DNA of 64,000 nucleotides from positions 4,340,001 to 4,404,000 of the forward strand of contig JAURUC010000001.1 in assembly GCA_030803735.1 (NCBI GenBank). Reading direction: 5' to 3'. The position numbers were made by a program, and so were the translations under genes. The notes under the pieces were generated by a model. That model was not told where the DNA came from. It saw only the letters and a program-made list of their open reading frames with translations, and made no database searches. This stretch comes from Actinopolyspora lacussalsi (GTDB lineage: Bacteria; Actinomycetota; Actinomycetes; Mycobacteriales; Pseudonocardiaceae). Below are positions 1 through 64,000 of the stretch, piece by piece (positions within the stretch are counted from its first letter, which is position 1; each line of letters opens with the position of its first letter).

Positions 1-205
1 GGCCACCTATCGCCTCCGGCCGGGGCGGCCGGAAATCCTCCAGCTGTTCGTCCACCCTCCCCAGCAGCCAGGAGCGCAGCACGACCACGCCGATCACCTG
101 CGAGGCCAGCACAGCGAGCGTGGCGAGCAGGGTCGCGCCGATCAGCAGCCTGCGCCGCAACGAGCGGGCACGCAGCCAGTCCGGAACAGTCACCCCACCC
201 GTCAC
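1..205 (-). CDS. Sensor histidine kinase, N-terminal part (cut by window edge)
   Basis: The frame opens with GTG at 205, sharing the GTGA overlap with the stop of the response regulator, and runs off the window after about 68 codons. The visible part has a basic stretch (LRARSLRRR) and then one hydrophobic segment of about 25 residues (from LLIGATLL to VVVLRSWLL), the usual start of an HK with a periplasmic sensor loop. No HAMP, HisKA or ATPase domain is inside the window, so the kinase assignment rests on the overlap with an OmpR-type regulator. Translational coupling means the pair is made together and probably signals from the membrane. Confidence 0.7.
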   Translation of the reverse strand, partial: MTGGVTVPDWLRARSLRRRLLIGATLLATLAVLASQVIGVVVLRSWLLGRVDEQLEDFRPPRPEAIGG

Positions 206-945
206 GACGGCGCCGTCCCGGCGTGTTCCCGCGGTAGCCGGAGGCAGTAGCCGACGCCGCGCACGGTGTGTATCAGCGGCGGCTCGAACCGGTCGATCTT
301 GCGCCGCAGGTACCGCACGTAGGTCTCCACGATCCTGCCGTCACCGGCGAAGTCGTAGTTCCACACCTGATCGAGGATCTGGGTCTTGCTGACCACCCGC
401 GTCGCGTTCGTCATCAGATATGACAGCAGGTTGAACTCGGTGGGCGAGAGCTGGATGTACTCGCCCGCCCGGTGAACCTCGTGCGCCGCCTGGTCCAGTT
501 CCAGATCGGCGTAGCGCAGGGTGTCGGAGTCCGCCGCACCAGTGCTGCCCTCCTCGTGGCCGGTGCGCCGGAGGATCGCCCGGATGCGCAGCAACACTTC
601 GTCCAGGCTGAACGGTTTGGTGACGTAGTCATCGCCACCGGCCGACAACCCCTCGATGCGGTCGTCGACCTCGGTGCGTGCGGTGAGGAACAGCACGGGC
701 GTCTCCAACCCGGCGGCCCGCAGCCCGCGGGTCACCGCGAATCCGTCCAGATCGGGCAGCATCACGTCGAGCACCACCAGGTCGGGGCGGAAACGTTGCG
801 CCTCCACGAGCGCCTGCTGCCCGGTCTCGGCGACGCCGACGGTGTAGCCGGCGAGCCGCAGCGTCGACTCCAACAGGATGCGGATACTCGATTCGTCCTC
901 GACGACCAGGATCCGCCGCTCGACGGCCGCGTCGGATTCGCCCAT
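202..945 (-). CDS. OmpR/PhoB-family response regulator
   Basis: A 247-aa two-domain DNA-binding regulator. The receiver domain starts at ILVVEDESSIR, has the phospho-acceptor Asp in VVLDVMLPDLDG and the conserved Lys in YVTKPFSLDEVL. It is followed by a winged-helix trans_reg_C domain (LSPTEFNLLSYL, RIVETYVRYLRRKI, HTVRGVGYCL). I chose the ATG at 945 (MGESDAAVE) because a longer frame from 1044 would overlap the glycosyltransferase gene and adds non-conserved sequence. The gene lies 22 bp downstream of that glycosyltransferase and overlaps the kinase by GTGA, so all four minus-strand genes from 4608 leftward look like one operon. Cell-envelope glycosylation is a plausible target (inference). 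Confidence 0.9.
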   Translation of the reverse strand: MGESDAAVERRILVVEDESSIRILLESTLRLAGYTVGVAETGQQALVEAQRFRPDLVVLDVMLPDLDGFAVTRGLRAAGLETPVLFLTARTEVDDRIEGLSAGGDDYVTKPFSLDEVLLRIRAILRRTGHEEGSTGAADSDTLRYADLELDQAAHEVHRAGEYIQLSPTEFNLLSYLMTNATRVVSKTQILDQVWNYDFAGDGRIVETYVRYLRRKIDRFEPPLIHTVRGVGYCLRLPREHAGTAPS

Positions 946-967
946 GCTGTTCTTCCCACTCGGTCTT

Positions 968-3244
968 TCACTCACACTCGTACAGCGTCGACGACTGCCC
1001 CGTGCCCGAACTCGATCCGCCCGAACCGGATCCGGACGCGTCACCGTCGTCGCTGTTCTGACTGCCGGTCTGACTCCGGTTGTCGGTCTCGCTCTGACTG
1101 TCGCTCAGATATTCGGAGGAATCCACCTCGGAGCAGTTCTGCTCGATCCACTCGCTCCGCTGTTGGGAGTAGCCACCGCCACCGGGGCCGCCGCCCCGGC
1201 CGCCGCCACCGGGACCACCGCCCGAACCGAGGACGTACCGCAGTTCGCCGTTGTCGGTCCACTCCGCCAACTGTGACACCGAGGGAGCGTTGTCACTGCC
1301 GGTGAAACCGCCCATTCCGATGACCGTGGCGTCACTGTGCAGGATATATGACGAGGCCGACATGGAGCCGCCGCTGATCGCCAGCTTGATGCGAGCCGAT
1401 CCCGAATGCTGGATCGCGTAGTCCAGGACCGCCTGTTGCCGGTCGCTCAGCGAGGTGCCACCCCGGCCTCCTCCCGGTCCGCCACCTGCCGGGAAACCAC
1501 CGGATCCGTTGCCGCCCCGACCACCTCCGGGACCGCCACCGCCGAAACCGCCCATGCTCGACGGTCCGGCCGTCGGGTTGGTTCCTCCCATGCCGGTGGA
1601 TCCTCCGGCCGGTTCGCTGATCGCCCAGGCACCCGGCGCCAGTAGCACGGCCACCATCGAGCACGCCGCGGCCAGCGGCAACAGCCGCGACCACTTCCAG
1701 CCTACGGCCAGCAGCACGACGGCCAGCGCCCCGACACCGAGCACCGCCCAGGCCAGCCAGCCCATCCAGTCGGGAGTGCGTCGGATGATCACTGCCGCCC
1801 AGCAGACGGTCGCCACCACACCGAGCATGCCCGCGGCGGGTACCCAGCGGGACCCAGCACGATGGGCGCGCACCAGCAGCACCACCAGACCGCCGCACAG
1901 CGCGGCGACCGCGGGCGCGAGCTGTGTCGTGTAGTAGGGATGGATCGTGCCCTGCTGGAACGAGAAGACCGCCCCGCAGATCAGCAGCCACAGTCCCCAG
2001 AGTGCCCAGCCGCCCGCGGCCAGTGGTTGTCCCACGGTTCGATCACCGCTGCGCCGCAACACGCCGACCGTGATGGCCAGCAGCAGCGCGATCAGGCACA
2101 GCGGCAGCAGCCAACTGATCTGGCCGGCCAGCTGGTCGTTGAAAAGCCGCAGCGGCCCGGCGCTCCCCGCGAAACCACCGCCCTGGCCGCCGCCTCCGCC
2201 CGGGAAGCCGCCGCCTCCACCGGGAAGCTCACCCGTGCCGCCGGGAAGACCGTTCGAACCGTTCGCCGAGCCACTGTCGGAACCGTTACCGGACCCGGTG
2301 GCGCCGCCACCCGGACCGCCGGTGCCTCCGCCGCCGGGACCCTCGCCGCCGAACACGCGGCCGAGGCCGTTGTAGCCGATGACCAGGCTCCACGCCGAGC
2401 CGTCCTCACTGCCACCGATGTAGGGGTGGTTGCCCGGCCAGAGATCGACCATCGCCACCCACCACAGCGACGACACGAGCAGCGACACCGCCGCCGCCCC
2501 CAACTGCGCCAGCTTCGTTCCCCAGCCGAACCGGGAGCCGATCAGCCAGACCACGGCGAAAGCGGGCACGACCATCCAGGCGGCCAGCATCTTCGTGAGG
2601 AAGCCGCAGCCGATCAGTGCCGCCGATCCGCACAGCCACAGCGTGGCGTTCCTACCGCGGTTGGCCTGCGACGCGCGGGTCAGCGCGTAGGCGGCAGCCA
2701 CCAGGAACAGCATCAGCAGCGGGTCCGGGTTGTTGTCCCGGTTGATCGCCACCGTGATGGGGGTCAGCGTCAGCACCAGGGCCGCGATCAGCGCCGCGCT
2801 CTCACCGGCCCAGCGCCGTACCGTGCGGTGCAGCAACAGCACGGTGAGCACGCCCTCGACCACCTGCGGCAGGATGAGCGCCCAGCCCTGCATGCCGAAG
2901 ATCTTGCTGCTGATCACCTGCGGCCACAGCGCGGCGGGTGGTTTGTCGACGGTGACTACCCCTGCCGGGTCGAACGACCCGAACAGGAAGTTCACCCAGC
3001 TCTCGCCCATCGACTTCACCGCGGCCGAGTAGTAGGTGTTTCCCCAGCCCAGCGAGCCGATCGCCCAGCCGTACAGTCCGGCCGCGAGTACTAGGATCGC
3101 CGCCAGCGCTATCTTCGACCACAGTGGGCCGCTCGCGGCGCGATGGTCGGTGGGGCGCTGTTCACCTACTCCGGAGTCACCTACTCCGGGTTCACCTCCC
3201 CCGGCCGCATCGGTGATGGTTCCCGATATCCGCGTGGAACCCAT
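968..3244 (-). CDS. Polytopic ArnT/PMT-like glycosyltransferase (GT39/GT83-like)
   Basis: A membrane glycosyltransferase of about 758 aa. The N-terminal half has the GT-C pattern: a first TM helix, then an acidic/aromatic loop (GWGNTYYSAAVKSM) and VDKPPAALW, typical of PMT_2 proteins that use polyprenyl-phosphate sugars. About 10-12 TM helices are visible. Two long Gly-rich low-complexity loops (GGGGTGGPGGG-type) lie in the middle and near the C-terminus, and the tail is Ser/Gly rich. A TTG at 3277 overlaps the upstream stop as TTGA, but the ATG at 3244 has a GGAGG about 10 nt upstream, so I prefer it. The upstream GT2-GtrA enzyme would supply the lipid-linked sugar, so the two probably act in one pathway (inference). 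Confidence 0.85.
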   Translation of the reverse strand: MGSTRISGTITDAAGGGEPGVGDSGVGEQRPTDHRAASGPLWSKIALAAILVLAAGLYGWAIGSLGWGNTYYSAAVKSMGESWVNFLFGSFDPAGVVTVDKPPAALWPQVISSKIFGMQGWALILPQVVEGVLTVLLLHRTVRRWAGESAALIAALVLTLTPITVAINRDNNPDPLLMLFLVAAAYALTRASQANRGRNATLWLCGSAALIGCGFLTKMLAAWMVVPAFAVVWLIGSRFGWGTKLAQLGAAAVSLLVSSLWWVAMVDLWPGNHPYIGGSEDGSAWSLVIGYNGLGRVFGGEGPGGGGTGGPGGGATGSGNGSDSGSANGSNGLPGGTGELPGGGGGFPGGGGGQGGGFAGSAGPLRLFNDQLAGQISWLLPLCLIALLLAITVGVLRRSGDRTVGQPLAAGGWALWGLWLLICGAVFSFQQGTIHPYYTTQLAPAVAALCGGLVVLLVRAHRAGSRWVPAAGMLGVVATVCWAAVIIRRTPDWMGWLAWAVLGVGALAVVLLAVGWKWSRLLPLAAACSMVAVLLAPGAWAISEPAGGSTGMGGTNPTAGPSSMGGFGGGGPGGGRGGNGSGGFPAGGGPGGGRGGTSLSDRQQAVLDYAIQHSGSARIKLAISGGSMSASSYILHSDATVIGMGGFTGSDNAPSVSQLAEWTDNGELRYVLGSGGGPGGGGRGGGPGGGGYSQQRSEWIEQNCSEVDSSEYLSDSQSETDNRSQTGSQNSDDGDASGSGSGGSSSGTGQSSTLYECE

Positions 3245-3273
3245 GTGGTTGTCGTCCTCCGTTGTTTCGGTAC

Positions 3274-4608
3274 TCAATTCGTCTCACCACTTTCCTGCCG
3301 TGGTGAGCTGGAGTCGTCGTGGCGGAACACCGTTGTCCGCAGCAACAGGAAACGAATGGCGGTGACCAGTACGGAAGCGCATGCCAGCACCACGGATTCC
3401 GCGGCGGGGGAGGCGTCGCCCGCCGCCGAGTCGTAGAGCAGTACGGCCGCCGAGGTCACCAGGTAGCCGAGCAGGAACAGCCCGCCCGCGCCGATGTGGG
3501 CCCGGCCCAAACCGGTCTTGGAGTCCCGGAAGGACAACCTCCGGTTCGCCTCCGTGTTCATAATCGTCAGCACCAGCAGTGAGACGAAGTTGGCCGCCAC
3601 GGCGGGCCACCACTGGCGCAGCAGCCAGTACAGCACCGCCTGGCCGATGGTGCAGAACACCCCGATCAGCGCGAAGTAGCCGAGCTGTCCGAACAGCCGG
3701 GAGCGCTTGGACTCCGGCGCCAGCACCGCGTCGGGGTGCTCGGAGGTGACCGGACCGCGCGGGGGGACGGCGACCCGGGCGGCACCGGTGCGTTTGCGGC
3801 GGGCGATCCGCCAGAGCCCGCGCAGATCGTCCACGGCGGTGTTGAACACCTTCACCCTGCTGTCGGTGTCCTCGACCCAGTCGACCGGAACCTCGTGGAT
3901 CCGCAGGCCGTTGTGCTCGGCCAACAGCAGCAGTTCGGTGTCGAAGAACCACTCGTCGTCGTTGGTGGCGTGCAGCAGCGGGCGCAGCGCCGAGGTACGG
4001 ACGGCCTTGAAACCGCACTGGGCGTCGCTGAAGCGACTGCCGTGCGTGAGCCTGATCAGCTTGTTGTAGCAGCGCGAGATCAGCTCGCGCCGGGGCCCCC
4101 GGACCGTGCGGGCCGCGGGGGCGAGCCTGCTGCCGATGGCCATGTCGGAGTGACCGCTGGCCAGCGGCGCGACCAGCGGCAGCAGGCCGTCCAACCCGGT
4201 GGACAGGTCCACGTCCATGTAGACCGCGATGTCGGCGTCGGTGTTTCCCCAGGCCGTGCGAAGCGCGAGCCCGCGTCCCTTGCGATCGAGCCGCAGGCAG
4301 TCGACCCCCCTCATCTCCTCCGAGAGCTGTTCGGCCAGCTCGGGGGTGCTGTCGGTGCTGGCGTTGTCCACGATCGTGATGCGCCAGGGAAACGGGAAGT
4401 CGTTTCGCAGCCGTTCGTGCAACGTCGTGACACAGCCGCGCAGCGCGCGCTCCTCGTTGTGGACCGGGATGACGATGTCCACCGTGCTCGGGCCCAGCGG
4501 CGGGGAGGTGGTTTCCGGGGAGGCTCGTTCGGTCGTCCCGACCGGCTCCTCGTAGGGAAACTGGAACGTCGCCCCGCAGCGCTCGGGGCTCGTCGGACTC
4601 GCGGTCAT
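3274..4608 (-). CDS. Bifunctional GT2 glycosyltransferase / GtrA-like membrane protein
   Basis: A 444-aa fusion. Residues about 45-270 are a dolichyl-phosphate-mannose-synthase-like GT2 domain (VDIVIPVHNEERAL, VDNASTD, the DxD region VYMDVDLSTGLDG, and a GFKAVR/WFFDTELL block). Residues about 310-435 carry four TM helices of the GtrA type (LGYFALIGVFCTIGQAVLYW and on), which anchor such enzymes and are thought to flip the lipid-linked sugar. The likely product is a polyprenyl-phosphate hexose for the GT-C enzyme encoded just downstream. ATG at 4608 is the only sensible start. It heads the four-gene operon running leftward. Confidence 0.88.
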   Translation of the reverse strand: MTASPTSPERCGATFQFPYEEPVGTTERASPETTSPPLGPSTVDIVIPVHNEERALRGCVTTLHERLRNDFPFPWRITIVDNASTDSTPELAEQLSEEMRGVDCLRLDRKGRGLALRTAWGNTDADIAVYMDVDLSTGLDGLLPLVAPLASGHSDMAIGSRLAPAARTVRGPRRELISRCYNKLIRLTHGSRFSDAQCGFKAVRTSALRPLLHATNDDEWFFDTELLLLAEHNGLRIHEVPVDWVEDTDSRVKVFNTAVDDLRGLWRIARRKRTGAARVAVPPRGPVTSEHPDAVLAPESKRSRLFGQLGYFALIGVFCTIGQAVLYWLLRQWWPAVAANFVSLLVLTIMNTEANRRLSFRDSKTGLGRAHIGAGGLFLLGYLVTSAAVLLYDSAAGDASPAAESVVLACASVLVTAIRFLLLRTTVFRHDDSSSPRQESGETN

Positions 4609-4782
4609 GGCTCCTCTAACGCGAAGGTCGGTTCGGCTCTGTGTCTGAACGGATGGGGGAACATCCGTGGGCCCGGTACCGACTCTGGTCCGTTCAACTG
4701 GGTGCGGGCGGGGGCGCGACTGGGAATTCGCCGAGAGTCCCTGGCGATGCTTCGACGGTGCGGCTCGCGTAGGTGGTTACTT

Positions 4783-4949
4783 GGCGGAACCTCTCGCACG
4801 GCTCTCGCTGCGGGGGTGGCCGGAGTTCGCCCTGCGGGGGTGTTCGGAGCTCGGCTCCGCGTCGAGGCGGCGCGGCGATTTCGCGAGAAATTGACGCCGG
4901 CCTCCACCGTGCCGCCCCACTGGCGCGGCGATTTCGTGGGAATTTGACG
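4783..4949. repeat. Dispersed motifs in the 4609-4951 intergenic gap
   Basis: The 343-bp gap between two divergent genes has no gene I can support. It holds one copy of a GCGGAACCTCTCGC...GGCTCTCGCTGCGG motif (4783-4813) and two copies of a second motif: an ATTTCGCGAGAAAT core followed by TGACG (4876-4898) and a degenerate copy (4929-4949). Both motifs recur together at 9871-9960 and 51423-51595, and the second alone at 45347 and 17107. The last copy lies directly before the NUDIX start. Confidence 0.6.
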
Positions 4950-4951
4950 TC

Positions 4952-5434
4952 GTGGTCAGAACCAGCGCCGGGATACTGGTCTTCCGGAGACGCGAGAGTG
5001 GTGCCGAGGTGCTGCTCGGTCACATGGGCGGACCCATCTGGGAAAACCGCGACCAGGGGGCCTGGTCGGTGCCCAAGGGTGAGTACACCCCCGAGGAGTC
5101 GGCCTGGAAGGCAGCCAGGCGGGAGTTCCGCGAGGAGCTGGGGATGGATCCGCCCGCCGGGCGTTTCGAGTCGCTGGGCAGCGCGCGGCAGTCGGGTGGC
5201 AAGGTCGTCACGGTCTGGGCGGTGCCGGGCGAGATCGATCCGCGTTCGATGGTGCCCGGCACCTTCACGATGGAGTGGCCGAAGGGGTCGGGTCGGCTCC
5301 GGGAGTTCCCGGAGCTCGACCGCGTAGCCTGGTTCGACCTGGATCGGGCGAGTCGCCGAATCCTGCCCGCCCAGCGGGTGTTCCTCGAACGGCTCTCGGA
5401 CCTGCTCGAAGCCGATCCGGGTGAGTGGGACTGA
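4952..5434 (+). CDS. NUDIX hydrolase
   Basis: A 160-aa protein with an intact Nudix box: Gly at the start of GEYTPEESAWKAA, then REFREELGM, matching GX5EX7REUXEEXGU. The N-terminal SAGILVFRRR and the WENRDQGAWSVPKG segment resemble the family that handles NTP-like or Ap4A-like substrates, but the substrate cannot be read from the sequence. GTG at 4952 starts the conserved N-terminus directly, with only a weak GGGAA upstream. It is monocistronic and convergent with the thioesterase gene. Confidence 0.9.
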   Translation: MVRTSAGILVFRRRESGAEVLLGHMGGPIWENRDQGAWSVPKGEYTPEESAWKAARREFREELGMDPPAGRFESLGSARQSGGKVVTVWAVPGEIDPRSMVPGTFTMEWPKGSGRLREFPELDRVAWFDLDRASRRILPAQRVFLERLSDLLEADPGEWD

Positions 5435-5488
5435 CCGGCTGTCGAGAGCTTCGGGGCGCTGGCCGTCGTTGCTGGGACGGCCTCGAGC

Positions 5489-5944
5489 TCAGGAGTCGTT
5501 CGGCCGCAGCGTCCAGTACACCGTCATCTCGCCGGTCGTGTTGTGCTCGCCGTCCCGGATGGTGCAGTGCACCGGGAACTCGGGGCGGGTTCCGCCGTCG
5601 AGTTCGGCGCGCACCTCGTCGATCTCACGGCCGAGTACCGCTTCGGCGGTCAGGTCGCCGAGTGCCAGCTTGCGGTAGGCGATCTCGGATCGGGTCACGA
5701 GTGGCGTGGCGCGGTCCAGCAGCGGGGTGAACGCGGCGAGTGTCACCGCGCCCGAGGCGGTCTCGGCCAGCCCGAACATCACGGCGGCGTGCGGGCCGCC
5801 CACGTGGTTCCGCTGTTCCGCGACATCGCGCAGCGAGCACACGACTCGCTGCCGCTCCAGCTCGGAGAACTCGATCCCCGCGGTGGAAACCCAGGGCACG
5901 GTCTTGTTCATCGCGTCGGCTACCCAGTCGAACTCGGAGGTCAT
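5489..5944 (-). CDS. Hotdog-fold thioesterase (PaaI/DUF4442-like)
   Basis: A 151-aa single-domain protein. The HVGGPHAAVMFGLAETASGAV segment is the hotdog helix with the His/Asn region usual for PaaI/DUF4442 proteins, followed by SEIAYRKLALGDLTAEA and IRDGEHNTTGEMTVYWTLR strands. It would hydrolyse acyl-CoA thioesters in the cytoplasm; the acyl group is unknown. The start is ATG at 5944. It is convergent with the NUDIX gene and divergent from the antiporter gene. Confidence 0.8.
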   Translation of the reverse strand: MTSEFDWVADAMNKTVPWVSTAGIEFSELERQRVVCSLRDVAEQRNHVGGPHAAVMFGLAETASGAVTLAAFTPLLDRATPLVTRSEIAYRKLALGDLTAEAVLGREIDEVRAELDGGTRPEFPVHCTIRDGEHNTTGEMTVYWTLRPNDS

Positions 5945-6172
5945 ACCGCGTTATGTTACTGTACGGTAGCTTTCTTGGGTAGTACCGGTGTGCGGCGCCA
6001 CCCGCCGCGGTGCCGGTGGCACGGGCTCCCGCCGCACCACGGTGGTCGCGCCGCTGCCGCGCGTTTCCGGTGATCTTGGTGTACTGGATGACCGACCCAC
6101 CGTTGCGTGACGACGCGCGTGCCGGTGCTCGCCACCGCCAACGTCGGCATCCGACCGAGAATCGGGGACGAG

Positions 6173-7669
6173 ATGAGCCTGCAGGAGCTCTACCTGGCCC
6201 TTTTCGCGGGCGGTGTGGTGCTGCTGGCGAGCATCATCGCCACCAGGTTCGCCGCCCGGATCGGGCTGCCCAGCCTGTTGCTGTTCCTGGTGCTGGGAAT
6301 GCTACTGGGGGAGGACGGGCTGGGCATTCAGCTCGACGATCCGCAGTTCGCCCAGAACCTCGGCACCGCCGCGTTGGCCGTCATCCTGGTAGAGGGCGGG
6401 CTGACCACCAAGTGGTCCGACGTGTCCAAAGTGCTCGCCCCCGCCGGTGTGCTGGCCACGCTCGGCGTCGGAATCAGCGCGGGGATAACGGCGCTGGCGG
6501 CGAATCTGCTGCTGGGGCTCGACTGGCAGCTGGCGCTGCTGCTCGGCGCCATCGTGTCCTCCACCGACGCGGCGGCGGTGTTCTCGGTGCTGCGCGTACT
6601 GCCGATCCCCAGGCGCGCCGCCGGGCTGCTCGAGGCCGAGTCCGGTTTCAACGATGCGCCGACGGTGATCCTCGTCATGCTGCTCAGCTCCACCCCGTTG
6701 CTGATGGGCCCGTGGCACGTGGTGGGCTCGTTGCTCTACCAACTCGGGGCCGGAGCGCTGTTCGGGCTGCTGCTCGGGAGTATCGGGGCCCTCGTGCTGC
6801 CGCGGATAGCGCTGCCCGCCTCGGGGCTGTATCCGCTGGCCACATTCGGCCTGGGGGCGCTGGCGTTCGCCGCGGCGGGAGTGGCGCAGGCGAGCGGATT
6901 CATCGCCGCCTACCTCGCGGGTGTGGTGCTGGCCAACACCGGACTGCCGCACCGCTCGGCGACTCGCTCGTTCGCCGAGGGGCTCGGTTGGCTGGCTCAG
7001 ATCGGACTGTTCGTGTTGCTGGGGCTGCTGGTCGATCCCAGCGAGCTCTACCACGAGGTGCTGTCCGCGCTCGTGATCGGATCCGTGCTGCTGTTGGTGG
7101 CGCGTCCGTTCGCGGTGGCGGGCTCGCTGTTGCCGTTCCGGGTTCCCTGGCGCGAGCACGCCTTCCTGTCCTGGGCGGGGTTGCGCGGAGCCGTTCCCAT
7201 CGTGCTGGCCACCTTCCCGGTGGTCGCCGGGGTGCGGGGCAGTGATCGACTGGTCGACATCGTTTTCGTACTGGTCGTCGTCTTCACCCTCGTGCAGGGG
7301 CCTAGCCTGCGTCCGGTGGCGCGGCTGCTGGGGATCATCACCCCGGAGGGGGCCCGTGAGGTGCGGGTCGAGTCGGCACCGCTGGACGTGCTCGACGCGG
7401 AGCTGTTGACCGTCTCCGTCCCGGAGGGCTCGCGGCTGCACTACGTCACGGTCATGGAGCTGCAGCTGCCCGAACCGAGCGTGATCGCCCTGCTGATCCG
7501 CCGCGGATCCGTGTTCGTGCCGCAACCCGAGAGCAGGATCGAAATCGGTGACCAGCTGCTGATCGTGACCACCAGCGCCAAGCGCGCGGCGACCGAACGC
7601 AGGCTCCGTGCCGTGGGACGCCGGGGGCGGTTGGCCTACTGGTTCGGTGAGTACGGTGAACTCGCCTAG
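6173..7669 (+). CDS. K+/H+ antiporter, CPA1 family with TrkA-C domain
   Basis: A 498-aa NhaP2-type exchanger. Residues about 1-395 form the Na/H-exchanger membrane domain with about 12 TM helices; the conserved GMLLGEDGLG, TDAAAVFSVLR and SGFIAAYLAGVVLAN blocks are visible. Residues about 410-485 form a TrkA-C ligand-binding domain (LTVSVPEGSRLHYVTV to IEIGDQLLIVTT). I start it at the ATG at 6173, which has GGGGA six bases upstream and begins at the first TM helix; the frame extends upstream to 6107 without conserved sequence. It exports K+ or Na+ in exchange for protons across the cytoplasmic membrane. Confidence 0.9.
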   Translation: MSLQELYLALFAGGVVLLASIIATRFAARIGLPSLLLFLVLGMLLGEDGLGIQLDDPQFAQNLGTAALAVILVEGGLTTKWSDVSKVLAPAGVLATLGVGISAGITALAANLLLGLDWQLALLLGAIVSSTDAAAVFSVLRVLPIPRRAAGLLEAESGFNDAPTVILVMLLSSTPLLMGPWHVVGSLLYQLGAGALFGLLLGSIGALVLPRIALPASGLYPLATFGLGALAFAAAGVAQASGFIAAYLAGVVLANTGLPHRSATRSFAEGLGWLAQIGLFVLLGLLVDPSELYHEVLSALVIGSVLLLVARPFAVAGSLLPFRVPWREHAFLSWAGLRGAVPIVLATFPVVAGVRGSDRLVDIVFVLVVVFTLVQGPSLRPVARLLGIITPEGAREVRVESAPLDVLDAELLTVSVPEGSRLHYVTVMELQLPEPSVIALLIRRGSVFVPQPESRIEIGDQLLIVTTSAKRAATERRLRAVGRRGRLAYWFGEYGELA

Positions 7670-8233
7670 CAGCAAATGCTTTACACCTTCGGGTGAGCAT
7701 CGGGCGCGTCCCACGAGCTTTCCTCGGGTTTTTCGGTACCGTATTTCCCGATTTTCCTGGTCGTTGGGAAAACTGTCAACTCCGTGCGCACCGCGAAATC
7801 TCCGTGATGCGTGCGGCGGAAAGGCCGACGCTGTGAATCGATTCGTTCCTACCGATGAGTAAGGGTTTCGTGTTGTGACAACAGTATTAAAGTCCCCGGT
7901 GTCCGGAGTGGATCGTGTTTCCGCGCCGGTTCGATGCGGATCTCCGCGCGATTCTCCGGAGTTCTCCAAATCCCGTCGCGAATGCGGTGGGCACGAGGGT
8001 TGGTTGCCACCGTCCAGGCCCGGCCGTCAGTGAATTCCGGGAACGGCGAATTCCATTCCCTAAGTACCCGTACCTACGGTTCCACGGATTGTTCCTCGGC
8101 GATCGTGGGCCGATCGTTCTGGGCACTGTTCACCGCCACTTCACCGGAGTCGGGTGCCGAAGACCCCGGGGCGTGCGCGGTGGACGGAAACCGTTCCCGC
8201 CGCTCGACAGCGGCGCGATCAGCAGGAGGAACG
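7670..8233. other. 564-bp gap before the subtilase gene
   Basis: No gene is supported here. The left 250 bp are noticeably less GC-rich than the surroundings, which suggests regulatory DNA. The only certain element is AGGAGGA at about 8224-8230, an almost ideal ribosome-binding site four bases before the subtilase ATG. Open frames through the gap have no conserved content and merge into the signal peptide region. Confidence 0.5.
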
Positions 8234-9742
8234 ATGCAGCACCCGAGAACGGGGCGGCGCAGGTTCGCAGGCCTGTGCCTAGGTGCCGCCGTGGCGACAT
8301 CCTTCGGTCTGGCCACGGCACTGCCCGCGCAGGCCGCGACGGGCGAGATCAGGAACGCCGATGCCAAGGCGGCGGTAGCAGGCGAGTACATCGTCGTCTT
8401 CGAGGACGCCGCGGCCACCGGGCCCGGTGGCGTGAGCGCGGCGGCCACCGATCTCAGTCAACGCTACGGCGGTGAGATCCAGCGGACCTACGAAACCGCG
8501 TTGCGCGGATATTCCGCCTCGATGAACGAGACGGCGGCCGAACGGCTGGCGGCGGACCCCAGCGTCAAGTACGTCGAGCAGAACCGCCGCGTGCACGCGC
8601 TCGGCACGCAGGACAACCCGCCCTCGTACGGCCTCGACCGGCTCGACCAGCGCGATCTGCCGCTGGACGACTCCTACACCTATCCCAACGGTGGTGAGGG
8701 AGTCACGGCCTACGTGATCGACACCGGTATCAGGACCAGCCACGAGACCTTCGGGGGCCGTGCCTCGAGCGGTTACGACTTCGTCGACGATGATTCCGTG
8801 GCCAACGACTGCAACGGGCACGGCACGCACGTGGCGGGCACCGTCGGTGGTGCCGAGTACGGCGTCGCCAAGAACGTCGATCTGGTCGGCGTGCGCGTGC
8901 TCGACTGCGAGGGCAGTGGGTCCTACGCGGGTGTCATCGACGGCATCGACTGGGTCACCCAGAATGCCGACGGTCCCGCCGTCGCCAACATGAGCCTGGG
9001 CGGTTCCGCCAGCAGCGCGGTGGACGACGCGGTGAACAGCTCGATCGCCTCGGGGGTCACTTACGGCATCGCCGCGGGGAATTCCTCGGCCGACGCCTGC
9101 GACTACTCGCCCGCCAGGGTCGAGGCCGCCATCACGGTCGGGGCCACCAACAGCCAGGACGCCGAGGCCAGCTACTCCAACTACGGTGACTGCCTGGACA
9201 TCTACGCGCCCGGTAGCAACATCACCTCCGCCTGGATCGGCAGCGACACCGACACCAACACGATCAGCGGTACCTCCATGGCCACCCCGCACGTCGTCGG
9301 TGCCGCCGCGCTGCTGCTCGCCGACAGCCCCTCCGCGTCTCCGGCGGAGGTCCGCGACAGCATGGTGAACAACGCCAGCACCGGCAAGATCTCCGGTATC
9401 GGCGCCGGTTCGCCCAACAAGCTGCTCTACGTGGGTGAGAGCGACGGTGGGGACCCGCAGCCGCCGGAGAACAGCGCTCCCACCGCTTCGTTCACCGTGA
9501 ACTGCTCCACGGCCGGTTGTGACTTCGACGCCACCGGCTCCAGTGACTCGGACGGTTCCGTGGTGGGCTACTCCTGGCAGTTCGGTGACGGTGCCACCGC
9601 GACCGGAAGCACCGTCGGCCACAGCTACGGCGGCGGCCAGTTCACCGCCACGCTGACCGTCACCGACAACGAGGGTGCCACCGGCTCGGCCACGCACCAG
9701 ATCGATTGCTACGACTTCGGTACGGTGTACTGCTTCGCCTGA
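8234..9742 (+). CDS. Secreted subtilisin-like serine protease (S8) with PKD domain
   Basis: A 502-aa exported protease. Residues 1-35 are a signal peptide with a twin-Arg-like RRRF and an AQA-A cleavage site. Residues about 50-120 are an I9 propeptide (GEYIVVFEDA to VEQNRRVHA). The peptidase follows with Asp163 (YVIDTG), His196 (NGHGTHVAGT) and Ser348 (SGTSMATPHV), so the triad is complete and the fold is proteinase-K-like. After a PPENSAPTASFTVNC linker, residues about 410-490 form one PKD domain (GYSWQFGDGATATG), which often binds polymeric substrate. The end CYDFGTVYCFA adds two Cys that could form a disulfide. Start set by the AGGAGGA site. Confidence 0.93.
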   Translation: MQHPRTGRRRFAGLCLGAAVATSFGLATALPAQAATGEIRNADAKAAVAGEYIVVFEDAAATGPGGVSAAATDLSQRYGGEIQRTYETALRGYSASMNETAAERLAADPSVKYVEQNRRVHALGTQDNPPSYGLDRLDQRDLPLDDSYTYPNGGEGVTAYVIDTGIRTSHETFGGRASSGYDFVDDDSVANDCNGHGTHVAGTVGGAEYGVAKNVDLVGVRVLDCEGSGSYAGVIDGIDWVTQNADGPAVANMSLGGSASSAVDDAVNSSIASGVTYGIAAGNSSADACDYSPARVEAAITVGATNSQDAEASYSNYGDCLDIYAPGSNITSAWIGSDTDTNTISGTSMATPHVVGAAALLLADSPSASPAEVRDSMVNNASTGKISGIGAGSPNKLLYVGESDGGDPQPPENSAPTASFTVNCSTAGCDFDATGSSDSDGSVVGYSWQFGDGATATGSTVGHSYGGGQFTATLTVTDNEGATGSATHQIDCYDFGTVYCFA

Positions 9743-9769
9743 GCACCGGCCCTGTCGGGCACGACCGAA

Positions 9770-9805
9770 GGGGACCTCCCGCCGCTCCCACGGCGGGAGG
9801 TCCCC
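9770..9805 (+). terminator. Strong hairpin terminator after the subtilase gene
   Basis: A perfect 15-bp stem (GGGGACCTCCCGCCG at 9770-9784 pairing with 9791-9805) with a six-base loop lies 28 bp after the stop. No U-tract follows, as is common in actinomycetes. It may also serve the convergent LuxR gene. Confidence 0.8.
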
Positions 9806-9870
9806 CGTGTGTGCGGTAGGGATCGTCGTGAGATCCGGCCTCGACCCGGTCTGGGAGGCAGGGTCGCCGT

Positions 9871-9960
9871 CGATTTCTCGCGAAATTGAGGCCCCTGGGC
9901 GGCGTACCTACTCGATGTCGGGGGAGCCACAGCGAGAGCCCGCGAGAGGTTCCGCTACGG
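9871..9960. repeat. Dispersed motif pair between convergent genes
   Basis: ATTTCTCGCGAAAT (9873-9886) is the reverse complement of the core ATTTCGCGAGAAAT seen at 4878 and 45347. About 40 bp further, 9924-9960 read on the minus strand gives TAGCGGAACCTCTCGCGGG then CTCTCGCTGTGG, the second motif seen at 4783 and 51423. The two motifs thus travel together. Confidence 0.6.
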
Positions 9961-9995
9961 AACCACCCACGACAACCGAGCCGGAGACTCCGCGG

Positions 9996-12878
9996 TCAAT
10001 CGGTCCGGACTTCGGTGCGGGAGGTTACCCCCAGCTTCCGAATAACCTTCGCCACGTGCTGCTCCACGGTTCGCGGCGACAGGAACAGCAGCGAGGCTAT
10101 CTCCCGGTTCGTGTTGCCCAGCCCCACCAGTCTCGCCACGTCACGCTCCCGGGGCGAGAGCTCGGCACCGTACCCCCTGCGTCCCCGTCGCGACGACGGC
10201 GGTGGAACCCCGCTGTCGCGCAGCAGCTGCCTGCAGCGTGCGGCGTCCCTGCTCGCCCCCAGACGTTCGAACGAATCGATCACTTCGGACATTCGCGTCG
10301 CGGCGGAATCCTCCCCGGACCGGAGTTGGTGGGCAACGACGCGCTCCCGCGCGAGGGCGGCACTGTACGGCTGCGGCAGCGCCGCATAGCCCGCCCGGGC
10401 CGTTTCCCACCACTCGGCCGCCCTGTCGAACCGTCCCGCGCTCTCACAGTGGAACGCCCGCGCCGCCGCCGTGGCCGGAGCGATCAGCGGGCTCCGCCGG
10501 TTCGCGGTCGCCGCGGTGAACTCGTCGATCAGCTGTTCTGCCTCGGTGCCCCTGTCGAGTCGCGCGTAGGCTGCCACGGCGTTGGGCAGCAGCTCGTTCG
10601 CCCAGATCCAGATTCCCTTGCGCCGCACCACCCGTACCGCGTGATCCGCCGCGTTCACCGCCCCCGGTGAGTCCCCGCGCAGCAGCCGCAGCCGCACCCT
10701 GGTCGCCCCCGCCGTGATCACCACCGGAGTGAAGGAGTCGTCCGGGGTGTCCACTCCGGTCGCGGTGAGCCACCGTTCGGCGGCCTCCCAGTCTCCCCGC
10801 GTCACGGCGTCCATTCCCAGCACCAGCGCGAGCTCCACCGCCACCGGCCGCAGTTGTCCGTGGTCCCGCAGCAGCCGCTCCGCGTTCTCGACCAGTTCCT
10901 CCCATGCACCGGTCATCCGGCGCAGCCGGATATCGGTGCTGCGCAGCGTGCTGTCCAGGTAGGGGCTGCCGCCCGCCGCGCGGGCCAGCCCCAACGCCTC
11001 GGTCAGGTGTTCGCGGGCCGCCGAGTACTCCCCCAGCCACGTGTATGCGTCGGCGACGTTGCCGTGAATCCGCGCGATGTGATGCCGCTCCGGACCCGCC
11101 CCGCCCGCGAGGGGCAGCCGTTCGAAGTGCCGCCACGCCGCCGAACAGTCCCCGCCGAACATCCGGCTGGGCAGCACGTTGGCGAGCAACTCCGAGCGCA
11201 CCGCCGTGCTGCCGGTCTCGTCGAGCACGATCTCCGCCCGACCGGTCCATTCCGAACACCGCTCGTACGGCGTGGTCCCCACGTGTGCCTGCGCCAGCGC
11301 CGCCATGCCCACCGCGGCCCGTTCCGGCAGCTCCCGCAGTTCCGCCACGGCGAGCTCCAGCTCACCCCGCGCCGTCCCCGGGCAGTCGCTCTGCCGCAGC
11401 AACAACAGCCCCAGGCTGAGACGCACCTCGCCCCGCGCGGTCGCGGAGAGCCGCTGGTCGGACAGGACCCGCCGCAACGCGGCCGGGACCGGGTGTTGCC
11501 CCAACCCGTCGAGCGCGGCCTGCCCGAAGCGCACCGCGAGTCGATCCACGTCGCCCGTCGACAGCGAGGGTTCCTCGAGCAGCGAGCACAGCAGCTCCGT
11601 GGCGGTGGCGATGTCGCCCGTCTCGATCGCGCGGTCGGCCGCTGCCGTTCCGTAGCGCAGCCAGTCCGCGACCCTGCCGCAGCCCATGCTGTGTTCGGCG
11701 AGCCGGATCAGCGGCGGTCGCTCCTGTTCGGACAGCAGCCGCAGGGTGCGCTCGTGCAGTTCGCGGCGTTCCGGGCCGGTGAGCGTGTCGTGCACTGCCT
11801 GGCGTGCCAGGCAGTGTCGGAATCCGTAACGGAGGTTGCCGTCCTCGTGCAGCACGTTGGCGCGCAGTGCCCACGCGATCCGGTGCGCCGCGTCGGGCAC
11901 GCCCGCGATCCGTCCCAGCAGCCCTGCCTCGGCCGGAGTTCCCAGTACCGCCGCCGCGTGCACCAGGCGCGTCACGGGCTCGGGGAGTGCGCCCAACCGC
12001 TCGGCCATCGCGTCACGCAGCAGCACCGGCACGTCGAGCTGTTCGAGCGTTTTCAGCTCTCCGGCCGAGTAGGGTCTTCGCTCGCGCTGCGCGCGCAGCG
12101 TCGGCAGCGTCTCGGCCACGACGAACGGGAGTCCGGCCGTCCGCTCGTGCAGCTCCCGCGCGAATCCCGCTTCGACGGACTCGGTTCCGAGCAGGTGCGC
12201 GGCCAGGATGCCCACCTGCTCGATGTTCAACGGACGCAGGGTCATCACCGCGCTGCGCGCCCGCCGCGGATGTCGGTACGCCGTCCCCAGCGGGACGCCC
12301 CCGGCCAGTTCCTCGCGACGGTAGCTCAGCACGAGGGCCAGCTCGCCGGGCGGATCGGTGATCAGGAAACGCAGCAGTTCCCTGGTTCCCTCGTCGGCCC
12401 AGTGCAGGTCCTCGACCACGAGGATCGCCGGAGTGCTCGCTTCGAGCAGTGCGTGCACGCCGCGGAACAACTGGTGTCGTTCCGCCGCGGTGTCACCGAG
12501 GAGTTCCGGGGTCGGGGGCAGGAACTCGCCCAGTTCGGGAAGCAGTCTGCGCAGCGCGCCGGTGACGGGATTGAGGTGTGCGGGGGCGGGGAACGGATCG
12601 AGGGTGCGCAGCGCGTCGATCACCGGCCCGTAGGGGAAGGGGTCCTGGAGTGGCTGGCAGGCCCCGGTCAGGATGGTGCGCTCGATCTCGGGGCGTTCCA
12701 GTGATTCGCGGATCAGGCGTGTTTTGCCCACGCCCGCTTCCCCCTCCAGCAGCAGCACGGCAGGCGGGGACAGCACCAGCTCCGTAACGGTGTCGAGCTC
12801 TTCTTCACGGCCCACCAGTACCGGTGGGACTCGGCTCGACACGGCGAACGATTCGGACGGACGAGTACTACTGAGCAT
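9996..12878 (-). CDS. LAL-type LuxR transcriptional regulator (AAA/MalT-like)
   Basis: A protein of about 960 aa. An N-terminal STAND ATPase has Walker A GEAGVGKT and Walker B ILVVEDLHWAD. A long TPR-like helical middle follows, and the C-terminus is a LuxR HTH (LSPRERDVARLVGLGNTNREIA to TVEQHVAKVIRKLGV). Such large ATP-binding LuxR proteins activate transcription after inducer binding; the inducer and targets are unknown. I chose ATG 12878 (MLSSTRPSE), preceded by GGAAGGGG, over an in-frame TTG at 12920. It is convergent with the subtilase gene and monocistronic. Confidence 0.9.
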   Translation of the reverse strand: MLSSTRPSESFAVSSRVPPVLVGREEELDTVTELVLSPPAVLLLEGEAGVGKTRLIRESLERPEIERTILTGACQPLQDPFPYGPVIDALRTLDPFPAPAHLNPVTGALRRLLPELGEFLPPTPELLGDTAAERHQLFRGVHALLEASTPAILVVEDLHWADEGTRELLRFLITDPPGELALVLSYRREELAGGVPLGTAYRHPRRARSAVMTLRPLNIEQVGILAAHLLGTESVEAGFARELHERTAGLPFVVAETLPTLRAQRERRPYSAGELKTLEQLDVPVLLRDAMAERLGALPEPVTRLVHAAAVLGTPAEAGLLGRIAGVPDAAHRIAWALRANVLHEDGNLRYGFRHCLARQAVHDTLTGPERRELHERTLRLLSEQERPPLIRLAEHSMGCGRVADWLRYGTAAADRAIETGDIATATELLCSLLEEPSLSTGDVDRLAVRFGQAALDGLGQHPVPAALRRVLSDQRLSATARGEVRLSLGLLLLRQSDCPGTARGELELAVAELRELPERAAVGMAALAQAHVGTTPYERCSEWTGRAEIVLDETGSTAVRSELLANVLPSRMFGGDCSAAWRHFERLPLAGGAGPERHHIARIHGNVADAYTWLGEYSAAREHLTEALGLARAAGGSPYLDSTLRSTDIRLRRMTGAWEELVENAERLLRDHGQLRPVAVELALVLGMDAVTRGDWEAAERWLTATGVDTPDDSFTPVVITAGATRVRLRLLRGDSPGAVNAADHAVRVVRRKGIWIWANELLPNAVAAYARLDRGTEAEQLIDEFTAATANRRSPLIAPATAAARAFHCESAGRFDRAAEWWETARAGYAALPQPYSAALARERVVAHQLRSGEDSAATRMSEVIDSFERLGASRDAARCRQLLRDSGVPPPSSRRGRRGYGAELSPRERDVARLVGLGNTNREIASLLFLSPRTVEQHVAKVIRKLGVTSRTEVRTD

Positions 12879-13104
12879 GCGAACCCCTTCCGCGTGCGAG
12901 TGGCGTCGGGGTCGGATCAAGTGAAGTAACGGGAAGCGTATCCCTCTAAAGAGTGAAAAACGACGGCCTTAAGAGTGATCTTCTTTCCCGGTTTTGCCGA
13001 GGTTTCCGGTTGGCGAGAATCGGAAAACCGCGTGTTCGCACCCAGTGGTCACGCCGCGATCCGGAGGCGGAGACCCCCTCGTGCTCCCCGGACCACCTTC
13101 GGCA

Positions 13105-13890
13105 TCAACCGCCGAGCGCGGCCGGGTTGGTCAACGCCGCCACTCCCACACCGATGGCGATCACCAGCACCACGTAGCCGAACCAGTGCCGGATCGTCTC
13201 CGCCCGCAGTCGCGCGGTCAGCCGCGCGGCCAGTGCCGAGACCAGCAGCGCGGTGATCGCGAACGCCAGCACCACCGGGTACTCGATCTCGTCGATGACA
13301 CCGGAGTGCGCGGCCAACCCGGCCACCGAGTTGATCAGCACCACCAGCAGTGAGGTGGCCACGGCCCGCTGCGCGGCCAGTCCCAGCAGCAGGGTCAGGG
13401 CCGGAACCACCACGAAACCGCCGCCCACTCCGAACAGCCCGGTCAACACTCCGACACCCGCACCGCTGAGCAGCGATTTCGGCAGACAGCTGCGCCACTC
13501 GACGCCACCGGTGTCGGTGCGGCAGGAGCCGCCCGCGGCTTCCCCTCCCGTGAGCATCCGAACCGCGACCACCACCATGAGCACCGCGAACGACACCAGC
13601 AGCCAGCGGTCCGGCAGCAACCCGCCGAGCGCGGCACCCCCGAACGCGGCCGGAACCCCGGCCGCGCCGAACACCAGTGCCACCGGCCAGAGCACCTTCT
13701 CGCGCCGAGCCCGGGGCAGCAGCCCGCCGATCGCCGATATCGCCACGATCAACAGCGATGCCGGTATGGCGATTCGCAGCGGCAGGCCGACGCCGTAGAC
13801 CAGCGCCGGAACCGCCAGGATCGAACCACCGGCGCCGAGCAGCCCCATCGCCAGCCCGATGACCACCCCGAACGCGAGCGCCGCGATCAT
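13105..13890 (-). CDS. TauE/SafE-family anion (sulfite) exporter
   Basis: A 261-aa polytopic protein with about eight TM helices and the duplicated GLLGAGGSILAVPALVY and GLFGVGGGFVVVPALTL repeats that define TauE/SafE. These carriers move sulfite or other small sulfur anions out of the cell. ATG at 13890 has GGGAG five bases upstream. It is the last gene of a run of sulfur genes (rhodaneses, persulfide dioxygenase, CstR-type repressor) on the same strand, so export of sulfite or thiosulfate formed by those enzymes is the likely role. A 24-bp tandem repeat separates it from the next gene upstream. Confidence 0.88.
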   Translation of the reverse strand: MIAALAFGVVIGLAMGLLGAGGSILAVPALVYGVGLPLRIAIPASLLIVAISAIGGLLPRARREKVLWPVALVFGAAGVPAAFGGAALGGLLPDRWLLVSFAVLMVVVAVRMLTGGEAAGGSCRTDTGGVEWRSCLPKSLLSGAGVGVLTGLFGVGGGFVVVPALTLLLGLAAQRAVATSLLVVLINSVAGLAAHSGVIDEIEYPVVLAFAITALLVSALAARLTARLRAETIRHWFGYVVLVIAIGVGVAALTNPAALGG

Positions 13891-13962
13891 TCCGGCTCCC
13901 GCCGCGTCGTTCGCCCGCGCGCGTGACCGTCCGTCGTGGCCTCGTACCCGCTCGGGTAGGCC

Positions 13963-14034
13963 CTGCCCCGGGCAGTTCCGGACTCACTGCCCCGGGACGT
14001 TCTGGCCTCACTGCCCCGGGACGTTCCGGCCTCA
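13963..14034. repeat. Three 24-bp tandem repeats
   Basis: Three units starting CTGCCCCGGG and ending TCA lie head to tail at 13963, 13987 and 14011; units two and three differ by one base. The last unit overlaps the stop codon of the rhodanese-DUF2892 gene. It may be a simple slippage product in the spacer of the sulfur operon. Confidence 0.7.
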
Positions 14035-14628
14035 CGCATGCGGCGCGCCCGGCTCGGCGGCGGTGACAGCGGACAGCGCGGCGTCCGGATCCACCGCGCT
14101 CCTCCGGTTGTGCGGCAGCATGCCCAGCAGTCGAGCCATCGCGCAGGTGTCACTGATCGCGGCGAACGTCAGCCCCGCGCCCACGAACCCCGCCAGCCAC
14201 TTCAGCGGCCGGTAGGCGAGACTGCCCAACACGCCGGTCAGCACCAGCGATCCCGCGACCAGTCGGACCTGCCGCTCCATCGGCCAGACCCCGCTGCCCC
14301 GGTTGACCTCGCCACCTTCCCGCTGCCATTCCTCGATTCCGCCCCGCAGCACGTGACAGCCGTCCACTCCCGCCTGTTCCAGCAGTGTTCTGGCCTGCTC
14401 GGCACGAGCGCCCGAGGCGCACACCAGCACCACCGGGTCGTCGTGTCCACTGTCGAGTTCGGCTCGCCGCTCGCGTAACAGCTCGATCGGAACGTTGTGC
14501 GAGCCCGGGATGTTGACCGAGTCGAACTCGCCGGGGGAGCGGACGTCGATCAGCCTGGTTCGGGGGTGGGTTCGCAGGTTCTCCCGCACTCGCGCGGCGT
14601 GCAGTGTTCCGGGGGTTTCGCTCGACAA
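14032..14628 (-). CDS. Rhodanese-DUF2892 membrane sulfurtransferase
   Basis: A protein of about 198 aa. Residues about 10-110 are a rhodanese domain (TRLIDVRSPGEFDSVNIPGSHNVP) with active-site Cys in VLVCASGARAEQA. Residues about 125-185 are a DUF2892 domain with two TM helices (VRLVAGSLVLTGVLGSLA, FVGAGLTFAAISD). It would carry persulfide sulfur at the membrane face. The best start is TTG at 14628, six bases after GGAAGGG; a GTG at 14724 has no ribosome-binding site. It lies 102 bp downstream of the dioxygenase gene in the sulfur operon. Confidence 0.82.
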   Translation of the reverse strand: MSSETPGTLHAARVRENLRTHPRTRLIDVRSPGEFDSVNIPGSHNVPIELLRERRAELDSGHDDPVVLVCASGARAEQARTLLEQAGVDGCHVLRGGIEEWQREGGEVNRGSGVWPMERQVRLVAGSLVLTGVLGSLAYRPLKWLAGFVGAGLTFAAISDTCAMARLLGMLPHNRRSAVDPDAALSAVTAAEPGAPHA

Positions 14629-14730
14629 TTGGTTCCCTTCCGTGGGTCGTGTTCTCCGGCGGAGCTCCGTCACCGGGCCCCGCACGGCGCCCTCCGCTCC
14701 GGGGAAGAGCGGCGGGGGTTTCACCGGTCG

Positions 14731-16164
14731 TCAGGATGAGGTGAGGTCGAGCCCCGCGTCCCCTGCCGCGTCGAACCTGTCGTCGACCAGCACCGCCGCG
14801 CGGCCGTCCGATTCCAGCAGCGAGGCCGCCGCGGTGGCGCGATAACCGCTGCCGCAGTGCACCCACACCGTGCCCTCGGGAACCTCGCCCACCCGTTTCG
14901 GCAGTTCGTACAGCGGGATGTGCACCGCGCCGGTGACGTGGGAGTCGCGGAACTCGTTGTTGGTCCGCACGTCCAGCACCACGTCCGCGGGCGGCATCCC
15001 GTTGTGCTCGCCGGAGCGCGCGGCAGCGAGATCGGCGAAGCTCGCCGTGGTGGTCTCGCGCAGCCGCGCCGGATCGGCGGCCAGCTCGGCGGGCTGTCCG
15101 CTCGCCGCCGCCGCGAACTTGTCGATACCGATGCGGGCCAGCTCGCGCTGTGCCTCCGCGACCTGCTCGGGCGACTCGCCCAGCAGCGTGATCGGGGAAC
15201 CCCAGTCGATCATCCAGCCCAGCCAGGTCACCATCGGCCCGTCCAGCCCCAGACCGACGGTGCCCGCCAGGTGCGAGCGGACGTAGGCCTTCCGCGAGCG
15301 CAGGTCCACCACCCACTCGCCGTGTTCCAGCCGCCTAGCCAACTCGTCCGGGCTCGCCTCGGTGGGACGGCGCAGGTCCAGCGGTTCGGGGCCGGCGATG
15401 TTCCGCACCCCCATGTGCGCGTAGTAGGCGGGGTAGGCGTCCAGCCCGGAGAGGATGGTCTCGAGGAATTCACCCTCGGACAGGGTCAGCGCGGGGTTGA
15501 ACTCCCGTTCCTGTTCGATGGTGCTGGAGTCGCCCGACGCCTGGGTGGCCGAGCAGAAGCTGCCGAAGCCGTGCGTGGGCCATATCCGCGCCCCGTCCGG
15601 CAGCACGTCGGCCAGCTTCCGCGCCGAGGCGTGCTGGTGCCGGGCGAGCTCTTCGCTGTGCTGCTCCCCGAGCAGGTCGGTGCGGCCGGTGGTGCCGAAC
15701 AGCAGCGAACCACCGGTGAAGGCGCCGAACGTGCCGGAGTCGTTCTCCAGCAGGTAGGACAGGTGGTGGAAGGTGTGCCCGGGGGTGGCCAGTGCCCGCA
15801 CCCGCAGGTTCCCGGAGACCGCCACGACCTCGCCGTCGTGCAGCGGGCGGTGGTCGAACGGCGCCTCGTCGGCCGCCGCCACCCCGTACTCGGCCCCGGT
15901 TAGCCGGGCCAGCTCCAGCCCGCCGGACACGTAGTCGTTGTGGATGTGCGTCTCCAGCACGAGCCCGATCCGCACGTCGAGGCGACCCGCCAGGGCGAGG
16001 ACCCGGTCCACATCGCGCTGCGGATCCACCACCACCGCCGTTTCACCGTCGGTCGCCAGGTAGCTGCGGTCCCCCAGGGAAGAGGTGGCGATCACCTCGA
16101 CGTGCGGTGTCTCCGAAAGTCGTTGTTCCGGCGGTTGTGTCCTGTCTGTCATGGTTCGTGTCAT
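14731..16164 (-). CDS. MBL-fold persulfide dioxygenase with two rhodanese domains
   Basis: A 477-aa fusion. Residues about 15-260 are a metallo-beta-lactamase domain of the ETHE1 type with HIHNDYVSGG and TPGHTFHHLSY metal-binding His/Asp. Two rhodanese domains follow: the first (VVDLRSRKAYVRSHLAG) has no visible catalytic Cys, the second has it in VWVHCGSGYRATAAA. The layout matches CstB-like enzymes that oxidise low-molecular-weight persulfides to sulfite/thiosulfate. The ATG at 16164 has GGAGGT eight bases upstream and overlaps the previous stop as ATGA. It is controlled by the operator at 16493 (inference). Confidence 0.88.
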   Translation of the reverse strand: MTRTMTDRTQPPEQRLSETPHVEVIATSSLGDRSYLATDGETAVVVDPQRDVDRVLALAGRLDVRIGLVLETHIHNDYVSGGLELARLTGAEYGVAAADEAPFDHRPLHDGEVVAVSGNLRVRALATPGHTFHHLSYLLENDSGTFGAFTGGSLLFGTTGRTDLLGEQHSEELARHQHASARKLADVLPDGARIWPTHGFGSFCSATQASGDSSTIEQEREFNPALTLSEGEFLETILSGLDAYPAYYAHMGVRNIAGPEPLDLRRPTEASPDELARRLEHGEWVVDLRSRKAYVRSHLAGTVGLGLDGPMVTWLGWMIDWGSPITLLGESPEQVAEAQRELARIGIDKFAAAASGQPAELAADPARLRETTTASFADLAAARSGEHNGMPPADVVLDVRTNNEFRDSHVTGAVHIPLYELPKRVGEVPEGTVWVHCGSGYRATAAASLLESDGRAAVLVDDRFDAAGDAGLDLTSS

Positions 16165-16481
16165 CGCGCCGCACCTCCTTCGGTGTCCCGGCCGGATTCG
16201 GTCCATGCCGCCGTTCCACCGGAAACCGAAACCGCGTTGACCCCCGCTTCGCGGAGGGCTCGGGCGGCCCGCAGGCTGCGGCCACCCGACTGGCAGACCA
16301 CCCGTACGCCGTCCGGGAACTCACCGGGTGTCCGCAGCAGCTGTTCCAGCGGGACGTTGCGCGCTCCGGGGACGTGTCCCTGTGCGTACTCCTCAGGAGA
16401 GCGCACGTCGAGGACTTCCGCACCCGCGTCACGGGCGGTGGCCAGGTCCTCGACGGTCACTTCGATCGACTCTTCCGGCAT
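16161..16481 (-). CDS. Single-domain rhodanese sulfurtransferase
   Basis: A protein of about 106 aa with one rhodanese domain: AGAEVLDVRSPEEYAQGHVPGARNVP and active-site Cys in VVCQSGGRSLRAA. Such small rhodaneses pass sulfane sulfur between thiols. ATG at 16481 has AGGAG five bases upstream; a GTG six bases earlier is too close to that site. It is the first gene of the sulfur operon and lies 12 bp from the CsoR/CstR-like operator. Confidence 0.88.
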   Translation of the reverse strand: MPEESIEVTVEDLATARDAGAEVLDVRSPEEYAQGHVPGARNVPLEQLLRTPGEFPDGVRVVCQSGGRSLRAARALREAGVNAVSVSGGTAAWTESGRDTEGGAAR

Positions 16482-16492
16482 GCTCACTCCTA

Positions 16493-16508
16493 ATACCCAG
16501 GGGGGTAT
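16493..16508. promoter_or_regulatory. CsoR/CstR-type operator 1
   Basis: ATACCC-AGGG-GGGTAT is an inverted repeat with a G/C tract in the centre, as known for operators of the DUF156 (CsoR/RcnR/CstR) family. It sits 12 bp before the start of the rhodanese gene, where a bound repressor would block the operon promoter. Confidence 0.8.
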
Positions 16509-16682
16509 ACAACGATTAAACGGGTCCCCCGGTAGCTGTATTCCGGTGCTGCGGGATTCCGGGCTGCGGGCCGGGAGCGGATCACGGCGCGGCCTGCGGT
16601 CCGCGACCCCGAGATCACGGCGGTCACGCCGCCGCGCGTGGGGTCCAATCCTGCGCCTCTTGCCCAGGCAGGTGTCGCTCGC

Positions 16683-17051
<369 letters not shown>

Positions 17052-17106
17052 TCAGGGAGGTGGGGAGTGACAGGGAGCACGTGCGGGCTTGGGGGTATTG
17101 GCGACA

Positions 17107-17120
17107 ATTTCTCGGGAAAT
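17107..17120. promoter_or_regulatory. ATTTC-TCGG-GAAAT palindrome upstream of cas3
   Basis: The 14-mer ATTTCTCGGGAAAT, extended by one A/T pair, lies 49 bp before the cas3 start. It shares its arms with the dispersed cores at 4878, 9873 and 45347. A second short palindrome, CGCGG...CCGCG, follows at about 17122. Either could control cas3. Confidence 0.5.
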
Positions 17121-17168
17121 TCGCGGTGTGTTCGCCGCGAAACAGTGCGTGATATTTCGGAGGTGAAT

Positions 17169-19913
17169 GTGCCGGATCACGTGCCACCAGTGGCCGACTT
17201 ACGGTTCTGGGGCAAGGAACGCGGCCTGGGCGGCGCCCGCTACCCGGTGGCGTGCCACGGCCTCGACGCGGCGGCGATGCTGCGGTGCCTGTGGCGGGAA
17301 TATGTCTCGCCCGGCCTGCGGGCGCGGATAGCCGAACTCCTCGAACTGTCCGAGGACGAGACCCGCCGACTGCTGGAGTTCTGGGCCGCCGCCCACGACA
17401 TCGGCAAGATCACGTCCTCATTCCAGTCCCAGGTGGAGGTCCCTTCGGGCTACGACTCGGACGACGTGACCGCTCCCCACGACGAGGCCACGCAGCACGC
17501 GCTGTACCCGCTGCTGATCGAACTCGGTTATCCCGGGAGGATCGCCAAGTGGGCGGCACAGCTGCTCGGTGGGCACCACGGTCGGTTCGTCGAGCTCAAC
17601 CGGGAGTGTCGTTCCCAGGTGAAGGCCCGCGCCCTGGGGCTCGGCGACGAGGAATGGGCACGGCAGCGCGCCGACACGCTGCGCGTCTGGCGGGCGGTAC
17701 TCGAACCGCCCGTGCCCAGTAGTTTCGACACGGCCGCCGCGAACGTGGTCACCGGACTGGTGATCCTCGCCGACTGGCTGGCGAGCCGGATTCCGTACGT
17801 GCTGAAACGGTTGCCGGACGTCCCGGAACGGGGCGACGTGTCGTCGCTGAGCTCGTTCTTCCACGGCTCGCTTGCCGAGACACCGGCGGTCGTGGCTGAA
17901 GCGGGGCTCTCACCGCTGCGACTGCGGTCTGGCTCCTTCGCCGAGGAGTTCCCCGACTTCCCCGCCAACGAGCTACAACGCGACATCGCCGAGCGGCTGC
18001 CGAGCTCGCTCGGCCCCGGCGGGTTGCTCATGATCTCCGCACCCACCGGTTTCGGCAAGACGGAGACGGCGCTGCACGCGGCACGCCGCATGTCCGAGGT
18101 CACGGGCACCTCCGGCCTGTTCTTCGCGCTGCCGACGATGGCCACCACCGAGCACATGTTCAAGCGCATCGCCCGATACGTGACCACGAGAGGGAGCGAG
18201 CCCAACTCGCAGGCGATGCTGCACGGCATGGCGTGGCTGAGCCCGGTGGAAGAGATGCTGCGCGAGGAGATGAGCCGCGCCTCGGTCAGCGGTGCGGACT
18301 CGACCCTGGTGCACTGCGCGGAATGGCTGCTGGGCGCCAAGCGCGGGCTGCTGGCCGGCGCCGGAGTGGGCACTATCGACCAGGCGCTGCTCTCGGTACT
18401 GCCCACCAGGCACAACGCGCTGCGCATGTTCGCGCTGACGGGCAGGACCGTGGTGATCGACGAGGTGCACGCCTTCGACGAGTACATGCGGACCCTGCTG
18501 TGCGTGCTGCTGCGCTGGCTCGGCTACTGGAACGTGCCCGTGGTGCTGCTCTCGGCCACGCTGCCCGCCCCGCTGGCCACCCAACTCGCCGCCGCCTACC
18601 GCGGCGACAGGGCGGGAACCGAGGAACGGATCACGGTCCCCTATCCCGGTTGGGTCCACATCGGACACGGTGAGCCGGTTGTTCCGCGTCCGGTGCCGTT
18701 TCCCGACGAACAGCGTCGGAGGTTGGCGGTGTCCTCCCGTGCCGTCGAGATCCGCGACGGTGAGCCGGACCGGATGCCCGTGCTGCGGCGGGCTCTTACG
18801 CCGTTGGTCGAGGACCGGGGAACCGCGCTGGTGCTGTGCAGCACGGTGGCGCACGCCCAGCGCACGTGGCGGCTGCTGCGCGAGCACCTCGAAGGCACCG
18901 GGGTGGAGCTTCGGCTGCTGCACGCCCGGTTCCCGATGCACGTCCGCGAGTCCGTCACCGAGGAACTCACCGCGCGGTTCGGCAAACCGACCGAGGAAGA
19001 TCCGAAGGCGGGCAGAGTCCGGGAGCGCACGATCCTGGTCGCCACCCAGGTCGTGGAGCAGAGCCTCGACGTCGACTTCGACCTGGTGATAACCGATCTC
19101 GCGCCGGTCGAACTGCTGTTGCAACGCGCGGGCAGGTCGCAACGGCACCCGGCGCTGAACCCGCTGCGGCCGGAGTGGGCCGATCCGAATCGCGGTGGGA
19201 CGCGGGAACTCGTGGTGCTGACCTCGTGGAACGACAAGGGGCCGCCCGGGGCCTGGGCGGCGGTGTATCCCACCGCGAGCCTGGTTCGCGCGCACCGGTT
19301 GCTGGACGAGCACGCCGAGAGCGGCATCCGGGTGCCGGAGGACGTCCAGCGGTTGGTGGACCGGGGCAATCCGGCCGCCGGGGACAAGGGTGATCTCGAA
19401 CTGATCCGTGGTTTCGAGGAGGCGGAGACCCGCAGGCAGGCCGACGAGATGATCAAGCGCTCGGAGGGCAAGCGAGTGGGAATACCCCGACCGCGCGGGT
19501 TCAAGGCATTGAACGAGTTGTCGGACGGATTGCTTCCGGAGGAGAGGGCGAGCACGCGGTTCCAGGCCGATTCGGAGCGCGGGCTGGCGTACTTCGTGGG
19601 GGCTGACGGAGTGCCTCGGCTGGACGGGCCGGAAGGTCCTGCGTTGCCCCGGCCGAGCGACGGGAAGCTCTCCCGCGAGGAGTTGATTTCGGTGATGCGG
19701 CGTTCCGTGCCGATGCCTCGCGGGCCGTTGTCCTCGATGCCGCCCGATCGGCTGCCGAGGTTGCCCCGGCTCTGGCGCGACATCTGGCCGCTTGGGGAGC
19801 TGGTGGCGCTGGAACACCCCGTTTCCGAACATGGGAAGGCCGCTCCGGCGCGGGTTGGCGAGCGGATGTTGTGGTTGGACGACGATGTCGGGTTGGAGGA
19901 GGTGGCGGAGTGA
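17169..19913 (+). CDS. cas3: CRISPR-associated helicase/nuclease Cas3 (type I-E)
   Basis: A 914-aa effector that nicks and degrades target DNA recruited by Cascade. The HD nuclease is N-terminal, with AAAHDIGK at about residue 76 and LLGGHHGRF at about 136. The SF2 helicase follows with Walker A SAPTGFGKTE at about 290-298, DEVH at about 431, VLLSATLP and a C-terminal motif VI region (QRAGRSQRHP). Nuclease and helicase are fused in normal order and length. I start it at GTG 17169, five bases after GGAGG; the frame opens upstream at 17049 without conserved sequence. It is separated from the other cas genes by 9.3 kb containing arrays and dnaE. Confidence 0.95.
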   Translation: MPDHVPPVADLRFWGKERGLGGARYPVACHGLDAAAMLRCLWREYVSPGLRARIAELLELSEDETRRLLEFWAAAHDIGKITSSFQSQVEVPSGYDSDDVTAPHDEATQHALYPLLIELGYPGRIAKWAAQLLGGHHGRFVELNRECRSQVKARALGLGDEEWARQRADTLRVWRAVLEPPVPSSFDTAAANVVTGLVILADWLASRIPYVLKRLPDVPERGDVSSLSSFFHGSLAETPAVVAEAGLSPLRLRSGSFAEEFPDFPANELQRDIAERLPSSLGPGGLLMISAPTGFGKTETALHAARRMSEVTGTSGLFFALPTMATTEHMFKRIARYVTTRGSEPNSQAMLHGMAWLSPVEEMLREEMSRASVSGADSTLVHCAEWLLGAKRGLLAGAGVGTIDQALLSVLPTRHNALRMFALTGRTVVIDEVHAFDEYMRTLLCVLLRWLGYWNVPVVLLSATLPAPLATQLAAAYRGDRAGTEERITVPYPGWVHIGHGEPVVPRPVPFPDEQRRRLAVSSRAVEIRDGEPDRMPVLRRALTPLVEDRGTALVLCSTVAHAQRTWRLLREHLEGTGVELRLLHARFPMHVRESVTEELTARFGKPTEEDPKAGRVRERTILVATQVVEQSLDVDFDLVITDLAPVELLLQRAGRSQRHPALNPLRPEWADPNRGGTRELVVLTSWNDKGPPGAWAAVYPTASLVRAHRLLDEHAESGIRVPEDVQRLVDRGNPAAGDKGDLELIRGFEEAETRRQADEMIKRSEGKRVGIPRPRGFKALNELSDGLLPEERASTRFQADSERGLAYFVGADGVPRLDGPEGPALPRPSDGKLSREELISVMRRSVPMPRGPLSSMPPDRLPRLPRLWRDIWPLGELVALEHPVSEHGKAAPARVGERMLWLDDDVGLEEVAE

Positions 19914-20036
19914 ACTCGATCGTGCCCGTCGTCCGGGTTCGATCCTCCGATGTGGTCTTCGGATCGGGTGATTTCCCGTTGGCACGGCGCTTTGAAAACG
20001 TGGAGCGGGGGTTGTAACGTCGCAGGTCGCAGAGGG

Positions 20037-20126
20037 GTGCTCTCCACGTGCGTGGAGGTGGACCGGGGCTGCGGGAGCAGCTCCAGGCGGCCGGTGTGTG
20101 CTCTCCACGTGCGTGGAGGTGGAGCG
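20037..20126 (+). CRISPR. CRISPR array A (2 repeats, 1 spacer)
   Basis: Two 29-bp repeats (20037-20065 and 20098-20126) flank one 32-bp spacer. The repeat starts GTGCTCTCCACG and ends GTGGAGGTGGACCG; the second copy ends GGAGCG and is the degenerate trailer repeat. A short leader, AAAACGTGG...GTTGTAACGTCGCAGG, lies at about 19995-20036. The sizes are normal for type I-E. The array is followed by the same inverted repeat and module remnant seen at the ends of other arrays. Confidence 0.92.
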
Positions 20127-20128
20127 TC

Positions 20129-20260
20129 ACGGTTATCACGGCGTGATAGCCAAGCGGTGACCAGACTGGATTCTCGGAACGGATCGACGACTTGAGTGAT
20201 CCCGCCACCGATTCGGGAAGCCGTCGACGAATGTTTGGATGTGCTGCGCATCACTGCCGT
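20129..20260 (+). pseudogene. Inverted repeat and remnant of the array-linked toxin-antitoxin module
   Basis: Directly after array A, 20131-20151 carries GGTTATCACG-G-CGTGATAGCC, the inverted repeat found after array B and the solitary repeat at 27537. From about 20160 the sequence matches the 3' end of the antitoxin-like gene at 27709 (GGATTCTCGGAACGGATCG). It then jumps to a piece of the toxin middle and ends in the last toxin codons (GTGCTGCGCATCACTGC). Large internal deletions leave no usable frame, so this is a third, dead copy of the module. Confidence 0.8.
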
Positions 20261-20286
20261 TATCAGCTCATTCGGTTAAGGTGGTG

Positions 20287-20493
20287 ATGATGAAAGGGAA
20301 GTGGCTGTTCGTGTTCGGTCTGGCCGGAATGACCGTGTCGGCTTCCGCGTTGATATTGCTCATACCGTCGCTGTTCGACTCGGGCGAGCAGGGCAACTTC
20401 TGGGGTATTGGGGTGCTCGCGTGTCTCGCCGTGGTCTTCGCGGTGGGGCTGTTGTACTGGCGTCCATCGACTTCGAGTTCGGACGGCGGATAG
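20287..20493 (+). CDS. Small two-TM membrane protein
   Basis: A 68-aa protein with two hydrophobic helices (LFVFGLAGMTVSASALILLI and IGVLACLAVVFAVGLLYW) and a Ser-rich tail. It resembles no family I know. ATG at 20287 is the first of two adjacent Met codons, with AAGG seven bases upstream. It lies between the dead module copy after array A and the frameshifted Phd/RelE pair. Small membrane proteins do occur with CRISPR and defence genes, but nothing here shows a function. Confidence 0.5.
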   Translation: MMKGKWLFVFGLAGMTVSASALILLIPSLFDSGEQGNFWGIGVLACLAVVFAVGLLYWRPSTSSSDGG

Positions 20494-20624
20494 CCCCGGG
20501 CTGGCCCCGTAAGCTCGTGGCAGAGCCCAGAGCTCCCGCTGAGCGGCGCTCTCTACAGGAGAAGCGTCCGTGAGTGTCTGTGGGGCTGCTCGAGCCTCTT
20601 CGAGTTTCGCACTGGTTTAAAACT

Positions 20625-21103
20625 ATGGAACGTGCTCTGGAGGTTCGGTTCTCCGACCTGGTCAACCATCCCAAGGACACGGTCGCCAAGATCGATGCGA
20701 GCCATAGCCGTCATCCGGGGCTGCGCGCCGTGACGACGAGGACCTGGTGCTGACCACCGCTGCCCGGGCCGAGCAGGAGAACGAGGTCGTCTCGGCCACC
20801 ACCGCACTGTTCACGGCCATGATGCGCCAGGACGGGGCCGCGCTGTCCTTACCGGTCGATGTCGTCCCCGAAGCATTTCCCCGGGTGCGTTTCCTGCCCG
20901 CCGAGGACGTCCGTGCGTTCGTGGTGGAACTCGTCGAGACACTGCGTGCCACCGAGACCATCGACAATCCGGCGCCCGTGGCGCGGGTTATCGAGTCTTG
21001 GAAACACACGGCGGAGGTGCACGCCGACCCCGAGGTGCACGCCTCGCTGACCACAGATGCCACCGACCACGGCCCGGCCACCGAACCTCCCGACAACGTA
21101 TGA
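20625..21103 (+). pseudogene. Phd-like (prevent-host-death) antitoxin, frameshifted
   Basis: From ATG 20625 the frame gives LEVRFSDLVNHPKDTVAKID, the N-terminus of the actinobacterial prevent-host-death-type antitoxins, but it ends at about 20750 in a TGA. The family's continuation (DDEDLVLTTAARAEQENEVV, then RFLPAEDVRAFVVELVETLR) lies in another frame from about 20732 to 21103. A one-base change near 20725-20735 (GCGCGCCGTGAC) explains the break. An internal restart could still make the C-terminal part, but the DNA-binding N-terminus would be lost. A broken toxin follows. Confidence 0.72.
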
Positions 21104-21360
21104 GCGGTGGCGGAACCAGGCGAAAGCAGCGCGTCGCCCCACCAGCGGCGCAGGATCTAGTGGGAGATTCGGTGCGGTACCAGTGAGACTGGTAAAGGCT
21201 GGGACGAACTGTGCCAACAGGCTCCTGCGAGGGGTGCGAACTGCCCGCGTGGCAGATCGAAGTCACCAGCGGTGGACGCGTTTGGTATCTCCTCGACGAA
21301 CAGAGCCGCACCGTGTGGCTCACTCACGCTGGTACGGGACACCCCAGGACGACCGAGTAG
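21101..21360 (+). pseudogene. RelE-like toxin remnant with several frameshifts
   Basis: Pieces of a RelE-type toxin appear in successive frames after the Phd-like gene: YERWRNQAKAA (about 21102-21134), DLVGDSVRYQ (to 21183), AGTNCAN, and then a clean C-terminus from 21211 (CEGCELPAWQIEVTSGGRVW, ending TGHPRTTE before TAG at 21358). The order fits one ancestral toxin reading frame. No single frame covers it, so it is non-functional. Confidence 0.65.
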
Positions 21361-21540
21361 TCGCGTGCCGTCCACCACGTCGTGGACGCTGGCACGAGAC
21401 GGTCTCGTGGTCCACACGAGATTCCGCTTTGGTTAGCCTCCGGCTAGATGCCGTGGAAGGTGATTTTTCGGATGGCTGGGTAACTCGATGTAGTGTTCGC
21501 TCATGCGGTGTTGCCAGGAAGCTGGTCAGTGACGCAAGGA

Positions 21541-21606
21541 GGTTTCTCGTTGGTTCGGCGGTGTGAAAACGTGCAGCGGCGGTTGTAACATCGCAGGTCG
21601 CAGAGG
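21541..21606 (+). promoter_or_regulatory. Leader of CRISPR array B
   Basis: The core GTGAAAACGTGCAGCGGCGG followed by TTGTAACATCGCAGG abuts the first repeat. Near-identical cores precede arrays C and D, and weaker ones precede A and F, so this is the conserved leader end used for transcription start and spacer acquisition. Confidence 0.75.
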
Positions 21607-22306
21607 GTGCTCTCCACGTGCGTGGAGGTGGACCGCACGCGAGGCGAGCGGCCAGAGCCTCCGTGCTGTGCTCTCCACGTGCGTGGAGGTGGACCGTGCG
21701 ACTTGTCGAGCCCCTGGTGTGCGGCCTTGTGCTCTCCACGTGCGTGGAGGTGGACCGTCAGGGACTACCGCTCGCCGCGGCGCTCGCGGGTGCTCTCCAC
21801 GTGCGTGGAGGTGGACCGGTCCGGCACCGAGAAATTGACCGAGATGCGCGGTGCTCTCCACGTGCGTGGAGGTGGACCGAGCGCCGCCGCACTCACGAGC
21901 GGCGACGTGATGTGCTCTCCACGTGCGTGGAGGTGGACCGGCGGCCCCGCCCGACGAGTTTTTCTTGACTCGGTGCTCTCCACGTGCGTGGAGGTGGACC
22001 GCTCGGCATCGGCATCCTCCCCGTGAGCCGAGCGTGCTCTCCGCGTGCGTGGAGGTGGACCGCAATTTCCCGAATGTCGAGCAGATCCGCCGACGTGCTC
22101 TCCACGTGCGTGGAGGTGGACCGTGGAATCAGCTCGTCAGGGACTTCTTCGAGTAGTGCTCTCCACGTGCGTGGAGGTGGACCGCGGTGATGGTCTCGCC
22201 GTCCAGCACGGGGGCGGTGCTCTCCACGTGCGTGGAGGTGGACCGGCAGTCGAACTTGCCTCCCGGGCGGGCCTGGAGTGCTCTCCACGTGCGTGGAGGT
22301 GGAACG
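21607..22306 (+). CRISPR. CRISPR array B (12 repeats, 11 spacers)
   Basis: Twelve 29-bp repeats lie at exact 61-bp steps from 21607 to 22278, so every spacer is 32 bp. The repeat is of the GGTGGACCG-ending type. The copy at 22034 has one change (CCGCG for CCACG), and the last copy at 22278 ends GGAACG, marking the trailer end. It is the longest array in the window. Spacers are all different by eye; their targets cannot be named without a search. Confidence 0.97.
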
Positions 22307-22335
22307 GCTCGGTTATCACGGCGTGATAACCGAGC
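22307..22335. repeat. Post-array inverted repeat (copy 1)
   Basis: GCTCGGTTATCACG and its exact reverse complement flank a single central G. As RNA it would fold into a 12-bp stem with a CGGCG loop and could end the crRNA precursor. As DNA it could be an operator for the module that starts 115 bp further on. Diverged copies follow array A (20131) and the solitary repeat (27570). Confidence 0.75.
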
Positions 22336-22449
22336 GCTGTGCTCGCCTCATCCAAGCAGAAGGTCTGTGGGAGGAGAGCTCGCGCGGTCGGGTGATTTCT
22401 GGCTGGTCAGGGGTGCGGTGCGGTTGGTGGTGTCGGCATACTTCGTGCT

Positions 22450-22731
22450 GTGTTCTGGATGAATTCTGGGCCCCTGGTGGTCGAGCGTGACCCGGACGAT
22501 GTTCGGGAGGCGTTGCGGTTGTACGGCGAGCCGGATGAGCTCATGAAGTTCGATCTGGAGCGGGAGTACGGGTTCACCGAGGAGCGGTTCACGGAGTGGT
22601 GGGCCACTGCCACCAGTGCCGCGAACCCGCCGACCGAGCACGATCGGGAAATGATGCGCCGCCTGTTCGAGGAAGGCGACGACACTGGCTTCTACATCCA
22701 GAATGACGACGGAAGTTTCACACTACAGTGA
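22450..22731 (+). CDS. Antitoxin-like small acidic protein of array-linked module, copy 1
   Basis: A 93-aa acidic protein (DPDDVREALRLYGEPDELMK and on) with a helical pattern and no recognised DNA-binding motif. It may belong to the small DUF6247-like actinobacterial proteins, but I am unsure. The GTG at 22450 lies seven bases after CATACT, so it could be read from a leaderless mRNA; an ATG at 22459 is the alternative. It overlaps the RelE/ParE-like gene by GTGA, the usual antitoxin-toxin order. The first 78 residues are almost identical to those of copy 2 at 27709, but the C-termini differ. Confidence 0.7.
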   Translation: MFWMNSGPLVVERDPDDVREALRLYGEPDELMKFDLEREYGFTEERFTEWWATATSAANPPTEHDREMMRRLFEEGDDTGFYIQNDDGSFTLQ

Positions 22732-22967
22732 CGGCTCAATACCTCATTCGCTGGAGCGAACACGCCAGTCAGACGTTCAGAGATCTTCCGCGACCAACCC
22801 AGAACGCGATCAGAAAGTGTACGAACGAACTCTGCGCCGATCCGCACACGGGAACCTATGACAAAGGTCGTGACCAGTGGAAAGCTGCCTTTGACGGTGG
22901 TTTGGTCATGTACACCGTTGGTGAACGGATGTTGTTGATCGATGTGCTGCGCATCACTGCGCTCTGA
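22728..22967 (+). CDS. RelE/ParE-like toxin of array-linked module, copy 1
   Basis: A 79-aa protein with the RelE/ParE pattern: IRWSEHASQTFRDLPRPTQN helix region, then LCADPHTGTYDKGRDQWKAA and the strand pair GGLVMYTVGERMLLIDVLRI. The usual role is mRNA cleavage at the ribosome or gyrase inhibition; the sequence does not say which. The start is GTG 22728, overlapping the upstream stop. Copy 2 at 28011 keeps the C-terminal 40 residues nearly unchanged but differs more at the N-terminus, which may separate partner specificity. Confidence 0.75.
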   Translation: MTAQYLIRWSEHASQTFRDLPRPTQNAIRKCTNELCADPHTGTYDKGRDQWKAAFDGGLVMYTVGERMLLIDVLRITAL

Positions 22968-23217
22968 GGTATCTCGAGGAATCCCAGCACGGCGTTCGTG
23001 GGACTGTGTGTGATGTTCGGTGGGGAACTGTCAAGGTCCGGTGTGATTCGGTTCCGGTGAAGTATCGCGGAAACCGGTGTGCTCGGCCTCCTGCGGCTGG
23101 TTCGTGGATACTGTGGTGCGGTCCGGCTGTGGCCTGTGATCGTGGGGTGGAGGTGTCTCGTTGGTTTGGCGGCGTGAAAACGTGCAGCGGCGGTTGTAAC
23201 ATCGCAGTTCGCAGAGG
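22968..23217 (+). promoter_or_regulatory. Long leader of CRISPR array C
   Basis: About 250 bp between the toxin stop and the first repeat align with 28248-28500 before array D, for example in GGCTGGTTCGTGGATACTGT and in the terminal GTGAAAACGTGCAGCGG core. The length is unusual for a leader; the left part may instead be shared module flank. Confidence 0.7.
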
Positions 23218-23551
23218 GTGCTCTCCACGTGCGTGGAGGTGAACCGGGCATCGCGTTCACCGCGGTCATCGGTGAGCGGTGCTCTCCACGTGCGTGGAGG
23301 TGAACCGTCCCTCGTCTACGCCCAGGACGGCGTGGTCAAGTGCTCTCCACGTGCGTGGAGGTGAACCGGTGCCGTCGACGCCGAGCACGGGCAGGGTGAT
23401 GTGCTCTCCACGTGCGTGGAGGTGAACCGCAGCTGCGCGCCCTGGTGGTGCTGCTGGCCGGGTGCTCTCCACGTGCGTGGAGGTGAACCGATCTTCCACA
23501 TCTTCTCGGCGTCGATGCGGGCGTGCTCTCCACGTGTGTGGAGGTGAACCG
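23218..23551 (+). CRISPR. CRISPR array C (6 repeats, 5 spacers)
   Basis: Six 29-bp repeats at 61-bp steps (23218, 23279, 23340, 23401, 23462, 23523) with 32-bp spacers. This array uses the variant repeat ending GGTGAACCG instead of GGTGGACCG, as in array F. The last repeat has one change (GTGTGTGG). The dnaE start lies only 71 bp downstream, with no inverted repeat or module here. Confidence 0.96.
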
Positions 23552-23622
23552 CCCCGTGAGCGAGGACCGCGCGCGGGGACTAACGTTGCCCCGTACGTAG
23601 TGGGAGCCTCGAAGGGGACGCC

Positions 23623-26600
23623 GTGAGCCAGAGCCAGTTCGTGCATCTTCACGTGCACACCGAGTTTTCGATGCTGGATGGTGCGGCCAAGCATGACAAG
23701 CTGTTCAGCGAGGTCGCTCGGCTGGAGCAACCCGCTGTGGCTATGACCGATCACGGCAACATGTTCGGCGCGCACAGCTTCTACACCCGGGCGCAGAAGG
23801 CCGGGGTCAAGCCGATCATCGGGATCGAAGCCTACGTGGCTCCCGCCAGTCGTCATCACAAGAAGCCGGTGTTCTGGGGTAGCCGGGCGACTGGGAAGAA
23901 GGACGCTGACGACAAGGAAGTCGGCGGGGACGTCTCCGGCGGCGGTGCCTACACGCACATGACGTTGCTCGCGCAGAACTCGACCGGGCTGCGCAACCTG
24001 TTCACGCTGTCGAGCATAGCCAGCTTCGAGGGGTTCTTCCGCAAGCCGCGGATGGATCGGGAGCTGATCAGCCAGTACTCCGAGGGGATCATCGCCACGA
24101 GCGGGTGCCTGGCGGGCGAGGTGCTCACCCGGCTGCGGCTGGGTCAGAAACAGGAAGCGTTGCAGGCGGCCTCGGACTACCGCGACATCTTCGGGCAGGA
24201 CCGGTTCTTCATCGAGGTCATGGACCACGAGATCGAGATGGAGCGTGGTATCCGGCCGGAACTGCTCGACATCGCCAACCGGCTGGGGCTGCGGACGGTG
24301 GCCACCAACGACAGCCACTACGTCACCGATGACCAGGCCGGTCACCACGATGCGCTGCTGTGCCTGCAAACCAAGGCGACACTGGCGGACACGAACCGGT
24401 TCCAGTTCCAGGGCGGCGGGTACCACATCAAATCCGCCGAGGACATGCGCGATTACTGGGACTCCGAAGTCCCGGGGGCGTGCGATGCCACGCTGGCGAT
24501 CACCGAGATGGTCGAGGACTACGAGGAGGCGTTCGCCGAGACCAATCGGATGCCGCAGGCGAAGATCGAGCCGGGTCGAACCGAGGAAGAGGTACTGCGG
24601 GAGGAGATCGAAAGCTACATCCCCTCGCGCTTTCCCGAGGGGTTGACCCAGCGGTACCGCGAGCAGTTGGACTGGGAACTGAAGGTCATCACCGAGAAGG
24701 GCTTCAGCTCCTACTTCCTGGTGGTCGGCGACATGGTGCGCTGGGCCAAGGAACAGGGCATCCGGGTCGGTCCCGGGCGAGGCAGCGCGGCCGGGGCGCT
24801 GCTGAGCTACATCCTGCACATCATCGACCTCGACCCCATCAAGCACGAGCTGCTGTTCGAGCGGTTCCTCAACCCCGAGCGCAACTCCCCACCGGACATC
24901 GACATCGACTTCGATGAACGCCGTCGCGAGGAAGTAATCGCCTACGCCAAGGACAAGTACGGCGAGGAGAACTTCGCGAAGGTCATCACCTACGGCACTA
25001 TCAAGACTAAGGCGGCGTTCAAGGACGCGGCGCGGGTGCATCTGGGCCAGCCCGGTTTCGCGGTCGCCGATCAGTTCTCCAAAGCGCTGCCCGCCCCCGC
25101 CGAGGCCGAGGACATTCCGCTGTCGGGCATCGTCGACCCGGAGCACGAGCGCTACCCGGAAGCGTCCGAGGCGCGGGCGCTGATCGAGAACGACGAGACG
25201 ATGGCCAAGATCTTCGAGACCGCCCGCGGACTCGAAGGTCTGGTCCGCAACGCCGGGGTGCACGCCTGCGCGCACATCATCAGCCGCGAGCCGCTGTTGG
25301 ACGTGCTGCCGTTGTGGAAGCGCGACGACGGCGAGATCATCACCGGCTGGGACGGGCCGCAGTGTGAGGCCGTCGGTCTGCTGAAGATCGACATTCTCGG
25401 CCTGAACTTCATGACGATCATCGACGACACCGTCAAGATGATCAAGGCCAACCACGGTGTCGAGATCGAACCGCTGTCGCTGCCGCTGGATGACTCCGGC
25501 ACGTTCGACACGCTGGCGAGTGGTGACAGTCTGGGCCTGTTCCAGATCGAAGGCGGCGGGATGCAAACGCTGCTGAAGCGGATGCGGCCGAGTGGGTTCG
25601 ACGACCTCGTGGCTTGCGTATCGCTGTATCGACCCGGCCCGATGGACGTCAACGCGCACCTGGACTACGCCGACCGCAAGAACGGGCGCAAGCAGGTCGA
25701 GGCGATCCACCCCGAGCTGGCCGACGCGCTGGAGCCCATCCTCGGCGACACCTACGGGCTGATCGTGTACCAGGAGCAGGTGATGCGAATCGCCCAGCAG
25801 CTCGCCGGGTACACGCTCGGACAAGCGGATTCGCTGCGCAAGGCGATGGGCAAGAAGAAGAAGGACGTCATTGCCGCGGAGCACCCCAAGTTCCTCAGCG
25901 GGATGGAAGAACGCGGGTTCACCCGCGACTCCGCGCAGGCGTTGTGGGATGTGATCCTGCCGTTCGCGGGATACGCGTTCAACAAGTCGCACGCGGCGGC
26001 CTACGGGCTGGTGTCGTACTGGAGCGGCTACCTCAAGACGCACTACCCGGCCGACTACATGGCCGCGCTGCTGACCGCGTTCTCGCACAACAAGGACAAA
26101 ACAGCGGCGTACCTGTCGGAATGCCGCCGGATGGGGATCACCGTGCTGCCGCCGGATGTGACCGAATCCGGGGTGATGTTCAGCGCCACCCCGGACGGGC
26201 GGATCCGCGTCGGGCTCGGAGCGGTCCGCAACGTCGGCACCGGCGTCGCCGAGAGCATCATCGCCGCCCGCAATGAGACCGACTCCGGCACGTTCACCGG
26301 ATTCGCGGATTTCCTGTCCAAGGTGCCGCCGCACGTGTGCCAGAAACGCGTCGTGGAATCCCTGACGAAAGCGGGCGCGTTCGACGAGCTCGGCTACACC
26401 CGCCAAGGGCTCGCGGCGGTGCACGAGCACGCGGTCGAAGCGATGACGAGCCTGAAGAAGTCCGAGTCGCTCGGCCAGTTCGACCTGTTCGGCGGGGGCA
26501 ACGACGCCGCCGCCGAGGAAGCCAGCCCGCTGGCGCATCTCGCGATCGACGACGAGGAGTGGCCGCGCAAGCAGAAACTCGCCTACGAACGCGAGATGCT

Positions 26601-27213
26601 GGGACTATACGTCTCGGCCCACCCCCTCGACGGGGCCGAGGGGATTCTGCGCAAACACGCCAAACCCATCGCCACGCTGAAGAACGAGGCACCCGCCGAA
26701 GGGGAGGTCCACGTGGCGGGGCTGATCACCAACGTGGACAAGCGGGTGAACAAGAAGGGTGAGCCGTGGGCGATCGTCACGGTCGAGGACTACGACTCCT
26801 CGATCGAGGCGCTGTTCTTCCCCAAGTCCTACTCGGTGGTCGGCGAGGAGCTGGTCACCGACAGCGCCGTGGCGGTCAAGGGGCGCGTGAACTATCGGGA
26901 CGAGACCATGTCGATCTTCGCGGACGGGCTGGTCACCCTCGACATCACCTCGGCGGAACACGACCCCACCCCTGTCGCGGAACGGGGCGGGGCGTTCGTG
27001 CTGCGGGCCGACGCGTTCAAGCTCGACAAGGAGACGGCGCTGGACCTGCGCACCAGCCTGCGGGCGCACGCCGGACCGACCCCGGTGCGGGTGATCGTGG
27101 CCGGAACCCGCGAGGGAAGGGTGGAACTTCCCGACTACCCGGTCGAGATCTCCCCCGGGCTCATGGGAGAGATCAAGGGGTTGCCCGGAATCACCGTGCA
27201 ATCCGCCGGGTGA
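23623..27213 (+). CDS. dnaE: DNA polymerase III alpha subunit (DnaE1-type), inside the CRISPR locus
   Basis: A full-length 1196-aa C-family replicative polymerase. The PHP domain (residues 1 to about 270) keeps HLHVHTEFSMLDG, MTDHGNMFG and NDSHY metal-binding residues, as in the proofreading actinobacterial DnaE1. The palm has GPGRGSAAG and the catalytic PDIDIDF (about 424-430). The HhH and OB regions extend to the C-terminus. The segment normally reading DFLGLRNLT is DILGLNFMT here (about 592), a change in a nearly universal motif, suggesting a diverged paralogue. The start is GTG 23623, with AGGGGA upstream. It stands alone between arrays, without the usual lspA/rluD neighbours. Confidence 0.93.
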   Translation: MSQSQFVHLHVHTEFSMLDGAAKHDKLFSEVARLEQPAVAMTDHGNMFGAHSFYTRAQKAGVKPIIGIEAYVAPASRHHKKPVFWGSRATGKKDADDKEVGGDVSGGGAYTHMTLLAQNSTGLRNLFTLSSIASFEGFFRKPRMDRELISQYSEGIIATSGCLAGEVLTRLRLGQKQEALQAASDYRDIFGQDRFFIEVMDHEIEMERGIRPELLDIANRLGLRTVATNDSHYVTDDQAGHHDALLCLQTKATLADTNRFQFQGGGYHIKSAEDMRDYWDSEVPGACDATLAITEMVEDYEEAFAETNRMPQAKIEPGRTEEEVLREEIESYIPSRFPEGLTQRYREQLDWELKVITEKGFSSYFLVVGDMVRWAKEQGIRVGPGRGSAAGALLSYILHIIDLDPIKHELLFERFLNPERNSPPDIDIDFDERRREEVIAYAKDKYGEENFAKVITYGTIKTKAAFKDAARVHLGQPGFAVADQFSKALPAPAEAEDIPLSGIVDPEHERYPEASEARALIENDETMAKIFETARGLEGLVRNAGVHACAHIISREPLLDVLPLWKRDDGEIITGWDGPQCEAVGLLKIDILGLNFMTIIDDTVKMIKANHGVEIEPLSLPLDDSGTFDTLASGDSLGLFQIEGGGMQTLLKRMRPSGFDDLVACVSLYRPGPMDVNAHLDYADRKNGRKQVEAIHPELADALEPILGDTYGLIVYQEQVMRIAQQLAGYTLGQADSLRKAMGKKKKDVIAAEHPKFLSGMEERGFTRDSAQALWDVILPFAGYAFNKSHAAAYGLVSYWSGYLKTHYPADYMAALLTAFSHNKDKTAAYLSECRRMGITVLPPDVTESGVMFSATPDGRIRVGLGAVRNVGTGVAESIIAARNETDSGTFTGFADFLSKVPPHVCQKRVVESLTKAGAFDELGYTRQGLAAVHEHAVEAMTSLKKSESLGQFDLFGGGNDAAAEEASPLAHLAIDDEEWPRKQKLAYEREMLGLYVSAHPLDGAEGILRKHAKPIATLKNEAPAEGEVHVAGLITNVDKRVNKKGEPWAIVTVEDYDSSIEALFFPKSYSVVGEELVTDSAVAVKGRVNYRDETMSIFADGLVTLDITSAEHDPTPVAERGGAFVLRADAFKLDKETALDLRTSLRAHAGPTPVRVIVAGTREGRVELPDYPVEISPGLMGEIKGLPGITVQSAG

Positions 27214-27223
27214 GCTGTCGAGA

Positions 27224-27256
27224 ACGGGGCTGCCCGCGTTGTGCGGGTAGCCCCGT
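27224..27256 (+). terminator. Hairpin terminator after dnaE
   Basis: A 14-bp stem (ACGGGGCTGCCCGC with GCGGGTAGCCCCGT, one G-U pair) and a GTTGT loop lie 11 bp after the dnaE stop. It would also end transcription from the small antisense genes at 27275-27477. Confidence 0.8.
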
Positions 27257-27274
27257 CGTGGGTCGTGCGCGGGT

Positions 27275-27394
27275 TCAGCGGGGTATCGATCCCGTCCCGT
27301 TGCGCAAATCCCCGTTGCACAAATCGCAGTGATCGTCGCGACGACGATCCCACCCGTTACCGTCGCAGTCCGGGCAAGTCAGCGTATCCGGCAT
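27275..27394 (-). CDS. Tiny Cys-rich zinc-ribbon-like protein 2
   Basis: A 39-codon frame, MPDTLTCPDCDGNGWD followed by HCDLCNGDLRNGTG. It has two CxxCxG units of the kind seen in DnaJ-type zinc fingers. The ATG at 27394 shares TGATG with the stop of the small gene upstream, so the pair is translationally coupled. Four Cys in two pairs are enough to bind one zinc. It lies antisense between the dnaE terminator and the solitary repeat. Short length limits certainty, but the coupled Cys pattern in two adjacent frames is unlikely to be chance. Confidence 0.6.
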   Translation of the reverse strand: MPDTLTCPDCDGNGWDRRRDDHCDLCNGDLRNGTGSIPR

Positions 27395-27477
27395 CAGATC
27401 TTGCCGCTTCCGGAACAGGTCGCGCAGTCCGGATCATTTCCGGGGCAGTTTGGGCAGGGCTCGCCTTCCATACCCAT
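27394..27477 (-). CDS. Tiny Cys-rich zinc-ribbon-like protein 1
   Basis: A 27-codon frame, MGMEGEPCPNCPGNDPD followed by CATCSGSGKI, with four Cys in two CxxC pairs and a Gly-rich turn as in DnaJ Cys-rich repeats. The ATG at 27477 has AGGAGA seven bases upstream, a very good ribosome-binding site. It overlaps the second small gene by TGATG. No function can be given; small zinc ribbons of this kind occur as free-standing proteins in actinomycetes. Confidence 0.62.
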   Translation of the reverse strand: MGMEGEPCPNCPGNDPDCATCSGSGKI

Positions 27478-27536
27478 GACAGATTCTCCTTACCCGTAAC
27501 GATCGCTGTTCGCATTCAGCATCGCGGGTCGCGGAG

Positions 27537-27565
27537 GTGCTCTCCGCGTGCGTGGAGGTGGAGCG
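27537..27565 (+). CRISPR. Solitary CRISPR repeat
   Basis: One 29-bp repeat with two changes (CCGCG, ending GGAGCG), preceded by a weak leader-like stretch (CATCGCGGGTCGCGGAG). It is followed by the inverted repeat and an intact module, exactly as a last repeat would be. It is best read as the end of a lost or transposed array. Confidence 0.85.
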
Positions 27566-27569
27566 GCAC

Positions 27570-27590
27570 GGTTATCACGGCGTGATAGCC
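27570..27590. repeat. Post-array inverted repeat (copy 2)
   Basis: GGTTATCACG-G-CGTGATAGCC, with one mismatch between arms, follows the solitary repeat at the same distance as copy 1 follows array B. Confidence 0.72.
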
Positions 27591-27708
27591 GAGCGCCGTG
27601 CTCGCCTCATCTGGGAGAGGGTCTGTGACGTGGCGAGTTCGCGCGGTCGGGTGATTTCTGGCTGGTCAGGGGTGCGGTGCGGCTGGTGGTGTCGGCATAC
27701 TTCGTGCT

Positions 27709-28011
27709 GTGTTCTGGATGAATTCTGGGCCCCTGGTGGTCGAGCGTGACCCGGAAGACATTCGGGAGGCGTTGCGGTTGTACGGCGAGCCGGATGAGCT
27801 CATGAAGTTCGATCTGGAGCGGGAGTACGGGTTCACCGAGGAGCGGTTCACGGAGTGGTGGGCCACTGCCACCAGTGCCGCGAACCCGCCGACCGAGCAC
27901 GATCGGGAAATGATGCGCCGCCTGTTCGAGGACGGGGACCAGACCGGATTCTCGGAACGGATCGACGACTTGAGCGATCCCACCACCCCCCCGATTTGGT
28001 TGCGGCACTGA
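27709..28011 (+). CDS. Antitoxin-like small acidic protein of array-linked module, copy 2
   Basis: A 100-aa paralogue of the gene at 22450. The first 78 residues are nearly identical at protein and DNA level, then the C-terminus changes (FSERIDDLSDPTTPPIWLRH). The start choices are the same: GTG 27709, or ATG 27718. Its 3' end is the version also found in the remnant after array A, so at least two module types have circulated here. It overlaps the toxin-like gene by one base (TGATG). Confidence 0.7.
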   Translation: MFWMNSGPLVVERDPEDIREALRLYGEPDELMKFDLEREYGFTEERFTEWWATATSAANPPTEHDREMMRRLFEDGDQTGFSERIDDLSDPTTPPIWLRH

Positions 28012-28247
28012 TGGCTCGATACGCGATTCGCTGGGGCGAACAAGCCGATCGGACTTACAACGACCTCCCGCCACGGATTCAAAAAGCTGTCGACGAACGA
28101 TTGGACGAGCTGCGCGTCGACCCGCGCACCGGAACTTACGACAAAGGTCGGGACCAGTGGAAAGCCGCTTTCCACGGTGGTTTGGTCATGTACACCGTCG
28201 GCGAGCGGATGCTGTTGATCGACGTGCTGCGCATCACCGCGCTCTGA
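28011..28247 (+). CDS. RelE/ParE-like toxin of array-linked module, copy 2
   Basis: A 78-aa RelE/ParE-type protein (YAIRWGEQADRTYNDLPPRI, then the KGRDQWKAAFHGGLVMYTVG region shared with copy 1). The N-terminal half is diverged from copy 1 while the C-terminal half is nearly identical. ATG at 28011 overlaps the antitoxin stop. It lies directly upstream of the long leader of array D. Confidence 0.75.
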   Translation: MARYAIRWGEQADRTYNDLPPRIQKAVDERLDELRVDPRTGTYDKGRDQWKAAFHGGLVMYTVGERMLLIDVLRITAL

Positions 28248-28500
28248 GATCCCGCGAGGATTTTCGACAAGGCACTCGCGGGTTTGTGCGGGATGCTCAT
28301 GGATGAGCCTTGCCAAAGTCCGGTGCGGTTCGGTTCCGTTGAAGAGTCACGGAAACTGGTCGGGTCCGGCCTCCTGTGGCTGGTTCGTGGATACTGTGGT
28401 GCGGTCCGGCCGTTGGCTCGTGATCGTGGCTGGAGGTTTCTTGTTGGTTTGGCGGTGTGAAAACGTGCAACGAGGGTTGTAACGTCGCAGGTCGCAGAGG
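28248..28500 (+). promoter_or_regulatory. Long leader of CRISPR array D
   Basis: About 250 bp homologous to the leader of array C, ending in GTGAAAACGTGCAACGAGG then TTGTAACGTCGCAGG directly before the first repeat. Confidence 0.7.
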
Positions 28501-29012
28501 GTGCTCTCCACGTGCGTGGAGGTGGACCGCCCGCCATCGACGGGCTCGTGGACGCCGACGCGTGCTCTCCACGTGCGTGGAGGTGGACCGCGGGGAGCAC
28601 TGCCCGGACAGTAGCACGACGAGTGCTCTCCACGTGCGTGGAGGTGGACCGCCCGCCATCGACGGGCTCGTGGACGCCGACGCGTGCTCTCCACGTGCGT
28701 GGAGGTGGACCGCGGGGAGCACTGCCCGGACAGTAGCACGACGAGTGCTCTCCACGTGCGTGGAGGTGGACCGCCGCGCTGTCGAAATACCTGGCGGCGC
28801 AAGCCGTGCTCTCCACGTGCGTGGAGGTGGACCGGCGACATCGACGGTGTAGCCAGCCGCGGCGAAGTGCTCTCCACGTGCGTGGAGGTGGACCGTAGTC
28901 ACAGGCGCCCCACAGGCCCACGTTTTGGTGCTCTCCACGTGCGTGGAAGTGGACCGCCTGCGAGCGGCTGGGACTGGTCACCGCTCCCGTGCTCTCCACG
29001 TGCGTGGAGGTA
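28501..29012 (+). CRISPR. CRISPR array D (9 repeats, 8 spacers, one spacer pair duplicated)
   Basis: Repeats of the GGTGGACCG type start at 28501, 28562, 28623, 28684, 28745, 28806, 28867, 28928 and 28989. Spacers are 32 bp. Spacers 1 and 2 (28530-28561, 28591-28622) recur exactly as spacers 3 and 4, so a two-unit block was duplicated. The copy at 28928 has one change, and the last copy loses homology after GGAGGT. The cas operon starts 234 bp further on. Confidence 0.97.
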
Positions 29013-29159
29013 GTACTACCACTACTCGAAGCTTTCCGCGTGCCGCTAACCACGGATCATCGGCTGGCCGCTCCTGTCGTAGTCACTTCCGGCCGTGATT
29101 GTCGGGCCCTTGGTGTAGCCTCCCCCGGAAAGTGATGAATCGTATTCACTCTGCTACTT

Positions 29160-29177
29160 TTCGAACTCGAGTTCGAA
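29160..29177. promoter_or_regulatory. Perfect 18-bp palindrome upstream of the cas operon
   Basis: TTCGAACTCGAGTTCGAA is a perfect inverted repeat without spacer, 68 bp before the cas8e start, in a 230-bp region otherwise without genes. A dimeric repressor or activator site for the Cascade operon is the likely role. I see no second copy in the window. Confidence 0.7.
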
Positions 29178-29245
29178 CACGGCGAGCGGTCCACTGGGGG
29201 AGAAGTGGGGGTGGGCCGGTCATTGGACTGTCCTGAGAGGACGTG

Positions 29246-30871
29246 ATGTCACCGAGTTTCGACCTGGCGACACGGGGATTCTGCGAGGTCCGCTGGCTGC
29301 GCGACCCGCCGGAGGGCATCGAGCCCGACGAGCCGGTCAACCTGCGCACGCTGCTGCTGCACGCCCACGACATCGCTGACGTCGAGGTGTCCCCACCACC
29401 GACACTGGCCGGATTCCTGCGGATCCTCACGGTGCTCGCGGGAAGGATCACCGCGCTGGCACCCCCGGACGCGACCGACCAGTACGAGGACATCGAGGAC
29501 TGGCAGCAGGCCCGGGAACGGCACTGGCACGCGGGAAGATTCGACCCTGACGCGGTCGAGCGCTACTTCGCCGAGCACGTGGGCCGCTTCGAGCTGTTCC
29601 ACACCGCCACACCCGAAGGTGCCCCACTTTTCCTGCAGGACCACCGTCTGCTGGAGCAGTGCCGCACGACCAAGGGCGAGTCCGCCAGTTCCGGCGTCAA
29701 CAAACTCGTACTCGGCCGCGCCGCCGGGCAGGCTTTCGTCTGGCACAGCCACACCACCGACCGCGAGCCGCCCTCGGTCACCGCCCCGGAGGCGTTCTGG
29801 GCGTTGCTGTCCTGGCTGTTCTACGGTGTCCCCGGCCGCTGCACCCCGCGTCGTGTCGGCGAGACCAACGCCGCCGACACCAAGGCGGGGCCGCTGCGCG
29901 ACAGCGTCTCGTTCCACCCGGTGGGCCGCAGCCTCTTCGAGACCCTGCTCGCGAGCGTGCCCTACTACGACCCCTGCGAGAACGACCGGGCACCGTGGGA
30001 GGAACCGCCGCCCGATCCGCTCGCCGTACCGCCGCGACCGGAAGGTCTCGCGCGGGTGCTGACCGGCCGGTTCCGGCACGCCCTGCTGCTCAGCCCCACA
30101 GCCGACGGCGAGGCGGTGGAAGACGCTCGGATCACCTGGGCCTGGCGGCGCGAACACGGCCAGGTGGACGACCCGCACGTGCTCTACCAGTACTCTGGCA
30201 GCGACGAGAAACTCACGAAACAACCCCGGTCGGCCACCGCCGACCGCGCCGTCTGGCGCGACCTGGACGTGCTGACCGGAGCGTTCGACAGCGAACAGTG
30301 GGACGATCAGCGCCGCCAACGACCTGCCGTGTTCGGCCTGCTCGACGATCTGGTCGAGGACGAGCCCGAGCCACCGGTCACCCGCGTTCGGGTACTGGGG
30401 TTCGACCAGGACCGTTCCCAAGCCAAGGACCGCCAGTACTTCGCGGGCAGCACCCCGGCACTGCTGGACACCTGGCGCTGTCGTGACGAGCACCGCTGGG
30501 TGAGGCTGGTCAGGACCCGCCAGGCGGCCGAGTACACCGGCGGGACGTTGGAGCGAGCGCTGGCCGCCGCCTGGCGCGAGATCGTCGGCAGAACCGACCC
30601 CAAGAAGCGCGGCAACGGCGTGCCCTGGACCCAACCGGCGATGGCGCGCTACTGGGCCGACGCGGAGCAGGAGTTCCACCGGGAGTTCGGCGAGGCAGCG
30701 ACCGCGTCGGACGAACCCGTCGCCAACAGGTTCATCCGTCGCGCGCGACAGGCGTTCTCCGAGGTGACCGAACCCTACGAACGCCGTCCGTCCGACATAG
30801 CCGTGCTCGAACGACACCGAGCCCAGCTCTCGAAGGGATGGCGCTCCAGCAACGGAGGACAGGATTCATGA
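29246..30871 (+). CDS. casA: Type I-E Cascade large subunit Cas8e (CasA/Cse1)
   Basis: A 541-aa protein starting at ATG 29246 after GAGAGGA. It has the Cse1 N-terminal layout (LRTLLLHAHDIADV, PPTLAGFLRILTVLAG, the DHRLLEQC region) and a C-terminal four-helix part. Cas8e recognises the PAM and recruits Cas3. It is the first gene of a seven-gene operon in which each gene overlaps or nearly touches the next. The PAM cannot be deduced from this sequence. Confidence 0.92.
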   Translation: MSPSFDLATRGFCEVRWLRDPPEGIEPDEPVNLRTLLLHAHDIADVEVSPPPTLAGFLRILTVLAGRITALAPPDATDQYEDIEDWQQARERHWHAGRFDPDAVERYFAEHVGRFELFHTATPEGAPLFLQDHRLLEQCRTTKGESASSGVNKLVLGRAAGQAFVWHSHTTDREPPSVTAPEAFWALLSWLFYGVPGRCTPRRVGETNAADTKAGPLRDSVSFHPVGRSLFETLLASVPYYDPCENDRAPWEEPPPDPLAVPPRPEGLARVLTGRFRHALLLSPTADGEAVEDARITWAWRREHGQVDDPHVLYQYSGSDEKLTKQPRSATADRAVWRDLDVLTGAFDSEQWDDQRRQRPAVFGLLDDLVEDEPEPPVTRVRVLGFDQDRSQAKDRQYFAGSTPALLDTWRCRDEHRWVRLVRTRQAAEYTGGTLERALAAAWREIVGRTDPKKRGNGVPWTQPAMARYWADAEQEFHREFGEAATASDEPVANRFIRRARQAFSEVTEPYERRPSDIAVLERHRAQLSKGWRSSNGGQDS

Positions 30872-31656
30872 CCGAGCACTCCGACAACCGCACCAGGCGG
30901 GAGCGGCTCTGGGAGCACGCGGCCCCCATGGTGCGAGAGCTGCGTAATCGGGTACTGACCAATCCGGGTAGGCGGGCGTCACTGCGAACCGCTGTCGGCC
31001 GCGAACCCGGCGACCCCCGCACGTTCCGTGCCTACGGGGAAGTGACCCGATTCCTGCCGGAACGCGCCGACTACGCCACCGAACGCGCTTTCCTGGCCGT
31101 GGCCGCGCTGATCTGCGCACAGCCGCGTGCCGCCAGGGACGCCGACATGCGGATCGGGAAGAAGGCGAAGTCCGGCGAGAACGAATCGGATTCGGAGGAC
31201 GGAGCCGCCGCCGAACCGGAAACGGAAGAGGCTGATACGGAGGGGACGGGCGCGGACGCCGCGTCGAGCCCCGAGATGACCGGGGGAACCGAACCGGACG
31301 AGCGACAGCACGGTGGGAAGTCCTCCGACGAGCGCACCCCGTCCCGCTCGCTGGGCTGGAGCTGTGCCGAGGCGGCGCTGACCGACAGGAACAGCGGCAA
31401 GACCTTGGAACCCCGCCTGCACGCCATGTGCCGGATGGACGGTGCCGGGCTGCACCGCCAGCTGCCGCGCGTGGTGAACATGCTGCGCACCAAGGGCGTT
31501 TACATCGACTGGACCACGCTGGCCGTGGACCTGGCCGGTTGGGACCGCGCCAACCGGGCGGTCACGCGCAAGTGGTTGCGGGACTACCACCGCCGCCTCG
31601 CCGCGGCCCAGCGCGACAACGACAATCACGAGAGCACGCAGAAGGAGACCGCGTGA
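30868..31656 (+). CDS. casB: Type I-E Cascade small subunit Cse2 (CasB) with acidic insertion
   Basis: A 262-aa Cse2. ATG at 30868 has GGAGGA eight bases upstream and overlaps cas8e by ATGA. The N-terminal helices (RLWEHAAPMVRELRNRVLTN) and the C-terminal helical part (LHRQLPRVVNMLRTKGVYID, WLRDYHRRLAAA) are normal. Between them about 60 residues rich in Glu, Asp, Ser and Gly (from GENESDSEDG to GGKSSDER) form a disordered-looking insertion, making it longer than usual for the family. Cse2 forms the dimer along the crRNA belly. Confidence 0.9.
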   Translation: MTEHSDNRTRRERLWEHAAPMVRELRNRVLTNPGRRASLRTAVGREPGDPRTFRAYGEVTRFLPERADYATERAFLAVAALICAQPRAARDADMRIGKKAKSGENESDSEDGAAAEPETEEADTEGTGADAASSPEMTGGTEPDERQHGGKSSDERTPSRSLGWSCAEAALTDRNSGKTLEPRLHAMCRMDGAGLHRQLPRVVNMLRTKGVYIDWTTLAVDLAGWDRANRAVTRKWLRDYHRRLAAAQRDNDNHESTQKETA

Positions 31657-32828
31657 GCACCCCGAAGTACGCGGAGATACACGCGCTGCAGACGCTGCCG
31701 TACTCCAACCCCAACCGGGACGATCTCGGTTCCCCCAAAACGGTCGAGTTCGGCGGCAGCGAACGCACCCGGATTTCCAGCCAGAGCTGGAAACGCGCCA
31801 TCCGGCTCGACGTGGAGCGGGAGCTGGGCGAGCACAACGTGCGCACCCGCCGCGTGGTGGCCGGTGTCGCCGAACGGTTGCAGCGGCGCGGCTGGGCGCA
31901 GGACGAGGCCGAGGCCGCCGGGATCCAGGTCGCGAAATCGGCCGGTGGCGGCATCAAGCTCCAGAACGACAAGAACGATCTGGACGAGGTGGTGCTGACC
32001 ACCAGCGTCCTGCTGCTGCTCCCCGAGAGCGGAATCGACGAGCTGGCCGACATCGCCGCCGAGCACCGCGACGACATCCTCGCCGAAGCGGCCAAGGTGA
32101 AGAAGCGCTTCGACATGAAGCCCAGGATTCCCTCCGAACCGATCGAGGAGGTGCTCAAGCGCCGCAGCGGCACCATCAACCTGTTCGGCCGGATGCTCGC
32201 CGAGCTCCCAGGTGCCAATGTGGACGGAGCTGTGCAGCTGGCGCACGCGTTCACCACCCACGGCACCAGCGTGGAGTACGATTTCTTCTCCGCTGTGGAC
32301 GACGTCGAGAAGCAGCTCAACGTCCCGGGTAGCGGACACATCGAGAACGCGCAGTTCAGCGCCGGTACCTTCTACCGCTACGCCAACGTGAACCTGCCGG
32401 ACCTGGCCGACAACCTCGGTTCCGAGCCGGCGATGTGCGCGGACCTGCTGCGGGCGTTCTGCCACTCTTTCATCCACAGCGTCCCCTCCGGCAAGCAGAA
32501 CTCCACCGCCGCCGTTACCGCGCCGGACCTGGTGTATCTGACGGTTCGCGACGATCGCCCGGTCTCGCTGGCCAGCGCGTTCGAGGCCCCGGTGCGCGCT
32601 TCGGACGGTTTTCTGGCGCCCTCGGTGGAGCGGCTGCACGAGCACAGCCGTGGGCTGCTGCCGCTGCTGGGCGAGCGGCACGTGCTCTTCGCCGGGCACG
32701 CCGCCACCCCTATCGCCGCGAAGGACTCCGAGGAGTGGCCCGCCTTCGGCACGCGGCACACCTCCTACGACGGCCTGGTGGACGCGCTTGTCACCGCTAG
32801 CACGGCCCACGAGGAAGCCCGGCCATGA
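31653..32828 (+). CDS. casC: Type I-E Cascade backbone subunit Cas7e (CasC)
   Basis: A 391-aa protein starting at GTG 31653 (GTGA overlap with cse2, with AGGAG upstream). The start YAEIHALQTLPYSNPNRDD and the RISSQSWKRAIR motif are typical of Cas7e, which binds the crRNA spacer in six copies. The later segments (GTFYRYANVNLPDLADNL, HSFIHSVPSGKQNSTAA) are also standard. Confidence 0.94.
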   Translation: MSTPKYAEIHALQTLPYSNPNRDDLGSPKTVEFGGSERTRISSQSWKRAIRLDVERELGEHNVRTRRVVAGVAERLQRRGWAQDEAEAAGIQVAKSAGGGIKLQNDKNDLDEVVLTTSVLLLLPESGIDELADIAAEHRDDILAEAAKVKKRFDMKPRIPSEPIEEVLKRRSGTINLFGRMLAELPGANVDGAVQLAHAFTTHGTSVEYDFFSAVDDVEKQLNVPGSGHIENAQFSAGTFYRYANVNLPDLADNLGSEPAMCADLLRAFCHSFIHSVPSGKQNSTAAVTAPDLVYLTVRDDRPVSLASAFEAPVRASDGFLAPSVERLHEHSRGLLPLLGERHVLFAGHAATPIAAKDSEEWPAFGTRHTSYDGLVDALVTASTAHEEARP

Positions 32829-33571
32829 GCGGACTGCTGCTACGCCTCGCCGGGCCGATGCAGAGCTGGGGCGAGCGCAGTGCCTTCGACACGCGGGACA
32901 CCGCCGCGTTTCCCACCCGTTCCGGACTGCTCGGCATGATCGCGGCCGCGCAGGGGCGGGCTCGCGGCGAATCGCTGGAGGACCTCGCCGGGCTCGACTT
33001 CACCGTGCGGGTGGACCGTCCGGGGGTGCGGATGGTGGACTACCACACCGCGGGCGGCGGACTGCCCGCCGGATTCAAGATCCCCACCGCCGACGGCAAG
33101 GGCCGCCCCAGGGACAAGGGAACGCTGCAAACGTGGCGGGAGTACCTGGCCGACGCGGTGTTCGTCGTCGCGGTCACCGGCCCGGAGGAGGTCGTCACCG
33201 GGGCGCGAGACGCGCTGCGCGAGCCGCACTGGCAGCCCTATCTCGGGCGCAGGTCCTGCCCGCCCGCCCAGCCGCTGCTGCTGGACAAACCGGTCAACGA
33301 TCCCGTGACGGAACTGGTCGAGAACGTGCCGGTGGCGCGGGTGGTCGGGCGCGGCGAGCGGCCGATCGAGGTGGACCTCGTCCGACCGGACGGCGATCCC
33401 GCCGAGGTCAGCAGCGAGATCCAGGACATCCCGACCCGGTTCGGCGGCGGTGACCGCGACTACCGGCTGCGTCCGGTGTGGATCGAGAGCCGCGCGCTGC
33501 CCGCCTCACTGGGGGTGCGGTCGTTGCGCGACTACCCGGAAAAGCTGATCGAATACGTGATGGGGGAATGA
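32825..33571 (+). CDS. casD: Type I-E Cascade subunit Cas5e (CasD)
   Basis: A 248-aa RAMP protein that caps the 5' handle of crRNA. LLLRLAGPMQSWGERSAFDT and PTRSGLLGMIAAAQGR are the characteristic N-terminal blocks. ATG at 32825 overlaps cas7e by ATGA. Confidence 0.93.
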   Translation: MSGLLLRLAGPMQSWGERSAFDTRDTAAFPTRSGLLGMIAAAQGRARGESLEDLAGLDFTVRVDRPGVRMVDYHTAGGGLPAGFKIPTADGKGRPRDKGTLQTWREYLADAVFVVAVTGPEEVVTGARDALREPHWQPYLGRRSCPPAQPLLLDKPVNDPVTELVENVPVARVVGRGERPIEVDLVRPDGDPAEVSSEIQDIPTRFGGGDRDYRLRPVWIESRALPASLGVRSLRDYPEKLIEYVMGE

Positions 33572-34236
33572 TGCGGGCCTGGCTGCTACGGCTGCGGCTC
33601 AATCCGCGGTGTCATCGGGTGTTCTCCGGTGCGGTTCTCGACGGGCAGGAACTCTACCGGGACCTGATGCGGCTCGCCCCGGACGACCTGGGGGAACAGC
33701 ACCGCAAGGAGGCCGGGGTGCTGTTCCGGTGTGAGGCCGACCAGCGAGGTTTCGTCGTGCTCGCGCAGCTGCGGTTCCCGCCCCGTCTCGAACGGCTGCC
33801 CGAGGAGCTGGCCACCGAGGTGCGGCAGCGCGAACTCACGCCGTTGCTGGAACGACTCGAACGTGGGACGCGGGTGCGCTACCGCATCGACGCCAACCCC
33901 ACCAAGCGCAACGGTGACCTGGTCGAGGACAAGGGCAAGCGGGGCAAGCTCACCGTGCTGCGCGGCACCGAGTCCGAACTGTGGTGGGTGCGCAAGGCGG
34001 GCGAGGCGGGGCTGCACCCGCTGGAGATCCGCTCCACCCCCATGCCGGACGTGCTCGGCCGGGAGTACCGGAAGCGAGGCGCGAGTGAGCGGGTCAAGCA
34101 CGGTGTCAGCCGGTTCGAAGGGGTTGGCATGGTGACCGACCCCGACGCGCTGCGAGCGGCCGTGATCGACGGGATCGGCAGGGCGCGCACCTTCGGCTGC
34201 GGCATGCTCAGCGTCGGGCCGGAGGAGCGGGGATGA
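33568..34236 (+). CDS. casE: crRNA endonuclease Cas6e (CasE)
   Basis: A 222-aa RAMP nuclease that cuts pre-crRNA within the repeat and stays bound to the 3' stem. The candidate catalytic His lies in NPRCHRVFSG, and the C-terminal Gly-rich loop is GRARTFGCGML. The start is ATG 33568, overlapping cas5e; a second ATG follows at 33571. The repeat stem it would bind is the palindromic CTCCACG/CGTGGAG of the arrays. Confidence 0.93.
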   Translation: MMRAWLLRLRLNPRCHRVFSGAVLDGQELYRDLMRLAPDDLGEQHRKEAGVLFRCEADQRGFVVLAQLRFPPRLERLPEELATEVRQRELTPLLERLERGTRVRYRIDANPTKRNGDLVEDKGKRGKLTVLRGTESELWWVRKAGEAGLHPLEIRSTPMPDVLGREYRKRGASERVKHGVSRFEGVGMVTDPDALRAAVIDGIGRARTFGCGMLSVGPEERG

Positions 34237-35222
34237 GCGCGACCTTTCCGAACCCGCGCAAACTGCTGACCGCGCCCACCGTGGCGATGCTGCCGCGCGT
34301 GGGGGACTCGCTGTCGTTTCTGTACCTGGAGAACGTGCGCGTGGTGCAGGACGACACCGGGGTGTGTGCCCGGGTGGAGCGCGGCGACGGCGACGTCGAC
34401 CGGGTGTATCTGCCGGTGGCGTCGCTGGCCTGCGTGTTGCTGGGGACCGGAACCTCGGTCACCCAACCCGCGATGGCCACCTGCGCCCGGCACAACACCA
34501 CCGTGTTGTGGACCGGGGCCGGTGGGGTGCGGATGTACTCGGCCGCGCAGTCGGGCGACCTCACCACCAGGTGGCTGGAACGGCAGGTGCACGCCTGGGC
34601 CGACGAGAAGACCCGAGCGGCGGTGGCCAGACGGATGTATGAGCTGCGGTTCGACGAGTCGGTGCCGGAGGAGACCACGCCCGCCGGGCTGCGAGGCATG
34701 GAGGGGCACCGGATGAAGACCCTCTACCGGAGCCTGGCGGAGAAGTACCGGATGCGCGGGTTCAAGCGCAACTACGACCCGGAGAACTGGGACAGGCAGA
34801 ATCCGGTCAACCAGGCGCTTTCGGCCGCCAACACCGCGCTGTACGGGGCGGTGCACAGCGCGATCCTCGCGCTCGGCTGCTCACCCGCACTCGGGTTCGT
34901 GCACAGTGGAAAGCAGCACTCCTTCGTCTACGACATCGCCGATCTGTACAAGGCGAACCACACCGTGCCGCTGGCGTTCGCGCTGCACCGCAGCAACAAC
35001 CCGGATCGGGACGCGCGGATGCGGCTGCGGGAGGAGTTCCGGCTGTACCGGCTGATGCCGCGCGTGGTGTTCGACATCCAGCGATTGCTCGAACCGGACA
35101 GCGACACCGTCGAGCTGGACGATGTCGAGGACCCGGACGAGGTGGAGCTGGTCCACCTCTGGGATCCCGACATCGGGCCGGTCGAGGCCGGGGTGAATCA
35201 CTCCGACGAATGGGAGGGGTGA
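34233..35222 (+). CDS. cas1: Cas1 integrase (type I-E)
   Basis: A 329-aa adaptation integrase. The metal ligands are visible: Glu in LRGMEGHRMK, His in LGFVHSGKQHSF and Asp in VYDIADLYK. The N-terminal beta domain and the C-terminal helical domain are of normal length. ATG at 34233 overlaps cas6e. Its activity should explain the diverse spacers in the arrays. Confidence 0.96.
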   Translation: MSATFPNPRKLLTAPTVAMLPRVGDSLSFLYLENVRVVQDDTGVCARVERGDGDVDRVYLPVASLACVLLGTGTSVTQPAMATCARHNTTVLWTGAGGVRMYSAAQSGDLTTRWLERQVHAWADEKTRAAVARRMYELRFDESVPEETTPAGLRGMEGHRMKTLYRSLAEKYRMRGFKRNYDPENWDRQNPVNQALSAANTALYGAVHSAILALGCSPALGFVHSGKQHSFVYDIADLYKANHTVPLAFALHRSNNPDRDARMRLREEFRLYRLMPRVVFDIQRLLEPDSDTVELDDVEDPDEVELVHLWDPDIGPVEAGVNHSDEWEG

Positions 35223-35227
35223 GAGCC

Positions 35228-35584
35228 GTGCCGAACCTGGTCGTCATCCAGACCACCGCCGTGCCGGACTACGTGCGGGGCTCGTTGAGCCGGTGGCTGA
35301 CCGAACCCGCGCCCGGTTTCTACGTGGGTTCGATCTCGGCGAAGGTGCGGGACTCGCTGTGGGAACTGGTCAGCGAGGCGGTGGGCGAAGGCGCGGCGGT
35401 GTGCGTCCATCCCACCGACACCGAGCAACGCTACGTGGTGCGAACCGCCGGGCAGCGGCGGCGCCGCGTGACCGACTTCGAGGGTCTGCAACTCATCGCG
35501 TTCCGCGAGGAACGCGAGCGGGGCGAGGAAGGTGGCGGAGAGGACGGTTCGGAAAACTCGGAAAACGTGCGAGTCGACTTCTGA
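35228..35584 (+). CDS. cas2: Cas2 (type I-E)
   Basis: A 118-aa partner of Cas1. The start NLVVIQTTAVPDYVRGSLSR and the FYVGSISAKVRDSLW block are typical of Cas2e. GTG at 35228 has GGGAGGGG eight bases upstream; a GTG at 35219 overlaps the cas1 stop but is too close to that site. The last 25 codons (GEEGGGEDGSENSENVRVDF) are low complexity, and their DNA contains the leader-like GGAAAACGTGCGAG just before array E. The C-terminus may thus have been shaped by the leader. Confidence 0.92.
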   Translation: MPNLVVIQTTAVPDYVRGSLSRWLTEPAPGFYVGSISAKVRDSLWELVSEAVGEGAAVCVHPTDTEQRYVVRTAGQRRRRVTDFEGLQLIAFREERERGEEGGGEDGSENSENVRVDF

Positions 35585-35602
35585 AACCCCAGTTCGCAAA
35601 GG

Positions 35603-35991
35603 GTGCTCTCCACGTGCGTGGAGGTGGACCGTCCGGGCGCTTGTTCGGGCGGGCTTCGGATTCGTGCTCTCCACGTGCGTGGAGGTGGACCGCGGGTTGA
35701 ATGGGGTCGCCGATCAGGTCGGCGGTGCTCTCCACGTGCGTGGAGGTGGACCGAGCAGGTCATGGCGATCACCCAGCAGCTGGCCGTGCTCTCCACGTGC
35801 GTGGAGGTGGACCGTTGCGCGACGAGGCGGCCAAGCACCGCAACGAGTGCTCTCCACGTGCGTGGAGGTGGACCGATGCGCCCGAGCGGGAGCTCGCTGT
35901 GGCTGCGGTGCTCTCCACGTGCGTGGAGGTGGACCGTGCCATGACCGCCCTCTCTTCGGGATCGATGGGTGCTCTCCACGTGCGTGGAGGT
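35603..35991 (+). CRISPR. CRISPR array E (7 repeats, 6 spacers)
   Basis: Repeats of the GGTGGACCG type start at 35603, 35664, 35725, 35786, 35847, 35908 and 35969. Spacers are 32 bp and the last repeat is cut after GGAGGT. It begins only 18 bp after the cas2 stop, so most of its leader must lie inside cas2 or it is driven by the cas operon. Confidence 0.96.
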
Positions 35992-36052
35992 TTCCGATGC
36001 GAAAACCGCCCCGACGTATGCCTCGCGTCGGGGCGGTAGATGGTTTTCGGCT

Positions 36053-36247
36053 TTATTCGAAGCGGTTGGTTTTGAGGGCGGTGATGAAGGCTGTCCACTG
36101 TGTTCGGGTGGTGGTGAGGTGTCCGGCTGTGCGGTTCTTGGTGTCTCGGATGGCCGTGCCGTTGGTTAACCGGCCGACTTCGACGCAGGCGTTGCCGGTG
36201 GAGCTGCGGGTGGGTTTGCGCCAGTTGGTGGGATGTTCAGCTGTCAC
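36053..36247 (-). CDS. DUF397 protein (partner of Scr1-like regulator)
   Basis: A 64-aa DUF397 protein: NWRKPTRSSTGNACVEVGRL, then AIRDTKN and TQWTAFITALKTNRF. GTG at 36247 has AGGAG six bases upstream and overlaps the end of the XRE gene by 11 bp. DUF397 proteins are found beside XRE/DUF5753 regulators in actinomycetes and are thought to act with them, in part like toxin-antitoxin pairs. Confidence 0.9.
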   Translation of the reverse strand: MTAEHPTNWRKPTRSSTGNACVEVGRLTNGTAIRDTKNRTAGHLTTTRTQWTAFITALKTNRFE

Positions 36248-37091
36248 TGGGTGCTCCTTGGGTGTTGGCGAGTGTGGCGATGAGGTCGGTTGATTGGTCG
36301 GGGTTCATCGCCGTGTTCCGCAGGGTGGTGAGCGCGTTTTCGAACGCGTGTATTTCTTTCGGGGTGTGTAGCAGTGTCAGTGAGCTGAAGTGTTCGATGT
36401 AGACGATTGGTGCTGCTTTGTCGAAGTCGAAGTAGATGAAGCTTCCGGCGTGGGTGGGGTTCCATTGGCCGGTGCGGCTGGCGACGATCCTGATCTCGAC
36501 GTTGGGCAGCTCGCTCATCTTCAGCAGGTGGCGTAGTTGCTCGGTGTGCACCTCGGTTCCGCCGATGGGGTCGCGGAGTGCGTTCTCGGTGATGATCGCG
36601 GTGAAGTTCGGCGCGTCCCGTTTGGTGAGCATGTCGCGGCGGCCGAGCCGGATGGCGGTGCGTGTGTCGGCGTCGCCGGGTGACCAGGTGGCGATGATCG
36701 CCCGCGCGTAGTCGTGGGTCTGCAACACGCCGGGGATCACGGTGGTGGCGACCTCGGCGATAGTGCTCGCGGTGCGTTCGTACTCGATGAGTGTGGTCAT
36801 GTCGCGGTGGGAGGAGTCGCCGACGGCCACCCAGTTGGCGTCCTCGGCGGCTCGGGCGAGTTCGACCACTCTGCTGCGCTCGGTGTCGGTGGCGTCGAGC
36901 GCGGTCAGGATCGCCGCGACCGTTTCCGGCTCCGGTCGTTTGGCGCCGCTTTCGTAGCGGGCGAGCACGCTGTGGTGTTTGTGGACTTTTTCCGCCAGTT
37001 TTCGTGTGGACAGTCCTGCTTTCTCGCGTGCTTCTCGCAGTTCAGCGCCCAGCGTTCGTGTCTTGGGCAATCCTCGGCTGTTGCCGCCCAT
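36237..37091 (-). CDS. Scr1-like XRE regulator with DUF5753
   Basis: A 284-aa protein. Residues about 13-70 are an XRE helix-turn-helix (LGAELREAREKAGLSTRKLA, HKHHSVLARYESGAKRP). Residues about 100-275 are the DUF5753 domain (IPGVLQTHDYARAII, ITENALRDPIGG, IYIEHF-like strands). Such regulators control development or antibiotic production together with a DUF397 partner, present here. The start is ATG 37091, divergent from the three small genes to the right. Confidence 0.9.
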   Translation of the reverse strand: MGGNSRGLPKTRTLGAELREAREKAGLSTRKLAEKVHKHHSVLARYESGAKRPEPETVAAILTALDATDTERSRVVELARAAEDANWVAVGDSSHRDMTTLIEYERTASTIAEVATTVIPGVLQTHDYARAIIATWSPGDADTRTAIRLGRRDMLTKRDAPNFTAIITENALRDPIGGTEVHTEQLRHLLKMSELPNVEIRIVASRTGQWNPTHAGSFIYFDFDKAAPIVYIEHFSSLTLLHTPKEIHAFENALTTLRNTAMNPDQSTDLIATLANTQGAPSDS

Positions 37092-37215
37092 GCGCCAACG
37101 ATAACCCGCGTCTCGTGGCGCTTACGTCATTCGATCAGGCGATTGCACATGGTGTTGCTAGCAACGCATATTGGTGTTGGCAACGAAAGATGTTGTTGGC
37201 ATAGAGGAGGTCATC

Positions 37216-37473
37216 GTGTCGCATCCGTTTGTGTGGGTGTCGGGTGGTGGTGCTCGGCATGCGAGTGGGGATGTGGTGCCGCTGCCGGGGGTGGAGTTTC
37301 CGGAGGGTGTGGTGGTGTCGACGTTGTGCGGCGTGGAGGTGTCGGCGGGGACGGGTGAGGTGGCGTGGTTGTGGGGCACGTGTCGCGACTGCGATGAGCG
37401 GACTCGGGAGCTGGTGGGGTTGGAGTCGTTGGCCGAGGTCGAGCGGCGTGCCGGGGCGGTGGTGCGGTCGTGA
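37216..37473 (+). CDS. Small unknown protein with a Cys pair
   Basis: An 85-aa protein with one CRDC motif near the middle and an upstream Cys (VVSTLCGVEVSA), so a small metal site is possible. GTG at 37216 follows GAGGAGG at five bases. It starts a set of three overlapping genes next to the Scr1-like regulator. I do not know the family; similar small proteins are often seen beside DUF397/XRE pairs in actinomycetes. Confidence 0.6.
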   Translation: MSHPFVWVSGGGARHASGDVVPLPGVEFPEGVVVSTLCGVEVSAGTGEVAWLWGTCRDCDERTRELVGLESLAEVERRAGAVVRS

Positions 37474-37712
37474 GCGGTGAGCGGGCGAGGTTGGTGATCG
37501 CGCTCAAGCATGAGCGGTGGGTGCTGGATCGGGTGGCCTGTGACCTGGCGGGTGGTCGGGCTACGGCGCGGCAGTGTGCGGAGACGGCGGTGGTGCTGGA
37601 GCGGGTGGCGCGGCGGCTGCGGGAGCACGCGGCGGCGGTGTCGTTCGGTGGTGGGGCCGTGGATGGTGTGGTCGATGCGGGTGTGCTGGGTGATGAGGGT
37701 GGTGCCCGGTGA
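37470..37712 (+). CDS. Small unknown helical protein
   Basis: An 80-aa, Arg/Ala-rich, mostly helical frame (RLVIALKHERWVLDRVACDL and ETAVVLERVARRLREHAAAV) starting at GTG 37470 with GTGA overlap. No family is recognised. Coupled translation with both neighbours supports it as a real gene. Confidence 0.55.
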   Translation: MSGERARLVIALKHERWVLDRVACDLAGGRATARQCAETAVVLERVARRLREHAAAVSFGGGAVDGVVDAGVLGDEGGAR

Positions 37713-38158
37713 TGGTGGGTTCGGTGTGGCCGGTGGGGACGGCGTTGGTGCTGGCCGGGGTGGCGGTGGTGTTGCGGTGCTGGTCGCGGCGGGGCGCCTG
37801 GCGTCCGCGCCATGCCGGGGGCAGTGGTCCGGCGGCACGCGGGGTGGCGGCGTTGCGATTGCGGCCGTATTTCCGGGAGGAGCGGCCCACGGTGGAGTTG
37901 ATCGGGTGGCCGCTGGTTGATCCGGATGAGCGGCCGCACCTGTTCGCCCCGGCGGTGCCGGGGCCGGTGGCACCGTCGGTGGTTCCCGCTACTGCCGAGG
38001 CTGGTGCGGCGGCTGGTACCGCGACCGGTCCCGGGAGTACGGCCGGAGCCGGGGAGACCGGGAGTGCCGAGAGCGGCCTGGGCAGCGCGGCCGAGCATCC
38101 GGACCCGGTCGTCATGGACAGGGTGTTGGCCGGGCTGCGGCGGCTCCAGAACCCCTGA
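37709..38158 (+). CDS. Unknown protein with one N-terminal TM helix
   Basis: A 149-aa protein with one TM helix (WPVGTALVLAGVAVVLRCW), a basic region, then an Ala/Gly/Pro-rich tail ending in MDRVLAGLRRLQNP. The start is GTG 37709 or ATG 37712, overlapping the previous stop. It is the last gene of the three-gene set and is followed by a strong hairpin. Confidence 0.55.
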   Translation: MMVGSVWPVGTALVLAGVAVVLRCWSRRGAWRPRHAGGSGPAARGVAALRLRPYFREERPTVELIGWPLVDPDERPHLFAPAVPGPVAPSVVPATAEAGAAAGTATGPGSTAGAGETGSAESGLGSAAEHPDPVVMDRVLAGLRRLQNP

Positions 38159-38219
38159 TCCCCTGAGCTCTGCCACTCCGACTTCTTAGCATCGCCGCCT
38201 TGGCGCGGCCCGCAGTCAT

Positions 38220-38269
38220 GGTCCGGGTGTCCCGACCAACCCCCGACACAGCGGCGGGACACCCGGACC
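38220..38269 (+). terminator. Hairpin after the three-gene set
   Basis: GGTCCGGGTGTCCCG at 38220-38234 pairs perfectly with 38255-38269 around a 20-base loop, 61 bp after the last stop. Confidence 0.7.
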
Positions 38270-38618
38270 ACCCCGACCAGAACTCCGGCAACTTCGCTTC
38301 GCTTCAACCGGTGAGTGCAACACGTGGCTTGACCTGGGGTGAGGGTGCATTGGCTGGCCATCTATCGGGCAGTCATGATCTTCCCGGTAAACAAACCCGA
38401 GCAGCGTCGTCACGCTCGTTGGTGCCGACTCGGGGACACGGTCGAGCTGCCCCAGCAGTTCCCGTCCGGTCGAGATCTCGGGCTCGGGGTTGGGATCTCC
38501 TGTGATCGCCGCGATACGGTTTCTCCGTACCTCTAACCGGAGACGAGCGTGGTGGCGAATGACTCCGAATGGTCCGCAAAACGTGCAGCGGCGGTTGTGA
38601 TATCGCAGGTCGCAGAGG
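38270..38618 (+). promoter_or_regulatory. 349-bp gap ending in the leader of array F
   Basis: No gene is supported. The last 45 bp (AAAACGTGCAGCGGCGG, then TTGTGATATCGCAGG) match the leader core of arrays B-D. The rest shares no clear identity with the long leaders of C and D. Confidence 0.55.
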
Positions 38619-38952
38619 GTGCTCTCCACGTGCGTGGAGGTGAACCGCCGAGGCCACCATCGACGAGGCACGCGAGCAGGTGCTCTCCACGTGCGTGGAG
38701 GTGAACCCTTGTCCTGCGCCCACTGCGGAGAATCCAGCCCGTGCTCTCCACGTGCGTGGAGGTGAACCGCAGGCCGAGAAATTGGTCGCCGCAGGATTGT
38801 GGTGCTCTCCACGTGCGTGGAGGTGAACCGGCCGCGGGTCTGATCAACGCACCGATTACGGAGTGCTCTCCACGTGCGTGGAGGTGAACCGGACGCGCTG
38901 GCTGTATGCGCCAATTGCCCCGTGTGCTCTCCACGTGCGTGGAGGTGGACCG
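38619..38952 (+). CRISPR. CRISPR array F (6 repeats, 5 spacers)
   Basis: Repeats start at 38619, 38680, 38741, 38802, 38863 and 38924. The first five are of the GGTGAACCG type (the second ends ACCC), while the last is of the GGTGGACCG type. Because the last repeat is the oldest, the GAACCG variant probably arose later and was copied with each new spacer. No toxin-antitoxin module follows. Confidence 0.96.
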
Positions 38953-39031
38953 TTCCGCACCGGTCAGAACGTGACGGGATCTGAGTAGTCCTGCCGATGT
39001 CACTGTTCGGACGAGGCCCGAACCTGGCGGC

Positions 39032-39418
39032 ATGCCAGAGGAAGGGAACGCTGTCGCGGGACGGGGGGCGGTCGGATCCGGTCGGATTCGATTGGCCACC
39101 GAGACGGCGGGAACGATCATGGTCGTGGCCGCACCGGTCTTGTTGGTGATGAGTATGGCCGGGTTCTACCTCGCGGCCGGTGTCGCGACCGGTTGGAACT
39201 ACGAGGCCACCGAAGCGGGCTGGATCCTGCTCGGAGGATTCGGTTTCTACGTGTGGGCGATCATGCTCCTCGGCGCGCCGTTGTCGTTCCTGCTGTGCGG
39301 GTTGACCCGGCGTGTCTCCCTTCCGGAGCGCGTCGCGGTGCGCAGAGCGGTGCTCTTCGCCGCCGTGGCGGGGCTGCTCGTTCCCGAACTCATGCTGCTG
39401 GCCCTCAGGCTGGAGTAG
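39032..39418 (+). CDS. Unknown four-TM membrane protein
   Basis: A 128-aa protein with TM helices at TIMVVAAPVLLVMSMAGFYL, WILLGGFGFYVWAIMLLGAP, an amphipathic stretch (LTRRVSLPERVAVRR) and AVLFAAVAGLLVPELMLLAL. No family is recognised. ATG at 39032 is followed by a hydrophilic N-terminus of about 25 residues. It borders the CRISPR region on the right. Confidence 0.55.
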   Translation: MPEEGNAVAGRGAVGSGRIRLATETAGTIMVVAAPVLLVMSMAGFYLAAGVATGWNYEATEAGWILLGGFGFYVWAIMLLGAPLSFLLCGLTRRVSLPERVAVRRAVLFAAVAGLLVPELMLLALRLE

Positions 39419-39826
39419 GAAGCCCGAAAGTCGTTCGGTGCGGGGGCCGTGGTCTGCGGTGGGGGTGAGGATGGTGGAGAAAGAGCCACCTCGGGGGTTA
39501 TGCGAACTAGGCGTGTGCTTCGGAAATGTGGAGATCGCGGATACGAAGCCGCTCCGACGCCGCTTTACACCGGGACGACGTCGGTAACGAGGGCCGTCGG
39601 CTGTGTCGTGGCGGTGAGACGTTCGGCGCAGCGCCCCATCTCTCCGAGGGGCCGCTGTTGCCTCGACTGCCGCATTGGCCGTTTCCTTGTGGAAACCTCA
39701 CCCCCGGTATCCCGAGCACTGTCTCCGTGGGGCCCGGTTCGGTTCAAGGTACGATCTCTCGCGAGATCGTTGCGATACAGGGTACCCGGGCGAGTGCGCA
39801 GTAACCTGTGGCGTTGTCGTTGCTTC
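39419..39826. other. 408-bp gap with a 20-bp palindrome
   Basis: No gene is supported. ACGATCTC-TCGC-GAGATCGT at 39751-39770 is a perfect inverted repeat around a four-base centre. It lies 57 bp before the promoter of the structured RNA and could control it. Confidence 0.5.
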
Positions 39827-39855
39827 TTGACTGACAGGCAAGGATGCTGTTTAAT
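39827..39855 (+). promoter_or_regulatory. Sigma70-type promoter of the structured RNA
   Basis: TTGACT at 39827-39832 and TTTAAT at 39850-39855 are separated by exactly 17 bp. This is one of the best consensus promoters in the window, and transcription would start at about 39861-39863. Confidence 0.75.
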
Positions 39856-39860
39856 GAGTA

Positions 39861-39920
39861 GCAAGCCGGTGATAAGAGCCCCAGGGGGGCTCTCCCCCGA
39901 AAGGGGTAGCCGGCTTTTTA
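39861..39920 (+). ncRNA. Structured small RNA beside DUF3800
   Basis: A transcript of about 60 nt would fold into a three-way junction. An outer stem AAGCCGG/CCGGCTT (39863-39869 with 39910-39916) encloses GAGCCCC-AGG-GGGGCTC (39876-39892) and CCCC-GAAA-GGGG (39895-39906). A run of five T follows the outer stem. The GNRA tetraloop, the T-run and the promoter all point to the plus strand. It ends exactly at the stop of the convergent DUF3800 gene. As far as I recall, comparative studies have described several RNA motifs that occur beside DUF3800 genes; this could be one of them or a new one. The alternative is a terminator for the DUF3800 gene on the other strand. Confidence 0.68.
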
Positions 39921-40568
39921 CTTGTTCCAAGGTGTGAAAAATGTTTTGAACGAGTCGGCGACCATCTCCCAGTACCGAGTCTCGTTCTTCTCCAAGCGTC
40001 GTTGAACCGCCCAGGCAACGTAATCAGCGACTTGCAGTCCCCATGAACTCTGGGCAGGCCAGTGGCATAGATGAACATCACGACCGCGAGGACCTTGAAC
40101 TTGGCATACGTCGTGTAGTGAGTCCTGGAAAGCTCTCTTACGGGCTTTCGTGCCCAGCGTGGCCGCGATTACGAACAAGCGATCCCCTTCGGCAGCCACA
40201 TATGGTGCTATGCACTTGAAGTGGAGATACCAAGCCATCTTGTACAAGCGAACGTCACCCGCTTGGCGGACGGATTCGTAGGCTTGGGTCTTGTCCAGCA
40301 TCGTTGTATCGAAGCGCCATCCTTGATCGGCGATCAACGCGAAAACCTCTTTGCGTGTCGGATGGCTGTCATCGCAGGCATGGAAAGCCCCGTTTTTGAG
40401 GGGCATCCCCTTCGCGTGAAGCTCGGTACGGAGCTTGAGTCCTTCGTTGAGGACCTCCCCATGATCTCGGATAACCGCGGTCGCGATACCGAAGTAGCGG
40501 GAAGCACCTTGATGCTGCTCGTAGTCCAAGTTGCCGGTTTCATCGGCATACATGTAAACGTCGGCCAC
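39918..40568 (-). CDS. DUF3800 protein
   Basis: A protein of about 216 aa. VYMYADETGNLDY at the N-terminus and LQVADYVAWAVQRRLEK near the C-terminus are the conserved DUF3800 blocks, with Asp/Glu residues placed like an RNase H-type active site (the nuclease role is inference). GTG at 40568 has GGGAG six bases upstream; an ATG at 40604 is possible but has no ribosome-binding site. Its GC content is lower than its neighbours, which suggests transfer. It converges with the structured RNA at 39861. Confidence 0.8.
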   Translation of the reverse strand: MADVYMYADETGNLDYEQHQGASRYFGIATAVIRDHGEVLNEGLKLRTELHAKGMPLKNGAFHACDDSHPTRKEVFALIADQGWRFDTTMLDKTQAYESVRQAGDVRLYKMAWYLHFKCIAPYVAAEGDRLFVIAATLGTKARKRAFQDSLHDVCQVQGPRGRDVHLCHWPAQSSWGLQVADYVAWAVQRRLEKNETRYWEMVADSFKTFFTPWNK

Positions 40569-40600
40569 TACTGTCTCCCGTGAACTACCTGATGATCCAT

Positions 40601-40903
40601 TCACGTTACCCGGTCGCTTCGGTCAGAAGCAGCGGCCATAGTTGTGAAACGGCAGCTACACAGGACTCGATGGTTCACCGACCGGAACACACCGGAACTC
40701 AGAAGGTGCTTCAAGTGGTTACCAGTTGATGCGGCGATGAAACGTGTCCACTGTGCAGCGGTGGTGCGGAGATGTTTCGCGACAGAGGCCGATCGTGGTT
40801 CAGCATACGGAACTGTTTGCTGCGACGCGTGCTCACAATCTACGATCCGCGCCTCACGGCGCTCCGAATCCCGTAACTCTTTCTTGGCGCGGTCAACAGT
40901 CAT
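40601..40903 (-). CDS. DUF397-like small protein, possibly decayed
   Basis: A frame of about 100 aa whose middle, KHLRTTAAQWTRFIAAST, matches the DUF397 end seen at 36053 (HLTTTRTQWTAFI). The WRKSS-type start is not recognisable and about 35 extra residues follow the domain. No XRE partner is beside it. A decayed DUF397 gene is the best guess. Confidence 0.4.
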   Translation of the reverse strand: MTVDRAKKELRDSERREARIVDCEHASQQTVPYAEPRSASVAKHLRTTAAQWTRFIAASTGNHLKHLLSSGVFRSVNHRVLCSCRFTTMAAASDRSDRVT

Positions 40904-40915
40904 GGTTCGGATCAC

Positions 40916-41219
40916 CCTGATCAGCCCGCTTCTCGGCTCGGGCTCTCGGCCTTGTCCTGCCTGATAGGTGAGCTCTTACCACCAACCCGGCCCCATCGGC
41001 GATGCCCAACCGCGTTCGTGTCACCGAAGAGGCGGCGGACAACTCGGGAAAACCGTGACGGGTCCGCTGTCCGATAGGGAAGTGTGCGGTTCGGGAGGGA
41101 CGGACTCGTGGCAGGACGAGCGAGGGTGTGCGAGATGACGACGCCCCTCGTCGACACGCCACAGCCACGAGTGTTGTTCGCCGGCCGCACCGCGTCGTCG
41201 GTGTGGACGGAGGTTCGAC
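40916..41219. other. 304-bp gap upstream of the ABC/sigma operon
   Basis: No gene is supported. A short frame starting ATGACG at about 41135 runs into the ABC gene in another frame and has no conserved content. GGAGG before 41220 is the ribosome-binding site of the ATPase. Confidence 0.4.
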
Positions 41220-41990
41220 ATGGTGACTGTCAGGGTGGACGGCTTGCGAGCGCGATACGGCGGGAAGCTCGCGCTGGACGGGATAAACCTGCGTATGGGG
41301 ACGGGCATCCACGGTTTGCTCGGACCCAACGGCGCGGGCAAGACCACATTGATGCGCACGCTGGCGACAGTGGCACGACCGAGCGAGGGCAGCGTCGAGC
41401 TGCTCGGCCATGACACCGCGCAACAGGACGGCCGGAAGCGAGCGCGTCGGCGGTTGGGATACCTGCCCCAGACATTCGGTTACTACCCGGGATTCACCGT
41501 GGCCGAGTTCGTGGAGTACATGGCCTGGCTCAAGGAAATGCCGAAGGAGCGTGTGCCGGAAGCGGTCGAACGTGCGGTCGAGCGGGTCGGCCTGGCTGAT
41601 CGGGCGGTTTCCAAGTTGAAGAAACTCTCCGGCGGGATGCTGCGTCGTGCGGGGATCGCACAAGCGATCGTCAATGACCCGGAGCTGCTGTTGCTCGACG
41701 AGCCGACGGCCGGGCTCGATCCGGAGCAACGGGTGGAGTTCCGGGAACTGCTACGTGACATCGGCTCGACCAACACCGTCGTCGTCAGCACACACCTGGT
41801 CGAGGACGTCGCCATCGCCTGCGACGAAGTCACCCTTTTCGACGGCGGGAAGCTGATTTTCCGTGGCACACCGAACGAATTGGCCGAGTTGGGCACTTTC
41901 GGGGCGGATAACGCTCGTGCCGGGGACACCACGCTGGAACGCGGCTACACCACGGCGCTGCGCGCCTACCGGGAAAGGACGGTGGCATGA
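41220..41990 (+). CDS. ABC transporter ATP-binding protein
   Basis: A 256-aa ATPase with Walker A GPNGAGKTT, Q-loop LGYLPQTFGYYPG, signature KLSGGMLRR and Walker B LLLLDEPTAGLDP, then the switch His in VVSTHLVEDV. It resembles the BcrA/NatA-type exporters' ATPases. ATG at 41220 follows GGAGG at six bases. It is the first of five overlapping genes ending with an ECF sigma and its anti-sigma. Confidence 0.92.
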   Translation: MVTVRVDGLRARYGGKLALDGINLRMGTGIHGLLGPNGAGKTTLMRTLATVARPSEGSVELLGHDTAQQDGRKRARRRLGYLPQTFGYYPGFTVAEFVEYMAWLKEMPKERVPEAVERAVERVGLADRAVSKLKKLSGGMLRRAGIAQAIVNDPELLLLDEPTAGLDPEQRVEFRELLRDIGSTNTVVVSTHLVEDVAIACDEVTLFDGGKLIFRGTPNELAELGTFGADNARAGDTTLERGYTTALRAYRERTVA

Positions 41991-43279
41991 CCGCACGTGT
42001 GCTTTGGCACGAGATTCGCCGTAGCGGCCTGCCGCTCTGGATCACTCCGCTGCTGCTGCTCGTCTCGGGGTTGGTGTTCATCCAAACTCTGCTGCGGACG
42101 GGGGGACAGCGTTTGGAGTGGGCCACCTCGATTTTCTACGACACGACGCCGATGGTCGTGCTGGCCAGCACACTGGCTCTGGCGGTCGCGGTATGGCGGG
42201 CCGGGCGTGAACGTCGAAGAGGCGTAGCTGAACTGATCGAATCCACTCCGCGCGCACGTTCGCAGCGTGCGTTGCTCTCCTGGATCTCCGTGACGGTCTG
42301 GCCCGTGGTTTCCTGCTTGCCCGCCGTAGTGGCTTTCGGGTCGCTCAGCCGCGAGGCGGTTTCCGGTCCACCACTGTTCGGGATTCTGGCAGCGGGGCTG
42401 GCTACAGTGGTCGCCTATGCGGCGCTCGGTTTCGCCGTGGGTACTTTTGTTCCCGGCAGATTCACGGCTCCGGTGGCGGGCGTGGCGTCGTTCGTTGTCA
42501 CGATCGCTCTCGGCTCGTGGGTGCCCCACGGTCTGCTGTCCGTCGTTCCGCAGCCCACCTACGGCACCATCGCGGCCAACCGGTCCAGCGTCGGCCTCTG
42601 GGATCGACCGGTGTGGTGGTTCGCACCCGCTGCCGCGCTGTGGTTCGTGGCGCTGGCCGTCGCGCTGCTGGTAGTGGCTACGGCACGACGCCGCCTGCTG
42701 GCGGTAGTACCGTCAGCTCTCGCGGTGCTCGTCGCGATCCCGCTGACGCAGACCCAGGTTTGGCGTATCGACACCGCGAGCCCGCTGTTGAGCTGCAGCG
42801 ACGGCAGTGTGCGCGTTTGCGTGCCGAACGAGGCCGGTGTTGCTCCGAGCGCTGTGGCTACCTCGACGAAACCGGTCCGAGCACGGCTGGCCGACCTTCC
42901 CACCGTCGCCCCGCTGGGAGCCGTCGATTCGAGTTCAGCCAGTGCGTATGTTTGGCCGCAGAATTGCCGTTCCCACTTGGACGGGATCGAGTGCTCTTCG
43001 CCGCGTCCTTCGGCTGCGGGCGAGATGCTCGCCAACCGAGTTGTCGGCTGGCGGTGTTCGTCTTCCCCTCCCGGAACTCTCCGCTACACTTCTCCTGTTC
43101 CTCGGATGGAAAACGGAGTGCGGGACTGGCTGCTCGGGCGGACGGGTGATTCCGCGTCCGAGATCGTCCGATACCTCGCCACACTTCCCGACGACGAACG
43201 ACACGAATGGCTGAGCCGCTATCTGCTCGCCGCTGAGCGGTGTGATGTTTCCGCTGTCACGGGATTGCGGGGTTCCTGA
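41987..43279 (+). CDS. ABC-2-like permease
   Basis: A 430-aa membrane protein with about six TM helices in the N-terminal 255 residues (LPLWITPLLLLVSGLVFIQT, MVVLASTLALAVAVW, TVWPVVSCLPAVVAFGSL, VVAYAALGFAVGTFVPG, WFVALAVALLVVATARR and on). A soluble C-terminal part has four Cys (LLSCSDGSVRVCVPNE, WPQNCRSHLDGIECS) that would face outside and may form disulfides. It overlaps the ATPase gene by ATGA. Confidence 0.8.
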   Translation: MTARVLWHEIRRSGLPLWITPLLLLVSGLVFIQTLLRTGGQRLEWATSIFYDTTPMVVLASTLALAVAVWRAGRERRRGVAELIESTPRARSQRALLSWISVTVWPVVSCLPAVVAFGSLSREAVSGPPLFGILAAGLATVVAYAALGFAVGTFVPGRFTAPVAGVASFVVTIALGSWVPHGLLSVVPQPTYGTIAANRSSVGLWDRPVWWFAPAAALWFVALAVALLVVATARRRLLAVVPSALAVLVAIPLTQTQVWRIDTASPLLSCSDGSVRVCVPNEAGVAPSAVATSTKPVRARLADLPTVAPLGAVDSSSASAYVWPQNCRSHLDGIECSSPRPSAAGEMLANRVVGWRCSSSPPGTLRYTSPVPRMENGVRDWLLGRTGDSASEIVRYLATLPDDERHEWLSRYLLAAERCDVSAVTGLRGS

Positions 43280-43878
43280 TGGTGTCCGGGCGTTTTCTGC
43301 GGTTGTATCTCCGGTCCCGGAACATCCCCGCTGTGGTCGGGGGAATGGTTTCGCTGCTCGTTCTCAGCGGTTGGAACGGGCAGTGGTTGGGGTGGACTCT
43401 GCCGAGAGTGGTCCTGGTGTTCGTGGTGCTGCTCGCGGCGGTTCTGCTGGCCGGTAGTTTCGCCACGCCGAGTCCGGAGCTCGATGCCGGTGCCGTTGTG
43501 CCGTGGTGGCGGTGGCATCTCGGGCATGCTCTGGTGGGTATCGCCGGATGTGGGGTGTCGCTGGCGCTCGCGGTGTTCGTGCACCGGCACGGCACGCCGG
43601 GTCTCGATCTCGCAGTGCTGCGCGATCTGCTCGGATTCAGCGGGTTGGCGCTGTTGACGGGTGCCTTGCTCGGAGTTCGGTTGTCCTGGACGGTTCCGCT
43701 CGCCTACGCCCTCGTCGCATGGGTTTTCTCCTCGGTGACCGTTCCCTGGAGCAGAGTGCTCCTGTGGCCCGTGCTGTCCCCGACAGCGGAGGTTTCCTGG
43801 TGGGTCGCTATCGGGTGCTGCGGCATGGGCACCACGCTCATCGCCCTTCGCGGTACGACACCGGAGATCAGGCAGTGA
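43279..43878 (+). CDS. Small polytopic protein of the ABC/sigma operon
   Basis: A 199-aa protein with about five TM helices and no soluble domain. ATG at 43279 overlaps the previous stop by one base. It is probably a second membrane subunit or an accessory protein of the transporter. No family is recognised with confidence. Confidence 0.65.
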   Translation: MVSGRFLRLYLRSRNIPAVVGGMVSLLVLSGWNGQWLGWTLPRVVLVFVVLLAAVLLAGSFATPSPELDAGAVVPWWRWHLGHALVGIAGCGVSLALAVFVHRHGTPGLDLAVLRDLLGFSGLALLTGALLGVRLSWTVPLAYALVAWVFSSVTVPWSRVLLWPVLSPTAEVSWWVAIGCCGMGTTLIALRGTTPEIRQ

Positions 43879-43932
43879 GCGTCCCGCGAAAACCACGACG
43901 GATATTCCATCCGATACAGGAGTGTGCGGGCC

Positions 43933-44469
43933 ATGAGGCGCGGGCGGCCGTCCGACGAACGGCTGATGCGAGCTGTCGCCAGGGGAGACGCGGAAGCTCT
44001 GGCGGAGTTGTACGACAGGCACGCGCCGTGGCTGTTTCTCCGGCTCGAGCGTCGTTGCTCCGATCAGGGACTCGTCGAGGAAGTCGCCCAGGACACGTTC
44101 CTGGGGGTGTGGCGTAACGCCAAGCGGTACGAGCGGGGAAACGTCGGTGGCTGGATCTGGACCATCGCTGCTCGGCGTCTCATCGACGCCCAGCGGGCAC
44201 GGGGTGCCAGACCCGAACAGGCGAGCGAAGCGGTCGACACCGCCAGTACGACTCCGTCGGCCGAGCAGCACGCACTCAGCGGTGTCGAACACGGTGAACT
44301 GGGCGCGGCGCTGCACGGCTTGTCGCCGGAACTCCGGGACGTCGTGCGGGCCACGATCATCGACGGCATGAGCATGGCGGATGCGGCCACCGCGCTCGGA
44401 ATTCCGGAGGGAACCGTCAAGACCCGCGCCCGACGTGCCCGAGTGCTGCTGCGGGAGGCCCTGGCATGA
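43933..44469 (+). CDS. ECF-family RNA polymerase sigma factor
   Basis: A 178-aa sigma factor. Region 2 is DERLMRAVARGDAEALAELY to EEVAQDTFLGVWRNAKRY; region 4 is LSPELRDVVRATIIDGMSMA with IPEGTVKTRARRARVLLRE. ATG at 43933 is ten bases after AGGAG; a GTG at 43924 is too close. It overlaps the anti-sigma gene by ATGA. It likely directs the operon that includes the ABC genes (inference). Confidence 0.92.
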   Translation: MRRGRPSDERLMRAVARGDAEALAELYDRHAPWLFLRLERRCSDQGLVEEVAQDTFLGVWRNAKRYERGNVGGWIWTIAARRLIDAQRARGARPEQASEAVDTASTTPSAEQHALSGVEHGELGAALHGLSPELRDVVRATIIDGMSMADAATALGIPEGTVKTRARRARVLLREALA

Positions 44470-45326
44470 CGTACCCGAGGAAGATTGATATGGACTGGCA
44501 CGTTCCCGAGGACCAGCTGGACGCGTATGTCTCCGGGGAGATCGGAGATCCCCAGGCTTGGTCCGTGGAATCACACCTCGTCGAGTGCGCGATGTGTGCC
44601 GACCGGGTCGCTCGGGCCGTGGCGAACACCGAACTGGCACCACGGATCGAGAGCGTGCGCGAGCGAGTCCTCGGCCAGACCAGCGGTGCGGCACATCCCC
44701 GAACAGCTTCGGAAATCCGACCAGCGATTTCCCGGTCACGCATCCGGCGGCAGCTCGCCGCGGCCCCCGCCCTGCGCTTGCCCTGGTTGGTGGCAGCGGT
44801 GTTCGTCGTCGCTTGCGCGACTGCGTTGAGCCTGCTCAGTAGTGGGCCGGAACAAGCGGGGTCCGTGCTGTTCCTCAACGCGCCACTGCTGCCACTGGCA
44901 GGAGTGGCGCTGAGCTATGGGCCTGGGATGGATCCCGCATACGAACTCACGCTGACGACTCCGTACTCGGGGTTGCGGTTGTTGCTGCTTCGCACGATCG
45001 GTGTGTTGGGGGTGACGATTCCGTTGCTGCTGGGCACGAGCTTCGTTTTCCCTACAGGGGGGATCTCCGCCGTTGCCTGGTTGCTGCCCTGCCTCGCGCT
45101 CGTACTGGTGACTCTGCTGCTGGGAAGCTGGATCGAACACCGTCTCGCCGCGGTGCTCGTCGGTGCCGCGTGGAGCGCGGCGGTGCTCGTGCCCCGGTTT
45201 CTGCTCGTGGTCGATGTGTCACGGGTGTTCGATCCGCTGTTCCAGCTGACCTGGGGTGGAGTGGTCGTGCTCAGCGCGGTGACGCTGATCGGGCGACGCT
45301 CGGCTTTCGACAGGATGGGCAGTTGA
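44466..45326 (+). CDS. Zinc-finger (ZAS) anti-sigma factor with polytopic membrane part
   Basis: A 286-aa protein. Residues about 10-60 form a zf-HC2/ZAS domain (QLDAYVSGEIGDPQAWSVES, then HLVECAMCA with the H-x3-C-x2-C zinc site). After a basic linker it has about six TM helices instead of the single one common in ZAS proteins, so it may sense membrane state itself or interact with the transporter. It overlaps the sigma gene. Confidence 0.88.
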   Translation: MTYPRKIDMDWHVPEDQLDAYVSGEIGDPQAWSVESHLVECAMCADRVARAVANTELAPRIESVRERVLGQTSGAAHPRTASEIRPAISRSRIRRQLAAAPALRLPWLVAAVFVVACATALSLLSSGPEQAGSVLFLNAPLLPLAGVALSYGPGMDPAYELTLTTPYSGLRLLLLRTIGVLGVTIPLLLGTSFVFPTGGISAVAWLLPCLALVLVTLLLGSWIEHRLAAVLVGAAWSAAVLVPRFLLVVDVSRVFDPLFQLTWGGVVVLSAVTLIGRRSAFDRMGS

Positions 45327-45346
45327 CACCGCTCGGTTCCGCGTGG

Positions 45347-45366
45347 ATTTCGCGAGAAATTGACGC
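45347..45366. repeat. Dispersed motif between convergent genes
   Basis: ATTTCGCGAGAAAT followed by TGACGC, identical in its core to 4878-4891. Confidence 0.6.
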
Positions 45367-45386
45367 GCCCCTGGCCGGGAACCGCC

Positions 45387-45986
45387 TCAGCCGCCGGCCT
45401 CCTCCCGGAGCAGCCGGAGCGCCGCCCGGTGCGCCCGGTGCAGTGGGGTGGCGTCCTTGCGCAGCGTCGCGCGCACCACGGCTCCCTCCAGCAGCAGGAA
45501 CCACTCCTCGGCCACGTCGGACGGATCGGGGCACCCGGCCGCCTCGGCGATCTCCGCCAGCCAGGTGCGGATCCCGTCCTTGTTCCGCTCGATGATCTCG
45601 CGCCCGGGGTGCTCGGGGTCGGTCAGCTCCACTCCGGCGTTGACGAATCCGCACCCCCGGAACCCGTCCGCGACGGTCCACTCCTCGTAACCGTCGAACA
45701 CCGCCGAGAGTCGCTGCTCGGCCGTCTCGCTTCCCGCCGACACGCGTTCCAGGGTTTCCCGCCAGCGCCGGTCCCGCTCGGCCAGGTGCTCGGCCACCAG
45801 CCCGTCCTTCGAGCCGAAGTGCGCGTACAGCGTCACCTTGGTCACTCCGGCACGCGCCGCGAGCGTGTTGACCCCCACAGCCCGGATACCGGACTCGTAG
45901 AACAGCCGCGATGCCGTTTCCAGGATGCGTTGCCTTGCCGAACCGGGTTCGCTCGTCACCGACCCACTGTGCTTCGTATCCACCAT
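45387..45986 (-). CDS. TetR-family repressor
   Basis: A 199-aa regulator with the N-terminal HTH RILETASRLFYESGIRAVGV to KVTLYAHFGSKDGLVAEHL. The C-terminal ligand domain is of a common actinobacterial type (DGYEEWTVADGFRGCGFVNA). The start is at 45986, close to a palindromic operator at 45999. It is divergent from the HAD gene, which is its likely target along with itself. Confidence 0.9.
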   Translation of the reverse strand: MVDTKHSGSVTSEPGSARQRILETASRLFYESGIRAVGVNTLAARAGVTKVTLYAHFGSKDGLVAEHLAERDRRWRETLERVSAGSETAEQRLSAVFDGYEEWTVADGFRGCGFVNAGVELTDPEHPGREIIERNKDGIRTWLAEIAEAAGCPDPSDVAEEWFLLLEGAVVRATLRKDATPLHRAHRAALRLLREEAGG

Positions 45987-45998
45987 CGGTTGCCACTA

Positions 45999-46014
45999 TA
46001 CAAACCGGTATGTA
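45999..46014. promoter_or_regulatory. Operator between TetR and HAD genes
   Basis: TACAAACCGGTATGTA is a 16-bp palindrome with one mismatched pair in the 86-bp divergent region, 12 bp from the TetR start. TetR autoregulation fits. Confidence 0.75.
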
Positions 46015-46065
46015 GGGTACGGCTGCCGGTGTCCCCCGGCAGCAATCCGAGACGGAGGTAGTTCG

Positions 46066-46743
46066 ATGAGCACCACCAAGCCCGTGGCAGTCGCGTTCGA
46101 CGTGCTGGAGACCCTGCTGGACCTGCGCGCGCTGCACACCCGATTCACCGACATCGGCCAGCCCGCGGAGATGCTGCACCCCTGGTTCCTGCGGTTCCAG
46201 CGCGACGCGATGGCGCTGTCGTTGTCCGGTGAGTTCGGCTCGTTCCCCGCAGTGGCCCGCCAGGCGCTGCGCACCGAGAGCGAGCACACCGCGAGCGAGG
46301 CCGACATCGACCACGTGCTCGACGGATTCGCCAACCTGCCCGCCCACCCGGACGCGGAGCCCGCGCTGCGCAAGCTCTCCGAGGCCGGGGTGCGCGTGGG
46401 GTGCCTGACCGTCGGCAGTCCGGAGAACACCGCGAGGTTCCTGGAAAACGCCGGTTTGGCGCGGCACGTCGATCAAGTGGTCACCGCCGAGCAGGCGGGC
46501 ATCTGGAAGCCCTCGCCCACCGTCTACCGGGCCACCGCCTATCAGCTGGAAGTGGCACCCCGCGACATGGCGCTGGTCGCGGTGCACGCCTGGGACTGCC
46601 ACGGTGCCAAGCGCGCGGGCTGCACCTCGGGCTGGTGCTCCCGGTTGGAGGGCGAACCGGGTGACGTCTTCGACGCCCCCGACGTGACCGGCGACGACCT
46701 CGTCACCATCGCGGACCGGTTGCTCGCGCTGCCCACCCGGTGA
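46066..46743 (+). CDS. HAD-superfamily hydrolase (haloacid dehalogenase type II-like)
   Basis: A 225-aa HAD protein. Motif I is VAFDVLETLLD, with the nucleophile Asp present and Glu replacing the usual Gly; the motif II region is VGCLTVGSPENT; the motif III Lys is in AGIWKPSPTVY; motif IV is VAVHAWDCHGAKRAG. It resembles L-2-haloacid dehalogenases, but the substrate is unknown. ATG at 46066 follows GGAGG at seven bases. It is divergent from and probably regulated by the TetR protein. Confidence 0.85.
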   Translation: MSTTKPVAVAFDVLETLLDLRALHTRFTDIGQPAEMLHPWFLRFQRDAMALSLSGEFGSFPAVARQALRTESEHTASEADIDHVLDGFANLPAHPDAEPALRKLSEAGVRVGCLTVGSPENTARFLENAGLARHVDQVVTAEQAGIWKPSPTVYRATAYQLEVAPRDMALVAVHAWDCHGAKRAGCTSGWCSRLEGEPGDVFDAPDVTGDDLVTIADRLLALPTR

Positions 46744-46843
46744 CCCGGCGAGTCCACGGCCAACTCCTCGTCACCGTCGACCGCATCCCCCAATAGGATG
46801 CTGGTGTTCGACACGAATCCGCAGCCAGGCGAGGAGGGGGCGA

Positions 46844-47719
46844 ATGTCGGCAGGCGAAGACTCGGAAGCCACGGCGTTTCCCGGGGCACCCACGGAGCCC
46901 CACTGGGCGCTCACGGCGTTTCACGGGCGCGCGGGGGACCACAACGATCGTGCCATGGCCGGGGCGCGGGTCCTGGGCACCGAACTCGCCCGCTACATGC
47001 GGGCCGGGCTGACGCGGATCGGCCAGTCGCGTCCGGCGCTGAACGCGGGCTGGGAAACCGAACTCACCGCCGCGCTACCGGAGTTGCGCAGGCTCGCCGC
47101 CCGGTACGAGACCCTGCTGGCGGCGGGCGCCAAGCCGGTCACCGCGTTGAACAGGTGCGCGGTGGCGCTGGCGACGCTCCCGGTGGTCGCCCGGCACCGG
47201 CCCGACGCCTGCGTGGTCTGGTTGGACGCGCACCCCGACCTGCACACCCCGGCGACCTCGGACAGCGGCTACCTGGGCGGCATGGTGCTGGCCGGTGCCA
47301 GCGGGATGTGGGAGTCCGGGCTCGGTGGGGAGCTCTCGCCGGGCAACATCGTGCTCGGCGGTGTGCGCGACATCGACGAGGCGGAACAGCGGTTGCTTTC
47401 CGAAGGCACCATCAGCGCCGTGTCCGCGGGTGAGGACATGGTGGACAACCTCCGCACCGCGATCGCGGGCAGGCCGGTGTACTTCCACCTCGACTGCGAC
47501 GTGCTCGAACCGGGACTGCTGGGTACCGACTACCGGGTGCCGGGCGGGCTCACGCTGGAGCGGCTGCACGAGGTGGCCGGGATGCTCGCCGAGCACGAGA
47601 CGGTCGGTGTGGAGCTCGGCGAGTTCGAGACGATCCAGCCCACCGGGGAGACCGACACGCAGGCGGCGCAGCGGTTGATCGAGGCGGTCTCGCCGCTGCT
47701 GGACAACACGCGCGGCTGA
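46844..47719 (+). CDS. Arginase/agmatinase-family protein with altered first motif
   Basis: A 291-aa ureohydrolase-fold protein. Metal motifs WLDAHPDLHTP and HLDCDVLEPG keep the usual Asp and His ligands. The first family motif (GGDHS or GGDCS) is replaced by ALNRCAVAL, so one metal ligand appears lost. Activity as an arginase is therefore doubtful; it could act on another substrate with one metal or have lost catalysis. ATG at 46844 follows GGAGGGGG. Confidence 0.8.
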   Translation: MSAGEDSEATAFPGAPTEPHWALTAFHGRAGDHNDRAMAGARVLGTELARYMRAGLTRIGQSRPALNAGWETELTAALPELRRLAARYETLLAAGAKPVTALNRCAVALATLPVVARHRPDACVVWLDAHPDLHTPATSDSGYLGGMVLAGASGMWESGLGGELSPGNIVLGGVRDIDEAEQRLLSEGTISAVSAGEDMVDNLRTAIAGRPVYFHLDCDVLEPGLLGTDYRVPGGLTLERLHEVAGMLAEHETVGVELGEFETIQPTGETDTQAAQRLIEAVSPLLDNTRG

Positions 47720-47725
47720 CCCCGA

Positions 47726-47760
47726 GGTCCTCCCGACCGCCCCGAGCGATCGGGAGGACC
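47726..47760 (+). terminator. Hairpin after the arginase-family gene
   Basis: GGTCCTCCCGA at 47726-47736 pairs perfectly with 47750-47760 around a 13-base loop, six bases after the stop. Confidence 0.72.
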
Positions 47761-47884
47761 GGTCTCCGCCCCGTGCGGAACACCGTGGTGGTGTTCGGCA
47801 CGGATCGGTCGGTGAGCGGCCGTTCGACGAGTGTCCGTTCGGTGGAGGGCAGCTCGTTCCCGGCCGGTGCGGGTCACCCGGCTG

Positions 47885-48931
47885 TCACGGGCGGACCAGC
47901 ACCTTGAGCGCCTCGCGCTCGTGCATGGCGCGGTAGCCGTCGGCCACGTCGTCGAGCCCGACCGTCCTGTCGAACACCAGTCCGGGCTGGACCCTGCCCT
48001 CCAGTACGTCGGGCAACAGCTCCGGGATGTAGTTGCGTGCCGGTGCGACTCCGCCGCTGATGGTGACGTTGCGGAAGAACGCCTCGGCCGACTGCGGGAT
48101 GCTCGCGTAGGTCGGCGCGCCGACCCTGCCGATCGCTCCGCCGTCGCGCACCACGCCCACGGCGGTGGCCAGCGAGTCGTCCGTGCCGACGCACTCCAGC
48201 ACGTGCGGGGCGCCGTGCCCGCCGGTGAGCTCGCGCACCCGTTCGATGCCCTCGGCGCCGCGTTCCGGCACCACGTCGGTGGCGCCGAACCGCCTGGCCA
48301 GGTCGGTGCGCGGGGTGTGCCTGCCCATGATGACGATCCGCTCGGCGCCGAGGCGGGCGGAGGCGAGCACACCGGACAGCCCGACCGCGCCGTCGCCGAC
48401 CACGACCACTGTGGAGCCCCGTTTCACCGAGGCGGAGACGGCGGCGTGGTGGCCGGTGCTGAACACGTCGGAGAGGGTGAGCAGCGAGGCGCTCAGCGCC
48501 TCGTCGGAACCACCGGGCAGCCGGACCAGGGTTCCTTCCGCTTGCGGCACGCGCACGGCCTCGCCCTGGCCGCCGTCCACTCCGTCGGAGCCCCACATCC
48601 CGCCGTTGACGCAGGAGGTGTGCAGCCCCTCGTCGCAGAACTCGCAGTTGCCGTCGGAGAAGGTGAACGGCGAGACCACCACCTCGCCGCGCTGCGGCGA
48701 GTTCACGTCGGAGCCGGTCTCCTCGACCACGCCGAGGAACTCGTGGCCGATGCGCTGGGGCTCAGCCGGGGCGTCGCCGTCCAGCCCGACTCCCCGGTAG
48801 GGCCACAGGTCGCTGCCGCAGATACAGGCATGGGTCACCCGCACGATCGCGTCGGTGCTCTCCCGCAGCGTGGGGTCGGGGACCTCGCCGACGCGGATGT
48901 CATTCGGGCCGTGGAGCAGTGTTGCCTTCAA
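47885..48931 (-). CDS. Zinc-dependent alcohol dehydrogenase (MDR family)
   Basis: A protein of about 348 aa. Catalytic zinc ligands are in CICGSDLW and the GHEFLG motif, structural zinc Cys in GNCEFCDEGLHTSC, and the Rossmann motif is VVVVGDGAVGLSGV. TTG at 48931, with GGAG about nine bases upstream, begins KATLLHGPNDIRVGEVP where the family starts; the longer open frame upstream shows no homology. It is 62 bp downstream of a second oxidoreductase on the same strand. Confidence 0.88.
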   Translation of the reverse strand: MKATLLHGPNDIRVGEVPDPTLRESTDAIVRVTHACICGSDLWPYRGVGLDGDAPAEPQRIGHEFLGVVEETGSDVNSPQRGEVVVSPFTFSDGNCEFCDEGLHTSCVNGGMWGSDGVDGGQGEAVRVPQAEGTLVRLPGGSDEALSASLLTLSDVFSTGHHAAVSASVKRGSTVVVVGDGAVGLSGVLASARLGAERIVIMGRHTPRTDLARRFGATDVVPERGAEGIERVRELTGGHGAPHVLECVGTDDSLATAVGVVRDGGAIGRVGAPTYASIPQSAEAFFRNVTISGGVAPARNYIPELLPDVLEGRVQPGLVFDRTVGLDDVADGYRAMHEREALKVLVRP

Positions 48932-48993
48932 GTGTGCGAACTCCGGATGAAGGTGGGTTGTCGATTTCACGATTCGTCGGTGAGCGGGTTTGC

Positions 48994-50007
48994 TCAGCGC
49001 AGGTCGACCAGCATCTTGCCGGTGTTCTCGCCGCGCATCATGCCGAGGAACGCCTCGGGTGCTCTGTCCAGACCGTGCAGCACGGTCTCCTCGTAGCGGA
49101 TGCGTCCCTGACGCAGCCAGCCGCCGACCTCGGTCATGAACTCCGGGTACTTGTCGAAGTGGTCGATGACGATGAAGCCGCGCGCGGTGAGCCGTTTGCT
49201 GACCATCTGGAACATGCCGCGCGGTCCCGGCTGCGCGTCGACCTCGTTGTACTGCGAGATCGCGCCGCACATCGCGATGCGGCCGAAGTCGTTCATGGTG
49301 TGGATCGCGGCTTCCAGGTGGTCGCCGCCGACGTTGTCGAAGTAGACGTCGATCCCGTCGGGGGCGGCTTCGGCCAGCTGCTGTTGAACCGGTCCCCGCT
49401 TATAGTTGAAGGCCGCGTCGAATCCGAGGTCCTCGGTGAGGTGTCGGACCTTCTCGTCCGATCCGGCGCTGCCGACGACCCGGCGTGCGCCGTGCAGCTT
49501 GGCGAGCTGTCCGGCGATGGAGCCGACCGCGCCGGCCGCCCCGGAGATGAACACGACGTCGGTCTCGCGCAGCCCGGTGATCTCGAACAGTCCGGTGTAG
49601 GCGGTCAGTCCGGGTGCGCCGAGTACGCCGAGGAACGCGTTGGGTTCGGCCAGCTCCGGGTCCAACCGCCTCGCGGCCCCGGCGTCGAGCACGGCGTACT
49701 CGCGCCAGCCGAGCACGTGCATCACGAGGTCACCGGGCTGAAAGCCCTCGGCCTCGGAGGCGACCACCTCGCCGACCGCCGCGCCGGTCAGCGGTTCACC
49801 GACCTGGAAGGGGGCCACGTAGGAGGGGCGGTCGTCCATCTGGCCGCGCATGGCCGGGTCGACGCTCATCACCAGGTTGCGCACCAGCAGTTGCCCGGCG
49901 GCCGGTTCGCTCACCGGCACGGTGGCGGTCTCGAAGGTCCTGTCGGTGGGCCACCCGCTGGGGCGTTCGGCGAGCCGTACTTCTCGTGCTGTCTCGGGCG
50001 GTGCCAA
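48994..50007 (-). CDS. NADP-dependent MDR oxidoreductase (leukotriene-B4-dehydrogenase/CurA-like)
   Basis: A protein of about 337 aa. VSVDPAMRGQM-type and GAAGAVGSIAGQLAKLHGA motifs, then FDNVGGDHLEAAI, mark the zinc-free MDR reductases that reduce enones. The start is TTG 50007 (LAPPETAREVRLAERPSGWP), with GGGAG nine bases upstream; an in-frame GTG at 50088 lies inside the probable operator and promoter and is unlikely. The operator at 50081 resembles that of the MarR gene at 51703, so MarR control is likely. Confidence 0.87.
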   Translation of the reverse strand: MAPPETAREVRLAERPSGWPTDRTFETATVPVSEPAAGQLLVRNLVMSVDPAMRGQMDDRPSYVAPFQVGEPLTGAAVGEVVASEAEGFQPGDLVMHVLGWREYAVLDAGAARRLDPELAEPNAFLGVLGAPGLTAYTGLFEITGLRETDVVFISGAAGAVGSIAGQLAKLHGARRVVGSAGSDEKVRHLTEDLGFDAAFNYKRGPVQQQLAEAAPDGIDVYFDNVGGDHLEAAIHTMNDFGRIAMCGAISQYNEVDAQPGPRGMFQMVSKRLTARGFIVIDHFDKYPEFMTEVGGWLRQGRIRYEETVLHGLDRAPEAFLGMMRGENTGKMLVDLR

Positions 50008-50080
50008 CTGCTTGTTCTCCCGGGGTCGTGGTTCGGTTCGGACCTCGTCCGCTTCGTCTCGCGGGCGATACCAACTTTCA

Positions 50081-50090
50081 TTGTACACAA
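50081..50090. promoter_or_regulatory. MarR-type operator upstream of the oxidoreductase
   Basis: TTGTACACAA is a perfect 10-bp palindrome that differs by one central step from TTGTGCACAA before the MarR gene. It lies 74 bp from the start of the oxidoreductase. Confidence 0.65.
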
Positions 50091-50351
50091 CTTAAATTAC
50101 CAAGTTTGTATTGCGTAAAATTGATATCGCGGTCTGGCGATCGGGGAGAACGACTCACGGGCCACGAGGCTTCCGTGGGAAGGATTGTCGTGATCGGCTG
50201 GAGTACTGTCGGCTCGCCGGGGCCGTGCCGTTCCGCCCCGCCGGTGTTCGCCACCGAGCGGGGCCGCACGATCGGCCGCGACACGCACGAACCGTTGGTG
50301 ACCACCGGCAGAACCGACCGGAACGAGCGATGACAGGAGAGGACCGCACCC

Positions 50352-51380
50352 GTGGACCACGTTTCACTCGGTAGGACCGGAGTCAAGGTCAGCCCGCTGT
50401 GCCTGGGCGCCATGAACTTCGGTGCCTGGGGCAATCCCGATCACGACGACTCGATTCGAATCATCCACCGCGCGCTGGACGCGGGCATCAACTTCATCGA
50501 CACCGCCGATGTGTACTCGCACGGCGAGTCGGAGGAGATCGTCGGCAAGGCCCTCGCCGACGGGCGCAGGGACGACGTCGTGCTGGCGACCAAGGCGCAC
50601 GCCCCGATGGGCGAGGATCCCAACCGGCGCGGCAACTCGCGCCGCTGGATCGTCCGCGAGGTGGAGAACAGCCTGCGCAGGCTGGATACCGACCACATCG
50701 ATCTCTACCAGATCCACCGGCCCGATCCCGACACCCACATCGACGAGACGCTGGGTGCGCTGACCGACCTGATCCGGGACGGCAAGATCCGCTACGCGGG
50801 CTGTTCCACGTTCCCCGCTCACCGGATCGTGGAATCCCACTGGGTGGCCGAGCAGCGCGTGCGGGAGCGGTTCGTCACCGAGCAGCCGCCCTACTCGATC
50901 CTGACCAGGGGAATCGAGGCCGACGTGCTGCCAGTGGCCCGCGAGTACGGCATGGGGGTGCTCCCGTGGAGCCCGCTGTCCGGTGGTTGGCTCTCCGGCA
51001 AGTACCGACGGGGACAGGACGCGCCGAACACCCACCGGGCCAACTTCATGCCCGACCGGTTCGACCCGAGCAAGCCCGACAACGTGCGCAAGCTCGACGC
51101 CGTCGAGGAGCTGGCGCGACTGGCCGCCGACTCCGGGATCACGCTCGTGGACCTGGCGCTGGCGTTCGTGCTCAGCCACCCCGCGGTGACCGCGCCGATC
51201 ATCGGCCCGCGCACCATGGAGCAGCTGGAGTCCCAGCTCGGCGCGGCGGACATCCGCCTCGACGCGGCGACACTGGACCGCATCGACGAGATCGTGCCGC
51301 CCGGAACCACGCTCAACCCGGCCGATGTCGGCTGGACCCCGCCGGACCTGGAGCGCAAGGAGCTGCGCCGCAGGCGGTGA
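50352..51380 (+). CDS. Aldo/keto reductase
   Basis: A 342-aa NADPH-dependent AKR. The catalytic tetrad is present: Asp and Tyr in FIDTADVYSHGES, Lys in LATKAHAPMG and His in YQIHRPDPD. GTG at 50352 follows GAGAGGA. It is divergent from the oxidoreductase gene and followed by a gap with dispersed motifs. Confidence 0.92.
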   Translation: MDHVSLGRTGVKVSPLCLGAMNFGAWGNPDHDDSIRIIHRALDAGINFIDTADVYSHGESEEIVGKALADGRRDDVVLATKAHAPMGEDPNRRGNSRRWIVREVENSLRRLDTDHIDLYQIHRPDPDTHIDETLGALTDLIRDGKIRYAGCSTFPAHRIVESHWVAEQRVRERFVTEQPPYSILTRGIEADVLPVAREYGMGVLPWSPLSGGWLSGKYRRGQDAPNTHRANFMPDRFDPSKPDNVRKLDAVEELARLAADSGITLVDLALAFVLSHPAVTAPIIGPRTMEQLESQLGAADIRLDAATLDRIDEIVPPGTTLNPADVGWTPPDLERKELRRRR

Positions 51381-51422
51381 TAACTCTGGGGCAGGAGCGG
51401 CTCGGCTGCCGTAGCGGCGCGG

Positions 51423-51595
51423 GTAGCGGAACCTCTCGCGGGCTCTCGCTGCGGTGAGGCCCGACCTCGGGTAGCGACAGCGACCTACACAACGTCGGGC
51501 CTTCCTCGCGAGAGCACCCCGAGAGAACTCGCGGCGGCGCCGGTCGCGGGCGTGGTGGGAGCTCGGCAGCGAGAACACTCGCGAAATCGACACCA
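51423..51595. repeat. Dispersed motifs in the 51381-51702 gap
   Basis: The 322-bp gap has no supported gene. TAGCGGAACCTCTCGCGGG then CTCTCGCTGCGG (51423-51453) is the second dispersed motif, and ACTCGCGAAATCGACACC (about 51578-51595) is a half copy of the first. Several related GCGAGAG strings lie between them. Confidence 0.55.
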
Positions 51596-51702
51596 ACCGA
51601 GCTCGGGGCGGAAACCCCTCGCGGGGTTGTCGAGTGCCGGTGCGGATCGGAACGGTGGAAAGTCGTGGAACGGCGGAAAGCCTCGGACCGGTGGGAGTCC
51701 GC

Positions 51703-52215
51703 TCAATCCTGCCGGTCGATCTCCTCGGCGGCCTTGTCCAGGGCCGAGGTGACGCTGTTCAGCGCGCTGTGCAGCTCGCCGAGCTGCTGTTCGTCCAGCC
51801 CCGTGGCGCTGAGAATCCGTCGTGGAATGTCACCGGCCCGCTCGCGCAGCGCGATGCCCTCCTCGGTGGGCCGCACCACCACCGAGCGTTCGTCGTCCGG
51901 ACTGCGCTCCCGCCGTACGAACCCCGCCTTCTCCAGCCGCTTGAGCAGCGGGGAAAGCGTTCCGGAGTCCAGCCGCAACGATCTCCCCAGCTCCTTGACG
52001 CTGCGTTCGCCGTGTTCCCAAACCGCGAGCATCACCAGGTACTGCGGATAGGTCAGTCCGAGCTCCGCCAGCACCGGCCGGTACAGCGTGTCGAACGCGC
52101 GGGAGGTGGCGTGCAGCACGAAGCACAGCTGGCGTTCCAACCGCAGCAGCTGTTCGGAATCCGCGGGAGGTGATTCGCCGCCGGATTCCCACGCTTCGTC
52201 CGTTCGGTCCGACAC
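51703..52215 (-). CDS. MarR-family repressor
   Basis: A 170-aa regulator with the winged-helix block LTYPQYLVMLAVWEHGERSV, the DNA-contact segment RLDSGTLSPLLKRLEKAGFV and the wing RRERSPDDERSVVV. The conserved LERQLCFVLHATSRAF has the Cys of OhrR-type peroxide sensors, so organic peroxide or electrophile sensing is possible. GTG at 52215 lies about seven bases after TATGCT, suggesting a leaderless mRNA; the operator at 52234 lies in its promoter. Confidence 0.88.
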   Translation of the reverse strand: MSDRTDEAWESGGESPPADSEQLLRLERQLCFVLHATSRAFDTLYRPVLAELGLTYPQYLVMLAVWEHGERSVKELGRSLRLDSGTLSPLLKRLEKAGFVRRERSPDDERSVVVRPTEEGIALRERAGDIPRRILSATGLDEQQLGELHSALNSVTSALDKAAEEIDRQD

Positions 52216-52233
52216 GTACGCAGCATAACAGTC

Positions 52234-52247
52234 GGTTGTGCACAACC
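52234..52247. promoter_or_regulatory. MarR operator
   Basis: GGTTGTGCACAACC is a perfect 14-bp palindrome between the probable -35 and -10 of the MarR gene, fitting autorepression. Confidence 0.78.
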
Positions 52248-52340
52248 AAGTGACGCGACGTCGGGGCCGATAGTGCTCGGCCCCGAGCCGGGAGTGGGGT
52301 CCGCCGAGCGACACCCCCGGAAAGCCGAGCCGAGCGTGAC

Positions 52341-52928
52341 CTAGCGACGTCCGCTCGCCAAGCCCAGCAGCAGCAGTGCCCATACCTCCTCGAACTCCGC
52401 GTCGAGCTCCGGCTCGTCCCACTCCGAGGCGTGTGCGGGATTGTGGAACCGCGCGGTGGCCGTCAGCACAGCCCGCGCGGCGCGGTGCGGCTCCTCGACC
52501 TCGAACTCGCCGCGGGAAACGCCGTCGGAGATGATTCGCGCGACCATCCCGGCCAGCGTCTCCAGGTGCACCCTGATCACCTCCCGCGACTCCGTGGCCA
52601 GCGCGTGGTAGGTCGCGAACAGTTCCGGGTCCTCCCGCGCCATGCGGCGTTTGGTCTTGCTCAGCTGTTCCAGCCAGTTCCTGAGCCGTTCGGTGGCCGA
52701 GCCGTCGGCGGTGATCAACGGTCGCAGCGGCGTGTTGACCCGCTCCAGCCAGCGCTCGGCCACGGCGTCGCGCAGCGCGGCCTTCGTCGGGAAGTGCCGG
52801 TACACGCTGCCGTGGCTGACACCCAGGGCGCGGGCCACGTCCACCACGGTCGTCTTGCCGGGTCCGAAGCGGCGGAGGGTCTCCTCAGCCGCTTCGAGGA
52901 TCCGTTCGGCGGTGAGTGCTTCGCTCAC
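52341..52928 (-). CDS. TetR-family repressor
   Basis: A 195-aa regulator with the HTH RILEAAEETLRRFGPGKTTV to ARALGVSHGSVYRHFPTKAA and a TetR_C-type ligand domain. GTG at 52928 overlaps the stop of the aldo/keto reductase gene by GTGA, so the reductase and its regulator form one operon, probably repressed through the operator at 53959. Confidence 0.9.
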   Translation of the reverse strand: MSEALTAERILEAAEETLRRFGPGKTTVVDVARALGVSHGSVYRHFPTKAALRDAVAERWLERVNTPLRPLITADGSATERLRNWLEQLSKTKRRMAREDPELFATYHALATESREVIRVHLETLAGMVARIISDGVSRGEFEVEEPHRAARAVLTATARFHNPAHASEWDEPELDAEFEEVWALLLLGLASGRR

Positions 52929-53935
52929 GAGGAGCCGTCCTCGGAGTCCCGCTCGCTGTCGAGCAGTGCCATGCCCCCCTCGTCGTAACGCTGTCCGGCC
53001 ACGGCCTCCGGCGGTACCGCGCGCTCGATCGCGGCCAGCTCGTCGGAGGAGAGCTCGAAGTCCAGGGCACCCAGTGCCTCGGTCAGTCGGTCGCGGCGAC
53101 GGGCACCGATCAGCGGCACGATGTCCGAGCCCTGTGCCAGCACCCAGGCGATCGCCACCTGCGCGACCTCGACGCCCTTCTCCCGCGCGATCGAGCGCAG
53201 CTGCTCGACGAGCTCCAGGTTGCGCTCCAGGTTCTCGCCCTGGAACCGGGGGTAGTGGCTGCGTGCGTCCTCCTGCTGGGTGTCCCTGCTCCAGTGCCCG
53301 GAGATCAGCCCCCGCGAGAGCACGCCGTAGGCGGTGATGCCGATGCCGAGTTCCCGGCAGGTCGGCAGGATCGACCGCTCGATGCTCCGCGAGATCAGCG
53401 AGTACTCGATCTGCAGATCCACGATCGGGTGTACCGCGGCGGCTCGCCGGATGGTCTCGGGGCCCATCTCGGACAGTCCTATGTGGCGGACGTAGCCCGC
53501 CTCGACCATCTCCGAGATCGCACCGATGGTGTCCTCGATCGGAACACGGGGGTCGAGCCTGGCCGGGCGGTAGATGTCGACGTGGTCGGTACCCAGCCGT
53601 TGCAGGGTCTGGGCCAGCGAGTTCTTCACCCCGGCGGGACTGCCGTCGAATCCGACGATCCCGCCCTCCGGGTCCCGCATCGCCCCGAACTTGACGCTGA
53701 TCTCCAGCGAGTCGCGGTCGTGCCGCCGCAGTGCCTCGCGCAGCAGCAGTTCGTTGTGCCCGCTGCCGTAGAAGTCGCCGGTGTCCAGCAGGTTGATGCC
53801 CGCTTCGACGGCGGCGTCGATGGTGGCGTGGCTCTCTTGTGTGTCGGCGGGTCCGTAGAAGTCGGACATGCCCATCAGGCCGAGGCCGAGCGTGGAGACC
53901 TCGGGTCCGGTGTCGCCGAGTGCGTGTCGTTGCAT
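52925..53935 (-). CDS. Aldo/keto reductase lacking the usual catalytic His
   Basis: A protein of about 336 aa of the AKR family. Asp and Tyr are in LLDTGDFYGSGHNE and Lys in LEISVKFGAM. The segment that normally reads YYQHRxDP is DIYRPARLDP, so the catalytic His is replaced. I believe this is a trait of a whole subfamily, not a mutation of this gene. ATG at 53935 starts the conserved N-terminus (MQRHALGDTGPEVSTLGLGL). It is co-transcribed with the TetR gene. Confidence 0.88.
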   Translation of the reverse strand: MQRHALGDTGPEVSTLGLGLMGMSDFYGPADTQESHATIDAAVEAGINLLDTGDFYGSGHNELLLREALRRHDRDSLEISVKFGAMRDPEGGIVGFDGSPAGVKNSLAQTLQRLGTDHVDIYRPARLDPRVPIEDTIGAISEMVEAGYVRHIGLSEMGPETIRRAAAVHPIVDLQIEYSLISRSIERSILPTCRELGIGITAYGVLSRGLISGHWSRDTQQEDARSHYPRFQGENLERNLELVEQLRSIAREKGVEVAQVAIAWVLAQGSDIVPLIGARRRDRLTEALGALDFELSSDELAAIERAVPPEAVAGQRYDEGGMALLDSERDSEDGSS

Positions 53936-53958
53936 ACCTTCTACTATCAATCATGCAA

Positions 53959-53980
53959 TGACAGATGTCAATATCTGTCA
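53959..53980. promoter_or_regulatory. TetR operator
   Basis: TGACAGAT-GTCAAT-ATCTGTCA is a perfect 8-bp inverted repeat with a six-base spacer, 24 bp before the reductase start. Confidence 0.8.
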
Positions 53981-54005
53981 GTATATATCCGTGATGGCGC
54001 GGGGT

Positions 54006-54773
54006 TCACGGCTCGGTCAGCACCACCGGCCCGTCCTCGGTGACGGCCACCGTGTGCTCGCAGTGGGCGGCCCGGGCGCCGTCGGCGGTTCGGAGCGTCC
54101 AGCCGTCCGGGTCGGTGCGGTAGTGGTCACGCCCCCCGGAGAGCAGCATCGGCTCGATCGCCAGGACCAGGCCGGGACGCAGCCGGAAGCCTCGGTCTGG
54201 CCGTCCCTCGTTCGGCACGTGGGGTGGCTCGTGCATGGCGCGCCCTATGCCGTGGCCGCCGTGGTCGGCCAGTAGTCCGTAGCCTTCCGCGCGTGCCGGT
54301 GCCCCGATGGCGTGGGCGATGTCGCCGAGCTTCGCGCTCACGAGGGCGGCCTCGATGCCACGCCGCAGCGCGGCCTCGGTCGAGTCGATCAGCTGCTCGT
54401 CGGCGGGGTCCGCCGAGCCGACCGTGAAGCTGATCGCGGCGTCGCCGCACCACCCGGCCACGAAGGCGCCGCAGTCGATGCTGACCAGGTCGCCGTCGGC
54501 CAGTTCCGTGTCGTCGGGGATGCCGTGCACCACCGCGTCGTTGACGCTCGCGCAGATGACCCCGGGGAACGGTGTCGGCGCCCCGGAGGGTTGGTATCCC
54601 CGAAACGCCGGTACCGCCCCGGCGTCGTTGATGACCGCCTCGGCGGTGCGGTCCAGTTCCAGCGGAGTCGTGCCCACCCGGGCGTTCCGGCGGGCCTCCC
54701 GCAGGGCCTGCCCCACGACTCTCCCGGCCGCCCGCATGTTCGCGATCTGTCCGGGCGTCTTCAGTTCGATCAC
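54006..54773 (-). CDS. map: Methionine aminopeptidase, type I
   Basis: A 255-aa enzyme that removes N-terminal Met. The metal ligands are visible: Asp in VSIDCGAFVAGWCGDAAISF (two), His in GGHGIGRAMHE, Glu in AIEPML and Glu in CEHTVAV. GTG at 54773 follows GGAGAAG. Its place opposite an XRE regulator sharing a palindromic promoter, not in a ribosomal operon, suggests a second, regulated copy. Confidence 0.93.
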   Translation of the reverse strand: MIELKTPGQIANMRAAGRVVGQALREARRNARVGTTPLELDRTAEAVINDAGAVPAFRGYQPSGAPTPFPGVICASVNDAVVHGIPDDTELADGDLVSIDCGAFVAGWCGDAAISFTVGSADPADEQLIDSTEAALRRGIEAALVSAKLGDIAHAIGAPARAEGYGLLADHGGHGIGRAMHEPPHVPNEGRPDRGFRLRPGLVLAIEPMLLSGGRDHYRTDPDGWTLRTADGARAAHCEHTVAVTEDGPVVLTEP

Positions 54774-54801
54774 GTTGTCTTCTCCTCGTGCCGCGCTGTT
54801 T

Positions 54802-54829
54802 CCAATAACAATACCGGTATTATTATTGG
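54802..54829. promoter_or_regulatory. 28-bp palindrome between map and the XRE gene
   Basis: CCAATAACAATACC and GGTATTATTATTGG are reverse complements with one mismatch and no spacer. TATTAT inside the right arm is a good -10 for a leaderless XRE mRNA, and the left arm can serve map. The AT-rich block stands out in GC-rich DNA. Confidence 0.8.
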
Positions 54830-54833
54830 GTGC

Positions 54834-55124
54834 ATGGTACGAGTGCCACTAAGTTCCGACGAGATGGACCGGGGCCGCAGGCTCGGTGCGATGATCCGCG
54901 CCGCTCGCGGGCCGGAGAGCATGAACCGTACGGCCGAGAAAGCCGGGATCTCGGTGGAGACGCTGCGAAAGATCGAGACCGGACGCATACCGACGCCGGC
55001 CTTCTTCACCATCGCCGCACTGGCCGGAGTGCTGAACATCTCCCTCGATCGGCTGGCGCTGCACACGGACACCGCGCCGGATGACCCGCCGCACGACGAG
55101 TCCGGTCGGGCCGACGCCTCCTGA
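54834..55124 (+). CDS. Small XRE-family regulator
   Basis: A 96-aa protein that is almost only a helix-turn-helix: RRLGAMIRAARG, then TAEKAGISVETLRKIETGRI and IAALAGVLNISLDRL. ATG at 54834 is four bases from the palindrome, so the protein is probably read from a leaderless mRNA and represses itself and map. Confidence 0.88.
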   Translation: MVRVPLSSDEMDRGRRLGAMIRAARGPESMNRTAEKAGISVETLRKIETGRIPTPAFFTIAALAGVLNISLDRLALHTDTAPDDPPHDESGRADAS

Positions 55125-55233
55125 CCGGCCGCTCGGTACCGCGATCAAACCGGAGGCCGAAGGGCGATTTCGTCGAGCCGGCGTTTTCACCCAACGGTGC
55201 GGGAGATGCTCGACGATCCGTCGAGCGACGCGG

Positions 55234-56064
55234 TCACAGCTCCGATTCGCCCCACACGTCGACGAGGACCTCGTCACCCAGCGAGAGCTTCCCCGTGCGC
55301 AGCACCGCGAACTTGCTTCCCAGGAACACGCCGGTTCGGGTGGCGGAGGTCCGGTACTCGGCCAGTGTCCTTATCGGTTCGGGACCCGTCTTGACGCCGG
55401 ACCGCTGATCGACCCTGGTGACCCCGCAACGTTTCGCGGGTTTGGCGTAGCCCAGTTCGGTCTCGCCGATGGTGACCCGTCGTGCCAGGTCTTCCGTGTG
55501 GGGCCGCTGCCAACCGGAGATCACGATGTTCGCTCGGAACCGGTCCATCGACAGCCCTGACTCGCCCCTCGCTGCCAGCCTGTCGTTCAACTCCTCCAGA
55601 GTGGACTCCGACAGCACCAGCAGCGGGCAGCTGTCGGCGTAGGCGGAGGTCCCCGGTGTGAGCCCGTCGGTGGTGCGCTCGTGCTCCGGAGGAACGCACA
55701 CCAGTCGACAGTGGGCACCGATCACCTCGGAGAACCACTCCGCCGCTTCCTCGCCCTGGTCGATCCCCCGGTAGCTCATCCCGTGCAGCGTCACCTCACG
55801 GCGCGGCGGTTCGGTGTCCACTCCGAGGATCAGCTCCTCGAACCCATCGCGGCGAAGGGTGAGCAGTCCGCCGTCGTGGTCGATCTCGGGACGGACCCTC
55901 GCCAGCGCCGGACTCCCGCGCTGCGTGCGGAACACCCCGTTCTCGTCGGTGACCATGAACGCGCGGTCGTGACGCGGCCCGTTCGGCGTCAGGTCGACAC
56001 CGCTCAACGAGTTACCGGCACACCCCTTGATCGGATACCGGACCAGCTTCGAAACCCGGGGCAT
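55234..56064 (-). CDS. MOSC-domain protein
   Basis: A 276-aa protein with an N-terminal MOSC beta-barrel domain (SKLVRYPIKGCAGNSLSGVD) and a C-terminal MOSC domain with the conserved Cys in AKRCGVTRVDQRSG. The layout matches mARC/YcbX-like proteins that bind molybdenum cofactor and reduce N-hydroxylated compounds. ATG at 56064 is seven bases after TAGACT, which suggests a leaderless mRNA. Confidence 0.88.
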   Translation of the reverse strand: MPRVSKLVRYPIKGCAGNSLSGVDLTPNGPRHDRAFMVTDENGVFRTQRGSPALARVRPEIDHDGGLLTLRRDGFEELILGVDTEPPRREVTLHGMSYRGIDQGEEAAEWFSEVIGAHCRLVCVPPEHERTTDGLTPGTSAYADSCPLLVLSESTLEELNDRLAARGESGLSMDRFRANIVISGWQRPHTEDLARRVTIGETELGYAKPAKRCGVTRVDQRSGVKTGPEPIRTLAEYRTSATRTGVFLGSKFAVLRTGKLSLGDEVLVDVWGESEL

Positions 56065-56107
56065 GGCGCCGAGTCTAGGGTCGGCGGCACCGAGCCACAA
56101 CTCCCAG

Positions 56108-56815
56108 TCAGCCCGATCGTCCCGATCCGTCCAGGCGACGCCTGGCGATGTCCGGTCGCTGCTCGGCGTCAGGAGGTGGCACGACGGTGATTCCGGCCTC
56201 GGTGAGCATGCTCAGGTCCAACCGCCACTCGCGGGTGGAACGCCGGTGCCACAGTTCGAACATCCCGGCGATGTGCTCCTCGGCGTCGTCGCGGCTCCAC
56301 CCGTTGACGGCACACAGGTGTTCCAGTGCGGTCTCCGCCAGACCACGTATGCGCGCCAGTCCGAAGTGGGTGACGGTGTGGCAGGCGTCGCACAGGCAGA
56401 TCAACCGCCGCAGTGCCTGCACCGCTTCGTTCTCGTCGTAGGCCCACCGCTCGTGCGCCTCCAGCCGGCGGGGGATCGAACGATCCTCCCGCGCTCCGCA
56501 GATCTCGCACGTGGCCCCGGCGCGGCGCACGATCATCCGCCGCAGCCTTTCCCAGTCCCCGGCGGTGACGCACGAACGCACGTTGGTGAACCAGCAGGAC
56601 GAGGGAACGAGGTCCACGAACAGGCCGGTGCCGAATTCCCTGTCCTCACCGGGAAGCAGCTCCGGCACCTCCGGCTGCGCCTCCCAGCGGCGCAGCGCCG
56701 ACATCCCCTCCCGGGGCGCGTACCAGCGTTTCGCGCTCGGGTCCCAACGAGCGCCCAGCGCTTTGGCCTCGTCCTTCTCGGCGAACGGCACGTCCAGCCA
56801 GTGACGTTCCGGCAT
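56108..56815 (-). CDS. DUF5710 plus HNH-like nuclease-type protein
   Basis: A protein of about 235 aa. Residues 1-45 (HWLDVPFAEKDEAKALGARW and RWYAPREGMSALRRW) are the DUF5710 module seen in DNA-processing proteins. The middle has a zinc-like CEICG...CLCDACHTVTH arrangement with HERWAYDEN before it, resembling an HNH endonuclease. It overlaps or nearly touches the DnaQ-like exonuclease gene. ATG at 56815, after AGGGGC, is preferred to GTG at 56821. A nucleic-acid role is likely but not proven. Confidence 0.75.
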   Translation of the reverse strand: MPERHWLDVPFAEKDEAKALGARWDPSAKRWYAPREGMSALRRWEAQPEVPELLPGEDREFGTGLFVDLVPSSCWFTNVRSCVTAGDWERLRRMIVRRAGATCEICGAREDRSIPRRLEAHERWAYDENEAVQALRRLICLCDACHTVTHFGLARIRGLAETALEHLCAVNGWSRDDAEEHIAGMFELWHRRSTREWRLDLSMLTEAGITVVPPPDAEQRPDIARRRLDGSGRSG

Positions 56816-56817
56816 GC

Positions 56818-57600
56818 TCACGCCCCTGCGACGGTGCTCGGTTCCGGACGTGCGCGCACGGGCCAGGAGTCCGCGTCCTCGCGAACCCGCGCCGCGCGCT
56901 GCCGCAGTCTTTCCGCCTCGGCGGTTTCCGAGGCCTTGCCCGCCTGTCTGTCCAGGTAGTCCGCGAAGTTCCTGGTCTGTTCCCGGTACCAGCCGACCTG
57001 GTTGTCGTGCAGTCGCTCCAGGGAGACCTCGCCGATCCGCTCGGGGTAACTCTTGGCCAGCCGCCATGCCAGCCTCGCCGCGGCGAGCGCGTCCCCGTCG
57101 GAGGTGTGCGCACCGTCGGCGCGCACCCCGTGGTGCTCGCACAACGCCCCGAGCGTCCGCTTGCCCTTGCGGTACCGGTCGAGCTGCCGGTCGATGCAGA
57201 ACGGGTCGACAACCGGTCCGGCGACCGGCAGTTCACGGTCGTGGTGCCTGCGCAGCTCCGCGTGCAGCACGGAGAGGTCGAAGCTCGCGTTGAACGCGAT
57301 CAGCGGGGTGCTCGGTCCCCACGACTCCGACAGCGTGGTAGCCAACTCGTCCACCACCGCTGCCGCGGGCCTGCCATGGCTGCGCGCGTGCTCGGTTGTG
57401 ATGCCGTGCACCTCGCTGGACTCCTCCGGGATCTCGATGCCGGGGTCCGCGAGCCAGTTGCTGGACACGGGATCGCGTCCCGGAACGATCGAGATCAGCG
57501 TCGCGGTCACGATGCGGTCCGTGTCCGTATCGACGCCCGTGGTCTCCAGATCGAAGGCGAGCAGCGGGCCGTCGGCCCAGCAAACACCGGAATCGTCCAT
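56818..57600 (-). CDS. DnaQ-like 3'-5' exonuclease
   Basis: A 260-aa protein. Exo I is LLAFDLETTGVDTDTDRIV, Exo II is LIAFNASFDLSVL and Exo III is HTSDGDALAAARL, giving the DEDD(h/y) set except that the last motif is less clear. The C-terminal 80 residues are helical and basic (YREQTRNFADYLDRQAGK). ATG at 57600. It is translated just before the HNH-like protein, so they may act together. Confidence 0.87.
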   Translation of the reverse strand: MDDSGVCWADGPLLAFDLETTGVDTDTDRIVTATLISIVPGRDPVSSNWLADPGIEIPEESSEVHGITTEHARSHGRPAAAVVDELATTLSESWGPSTPLIAFNASFDLSVLHAELRRHHDRELPVAGPVVDPFCIDRQLDRYRKGKRTLGALCEHHGVRADGAHTSDGDALAAARLAWRLAKSYPERIGEVSLERLHDNQVGWYREQTRNFADYLDRQAGKASETAEAERLRQRAARVREDADSWPVRARPEPSTVAGA

Positions 57601-57681
57601 GATTCGAAAGTACCCGCCCTGCCACGTGGTGTGTCCAGCCGTGGGTGTCCGGCCGCGGCTAAAAGCCCGAGCACACGTGAA

Positions 57682-57715
57682 GGTGCCGCGCACGGCGTGG
57701 GCCGTGCGCGGCACC
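57682..57715 (-). terminator. Hairpin terminator after the lipase gene
   Basis: A perfect 15-bp stem (GGTGCCGCGCACGGC with its complement) and a four-base loop lie 130 bp downstream of the lipase stop and upstream of the exonuclease start. Confidence 0.75.
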
Positions 57716-57844
57716 GGTGGAGCTTTCGGCGTGTCCGGATATCCCGTCGTCACCCTCGGTGCGGGGGTGGGCACATCGGTCGACGGCGGGATTCCTCGGC
57801 GCCGGGTCGGGCCGATCCCGGAGGATCGCCCGTTACCGGTTTCC

Positions 57845-58510
57845 TCACTCCTCGAAGAAGTCGATGACCTCACCGAGCACGCTGGTGTCGGTCAGGAAAC
57901 CGATGTGGGTCTGGCCGACCACGTGGTTGTTGTCCGCGCCCAGCACCCGGGTGTTGGTGTAGGGGATGATGACTCCGTCGGTGGGGGAGTACCAGGTGGC
58001 GTAGTCGGAGTCGCCGGGAGTCCAGTCACCGGAGTTGAGCTGTTGCTCGAAGTCCGAACCGGGCGTCATCTCCCGGCAGGAGGCGTAGATCAGGCACGTG
58101 CTCGCGGATGTGGTGCCCTGGTTCGCCCCGGCCAGCGAGGCCCAGTTCGCCACGTCGGTGTGGCCGCCGAGCTCCTTCATGTACCAGCGGGTGACGAGGC
58201 CGCCCATCGAGTGGTTGACGATGTCGACCTTGTTCGCACCGGTCTCGGCGAGCACGTTGTCCACGTACGAGGCGAGCTCGGCCGCGCTCTGCTCGTTCGA
58301 CTGGGTCCAGTCGTACTCGAAGGCGTGCAGCTCGGAGCTGGAGTAGCCGCTCAGCCTGAACTGCGCCTCGGCGGTGGTCCAGTTGGAGGCGCTGCCGGTG
58401 TAGCCGTGCACGAACACCACCGGGTTCGGACCGGCCGCGTTGGCCACCCCGAAGGAACCGAACGCCGCCATCGCGGCAGTCGCCAGCAGTACGCCGAGTA
58501 TCCTGCGCAT
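57845..58510 (-). CDS. Secreted triacylglycerol lipase (alpha/beta hydrolase)
   Basis: A 221-aa exported hydrolase. Residues 1-26 are a signal peptide ending ANA-A. VVFVHGYTGS is the oxyanion-hole strand, the nucleophile Ser is in VNHSMGGLV, and His is probably in the NNHVVGQTHIGF region. The fold resembles LipA-type lipases. Two Cys (TCLIYASC) may form a disulfide. ATG at 58510 follows AGGAGGA. It is monocistronic. Confidence 0.9.
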   Translation of the reverse strand: MRRILGVLLATAAMAAFGSFGVANAAGPNPVVFVHGYTGSASNWTTAEAQFRLSGYSSSELHAFEYDWTQSNEQSAAELASYVDNVLAETGANKVDIVNHSMGGLVTRWYMKELGGHTDVANWASLAGANQGTTSASTCLIYASCREMTPGSDFEQQLNSGDWTPGDSDYATWYSPTDGVIIPYTNTRVLGADNNHVVGQTHIGFLTDTSVLGEVIDFFEE

Positions 58511-58698
58511 GAGTCCTCCTCTGCGATCTCGGACAGGACGCGACGAGTCTGTGACGGATGGCGGGGTGGACACATCGGTGAAATCACCAGTGTTCCGGCG
58601 AGCGTCTTCGAGAACCGTCTTCCCGGACGCGAACGATGTTGTCGATTTTCGTCCTGTTGCGTCTTTTCGTGGTGTTACTCACGGTTCACACTGTGGCC

Positions 58699-61443
58699 AT
58701 GTCGGTCGGGATCACCGCGGAGACCGGGTCACCGATCCGGTTGCAGAGCCGCAGCTCAGTGCTTGCCGCGCTGCGCCGCACGGCCGATCGGCGGGCGCGC
58801 GGCGGAGCCGCGATGGTGGTCGAAGGTGCTTACGGCAGCGGCAAAACGGTGCTGCTCGAACAGTTGTCCGTCGAGACGGGACAGCCGACGTTGGACCTGA
58901 CCGGTGTCCGGGCCGAGCGCGACATCCCGTTCGCCGGGCTGAACCGGATCTCCCCGCCGCACGGCAGCCCACCCCTTCCCGAGTTCCCGATCGACGAGAC
59001 CGAACCCGTGGCGTGGCAACGGCTCTGGCGGGAACTGGGGCGGCTGCTCGATCACGGCCCGCTGCTGTTGCGGGTGGACGATGCTCACCTGCTCGACACT
59101 CCCTCGCTGCGGGTGCTCGCGCTGCTGGCGCGCAGGATCGAACGACTGTCCGCGCTGCTGGTGCTGACCGCCGAGCCCGTCCACGAGGCCCCCGGACAAC
59201 CGCTGGACGGGATACCCCGTTCGCGGCTGGCGCCCCTGGACTTCTCCGACGGCATGCGGCTGTTGTACGGGCAAGCCCGGTTCCCGCCGTCGCCCGAGGT
59301 AGCCGAGGAGGTCGTCGCGAGCTCCGAGGGGAATCCGCTCGCCCTGGTGGAGTTCGCGCGCGCCCTCACCGCGCGACAGTCGATCGGGCTCGCCCCGCCA
59401 CCTCTCGTACCACCGCACGACGGAAGGTTCCGCGGCGAGACACGGCGTCGACTGTGGAGCCTGCCCGATTCCGCGCGTGAACTGGTCATGCTGACCGTGG
59501 TCCACGACAGGCTCGACCACGATGACGTGCTCGCCGCCGCACCGCTCGCCGCGGCGGATCCGCACGCGTGGTCGACCGTCCTGGGGTCGGGCCTGGTCGA
59601 GTTGGGGGAGGGCGGGCCGCGACCGGCCGGTGAACTCGGACGACGCTGCCTGGAAACCGACGCCTGTCCCGGCGAGTTGCGGCGTGCCCGGTTGTCCCTC
59701 GCCCGGGAGCTCGAAGGCACCCGGGGGTTCGAAGGCGGCGGTTACCGCACCCCCGCGCCGCGACACCGTGCCGAGGTGAGCGCGGACTCCCCGGAACGGC
59801 TCGCGACCGAGCTGGAACGCACCGCCCACGAGGCCGAGAGCGACGGCGAGCACGACAGGGCTTCGCGGCTGTACGAGCGAGCGGCCGCGTTGAGCCACCA
59901 CGACGAGTCGAAGGGACTCCGGATCCTAGCGGCGGGGTACGACGCCTGGACCGGGGGCGAGCCGCGACGTGCCCTGGTGATGACCCGCCGAGCCAGAACG
60001 CTCGTTCGCTCGAGCGGGGCGCGCGGTATGCGCGATCTGCTGCACGGGGGTGTCGAACTGTGCGACGGCAAACCGGCCACGGCGGTACGCGAACTCACCG
60101 ACGCGTCGAGCGCGCTGCTCGACACCGACCGCGAACTCGCGATCACCGCGTTGATGCTGGCGGGCGACGCCTGCTGCGTGACGGGCGACTACCGCGAGTA
60201 CTACGAACTCGCCTCCCGAGCCGAGTGGTTGCGAAGACCCGACGACTCCCCAAACACCGCGCTGGTACTGCGCAACTTCACCGCGATGTCGGCCACCTTC
60301 CAAGGGCGGCACGAGGTCGCCGCCCCGGCGCTGCGGGAGGTGATCCGACTCGCTGATCGGGCCACCGAACCCGCTCCGCTCGTCCTCGCGGGGAACGCGG
60401 CGTTCACCCTGGGCGATCCGGCCGTCTCCCACCGGTTGGCCACCCGTGCGCAGCGCACCGCCGAGGAGCGGGGCGAAACGGTTCAGCTGCCCTGGGCCTC
60501 GGTCTACGTCTCGCTGTCGGCGCTGTTGCTGGAGCGCTACGCCGAGGCCGAGAGCAGCGCGCTGGAAGGAGTGCGGATCTCCCGCGCACTGGGCCAACGC
60601 AACCGGATGATCGACCACCTGGCGCTGCTGGCGCTGGTGGCGGCGCTGCGCGGCGAACCGGAGACCGTGGAGATCCGACTCAAGCAGGCCACCGAACACG
60701 GCCTGCTCAGCCGGGGACTGGGGAGGCCCGATGCCTTCTGCTCCTGGGCCGCGGCGTGCGCCGAGCTCGCGCACGGTCGTCCGGTGCGGGCCGTTCACCG
60801 GCTGCGGCTGATGGATTCCGGTATCGGCGGCTTCAACCCGGCGGTGCGGGTGTTGGCGGCTCCGCACTTCGTGGAGGCCGCCGTCTCCTGCGGTGAACCC
60901 GACGACGCCGTGCGGCTGCTCGGCGCCTTCGACCACTGGGTGAGTTCCACCCGCAGCACCACGCGAATGGCGCTGTCCCACCGCTGCCACGCACTGCTGG
61001 CAGAGCGACCCGCCGACGCCGACGAGAGGTTCCGCGCCGCCATCGAGTCGCATCGCGAGAGCGGCGGGACGCTCGAACTGGCGCGGACGGAACTGCTCTA
61101 CGCGGGCAGGCTGCGGCGTGCGCGCAAACCGGCGGCGGCACGCGAACTGCTCGACGAGGCGGGAGCCATCTTCGACGAGTACGGTGCCGAACCCTGGTCC
61201 CGGCGGGCGCGTGCCGAGCTGCGCGCCACCGGGCGCTCGGTGCCCACGCGTTCATCGGGGGCGGTGAACGAACTCACCGCGCGGCAGGCCGAGATCTCCC
61301 GGCTCGTGGCGGAGGGTGCGACGAACCGGGAGATAGCCGAGCTGCTCTACGTCAGCGACCGCACCGTCGAACACCACCTGCGCAACGTCTTCGCCAATCT
61401 CGGAGTGCGTTCGCGGACGGAGCTGGCCAAGCTGTTGCGGTGA
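58699..61443 (+). CDS. LAL-type LuxR transcriptional regulator
   Basis: A protein of about 914 aa, the second of this type in the window. The ATPase has Walker A EGAYGSGKT and a Walker B-like LLLRVDDAHLLD. A TPR-like middle follows, and the LuxR HTH is at the C-terminus (LTARQAEISRLVAEGATNRE, YVSDRTVEHHLRNVFANLGV). I prefer ATG 58699 (MSVGITAETG) because the upstream extension to 58636 would put a hydrophobic stretch before the ATPase. No clear ribosome-binding site helps the choice. It is divergent from the lipase gene, a possible target. Confidence 0.87.
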   Translation: MSVGITAETGSPIRLQSRSSVLAALRRTADRRARGGAAMVVEGAYGSGKTVLLEQLSVETGQPTLDLTGVRAERDIPFAGLNRISPPHGSPPLPEFPIDETEPVAWQRLWRELGRLLDHGPLLLRVDDAHLLDTPSLRVLALLARRIERLSALLVLTAEPVHEAPGQPLDGIPRSRLAPLDFSDGMRLLYGQARFPPSPEVAEEVVASSEGNPLALVEFARALTARQSIGLAPPPLVPPHDGRFRGETRRRLWSLPDSARELVMLTVVHDRLDHDDVLAAAPLAAADPHAWSTVLGSGLVELGEGGPRPAGELGRRCLETDACPGELRRARLSLARELEGTRGFEGGGYRTPAPRHRAEVSADSPERLATELERTAHEAESDGEHDRASRLYERAAALSHHDESKGLRILAAGYDAWTGGEPRRALVMTRRARTLVRSSGARGMRDLLHGGVELCDGKPATAVRELTDASSALLDTDRELAITALMLAGDACCVTGDYREYYELASRAEWLRRPDDSPNTALVLRNFTAMSATFQGRHEVAAPALREVIRLADRATEPAPLVLAGNAAFTLGDPAVSHRLATRAQRTAEERGETVQLPWASVYVSLSALLLERYAEAESSALEGVRISRALGQRNRMIDHLALLALVAALRGEPETVEIRLKQATEHGLLSRGLGRPDAFCSWAAACAELAHGRPVRAVHRLRLMDSGIGGFNPAVRVLAAPHFVEAAVSCGEPDDAVRLLGAFDHWVSSTRSTTRMALSHRCHALLAERPADADERFRAAIESHRESGGTLELARTELLYAGRLRRARKPAAARELLDEAGAIFDEYGAEPWSRRARAELRATGRSVPTRSSGAVNELTARQAEISRLVAEGATNREIAELLYVSDRTVEHHLRNVFANLGVRSRTELAKLLR

Positions 61444-61632
61444 CCTGTCGCTGTCGCGGTGACCTGTCGAGGGTTCGAGTCCGGCGAGCACGCGTATCCC
61501 GAGCGGCTGTCGGTTCGAACTCCGTGTTTCTCGGCGAGTCGTTCGGATCTCCCGGCGAGTCGTTCGGGTTTCTCCGCGAGCTGTTCGGGTACCGGTCTGG
61601 AGGACACGCACCAGCGAACCCCTCGGAGAGTC

Positions 61633-62478
61633 ATGGCTGAACGAGAGTCGGAAGAGGAACAGTCCCGGACGGACAGCAAGGGCCGTCACGCCCCGCTGCG
61701 GGAGGACGAGGTCGAACGCGCCTTCGACACCATCGTCGCCCGGGGCAGACCGAGACTGTTCCGGACCATGCCCGAGCTGCTGGCGAGCGGCACCATCGCC
61801 GGAGTCGAGATCTCGCTCGGAGTGCTCGCCTTCCTCTACGTCGAACAGGCCACCGGCAGCCAACTGTTGGCCGGGCTCGCCTTCGGAGTCGGGTTCATCG
61901 CGCTGCTGCTGGGCAACAGCGAGCTCTTCACCGAGGGCTTCCTGGTGCCCATCGCCGTGGTGCTGGCCCGCGAGGCGGGCTGGTGGCGGCTGGCCCGGTT
62001 CTGGCTGGCGACGCTGGTGGGCAACCTCCTGGGAGGTTGGGTGAGCATGTGGATGGTGGTGGTCGCCTTCCCCGGGTTGCACTCGGTGGCGATCGAGACC
62101 GGCGAGAAGTTCGCCGAATCCGGTTTCGACCTGCGTACCTTCCTGCTGGCGGTACTGGCGGGCAGCACGATGACGCTGTTGACCAGGATGCGTATCGGCA
62201 CCGATGACGACGTCGCACGGGTGCTGGCCTCGCTGGCCACGGCGTTCCTGGTGGCGGGCCTGAGCATGTACCACTCCGTGCTGGACACGCTTTTCATCTT
62301 CGGCGGTATTCACGCCGGTGCGGGATACGGCTACGGATCCTGGATAGCGTTCTTCGGCTGGACGGTCCTCGGCAACGCGGTCGGCGGGATCGGGCTGACG
62401 ACCTTTCTGCGGCTGGTCCGCAGTCACGAGCGGCTCTACGAGTGGCGGCGTACCGCTCCGGCCAGCCACCGACCGTGA
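61633..62478 (+). CDS. Formate/nitrite transporter (FNT) family channel
   Basis: A 281-aa protein with six TM helices in the FNT arrangement: SGTIAGVEISLGVLAFLYV, LLGNSELFTEGFLVPIAVVL, WLATLVGNLLGGW and the GNAVGGIGLTTFL end. FNT channels move formate, nitrite or hydrosulfide. The N-terminus has a charged extension of about 45 residues. ATG at 61633 follows GGAGAG. Short direct repeats of a GCGAGTCGTTCGG type lie just upstream. Confidence 0.87.
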   Translation: MAERESEEEQSRTDSKGRHAPLREDEVERAFDTIVARGRPRLFRTMPELLASGTIAGVEISLGVLAFLYVEQATGSQLLAGLAFGVGFIALLLGNSELFTEGFLVPIAVVLAREAGWWRLARFWLATLVGNLLGGWVSMWMVVVAFPGLHSVAIETGEKFAESGFDLRTFLLAVLAGSTMTLLTRMRIGTDDDVARVLASLATAFLVAGLSMYHSVLDTLFIFGGIHAGAGYGYGSWIAFFGWTVLGNAVGGIGLTTFLRLVRSHERLYEWRRTAPASHRP

Positions 62479-62581
62479 TCGGTACACGAAGTGGTTACGG
62501 CTGTGGAACGTTCCCGGTCGAGGTGTCTCATGGTCATTTTTGGTACACGGAAAGATTTGACCTGACAATTAGAATGAACCC

Positions 62582-62854
62582 ATGACAAGTGCGAGTGTAA
62601 AACTAACCCCGCAGGGAAGAGTGTCAATCGTCTCCCAGCTGCGGCACGAACTCGGCTGGGGGCCGGAAACGGATCTGGTCGAGTACAGCGAAGGAAGCAG
62701 AGTCATCATAGAGCCACGCGCTGACATGGTGCGACGCATCCAGGACATGGCACTCGGTGCACGAACGGAATCGGACTCGGTGGTCGACGATCTGCTCGCC
62801 ACCCGCCGTTCCGAGGCGGCGGTCGAGCTCCACGAGATCGAGGGCGGGCACTGA
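62582..62854 (+). CDS. VapB-like antitoxin (AbrB fold)
   Basis: A 90-aa protein with an AbrB/SpoVT-type swapped-hairpin N-terminus (VKLTPQGRVSIVSQLRHELG) and a C-terminal helix that would wrap the toxin. ATG at 62582. The DNA upstream is AT-rich (TTTGACCTGACAATTAGAAT) and holds the promoter. It overlaps the toxin gene by one base. Confidence 0.85.
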   Translation: MTSASVKLTPQGRVSIVSQLRHELGWGPETDLVEYSEGSRVIIEPRADMVRRIQDMALGARTESDSVVDDLLATRRSEAAVELHEIEGGH

Positions 62855-63255
62855 TGGTCGTCCTCGACGCGTCGGCGCTGTTGGCGCTGACCTACCGTGA
62901 AGACGGCCACGAACACGTGACGGAGCAGTTGGCCGCAGGCGCCGTGATCTCGGCGGTGAATTGGTCGGAGGTCTCGCAAAAGCTCACAGTACAGAGCGGG
63001 GACGCCGAGCGGATCGGCGAGATGCTCGTGGCCACGGGACTGCGGATCGAACCGTTCGGCGCCGACGACGCGCGCAGGGCAGCGCGGTTGTACCCGCACA
63101 CACGAGCGGCTGGACTGAGTTTGGGAGATCGTTCCTGTCTGGCTCTTGCCGCCCGCTTCGGCCGTGCGGCGCTCACCGCCGACCTTGCCTGGAAAACAAT
63201 CGACGGCCTCGTCCTGGACGAGGAACTCATCCAGGTCGACCTCATCCGCGGTTGA
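62854..63255 (+). CDS. VapC-like PIN-domain toxin
   Basis: A 133-aa PIN nuclease with the acidic set: Asp in VVLDASALLAL, Glu in NWSEVSQ, Asp in LSLGDRSCLALA and Asp in ALTADLAWK. VapC toxins cut tRNA or rRNA when not bound by VapB. ATG at 62854 overlaps the antitoxin stop (TGATG). Confidence 0.9.
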   Translation: MVVLDASALLALTYREDGHEHVTEQLAAGAVISAVNWSEVSQKLTVQSGDAERIGEMLVATGLRIEPFGADDARRAARLYPHTRAAGLSLGDRSCLALAARFGRAALTADLAWKTIDGLVLDEELIQVDLIRG

Positions 63256-63388
63256 CCACGATCCGGACTTTCGCCCGGCTCCGCACGTGGTCGTTCCCCG
63301 TCACCCTGCTCCGTCCGAGCGCGCTCCGTTTCATCGCCCGGTGTCCGAGAGGTCTGCCCGGTTCGCCCCGGCTCCCCGCCTGATCCGA

Positions 63389-63997
63389 CTAACCGTCCTG
63401 ATCCCGCTGCTCGGCCTGCTGCTGGTTCGCCCGACGCTGTGCCTCGCGGTAGCCGTAAGCGGCGCGACGCACCGTGGCGTCGTCCTCCAGGCCGGATCCC
63501 AGCGCCCCAGCCGTAACTCCCATCGAAGTGACCAACCACGTCAACCCCAGGTAGTTGCTGATTCCGGCCGTGCCGCCGAGCGTACTGCTCAGCAGTTCGG
63601 GGTCGATCAGGAACAGACTCGCCGCCAGATTGAAGGCGAACAACACCACGTACAGGCATCCGACACCAATCATGATCGTCAGAATGGTGGAGGAGTTGTA
63701 CAGCATCCGCTGTTCCCGGTCGGCGGTGTAGCGCGGTTTCTCCCACAGGCTGTGTGTGATTATCAGCCACCCCGTCATCACAGTCACCGACACCACCAGG
63801 ACCACACCTCGACGCCACGGACCGAGCATGTCCGCCATCTGCCAGATGGTGCTCGACGTCAGCATGAAAATGGAGGTGCCCAGCGCGGCGGCCAGGGCTC
63901 CGGACATTCCCAACACCAGCCGCCACGGCGTGTTACTGCGAACCATCCCGGACAGCAGGCGGAGTTTGCCGCGCCGTCTCGTGGAGCGGTACCGCAC
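63389..63997 (-). CDS. Unknown four-TM membrane protein (possibly cut at window edge)
   Basis: A 202-aa frame with TM helices at LVLGMSGALAAALGTSIFML, VLVVSVTVMTGWLIITHSLW, ILTIMIGVGCLYVVLFAFNL and LTWLVTSMGVTAGALGSGL, and a Gln/Arg-rich cytoplasmic tail. The first visible start is GTG at 63997; the frame may continue beyond the window. No family is recognised. Confidence 0.6.
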   Translation of the reverse strand: MRYRSTRRRGKLRLLSGMVRSNTPWRLVLGMSGALAAALGTSIFMLTSSTIWQMADMLGPWRRGVVLVVSVTVMTGWLIITHSLWEKPRYTADREQRMLYNSSTILTIMIGVGCLYVVLFAFNLAASLFLIDPELLSSTLGGTAGISNYLGLTWLVTSMGVTAGALGSGLEDDATVRRAAYGYREAQRRANQQQAEQRDQDG

Positions 63998-64000
63998 CGC

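Follow-up and report, generated by a model that had tools for sequence, protein, structure and literature searches.

The window analysed here is a 64,000-nucleotide stretch of DNA of Actinopolyspora lacussalsi, a salt-loving soil bacterium, in which a small pair of genes recurs at the ends of type I-E CRISPR arrays. This raises the question whether the pair protects the arrays from loss or is kept on its own account and copied along with them. A sequence-only reading of the locus had taken it for a protein toxin-antitoxin (TA) module that could guard the arrays. The comparison was with CreTA, which is described in PMC12737573 as a type I CRISPR-linked RNA toxin-antitoxin with a crRNA-like antitoxin that guides Cascade to the toxin promoter.

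Organization of the locus

The features of the locus are listed in Table 1; cas5 and cas2 were named by position, the other operon genes by profile. The repeats, their 61-nt periodicity, the D4 leader copies and the homology of the blocks were recovered mechanically. Alignment confirmed that array B and the solitary repeat are each followed by the same inverted repeat, a TA-like pair and a leader, and the next array begins from the leader downstream of m1 and of m2. Compared with the 103-nt D4 unit (leader plus repeat) of array B, those of arrays C, D, A, E and F were 91%, 93%, 65%, 61% and 70% identical, respectively. The earlier count of three module-bearing array ends out of seven in the window holds, consisting of the intact m1 and m2 and the deletion remnant mA. 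In mA, the array A palindrome is followed by bits of antitoxin tail and toxin, doubly deleted, and the same remnant is present in relative G005. The repeat at 27537 is present as described, with a 16-nt leader remnant upstream of it (a longer stretch was seen by eye in G005, G001 and G003), and therefore looks like a decayed array. Elsewhere in this genome (G000), additional R1-like repeats occur at 2.858-2.861 Mb and 4.475 Mb, where neither the palindrome nor an antitoxin match was found. The dnaE copy is foreign, and no other full-length dnaE turned up in this genome.

Table 1. Features of the locus, in window coordinates
Feature	Position	Strand	Remarks
cas3	17049-19913		
CRISPR array A	20037..20126	+	2 repeats, trailer repeat 20098
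Palindrome 3' of array A	20127..20155	.	imperfect
Module mA remnant	20156..20270	+	toxin fragments and m2-type antitoxin tail; two deletions
Second pair 'Y'	20625..21360	+	degenerate
Array B leader	21538..21606	+	D4 leader family
CRISPR array B	21607..22306	+	12 repeats, trailer repeat 22278
Palindrome 3' of array B	22307..22335	.	perfect, 29-nt
Antitoxin AT1	22459..22731	+	90 aa, module m1
RelE-like toxin TX1 (predicted)	22728..22967	+	79 aa; begins with GTG, which overlaps the stop of AT1
Array C leader	23149..23217	+	D4 leader family
CRISPR array C	23218..23551	+	6 repeats
dnaE	23623..27213	+	xenologous copy between arrays, outside the module
Solitary repeat	27537..27565	+	decayed array with leader remnant
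Palindrome 3' of solitary repeat	27566..27594	.	imperfect
Antitoxin AT2	27718..28011	+	97 aa, module m2
RelE-like toxin TX2 (predicted)	28011..28247	+	78 aa
Array D leader	28432..28500	+	D4 leader family
CRISPR array D	28501..29017	+	9 repeats, final one degenerate
Type I-E operon	29243..35584	+	cse1-cse2-cas7-cas5-cas6-cas1-cas2

The toxin-antitoxin pair

The antitoxin gene precedes the toxin gene in all eight intact copies, with overlapping stop and start in AT1/TX1 and AT2/TX2. The AF2 model of the toxin (pLDDT 91.8) gave as its top match the RelBE2 toxin of M. tuberculosis (PDB 3g5o; TM 0.87/0.79), followed by numerous RelE, YoeB and ParE chains, whereas the sequence match to 3g5o reached only E 0.45. 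The RelE fold of the toxin is a structural prediction. Gene order, overlap and fold support a putative type II (protein) TA, as had been proposed, and toxicity and its neutralisation would be expected of the pair; toxins of the RelE/ParE superfamily act by ribosome-dependent mRNA cleavage (RelE) or by poisoning gyrase (ParE). It resembles RelBE2 (Rv2865-Rv2866) in toxin fold and size, in having the antitoxin gene first and in the overlap of the genes. It differs in that its toxins, with 18.3 and 19.7 bits, are below the PF05016 cut-off of 23, and in its DUF6247-like antitoxin, for which the fold search against the PDB gave no match better than E 2.7. The antitoxin model used was weak (mean pLDDT 74.6; 47-65 in the remaining four), with helices within residues 12-72 and a low-confidence tail at 78-97.

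Neither AT1 nor AT2 matched PF19760 (DUF6247), and the L041 paralogue scored 12.6 bits against a gathering score of 26.9. The antitoxin profile was aligned with those of eight antitoxin partners of distant toxin paralogues at an hhalign probability of 96.1, and the antitoxin was therefore filed as a divergent DUF6247 relative only. A partner gene of this kind is present at 14/14 distant toxin loci, and both of the partners tested passed the PF19760 cut-off. These DUF6247-RelE-like pairs of Pseudonocardiaceae and relatives share gene order, toxin family and antitoxin profile with the module; the CRISPR-linked antitoxin differs in being about 13 residues shorter and in failing the Pfam cut-off. 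The wider family also has no CRISPR link in the sample, with a member near an array in 1/29 sampled regions versus 1/20 control regions. A literature search by the domain name DUF6247 found no paper on a family of DUF6247-like antitoxins and RelE-fold toxins, which the present analysis documents, and PADLOC gave no match for the six proteins submitted.

Regarding mobility, antitoxin relatives were not found in viral contigs, nor toxin relatives in phages. Toxin relatives of 37-42% identity occur on two Mycobacterium plasmids, in one case adjoining a DUF6247 gene. On these results the module was rejected as mobile-element cargo.

Palindrome and CRISPR RNA

With three mismatches at most, the palindrome pattern was matched three times in G000, each time at a module site; its end precedes AT1 by about 123 nt. 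Whether as a terminator or as the operator of an autoregulated promoter, the palindrome is probably not something that the TA requires: no terminator-like site was found at it, the predicted RNA hairpin is strong at m1 and m2 of G000 (z -2.9 and -2.4), whereas in G003 (-1.5) and G005 (-0.8) it is weak and counts as lost, and no palindrome was found beside the open pairs in G007 and G009. A crude promoter scan found nothing.

The module is like CreTA in being a TA element nested within a type I CRISPR-Cas locus. It differs, as far as CreTA is described in PMC12737573, in consisting of two protein genes, in showing no guide-like match and in being open in G007, whose genome gave no I-E Cas7 match. 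Dependence on Cascade was thus not found in G007, and this genome only is decisive, because in G001, G003, G005 and G009 Cas7 is located elsewhere in the genome. When the three trailer pseudo-spacers were compared with both modules, palindrome excluded, the best matches were 17-19 of 32 positions (shuffles: mean about 17, maximum 19-20). A CreTA-like RNA guide was rejected on this comparison, which a short partial CreA-type match could escape. In a short BLAST search of the 36 window spacers against the window and the fetched loci of the genus, none of the window matches fell in m1 or m2. Among the matches listed, one array B spacer had 13 nt in common with the m2 antitoxin gene of G005 and 12 nt with that of G009, and another matched dnaE at 18/19 nt; these were provisionally put down to chance.

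Divergence of the module copies

The blocks 22307-23217 and 27566-28500, described earlier as homologous end to end, can be aligned throughout, but unevenly. Identity between m1 and m2 was 28/30 in the palindrome, 211/215 (98%) in the antitoxin N-part, 31/55 (56%, plus 21 gap columns) in the antitoxin tail, 87/131 (66%) and 96/107 (90%) in the N- and C-halves of the toxin, and 64/73 (88%) in the leader. What is new is that the copies are alike at their ends yet sharply diverged in antitoxin tail and toxin N-half, where paralogues are 56-66% and orthologues 95-97% identical. In the antitoxin N-part, by comparison, m1 and m2 of G000 (98%) exceed orthologues (95-96%). In G005 the upstream region is 89% identical between copies versus 72% between m2 orthologues, and its two palindromes agree at 29/29 positions, including a common 1-nt deletion absent from the other six copies compared. 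The antitoxin N-parts of G005 are 93% alike, which is not above the orthologue level, so conversion did not act everywhere. The pattern points to concerted evolution of the module ends, and one founding link would have been followed by inter-array duplication and conversion.

The typable remnant, mA, had the tail type of m2. It is, in G000 and G005, the single readable remnant and probably reflects one event; the remnant of G001 has no antitoxin tail and is therefore untypable. A rule of one intact copy per tail type may be read from mA as its single example.

The best reading, held with moderate confidence, is that of a self-preserving TA lodged between arrays and hitch-hiking on their recombination. 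In an ancestor within Actinopolyspora, a type II TA operon would have come to lie in the interval separating two type I-E arrays of the same direction. The flanking arrays and leaders are direct repeats, recombination between which would duplicate, delete and homogenise the interval, which would explain why the module carries the trailer palindrome and the leader along. The TA would be kept for its own sake, since loss of a copy with no equivalent elsewhere in the cell would presumably be toxic. Copies would persist while different; the regions in which m1 and m2 differ are likely the mutual recognition surface, and their divergence suggests that the two pairs may be insulated from each other. 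The decay of mA, with its m2-type tail, would fit such a scheme. Any stabilisation of the arrays would be a by-product.

Other genes between the arrays

In pair Y, in the A-B gap, the antitoxin-like gene, which has a DUF6247 domain, lies in two frames and the downstream gene is internally deleted. The pair is whole in G009, which kept this inter-array interval, and missing in G003, from which the interval is absent; this second TA-like pair underwent decay and, in one relative, excision. The E-F gap holds an XRE-DUF5753 and DUF397 pair. According to PMC6262351, such pairs have been proposed as TA, and the title of that paper presents one as a positive regulator of antibiotic production; the E-F pair was therefore not counted as a further TA.

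Together with a DUF3800 gene in the same locus and the plasmid-borne toxin relatives, these pairs favour a variable hot spot in which TA and CRISPR genes lie side by side only because mobile genes integrate and are retained there alike. This explanation is nevertheless rather unlikely, as by itself it accounts neither for the exact register of repeat, palindrome, module and leader at several array ends nor for the concerted evolution of the module ends.

Retention in relatives

The intact pair was found in six Actinopolyspora genomes, at one orthologous chromosomal locus and with both reading frames open in 6/6. Both the physical link to the arrays and the copying of the module together with trailer and leader are genuine and conserved features. 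In the searches made, close relatives were confined to Actinopolyspora. The order search of 397 genomes was the better test of distribution; the contig scan (9 loci, all Actinopolyspora) used one narrow peptide pattern and therefore says little on wider distribution, and the protein search reached only relatives with exact 5-residue words in common. Both genes are under purifying selection, with means over 15 pairs of dN 0.030 and dS 0.282 for AT2 and dN 0.043 and dS 0.476 for TX2.

This selection, the presence of modules at several array ends and the position of 11 of the genus's 14 antitoxin matches at most 1 kb from a CRISPR repeat would all suit an addiction element selected to keep the arrays or the cas locus, as a protein analogue of CreTA. 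The sequence-only reading was to be refuted by homologues lying mainly away from arrays, and on this the outcome is divided, as such proximity is seen for these antitoxins but for none of the distant toxins (0/14). Two genomes have, 0.34 kb from a repeat of a different type of array, a toxin-less antitoxin paralogue (G001:C32, and G005:C2, which contains a stop codon); this also speaks for guarding, and is unexplained by hitch-hiking at this locus. The fate of the locus argues the other way. In the stretches fetched, cse1-cas2 lies beside the module in one of the six genomes and is gone in five; in the same five cas3 is absent, fragmentary or interrupted by a stop, and the arrays are reduced to 1-3 repeats each. 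The retention of the pair in G007, the loss of pair Y from G003, the ordinary frequency of the wider DUF6247 family near arrays and the negative pseudo-spacer comparison point in the same direction, and guarding of the arrays is judged quite improbable. As the pair outlived the cas genes here, a TA next to CRISPR is no proof of guarding, even where the adjacency recurs and is conserved.

In G007 about 6 kb separate the intact pair from the closest repeat, and its retention therefore does not require arrays. A host function that has nothing to do with addiction would suit this as well; pairwise dN/dS with G007 (0.13-0.17 for AT2, 0.04-0.09 for TX2) agrees with a RelE-like role in growth control or stress, the CRISPR position being accidental, which is nonetheless a doubtful account given the negative promoter scan and the palindrome not conserved as a structure, both weak arguments.

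If hitch-hiking on array recombination is correct, arrays can serve as the recombination substrates by which an addiction module multiplies within a CRISPR locus, and this locus would offer a natural test of whether duplicated TA pairs persist only once cross-neutralisation is lost. A speculative extension, of low probability, is that a crossover between co-directional arrays deletes the gap, so that arrays would stay apart only where the cargo of the gap is costly to lose and such TA pairs would stabilise multi-array loci. The cargo would be an insulated TA pair in the B-C and solitary-D gaps, an essential dnaE between array C and the solitary repeat, and the cas operon between D and E; the divergence of the duplicated pairs in antitoxin tail and toxin N-half would then be selected, giving each gap a lock of its own.

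Organization of the locus

The genome of Actinopolyspora lacussalsi (G000) is a single contig of 5.03 Mb, and the CRISPR-Cas locus in the window is of type I-E (see the table). A palindrome with the core ATCACGGCGTGAT lies directly after arrays A and B and after the solitary repeat, and these three are its only sites in the genome at up to 3 mismatches. At the latter two sites it is followed by two small overlapping genes (antitoxin AT1 and toxin TX1 in module m1, AT2 and TX2 in module m2), about 0.2 kb of sequence and a 70-nt leader belonging to the array that comes next; the trailer of array A retains only module fragments (mA). A module at three of the seven array ends in the window, as claimed in the sequence-only reading, was borne out by the palindrome and the gene pair or its fragments, and comparison upheld its claim of homology along the full length of the two blocks that follow array B and the solitary repeat. 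The three array-end modules are best counted as one association, not three, because the copies are duplicates and share one orthologous locus in all pair-bearing genomes. The remaining repeats of G000 resembling R1 (the type I-E repeat of arrays A to F and the solitary repeat), at 2.858-2.861 and 4.475 Mb, showed neither palindrome nor antitoxin match. In array D two repeat-spacer units are tandemly duplicated (spacers 28530/28591 again at 28652/28713), which is a trace of intra-array recombination. A second type I-E Cas7 is encoded elsewhere in G000, and the R1 arrays may be served by more than one I-E system.

Features of the CRISPR locus and of related loci (window positions unless a contig or fetched region, L, is named; G001, A. 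alba; G002, A. biskrensis; G005, A. righensis DSM 45501; G006, A. mortivallis; G007, A. mzabensis; G009, A. xinjiangensis)
Feature	Position	Remarks
cas3	17049-19913	type I-E locus
Array A	20037 (start)	
mA	20156-20270	module fragments
Array B	21607 (start)	
Array C	23218 (start)	
dnaE	23623-27213	71 nt after array C
Solitary repeat	27537 (start)	
Array D	28501 (start); duplicated units 28501-28744	
cse1 to cas2	29243-35584	cas5 and cas2 named by position
Array E	35603 (start)	
XRE-DUF5753 and DUF397 genes	36053-37091	gap E-F, minus strand
Array F	38619 (start)	
Second I-E Cas7	G000:C1:4098460-4099392	
Ancestral dnaE site	G000:C1 about 415.3 kb (L158 5338-5610)	
Pair Y, whole copy	L046 14253-15091 (G009)	between two arrays; antitoxin-like DUF6247 gene, then overlapping 120-aa gene
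Toxin-less antitoxin paralogue	L039 16368-17230 (G005:C2)	0.34 kb from R2 repeat
Toxin-less antitoxin paralogue	L041 8880-9500 (G001:C32)	0.34 kb from R2 repeat

Protein identity

The toxins scored 18.3 and 19.7 bits against PF05016 (ParE_toxin), below the cut-off of 23. The AlphaFold2 model of TX2 (pLDDT 91.8, from a 13-row alignment) resembles RelE-family toxins, the top match being 3g5o, M. tuberculosis RelBE2 (TM 0.87/0.79). AT1 and AT2 had no Pfam match. A partner gene of one kind occurs at all 14 loci of distant toxin paralogues in the genus; the antitoxin profile matched the profile of eight of these partners with a probability of 96.1 over 67 columns, both partners tested passed PF19760 (DUF6247), and the pattern REAL...WW..A..A..PPTE...GD is common, wholly or partly, to the antitoxins and the distant partners. 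Outside the genus, a related RelE-like gene adjoins the DUF6247 gene in 4 of 29 sampled regions (E 0.01), and on a Mycobacterium plasmid the annotated DUF6247 gene overlaps a toxin relative. From the RelE match of the toxin and the DUF6247 likeness of the antitoxin, the pair is thus by anatomy a putative DUF6247-like/RelE type II toxin-antitoxin (TA) system, a predicted member of an unnamed family. No paper on DUF6247 was found among 5.39 million open-licence papers.

Distribution and proximity to CRISPR arrays

At E 0.001, five antitoxin relatives were found among 5.8 billion proteins, and the three named ones are all from Actinopolyspora. Antitoxin relatives at this threshold are present in 7 of 10 Actinopolyspora genomes and in 7 of 397 genomes of the order (six Actinopolyspora and one weak partial match elsewhere, E 3.5e-4; the genus genome G003 is missing from these matches and presumably lay outside that draw). 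R1 repeats occur in six of the ten genus genomes, the same six that have an open pair. Proximity was scored with R1 or the second repeat type, R2 (GTCTATCCCCGCGTGCGCGGGGCCTGC), at no more than 5 mismatches, R2 being sought in the fetched regions. The sequence-only reading had tied both proteins to CRISPR arrays. Regarding the antitoxin, this held for 11 of 14 genus matches, each with a repeat no more than 1 kb away; the other three are a G001 fragment at 1.5 kb, the open G007 copy at about 6 kb (measured over a contig join deduced from homology) and a distant copy in G006, where the fetched 20 kb contained no repeat. Regarding the 22 toxin matches in the genus, it held, again at 1 kb, for seven of the eight close ones but for none of the 14 distant ones; an R2 repeat lies 3.0-4.1 kb off in 2 of 12 regions fetched for the latter (L067, L068). 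Nor did it extend to the wider family, sampled as 41 DUF6247 rows outside the genus, from which nine were dropped (four of genome G412 and one of G400 because the contig was short or ended nearby, four below the cut-off) and 29 regions fetched (32 rows, 13 genomes). The CRISPR link is visible only in the Actinopolyspora subfamily, since an array of at least three repeats was found in 1 of the 29 regions (8 kb from the gene) versus 1 of 20 control regions taken in 8 of the same 13 genomes, a small sample.

Conservation and loss in six genomes

Flank comparison placed the six genomes at one locus, the left flank resembling the window up to 17080 and the right flank from 41007 or 45376 onward. 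G000 and its listed conspecific G005 carry m1, m2 and the mA remnant, G001 carries m2 and a fragment, and G003, G009 and G007 have a single copy each. A leader and repeat lie downstream of seven of the eight intact copies and a repeat with a recognisable palindrome upstream of six; upstream, G009 has only a 6-mismatch repeat and G007 nothing. Antitoxin and toxin are open in all six genomes, with low dN/dS. In the stretches fetched, cse1-cas2 adjoins the module in G000 only; cas3 is interrupted by an internal stop codon in G005 (residue 727) and reduced to fragments in G003 and G009, and none was found in G001 or G007. In the five relatives each array at the locus has one to three repeats. An ancestral full CRISPR-Cas locus is likely, because the cas3 remnants sit in the same place; at least two losses would follow from the flank tree, which is unrooted and does not group G005 with G000.

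Divergence of the module copies

The N-terminal part of the antitoxin is 98% identical between m1 and m2 of G000, versus 95-96% between G000 and G005 orthologues; the corresponding value within G005 is 93%, not above that of orthologues. In G005 the upstream region is homogenised (89% between copies versus 72% for m2 orthologues), as is the palindrome (29/29 between copies, with a common 1-nt deletion). The antitoxin tail and the N-terminal half of the toxin are 56-66% identical between copies, whereas orthologues are 95-97% identical. The tree of this middle segment parts m1 from m2 (support 1.000); the N-part tree joins both G000 copies (support 0.789). The antitoxin model (mean pLDDT 74.6) has helices at 12-72 and a low-confidence tail at 78-97. 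In RelE-type systems an antitoxin tail of such a kind usually wraps the toxin. The middle segment is read here as a candidate specificity cassette. The decayed mA of G000 and G005 has an m2-type tail, and in none of the six genomes do two intact copies share a tail type. One intact copy per tail type would be expected under addiction, provided that cross-neutralised copies can decay freely, but the independent cases are few.

Possible role of the module

The arrangement is real and conserved, and the pair is most likely a passenger that preserves itself and has been multiplied through recombination of the arrays. A testable remainder, of low probability, is that TA pairs in the gaps would hinder collapse of neighbouring arrays. 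Gaps B-C, C-solitary, solitary-D and D-E do hold m1, dnaE, m2 and the cas operon, respectively, but gap A-B has just the broken mA and Y, a second, TA-like pair, besides a small unplaced reading frame, and the gene pair in gap E-F is of uncertain kind. The antitoxin-like gene of Y scored 27.5 bits against DUF6247 (cut-off 26.9), and its downstream gene, which had no Pfam match, looks RelE-like. Y is whole in G009 only and broken in G000 and G005; in G001 the downstream gene is split over two frames, in G007 it had no match, and G003 lacks Y. There, the leader and repeat after m2 run straight into the array that follows Y in G009, as expected of a crossover between two arrays or leaders. As a control, Y shows that an inter-array position does not preserve a TA-like pair; nor did it prevent collapse, although by then it may no longer have been active. 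The hindrance reading is still alive because a toxin-less antitoxin paralogue lies close to the second array type; some affinity of the close antitoxin family to arrays is possible, if the family reached that type. The G005:C2 copy of this paralogue has a stop codon, and the gene between paralogue and R2 repeat was taken by eye for DUF397.

The proposal of the sequence-only reading that the module guards arrays or cas genes from loss was not supported: they should survive alongside it, but the module is kept in 6/6 genomes and the cas operon in 1/6, G007 retains the pair without any I-E Cas7 match, and CreTA-like RNA control was looked for and not found. A review (PMC12737573) treats CreTA, CreR and CrePA as the CRISPR-linked TA elements, and the part of it consulted presented no protein pair at array ends; nor did a search of titles and abstract openings of open-licence papers bring up any report of a protein TA linked to the ends of arrays.

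Origin of dnaE

In G000 and in G005 just one full-length dnaE was found (E <= 1e-100), and it sits inside the CRISPR locus. Its identity to the dnaE genes of seven other genus genomes is 62-63% (G006, 68%), and it is closest to that of Salinifilum (75% over 89%), followed by Saccharopolyspora (about 70%). G000 retains no more than the final 91 codons at the ancestral site, and the native dnaE seems to have been replaced by a foreign replicase gene.
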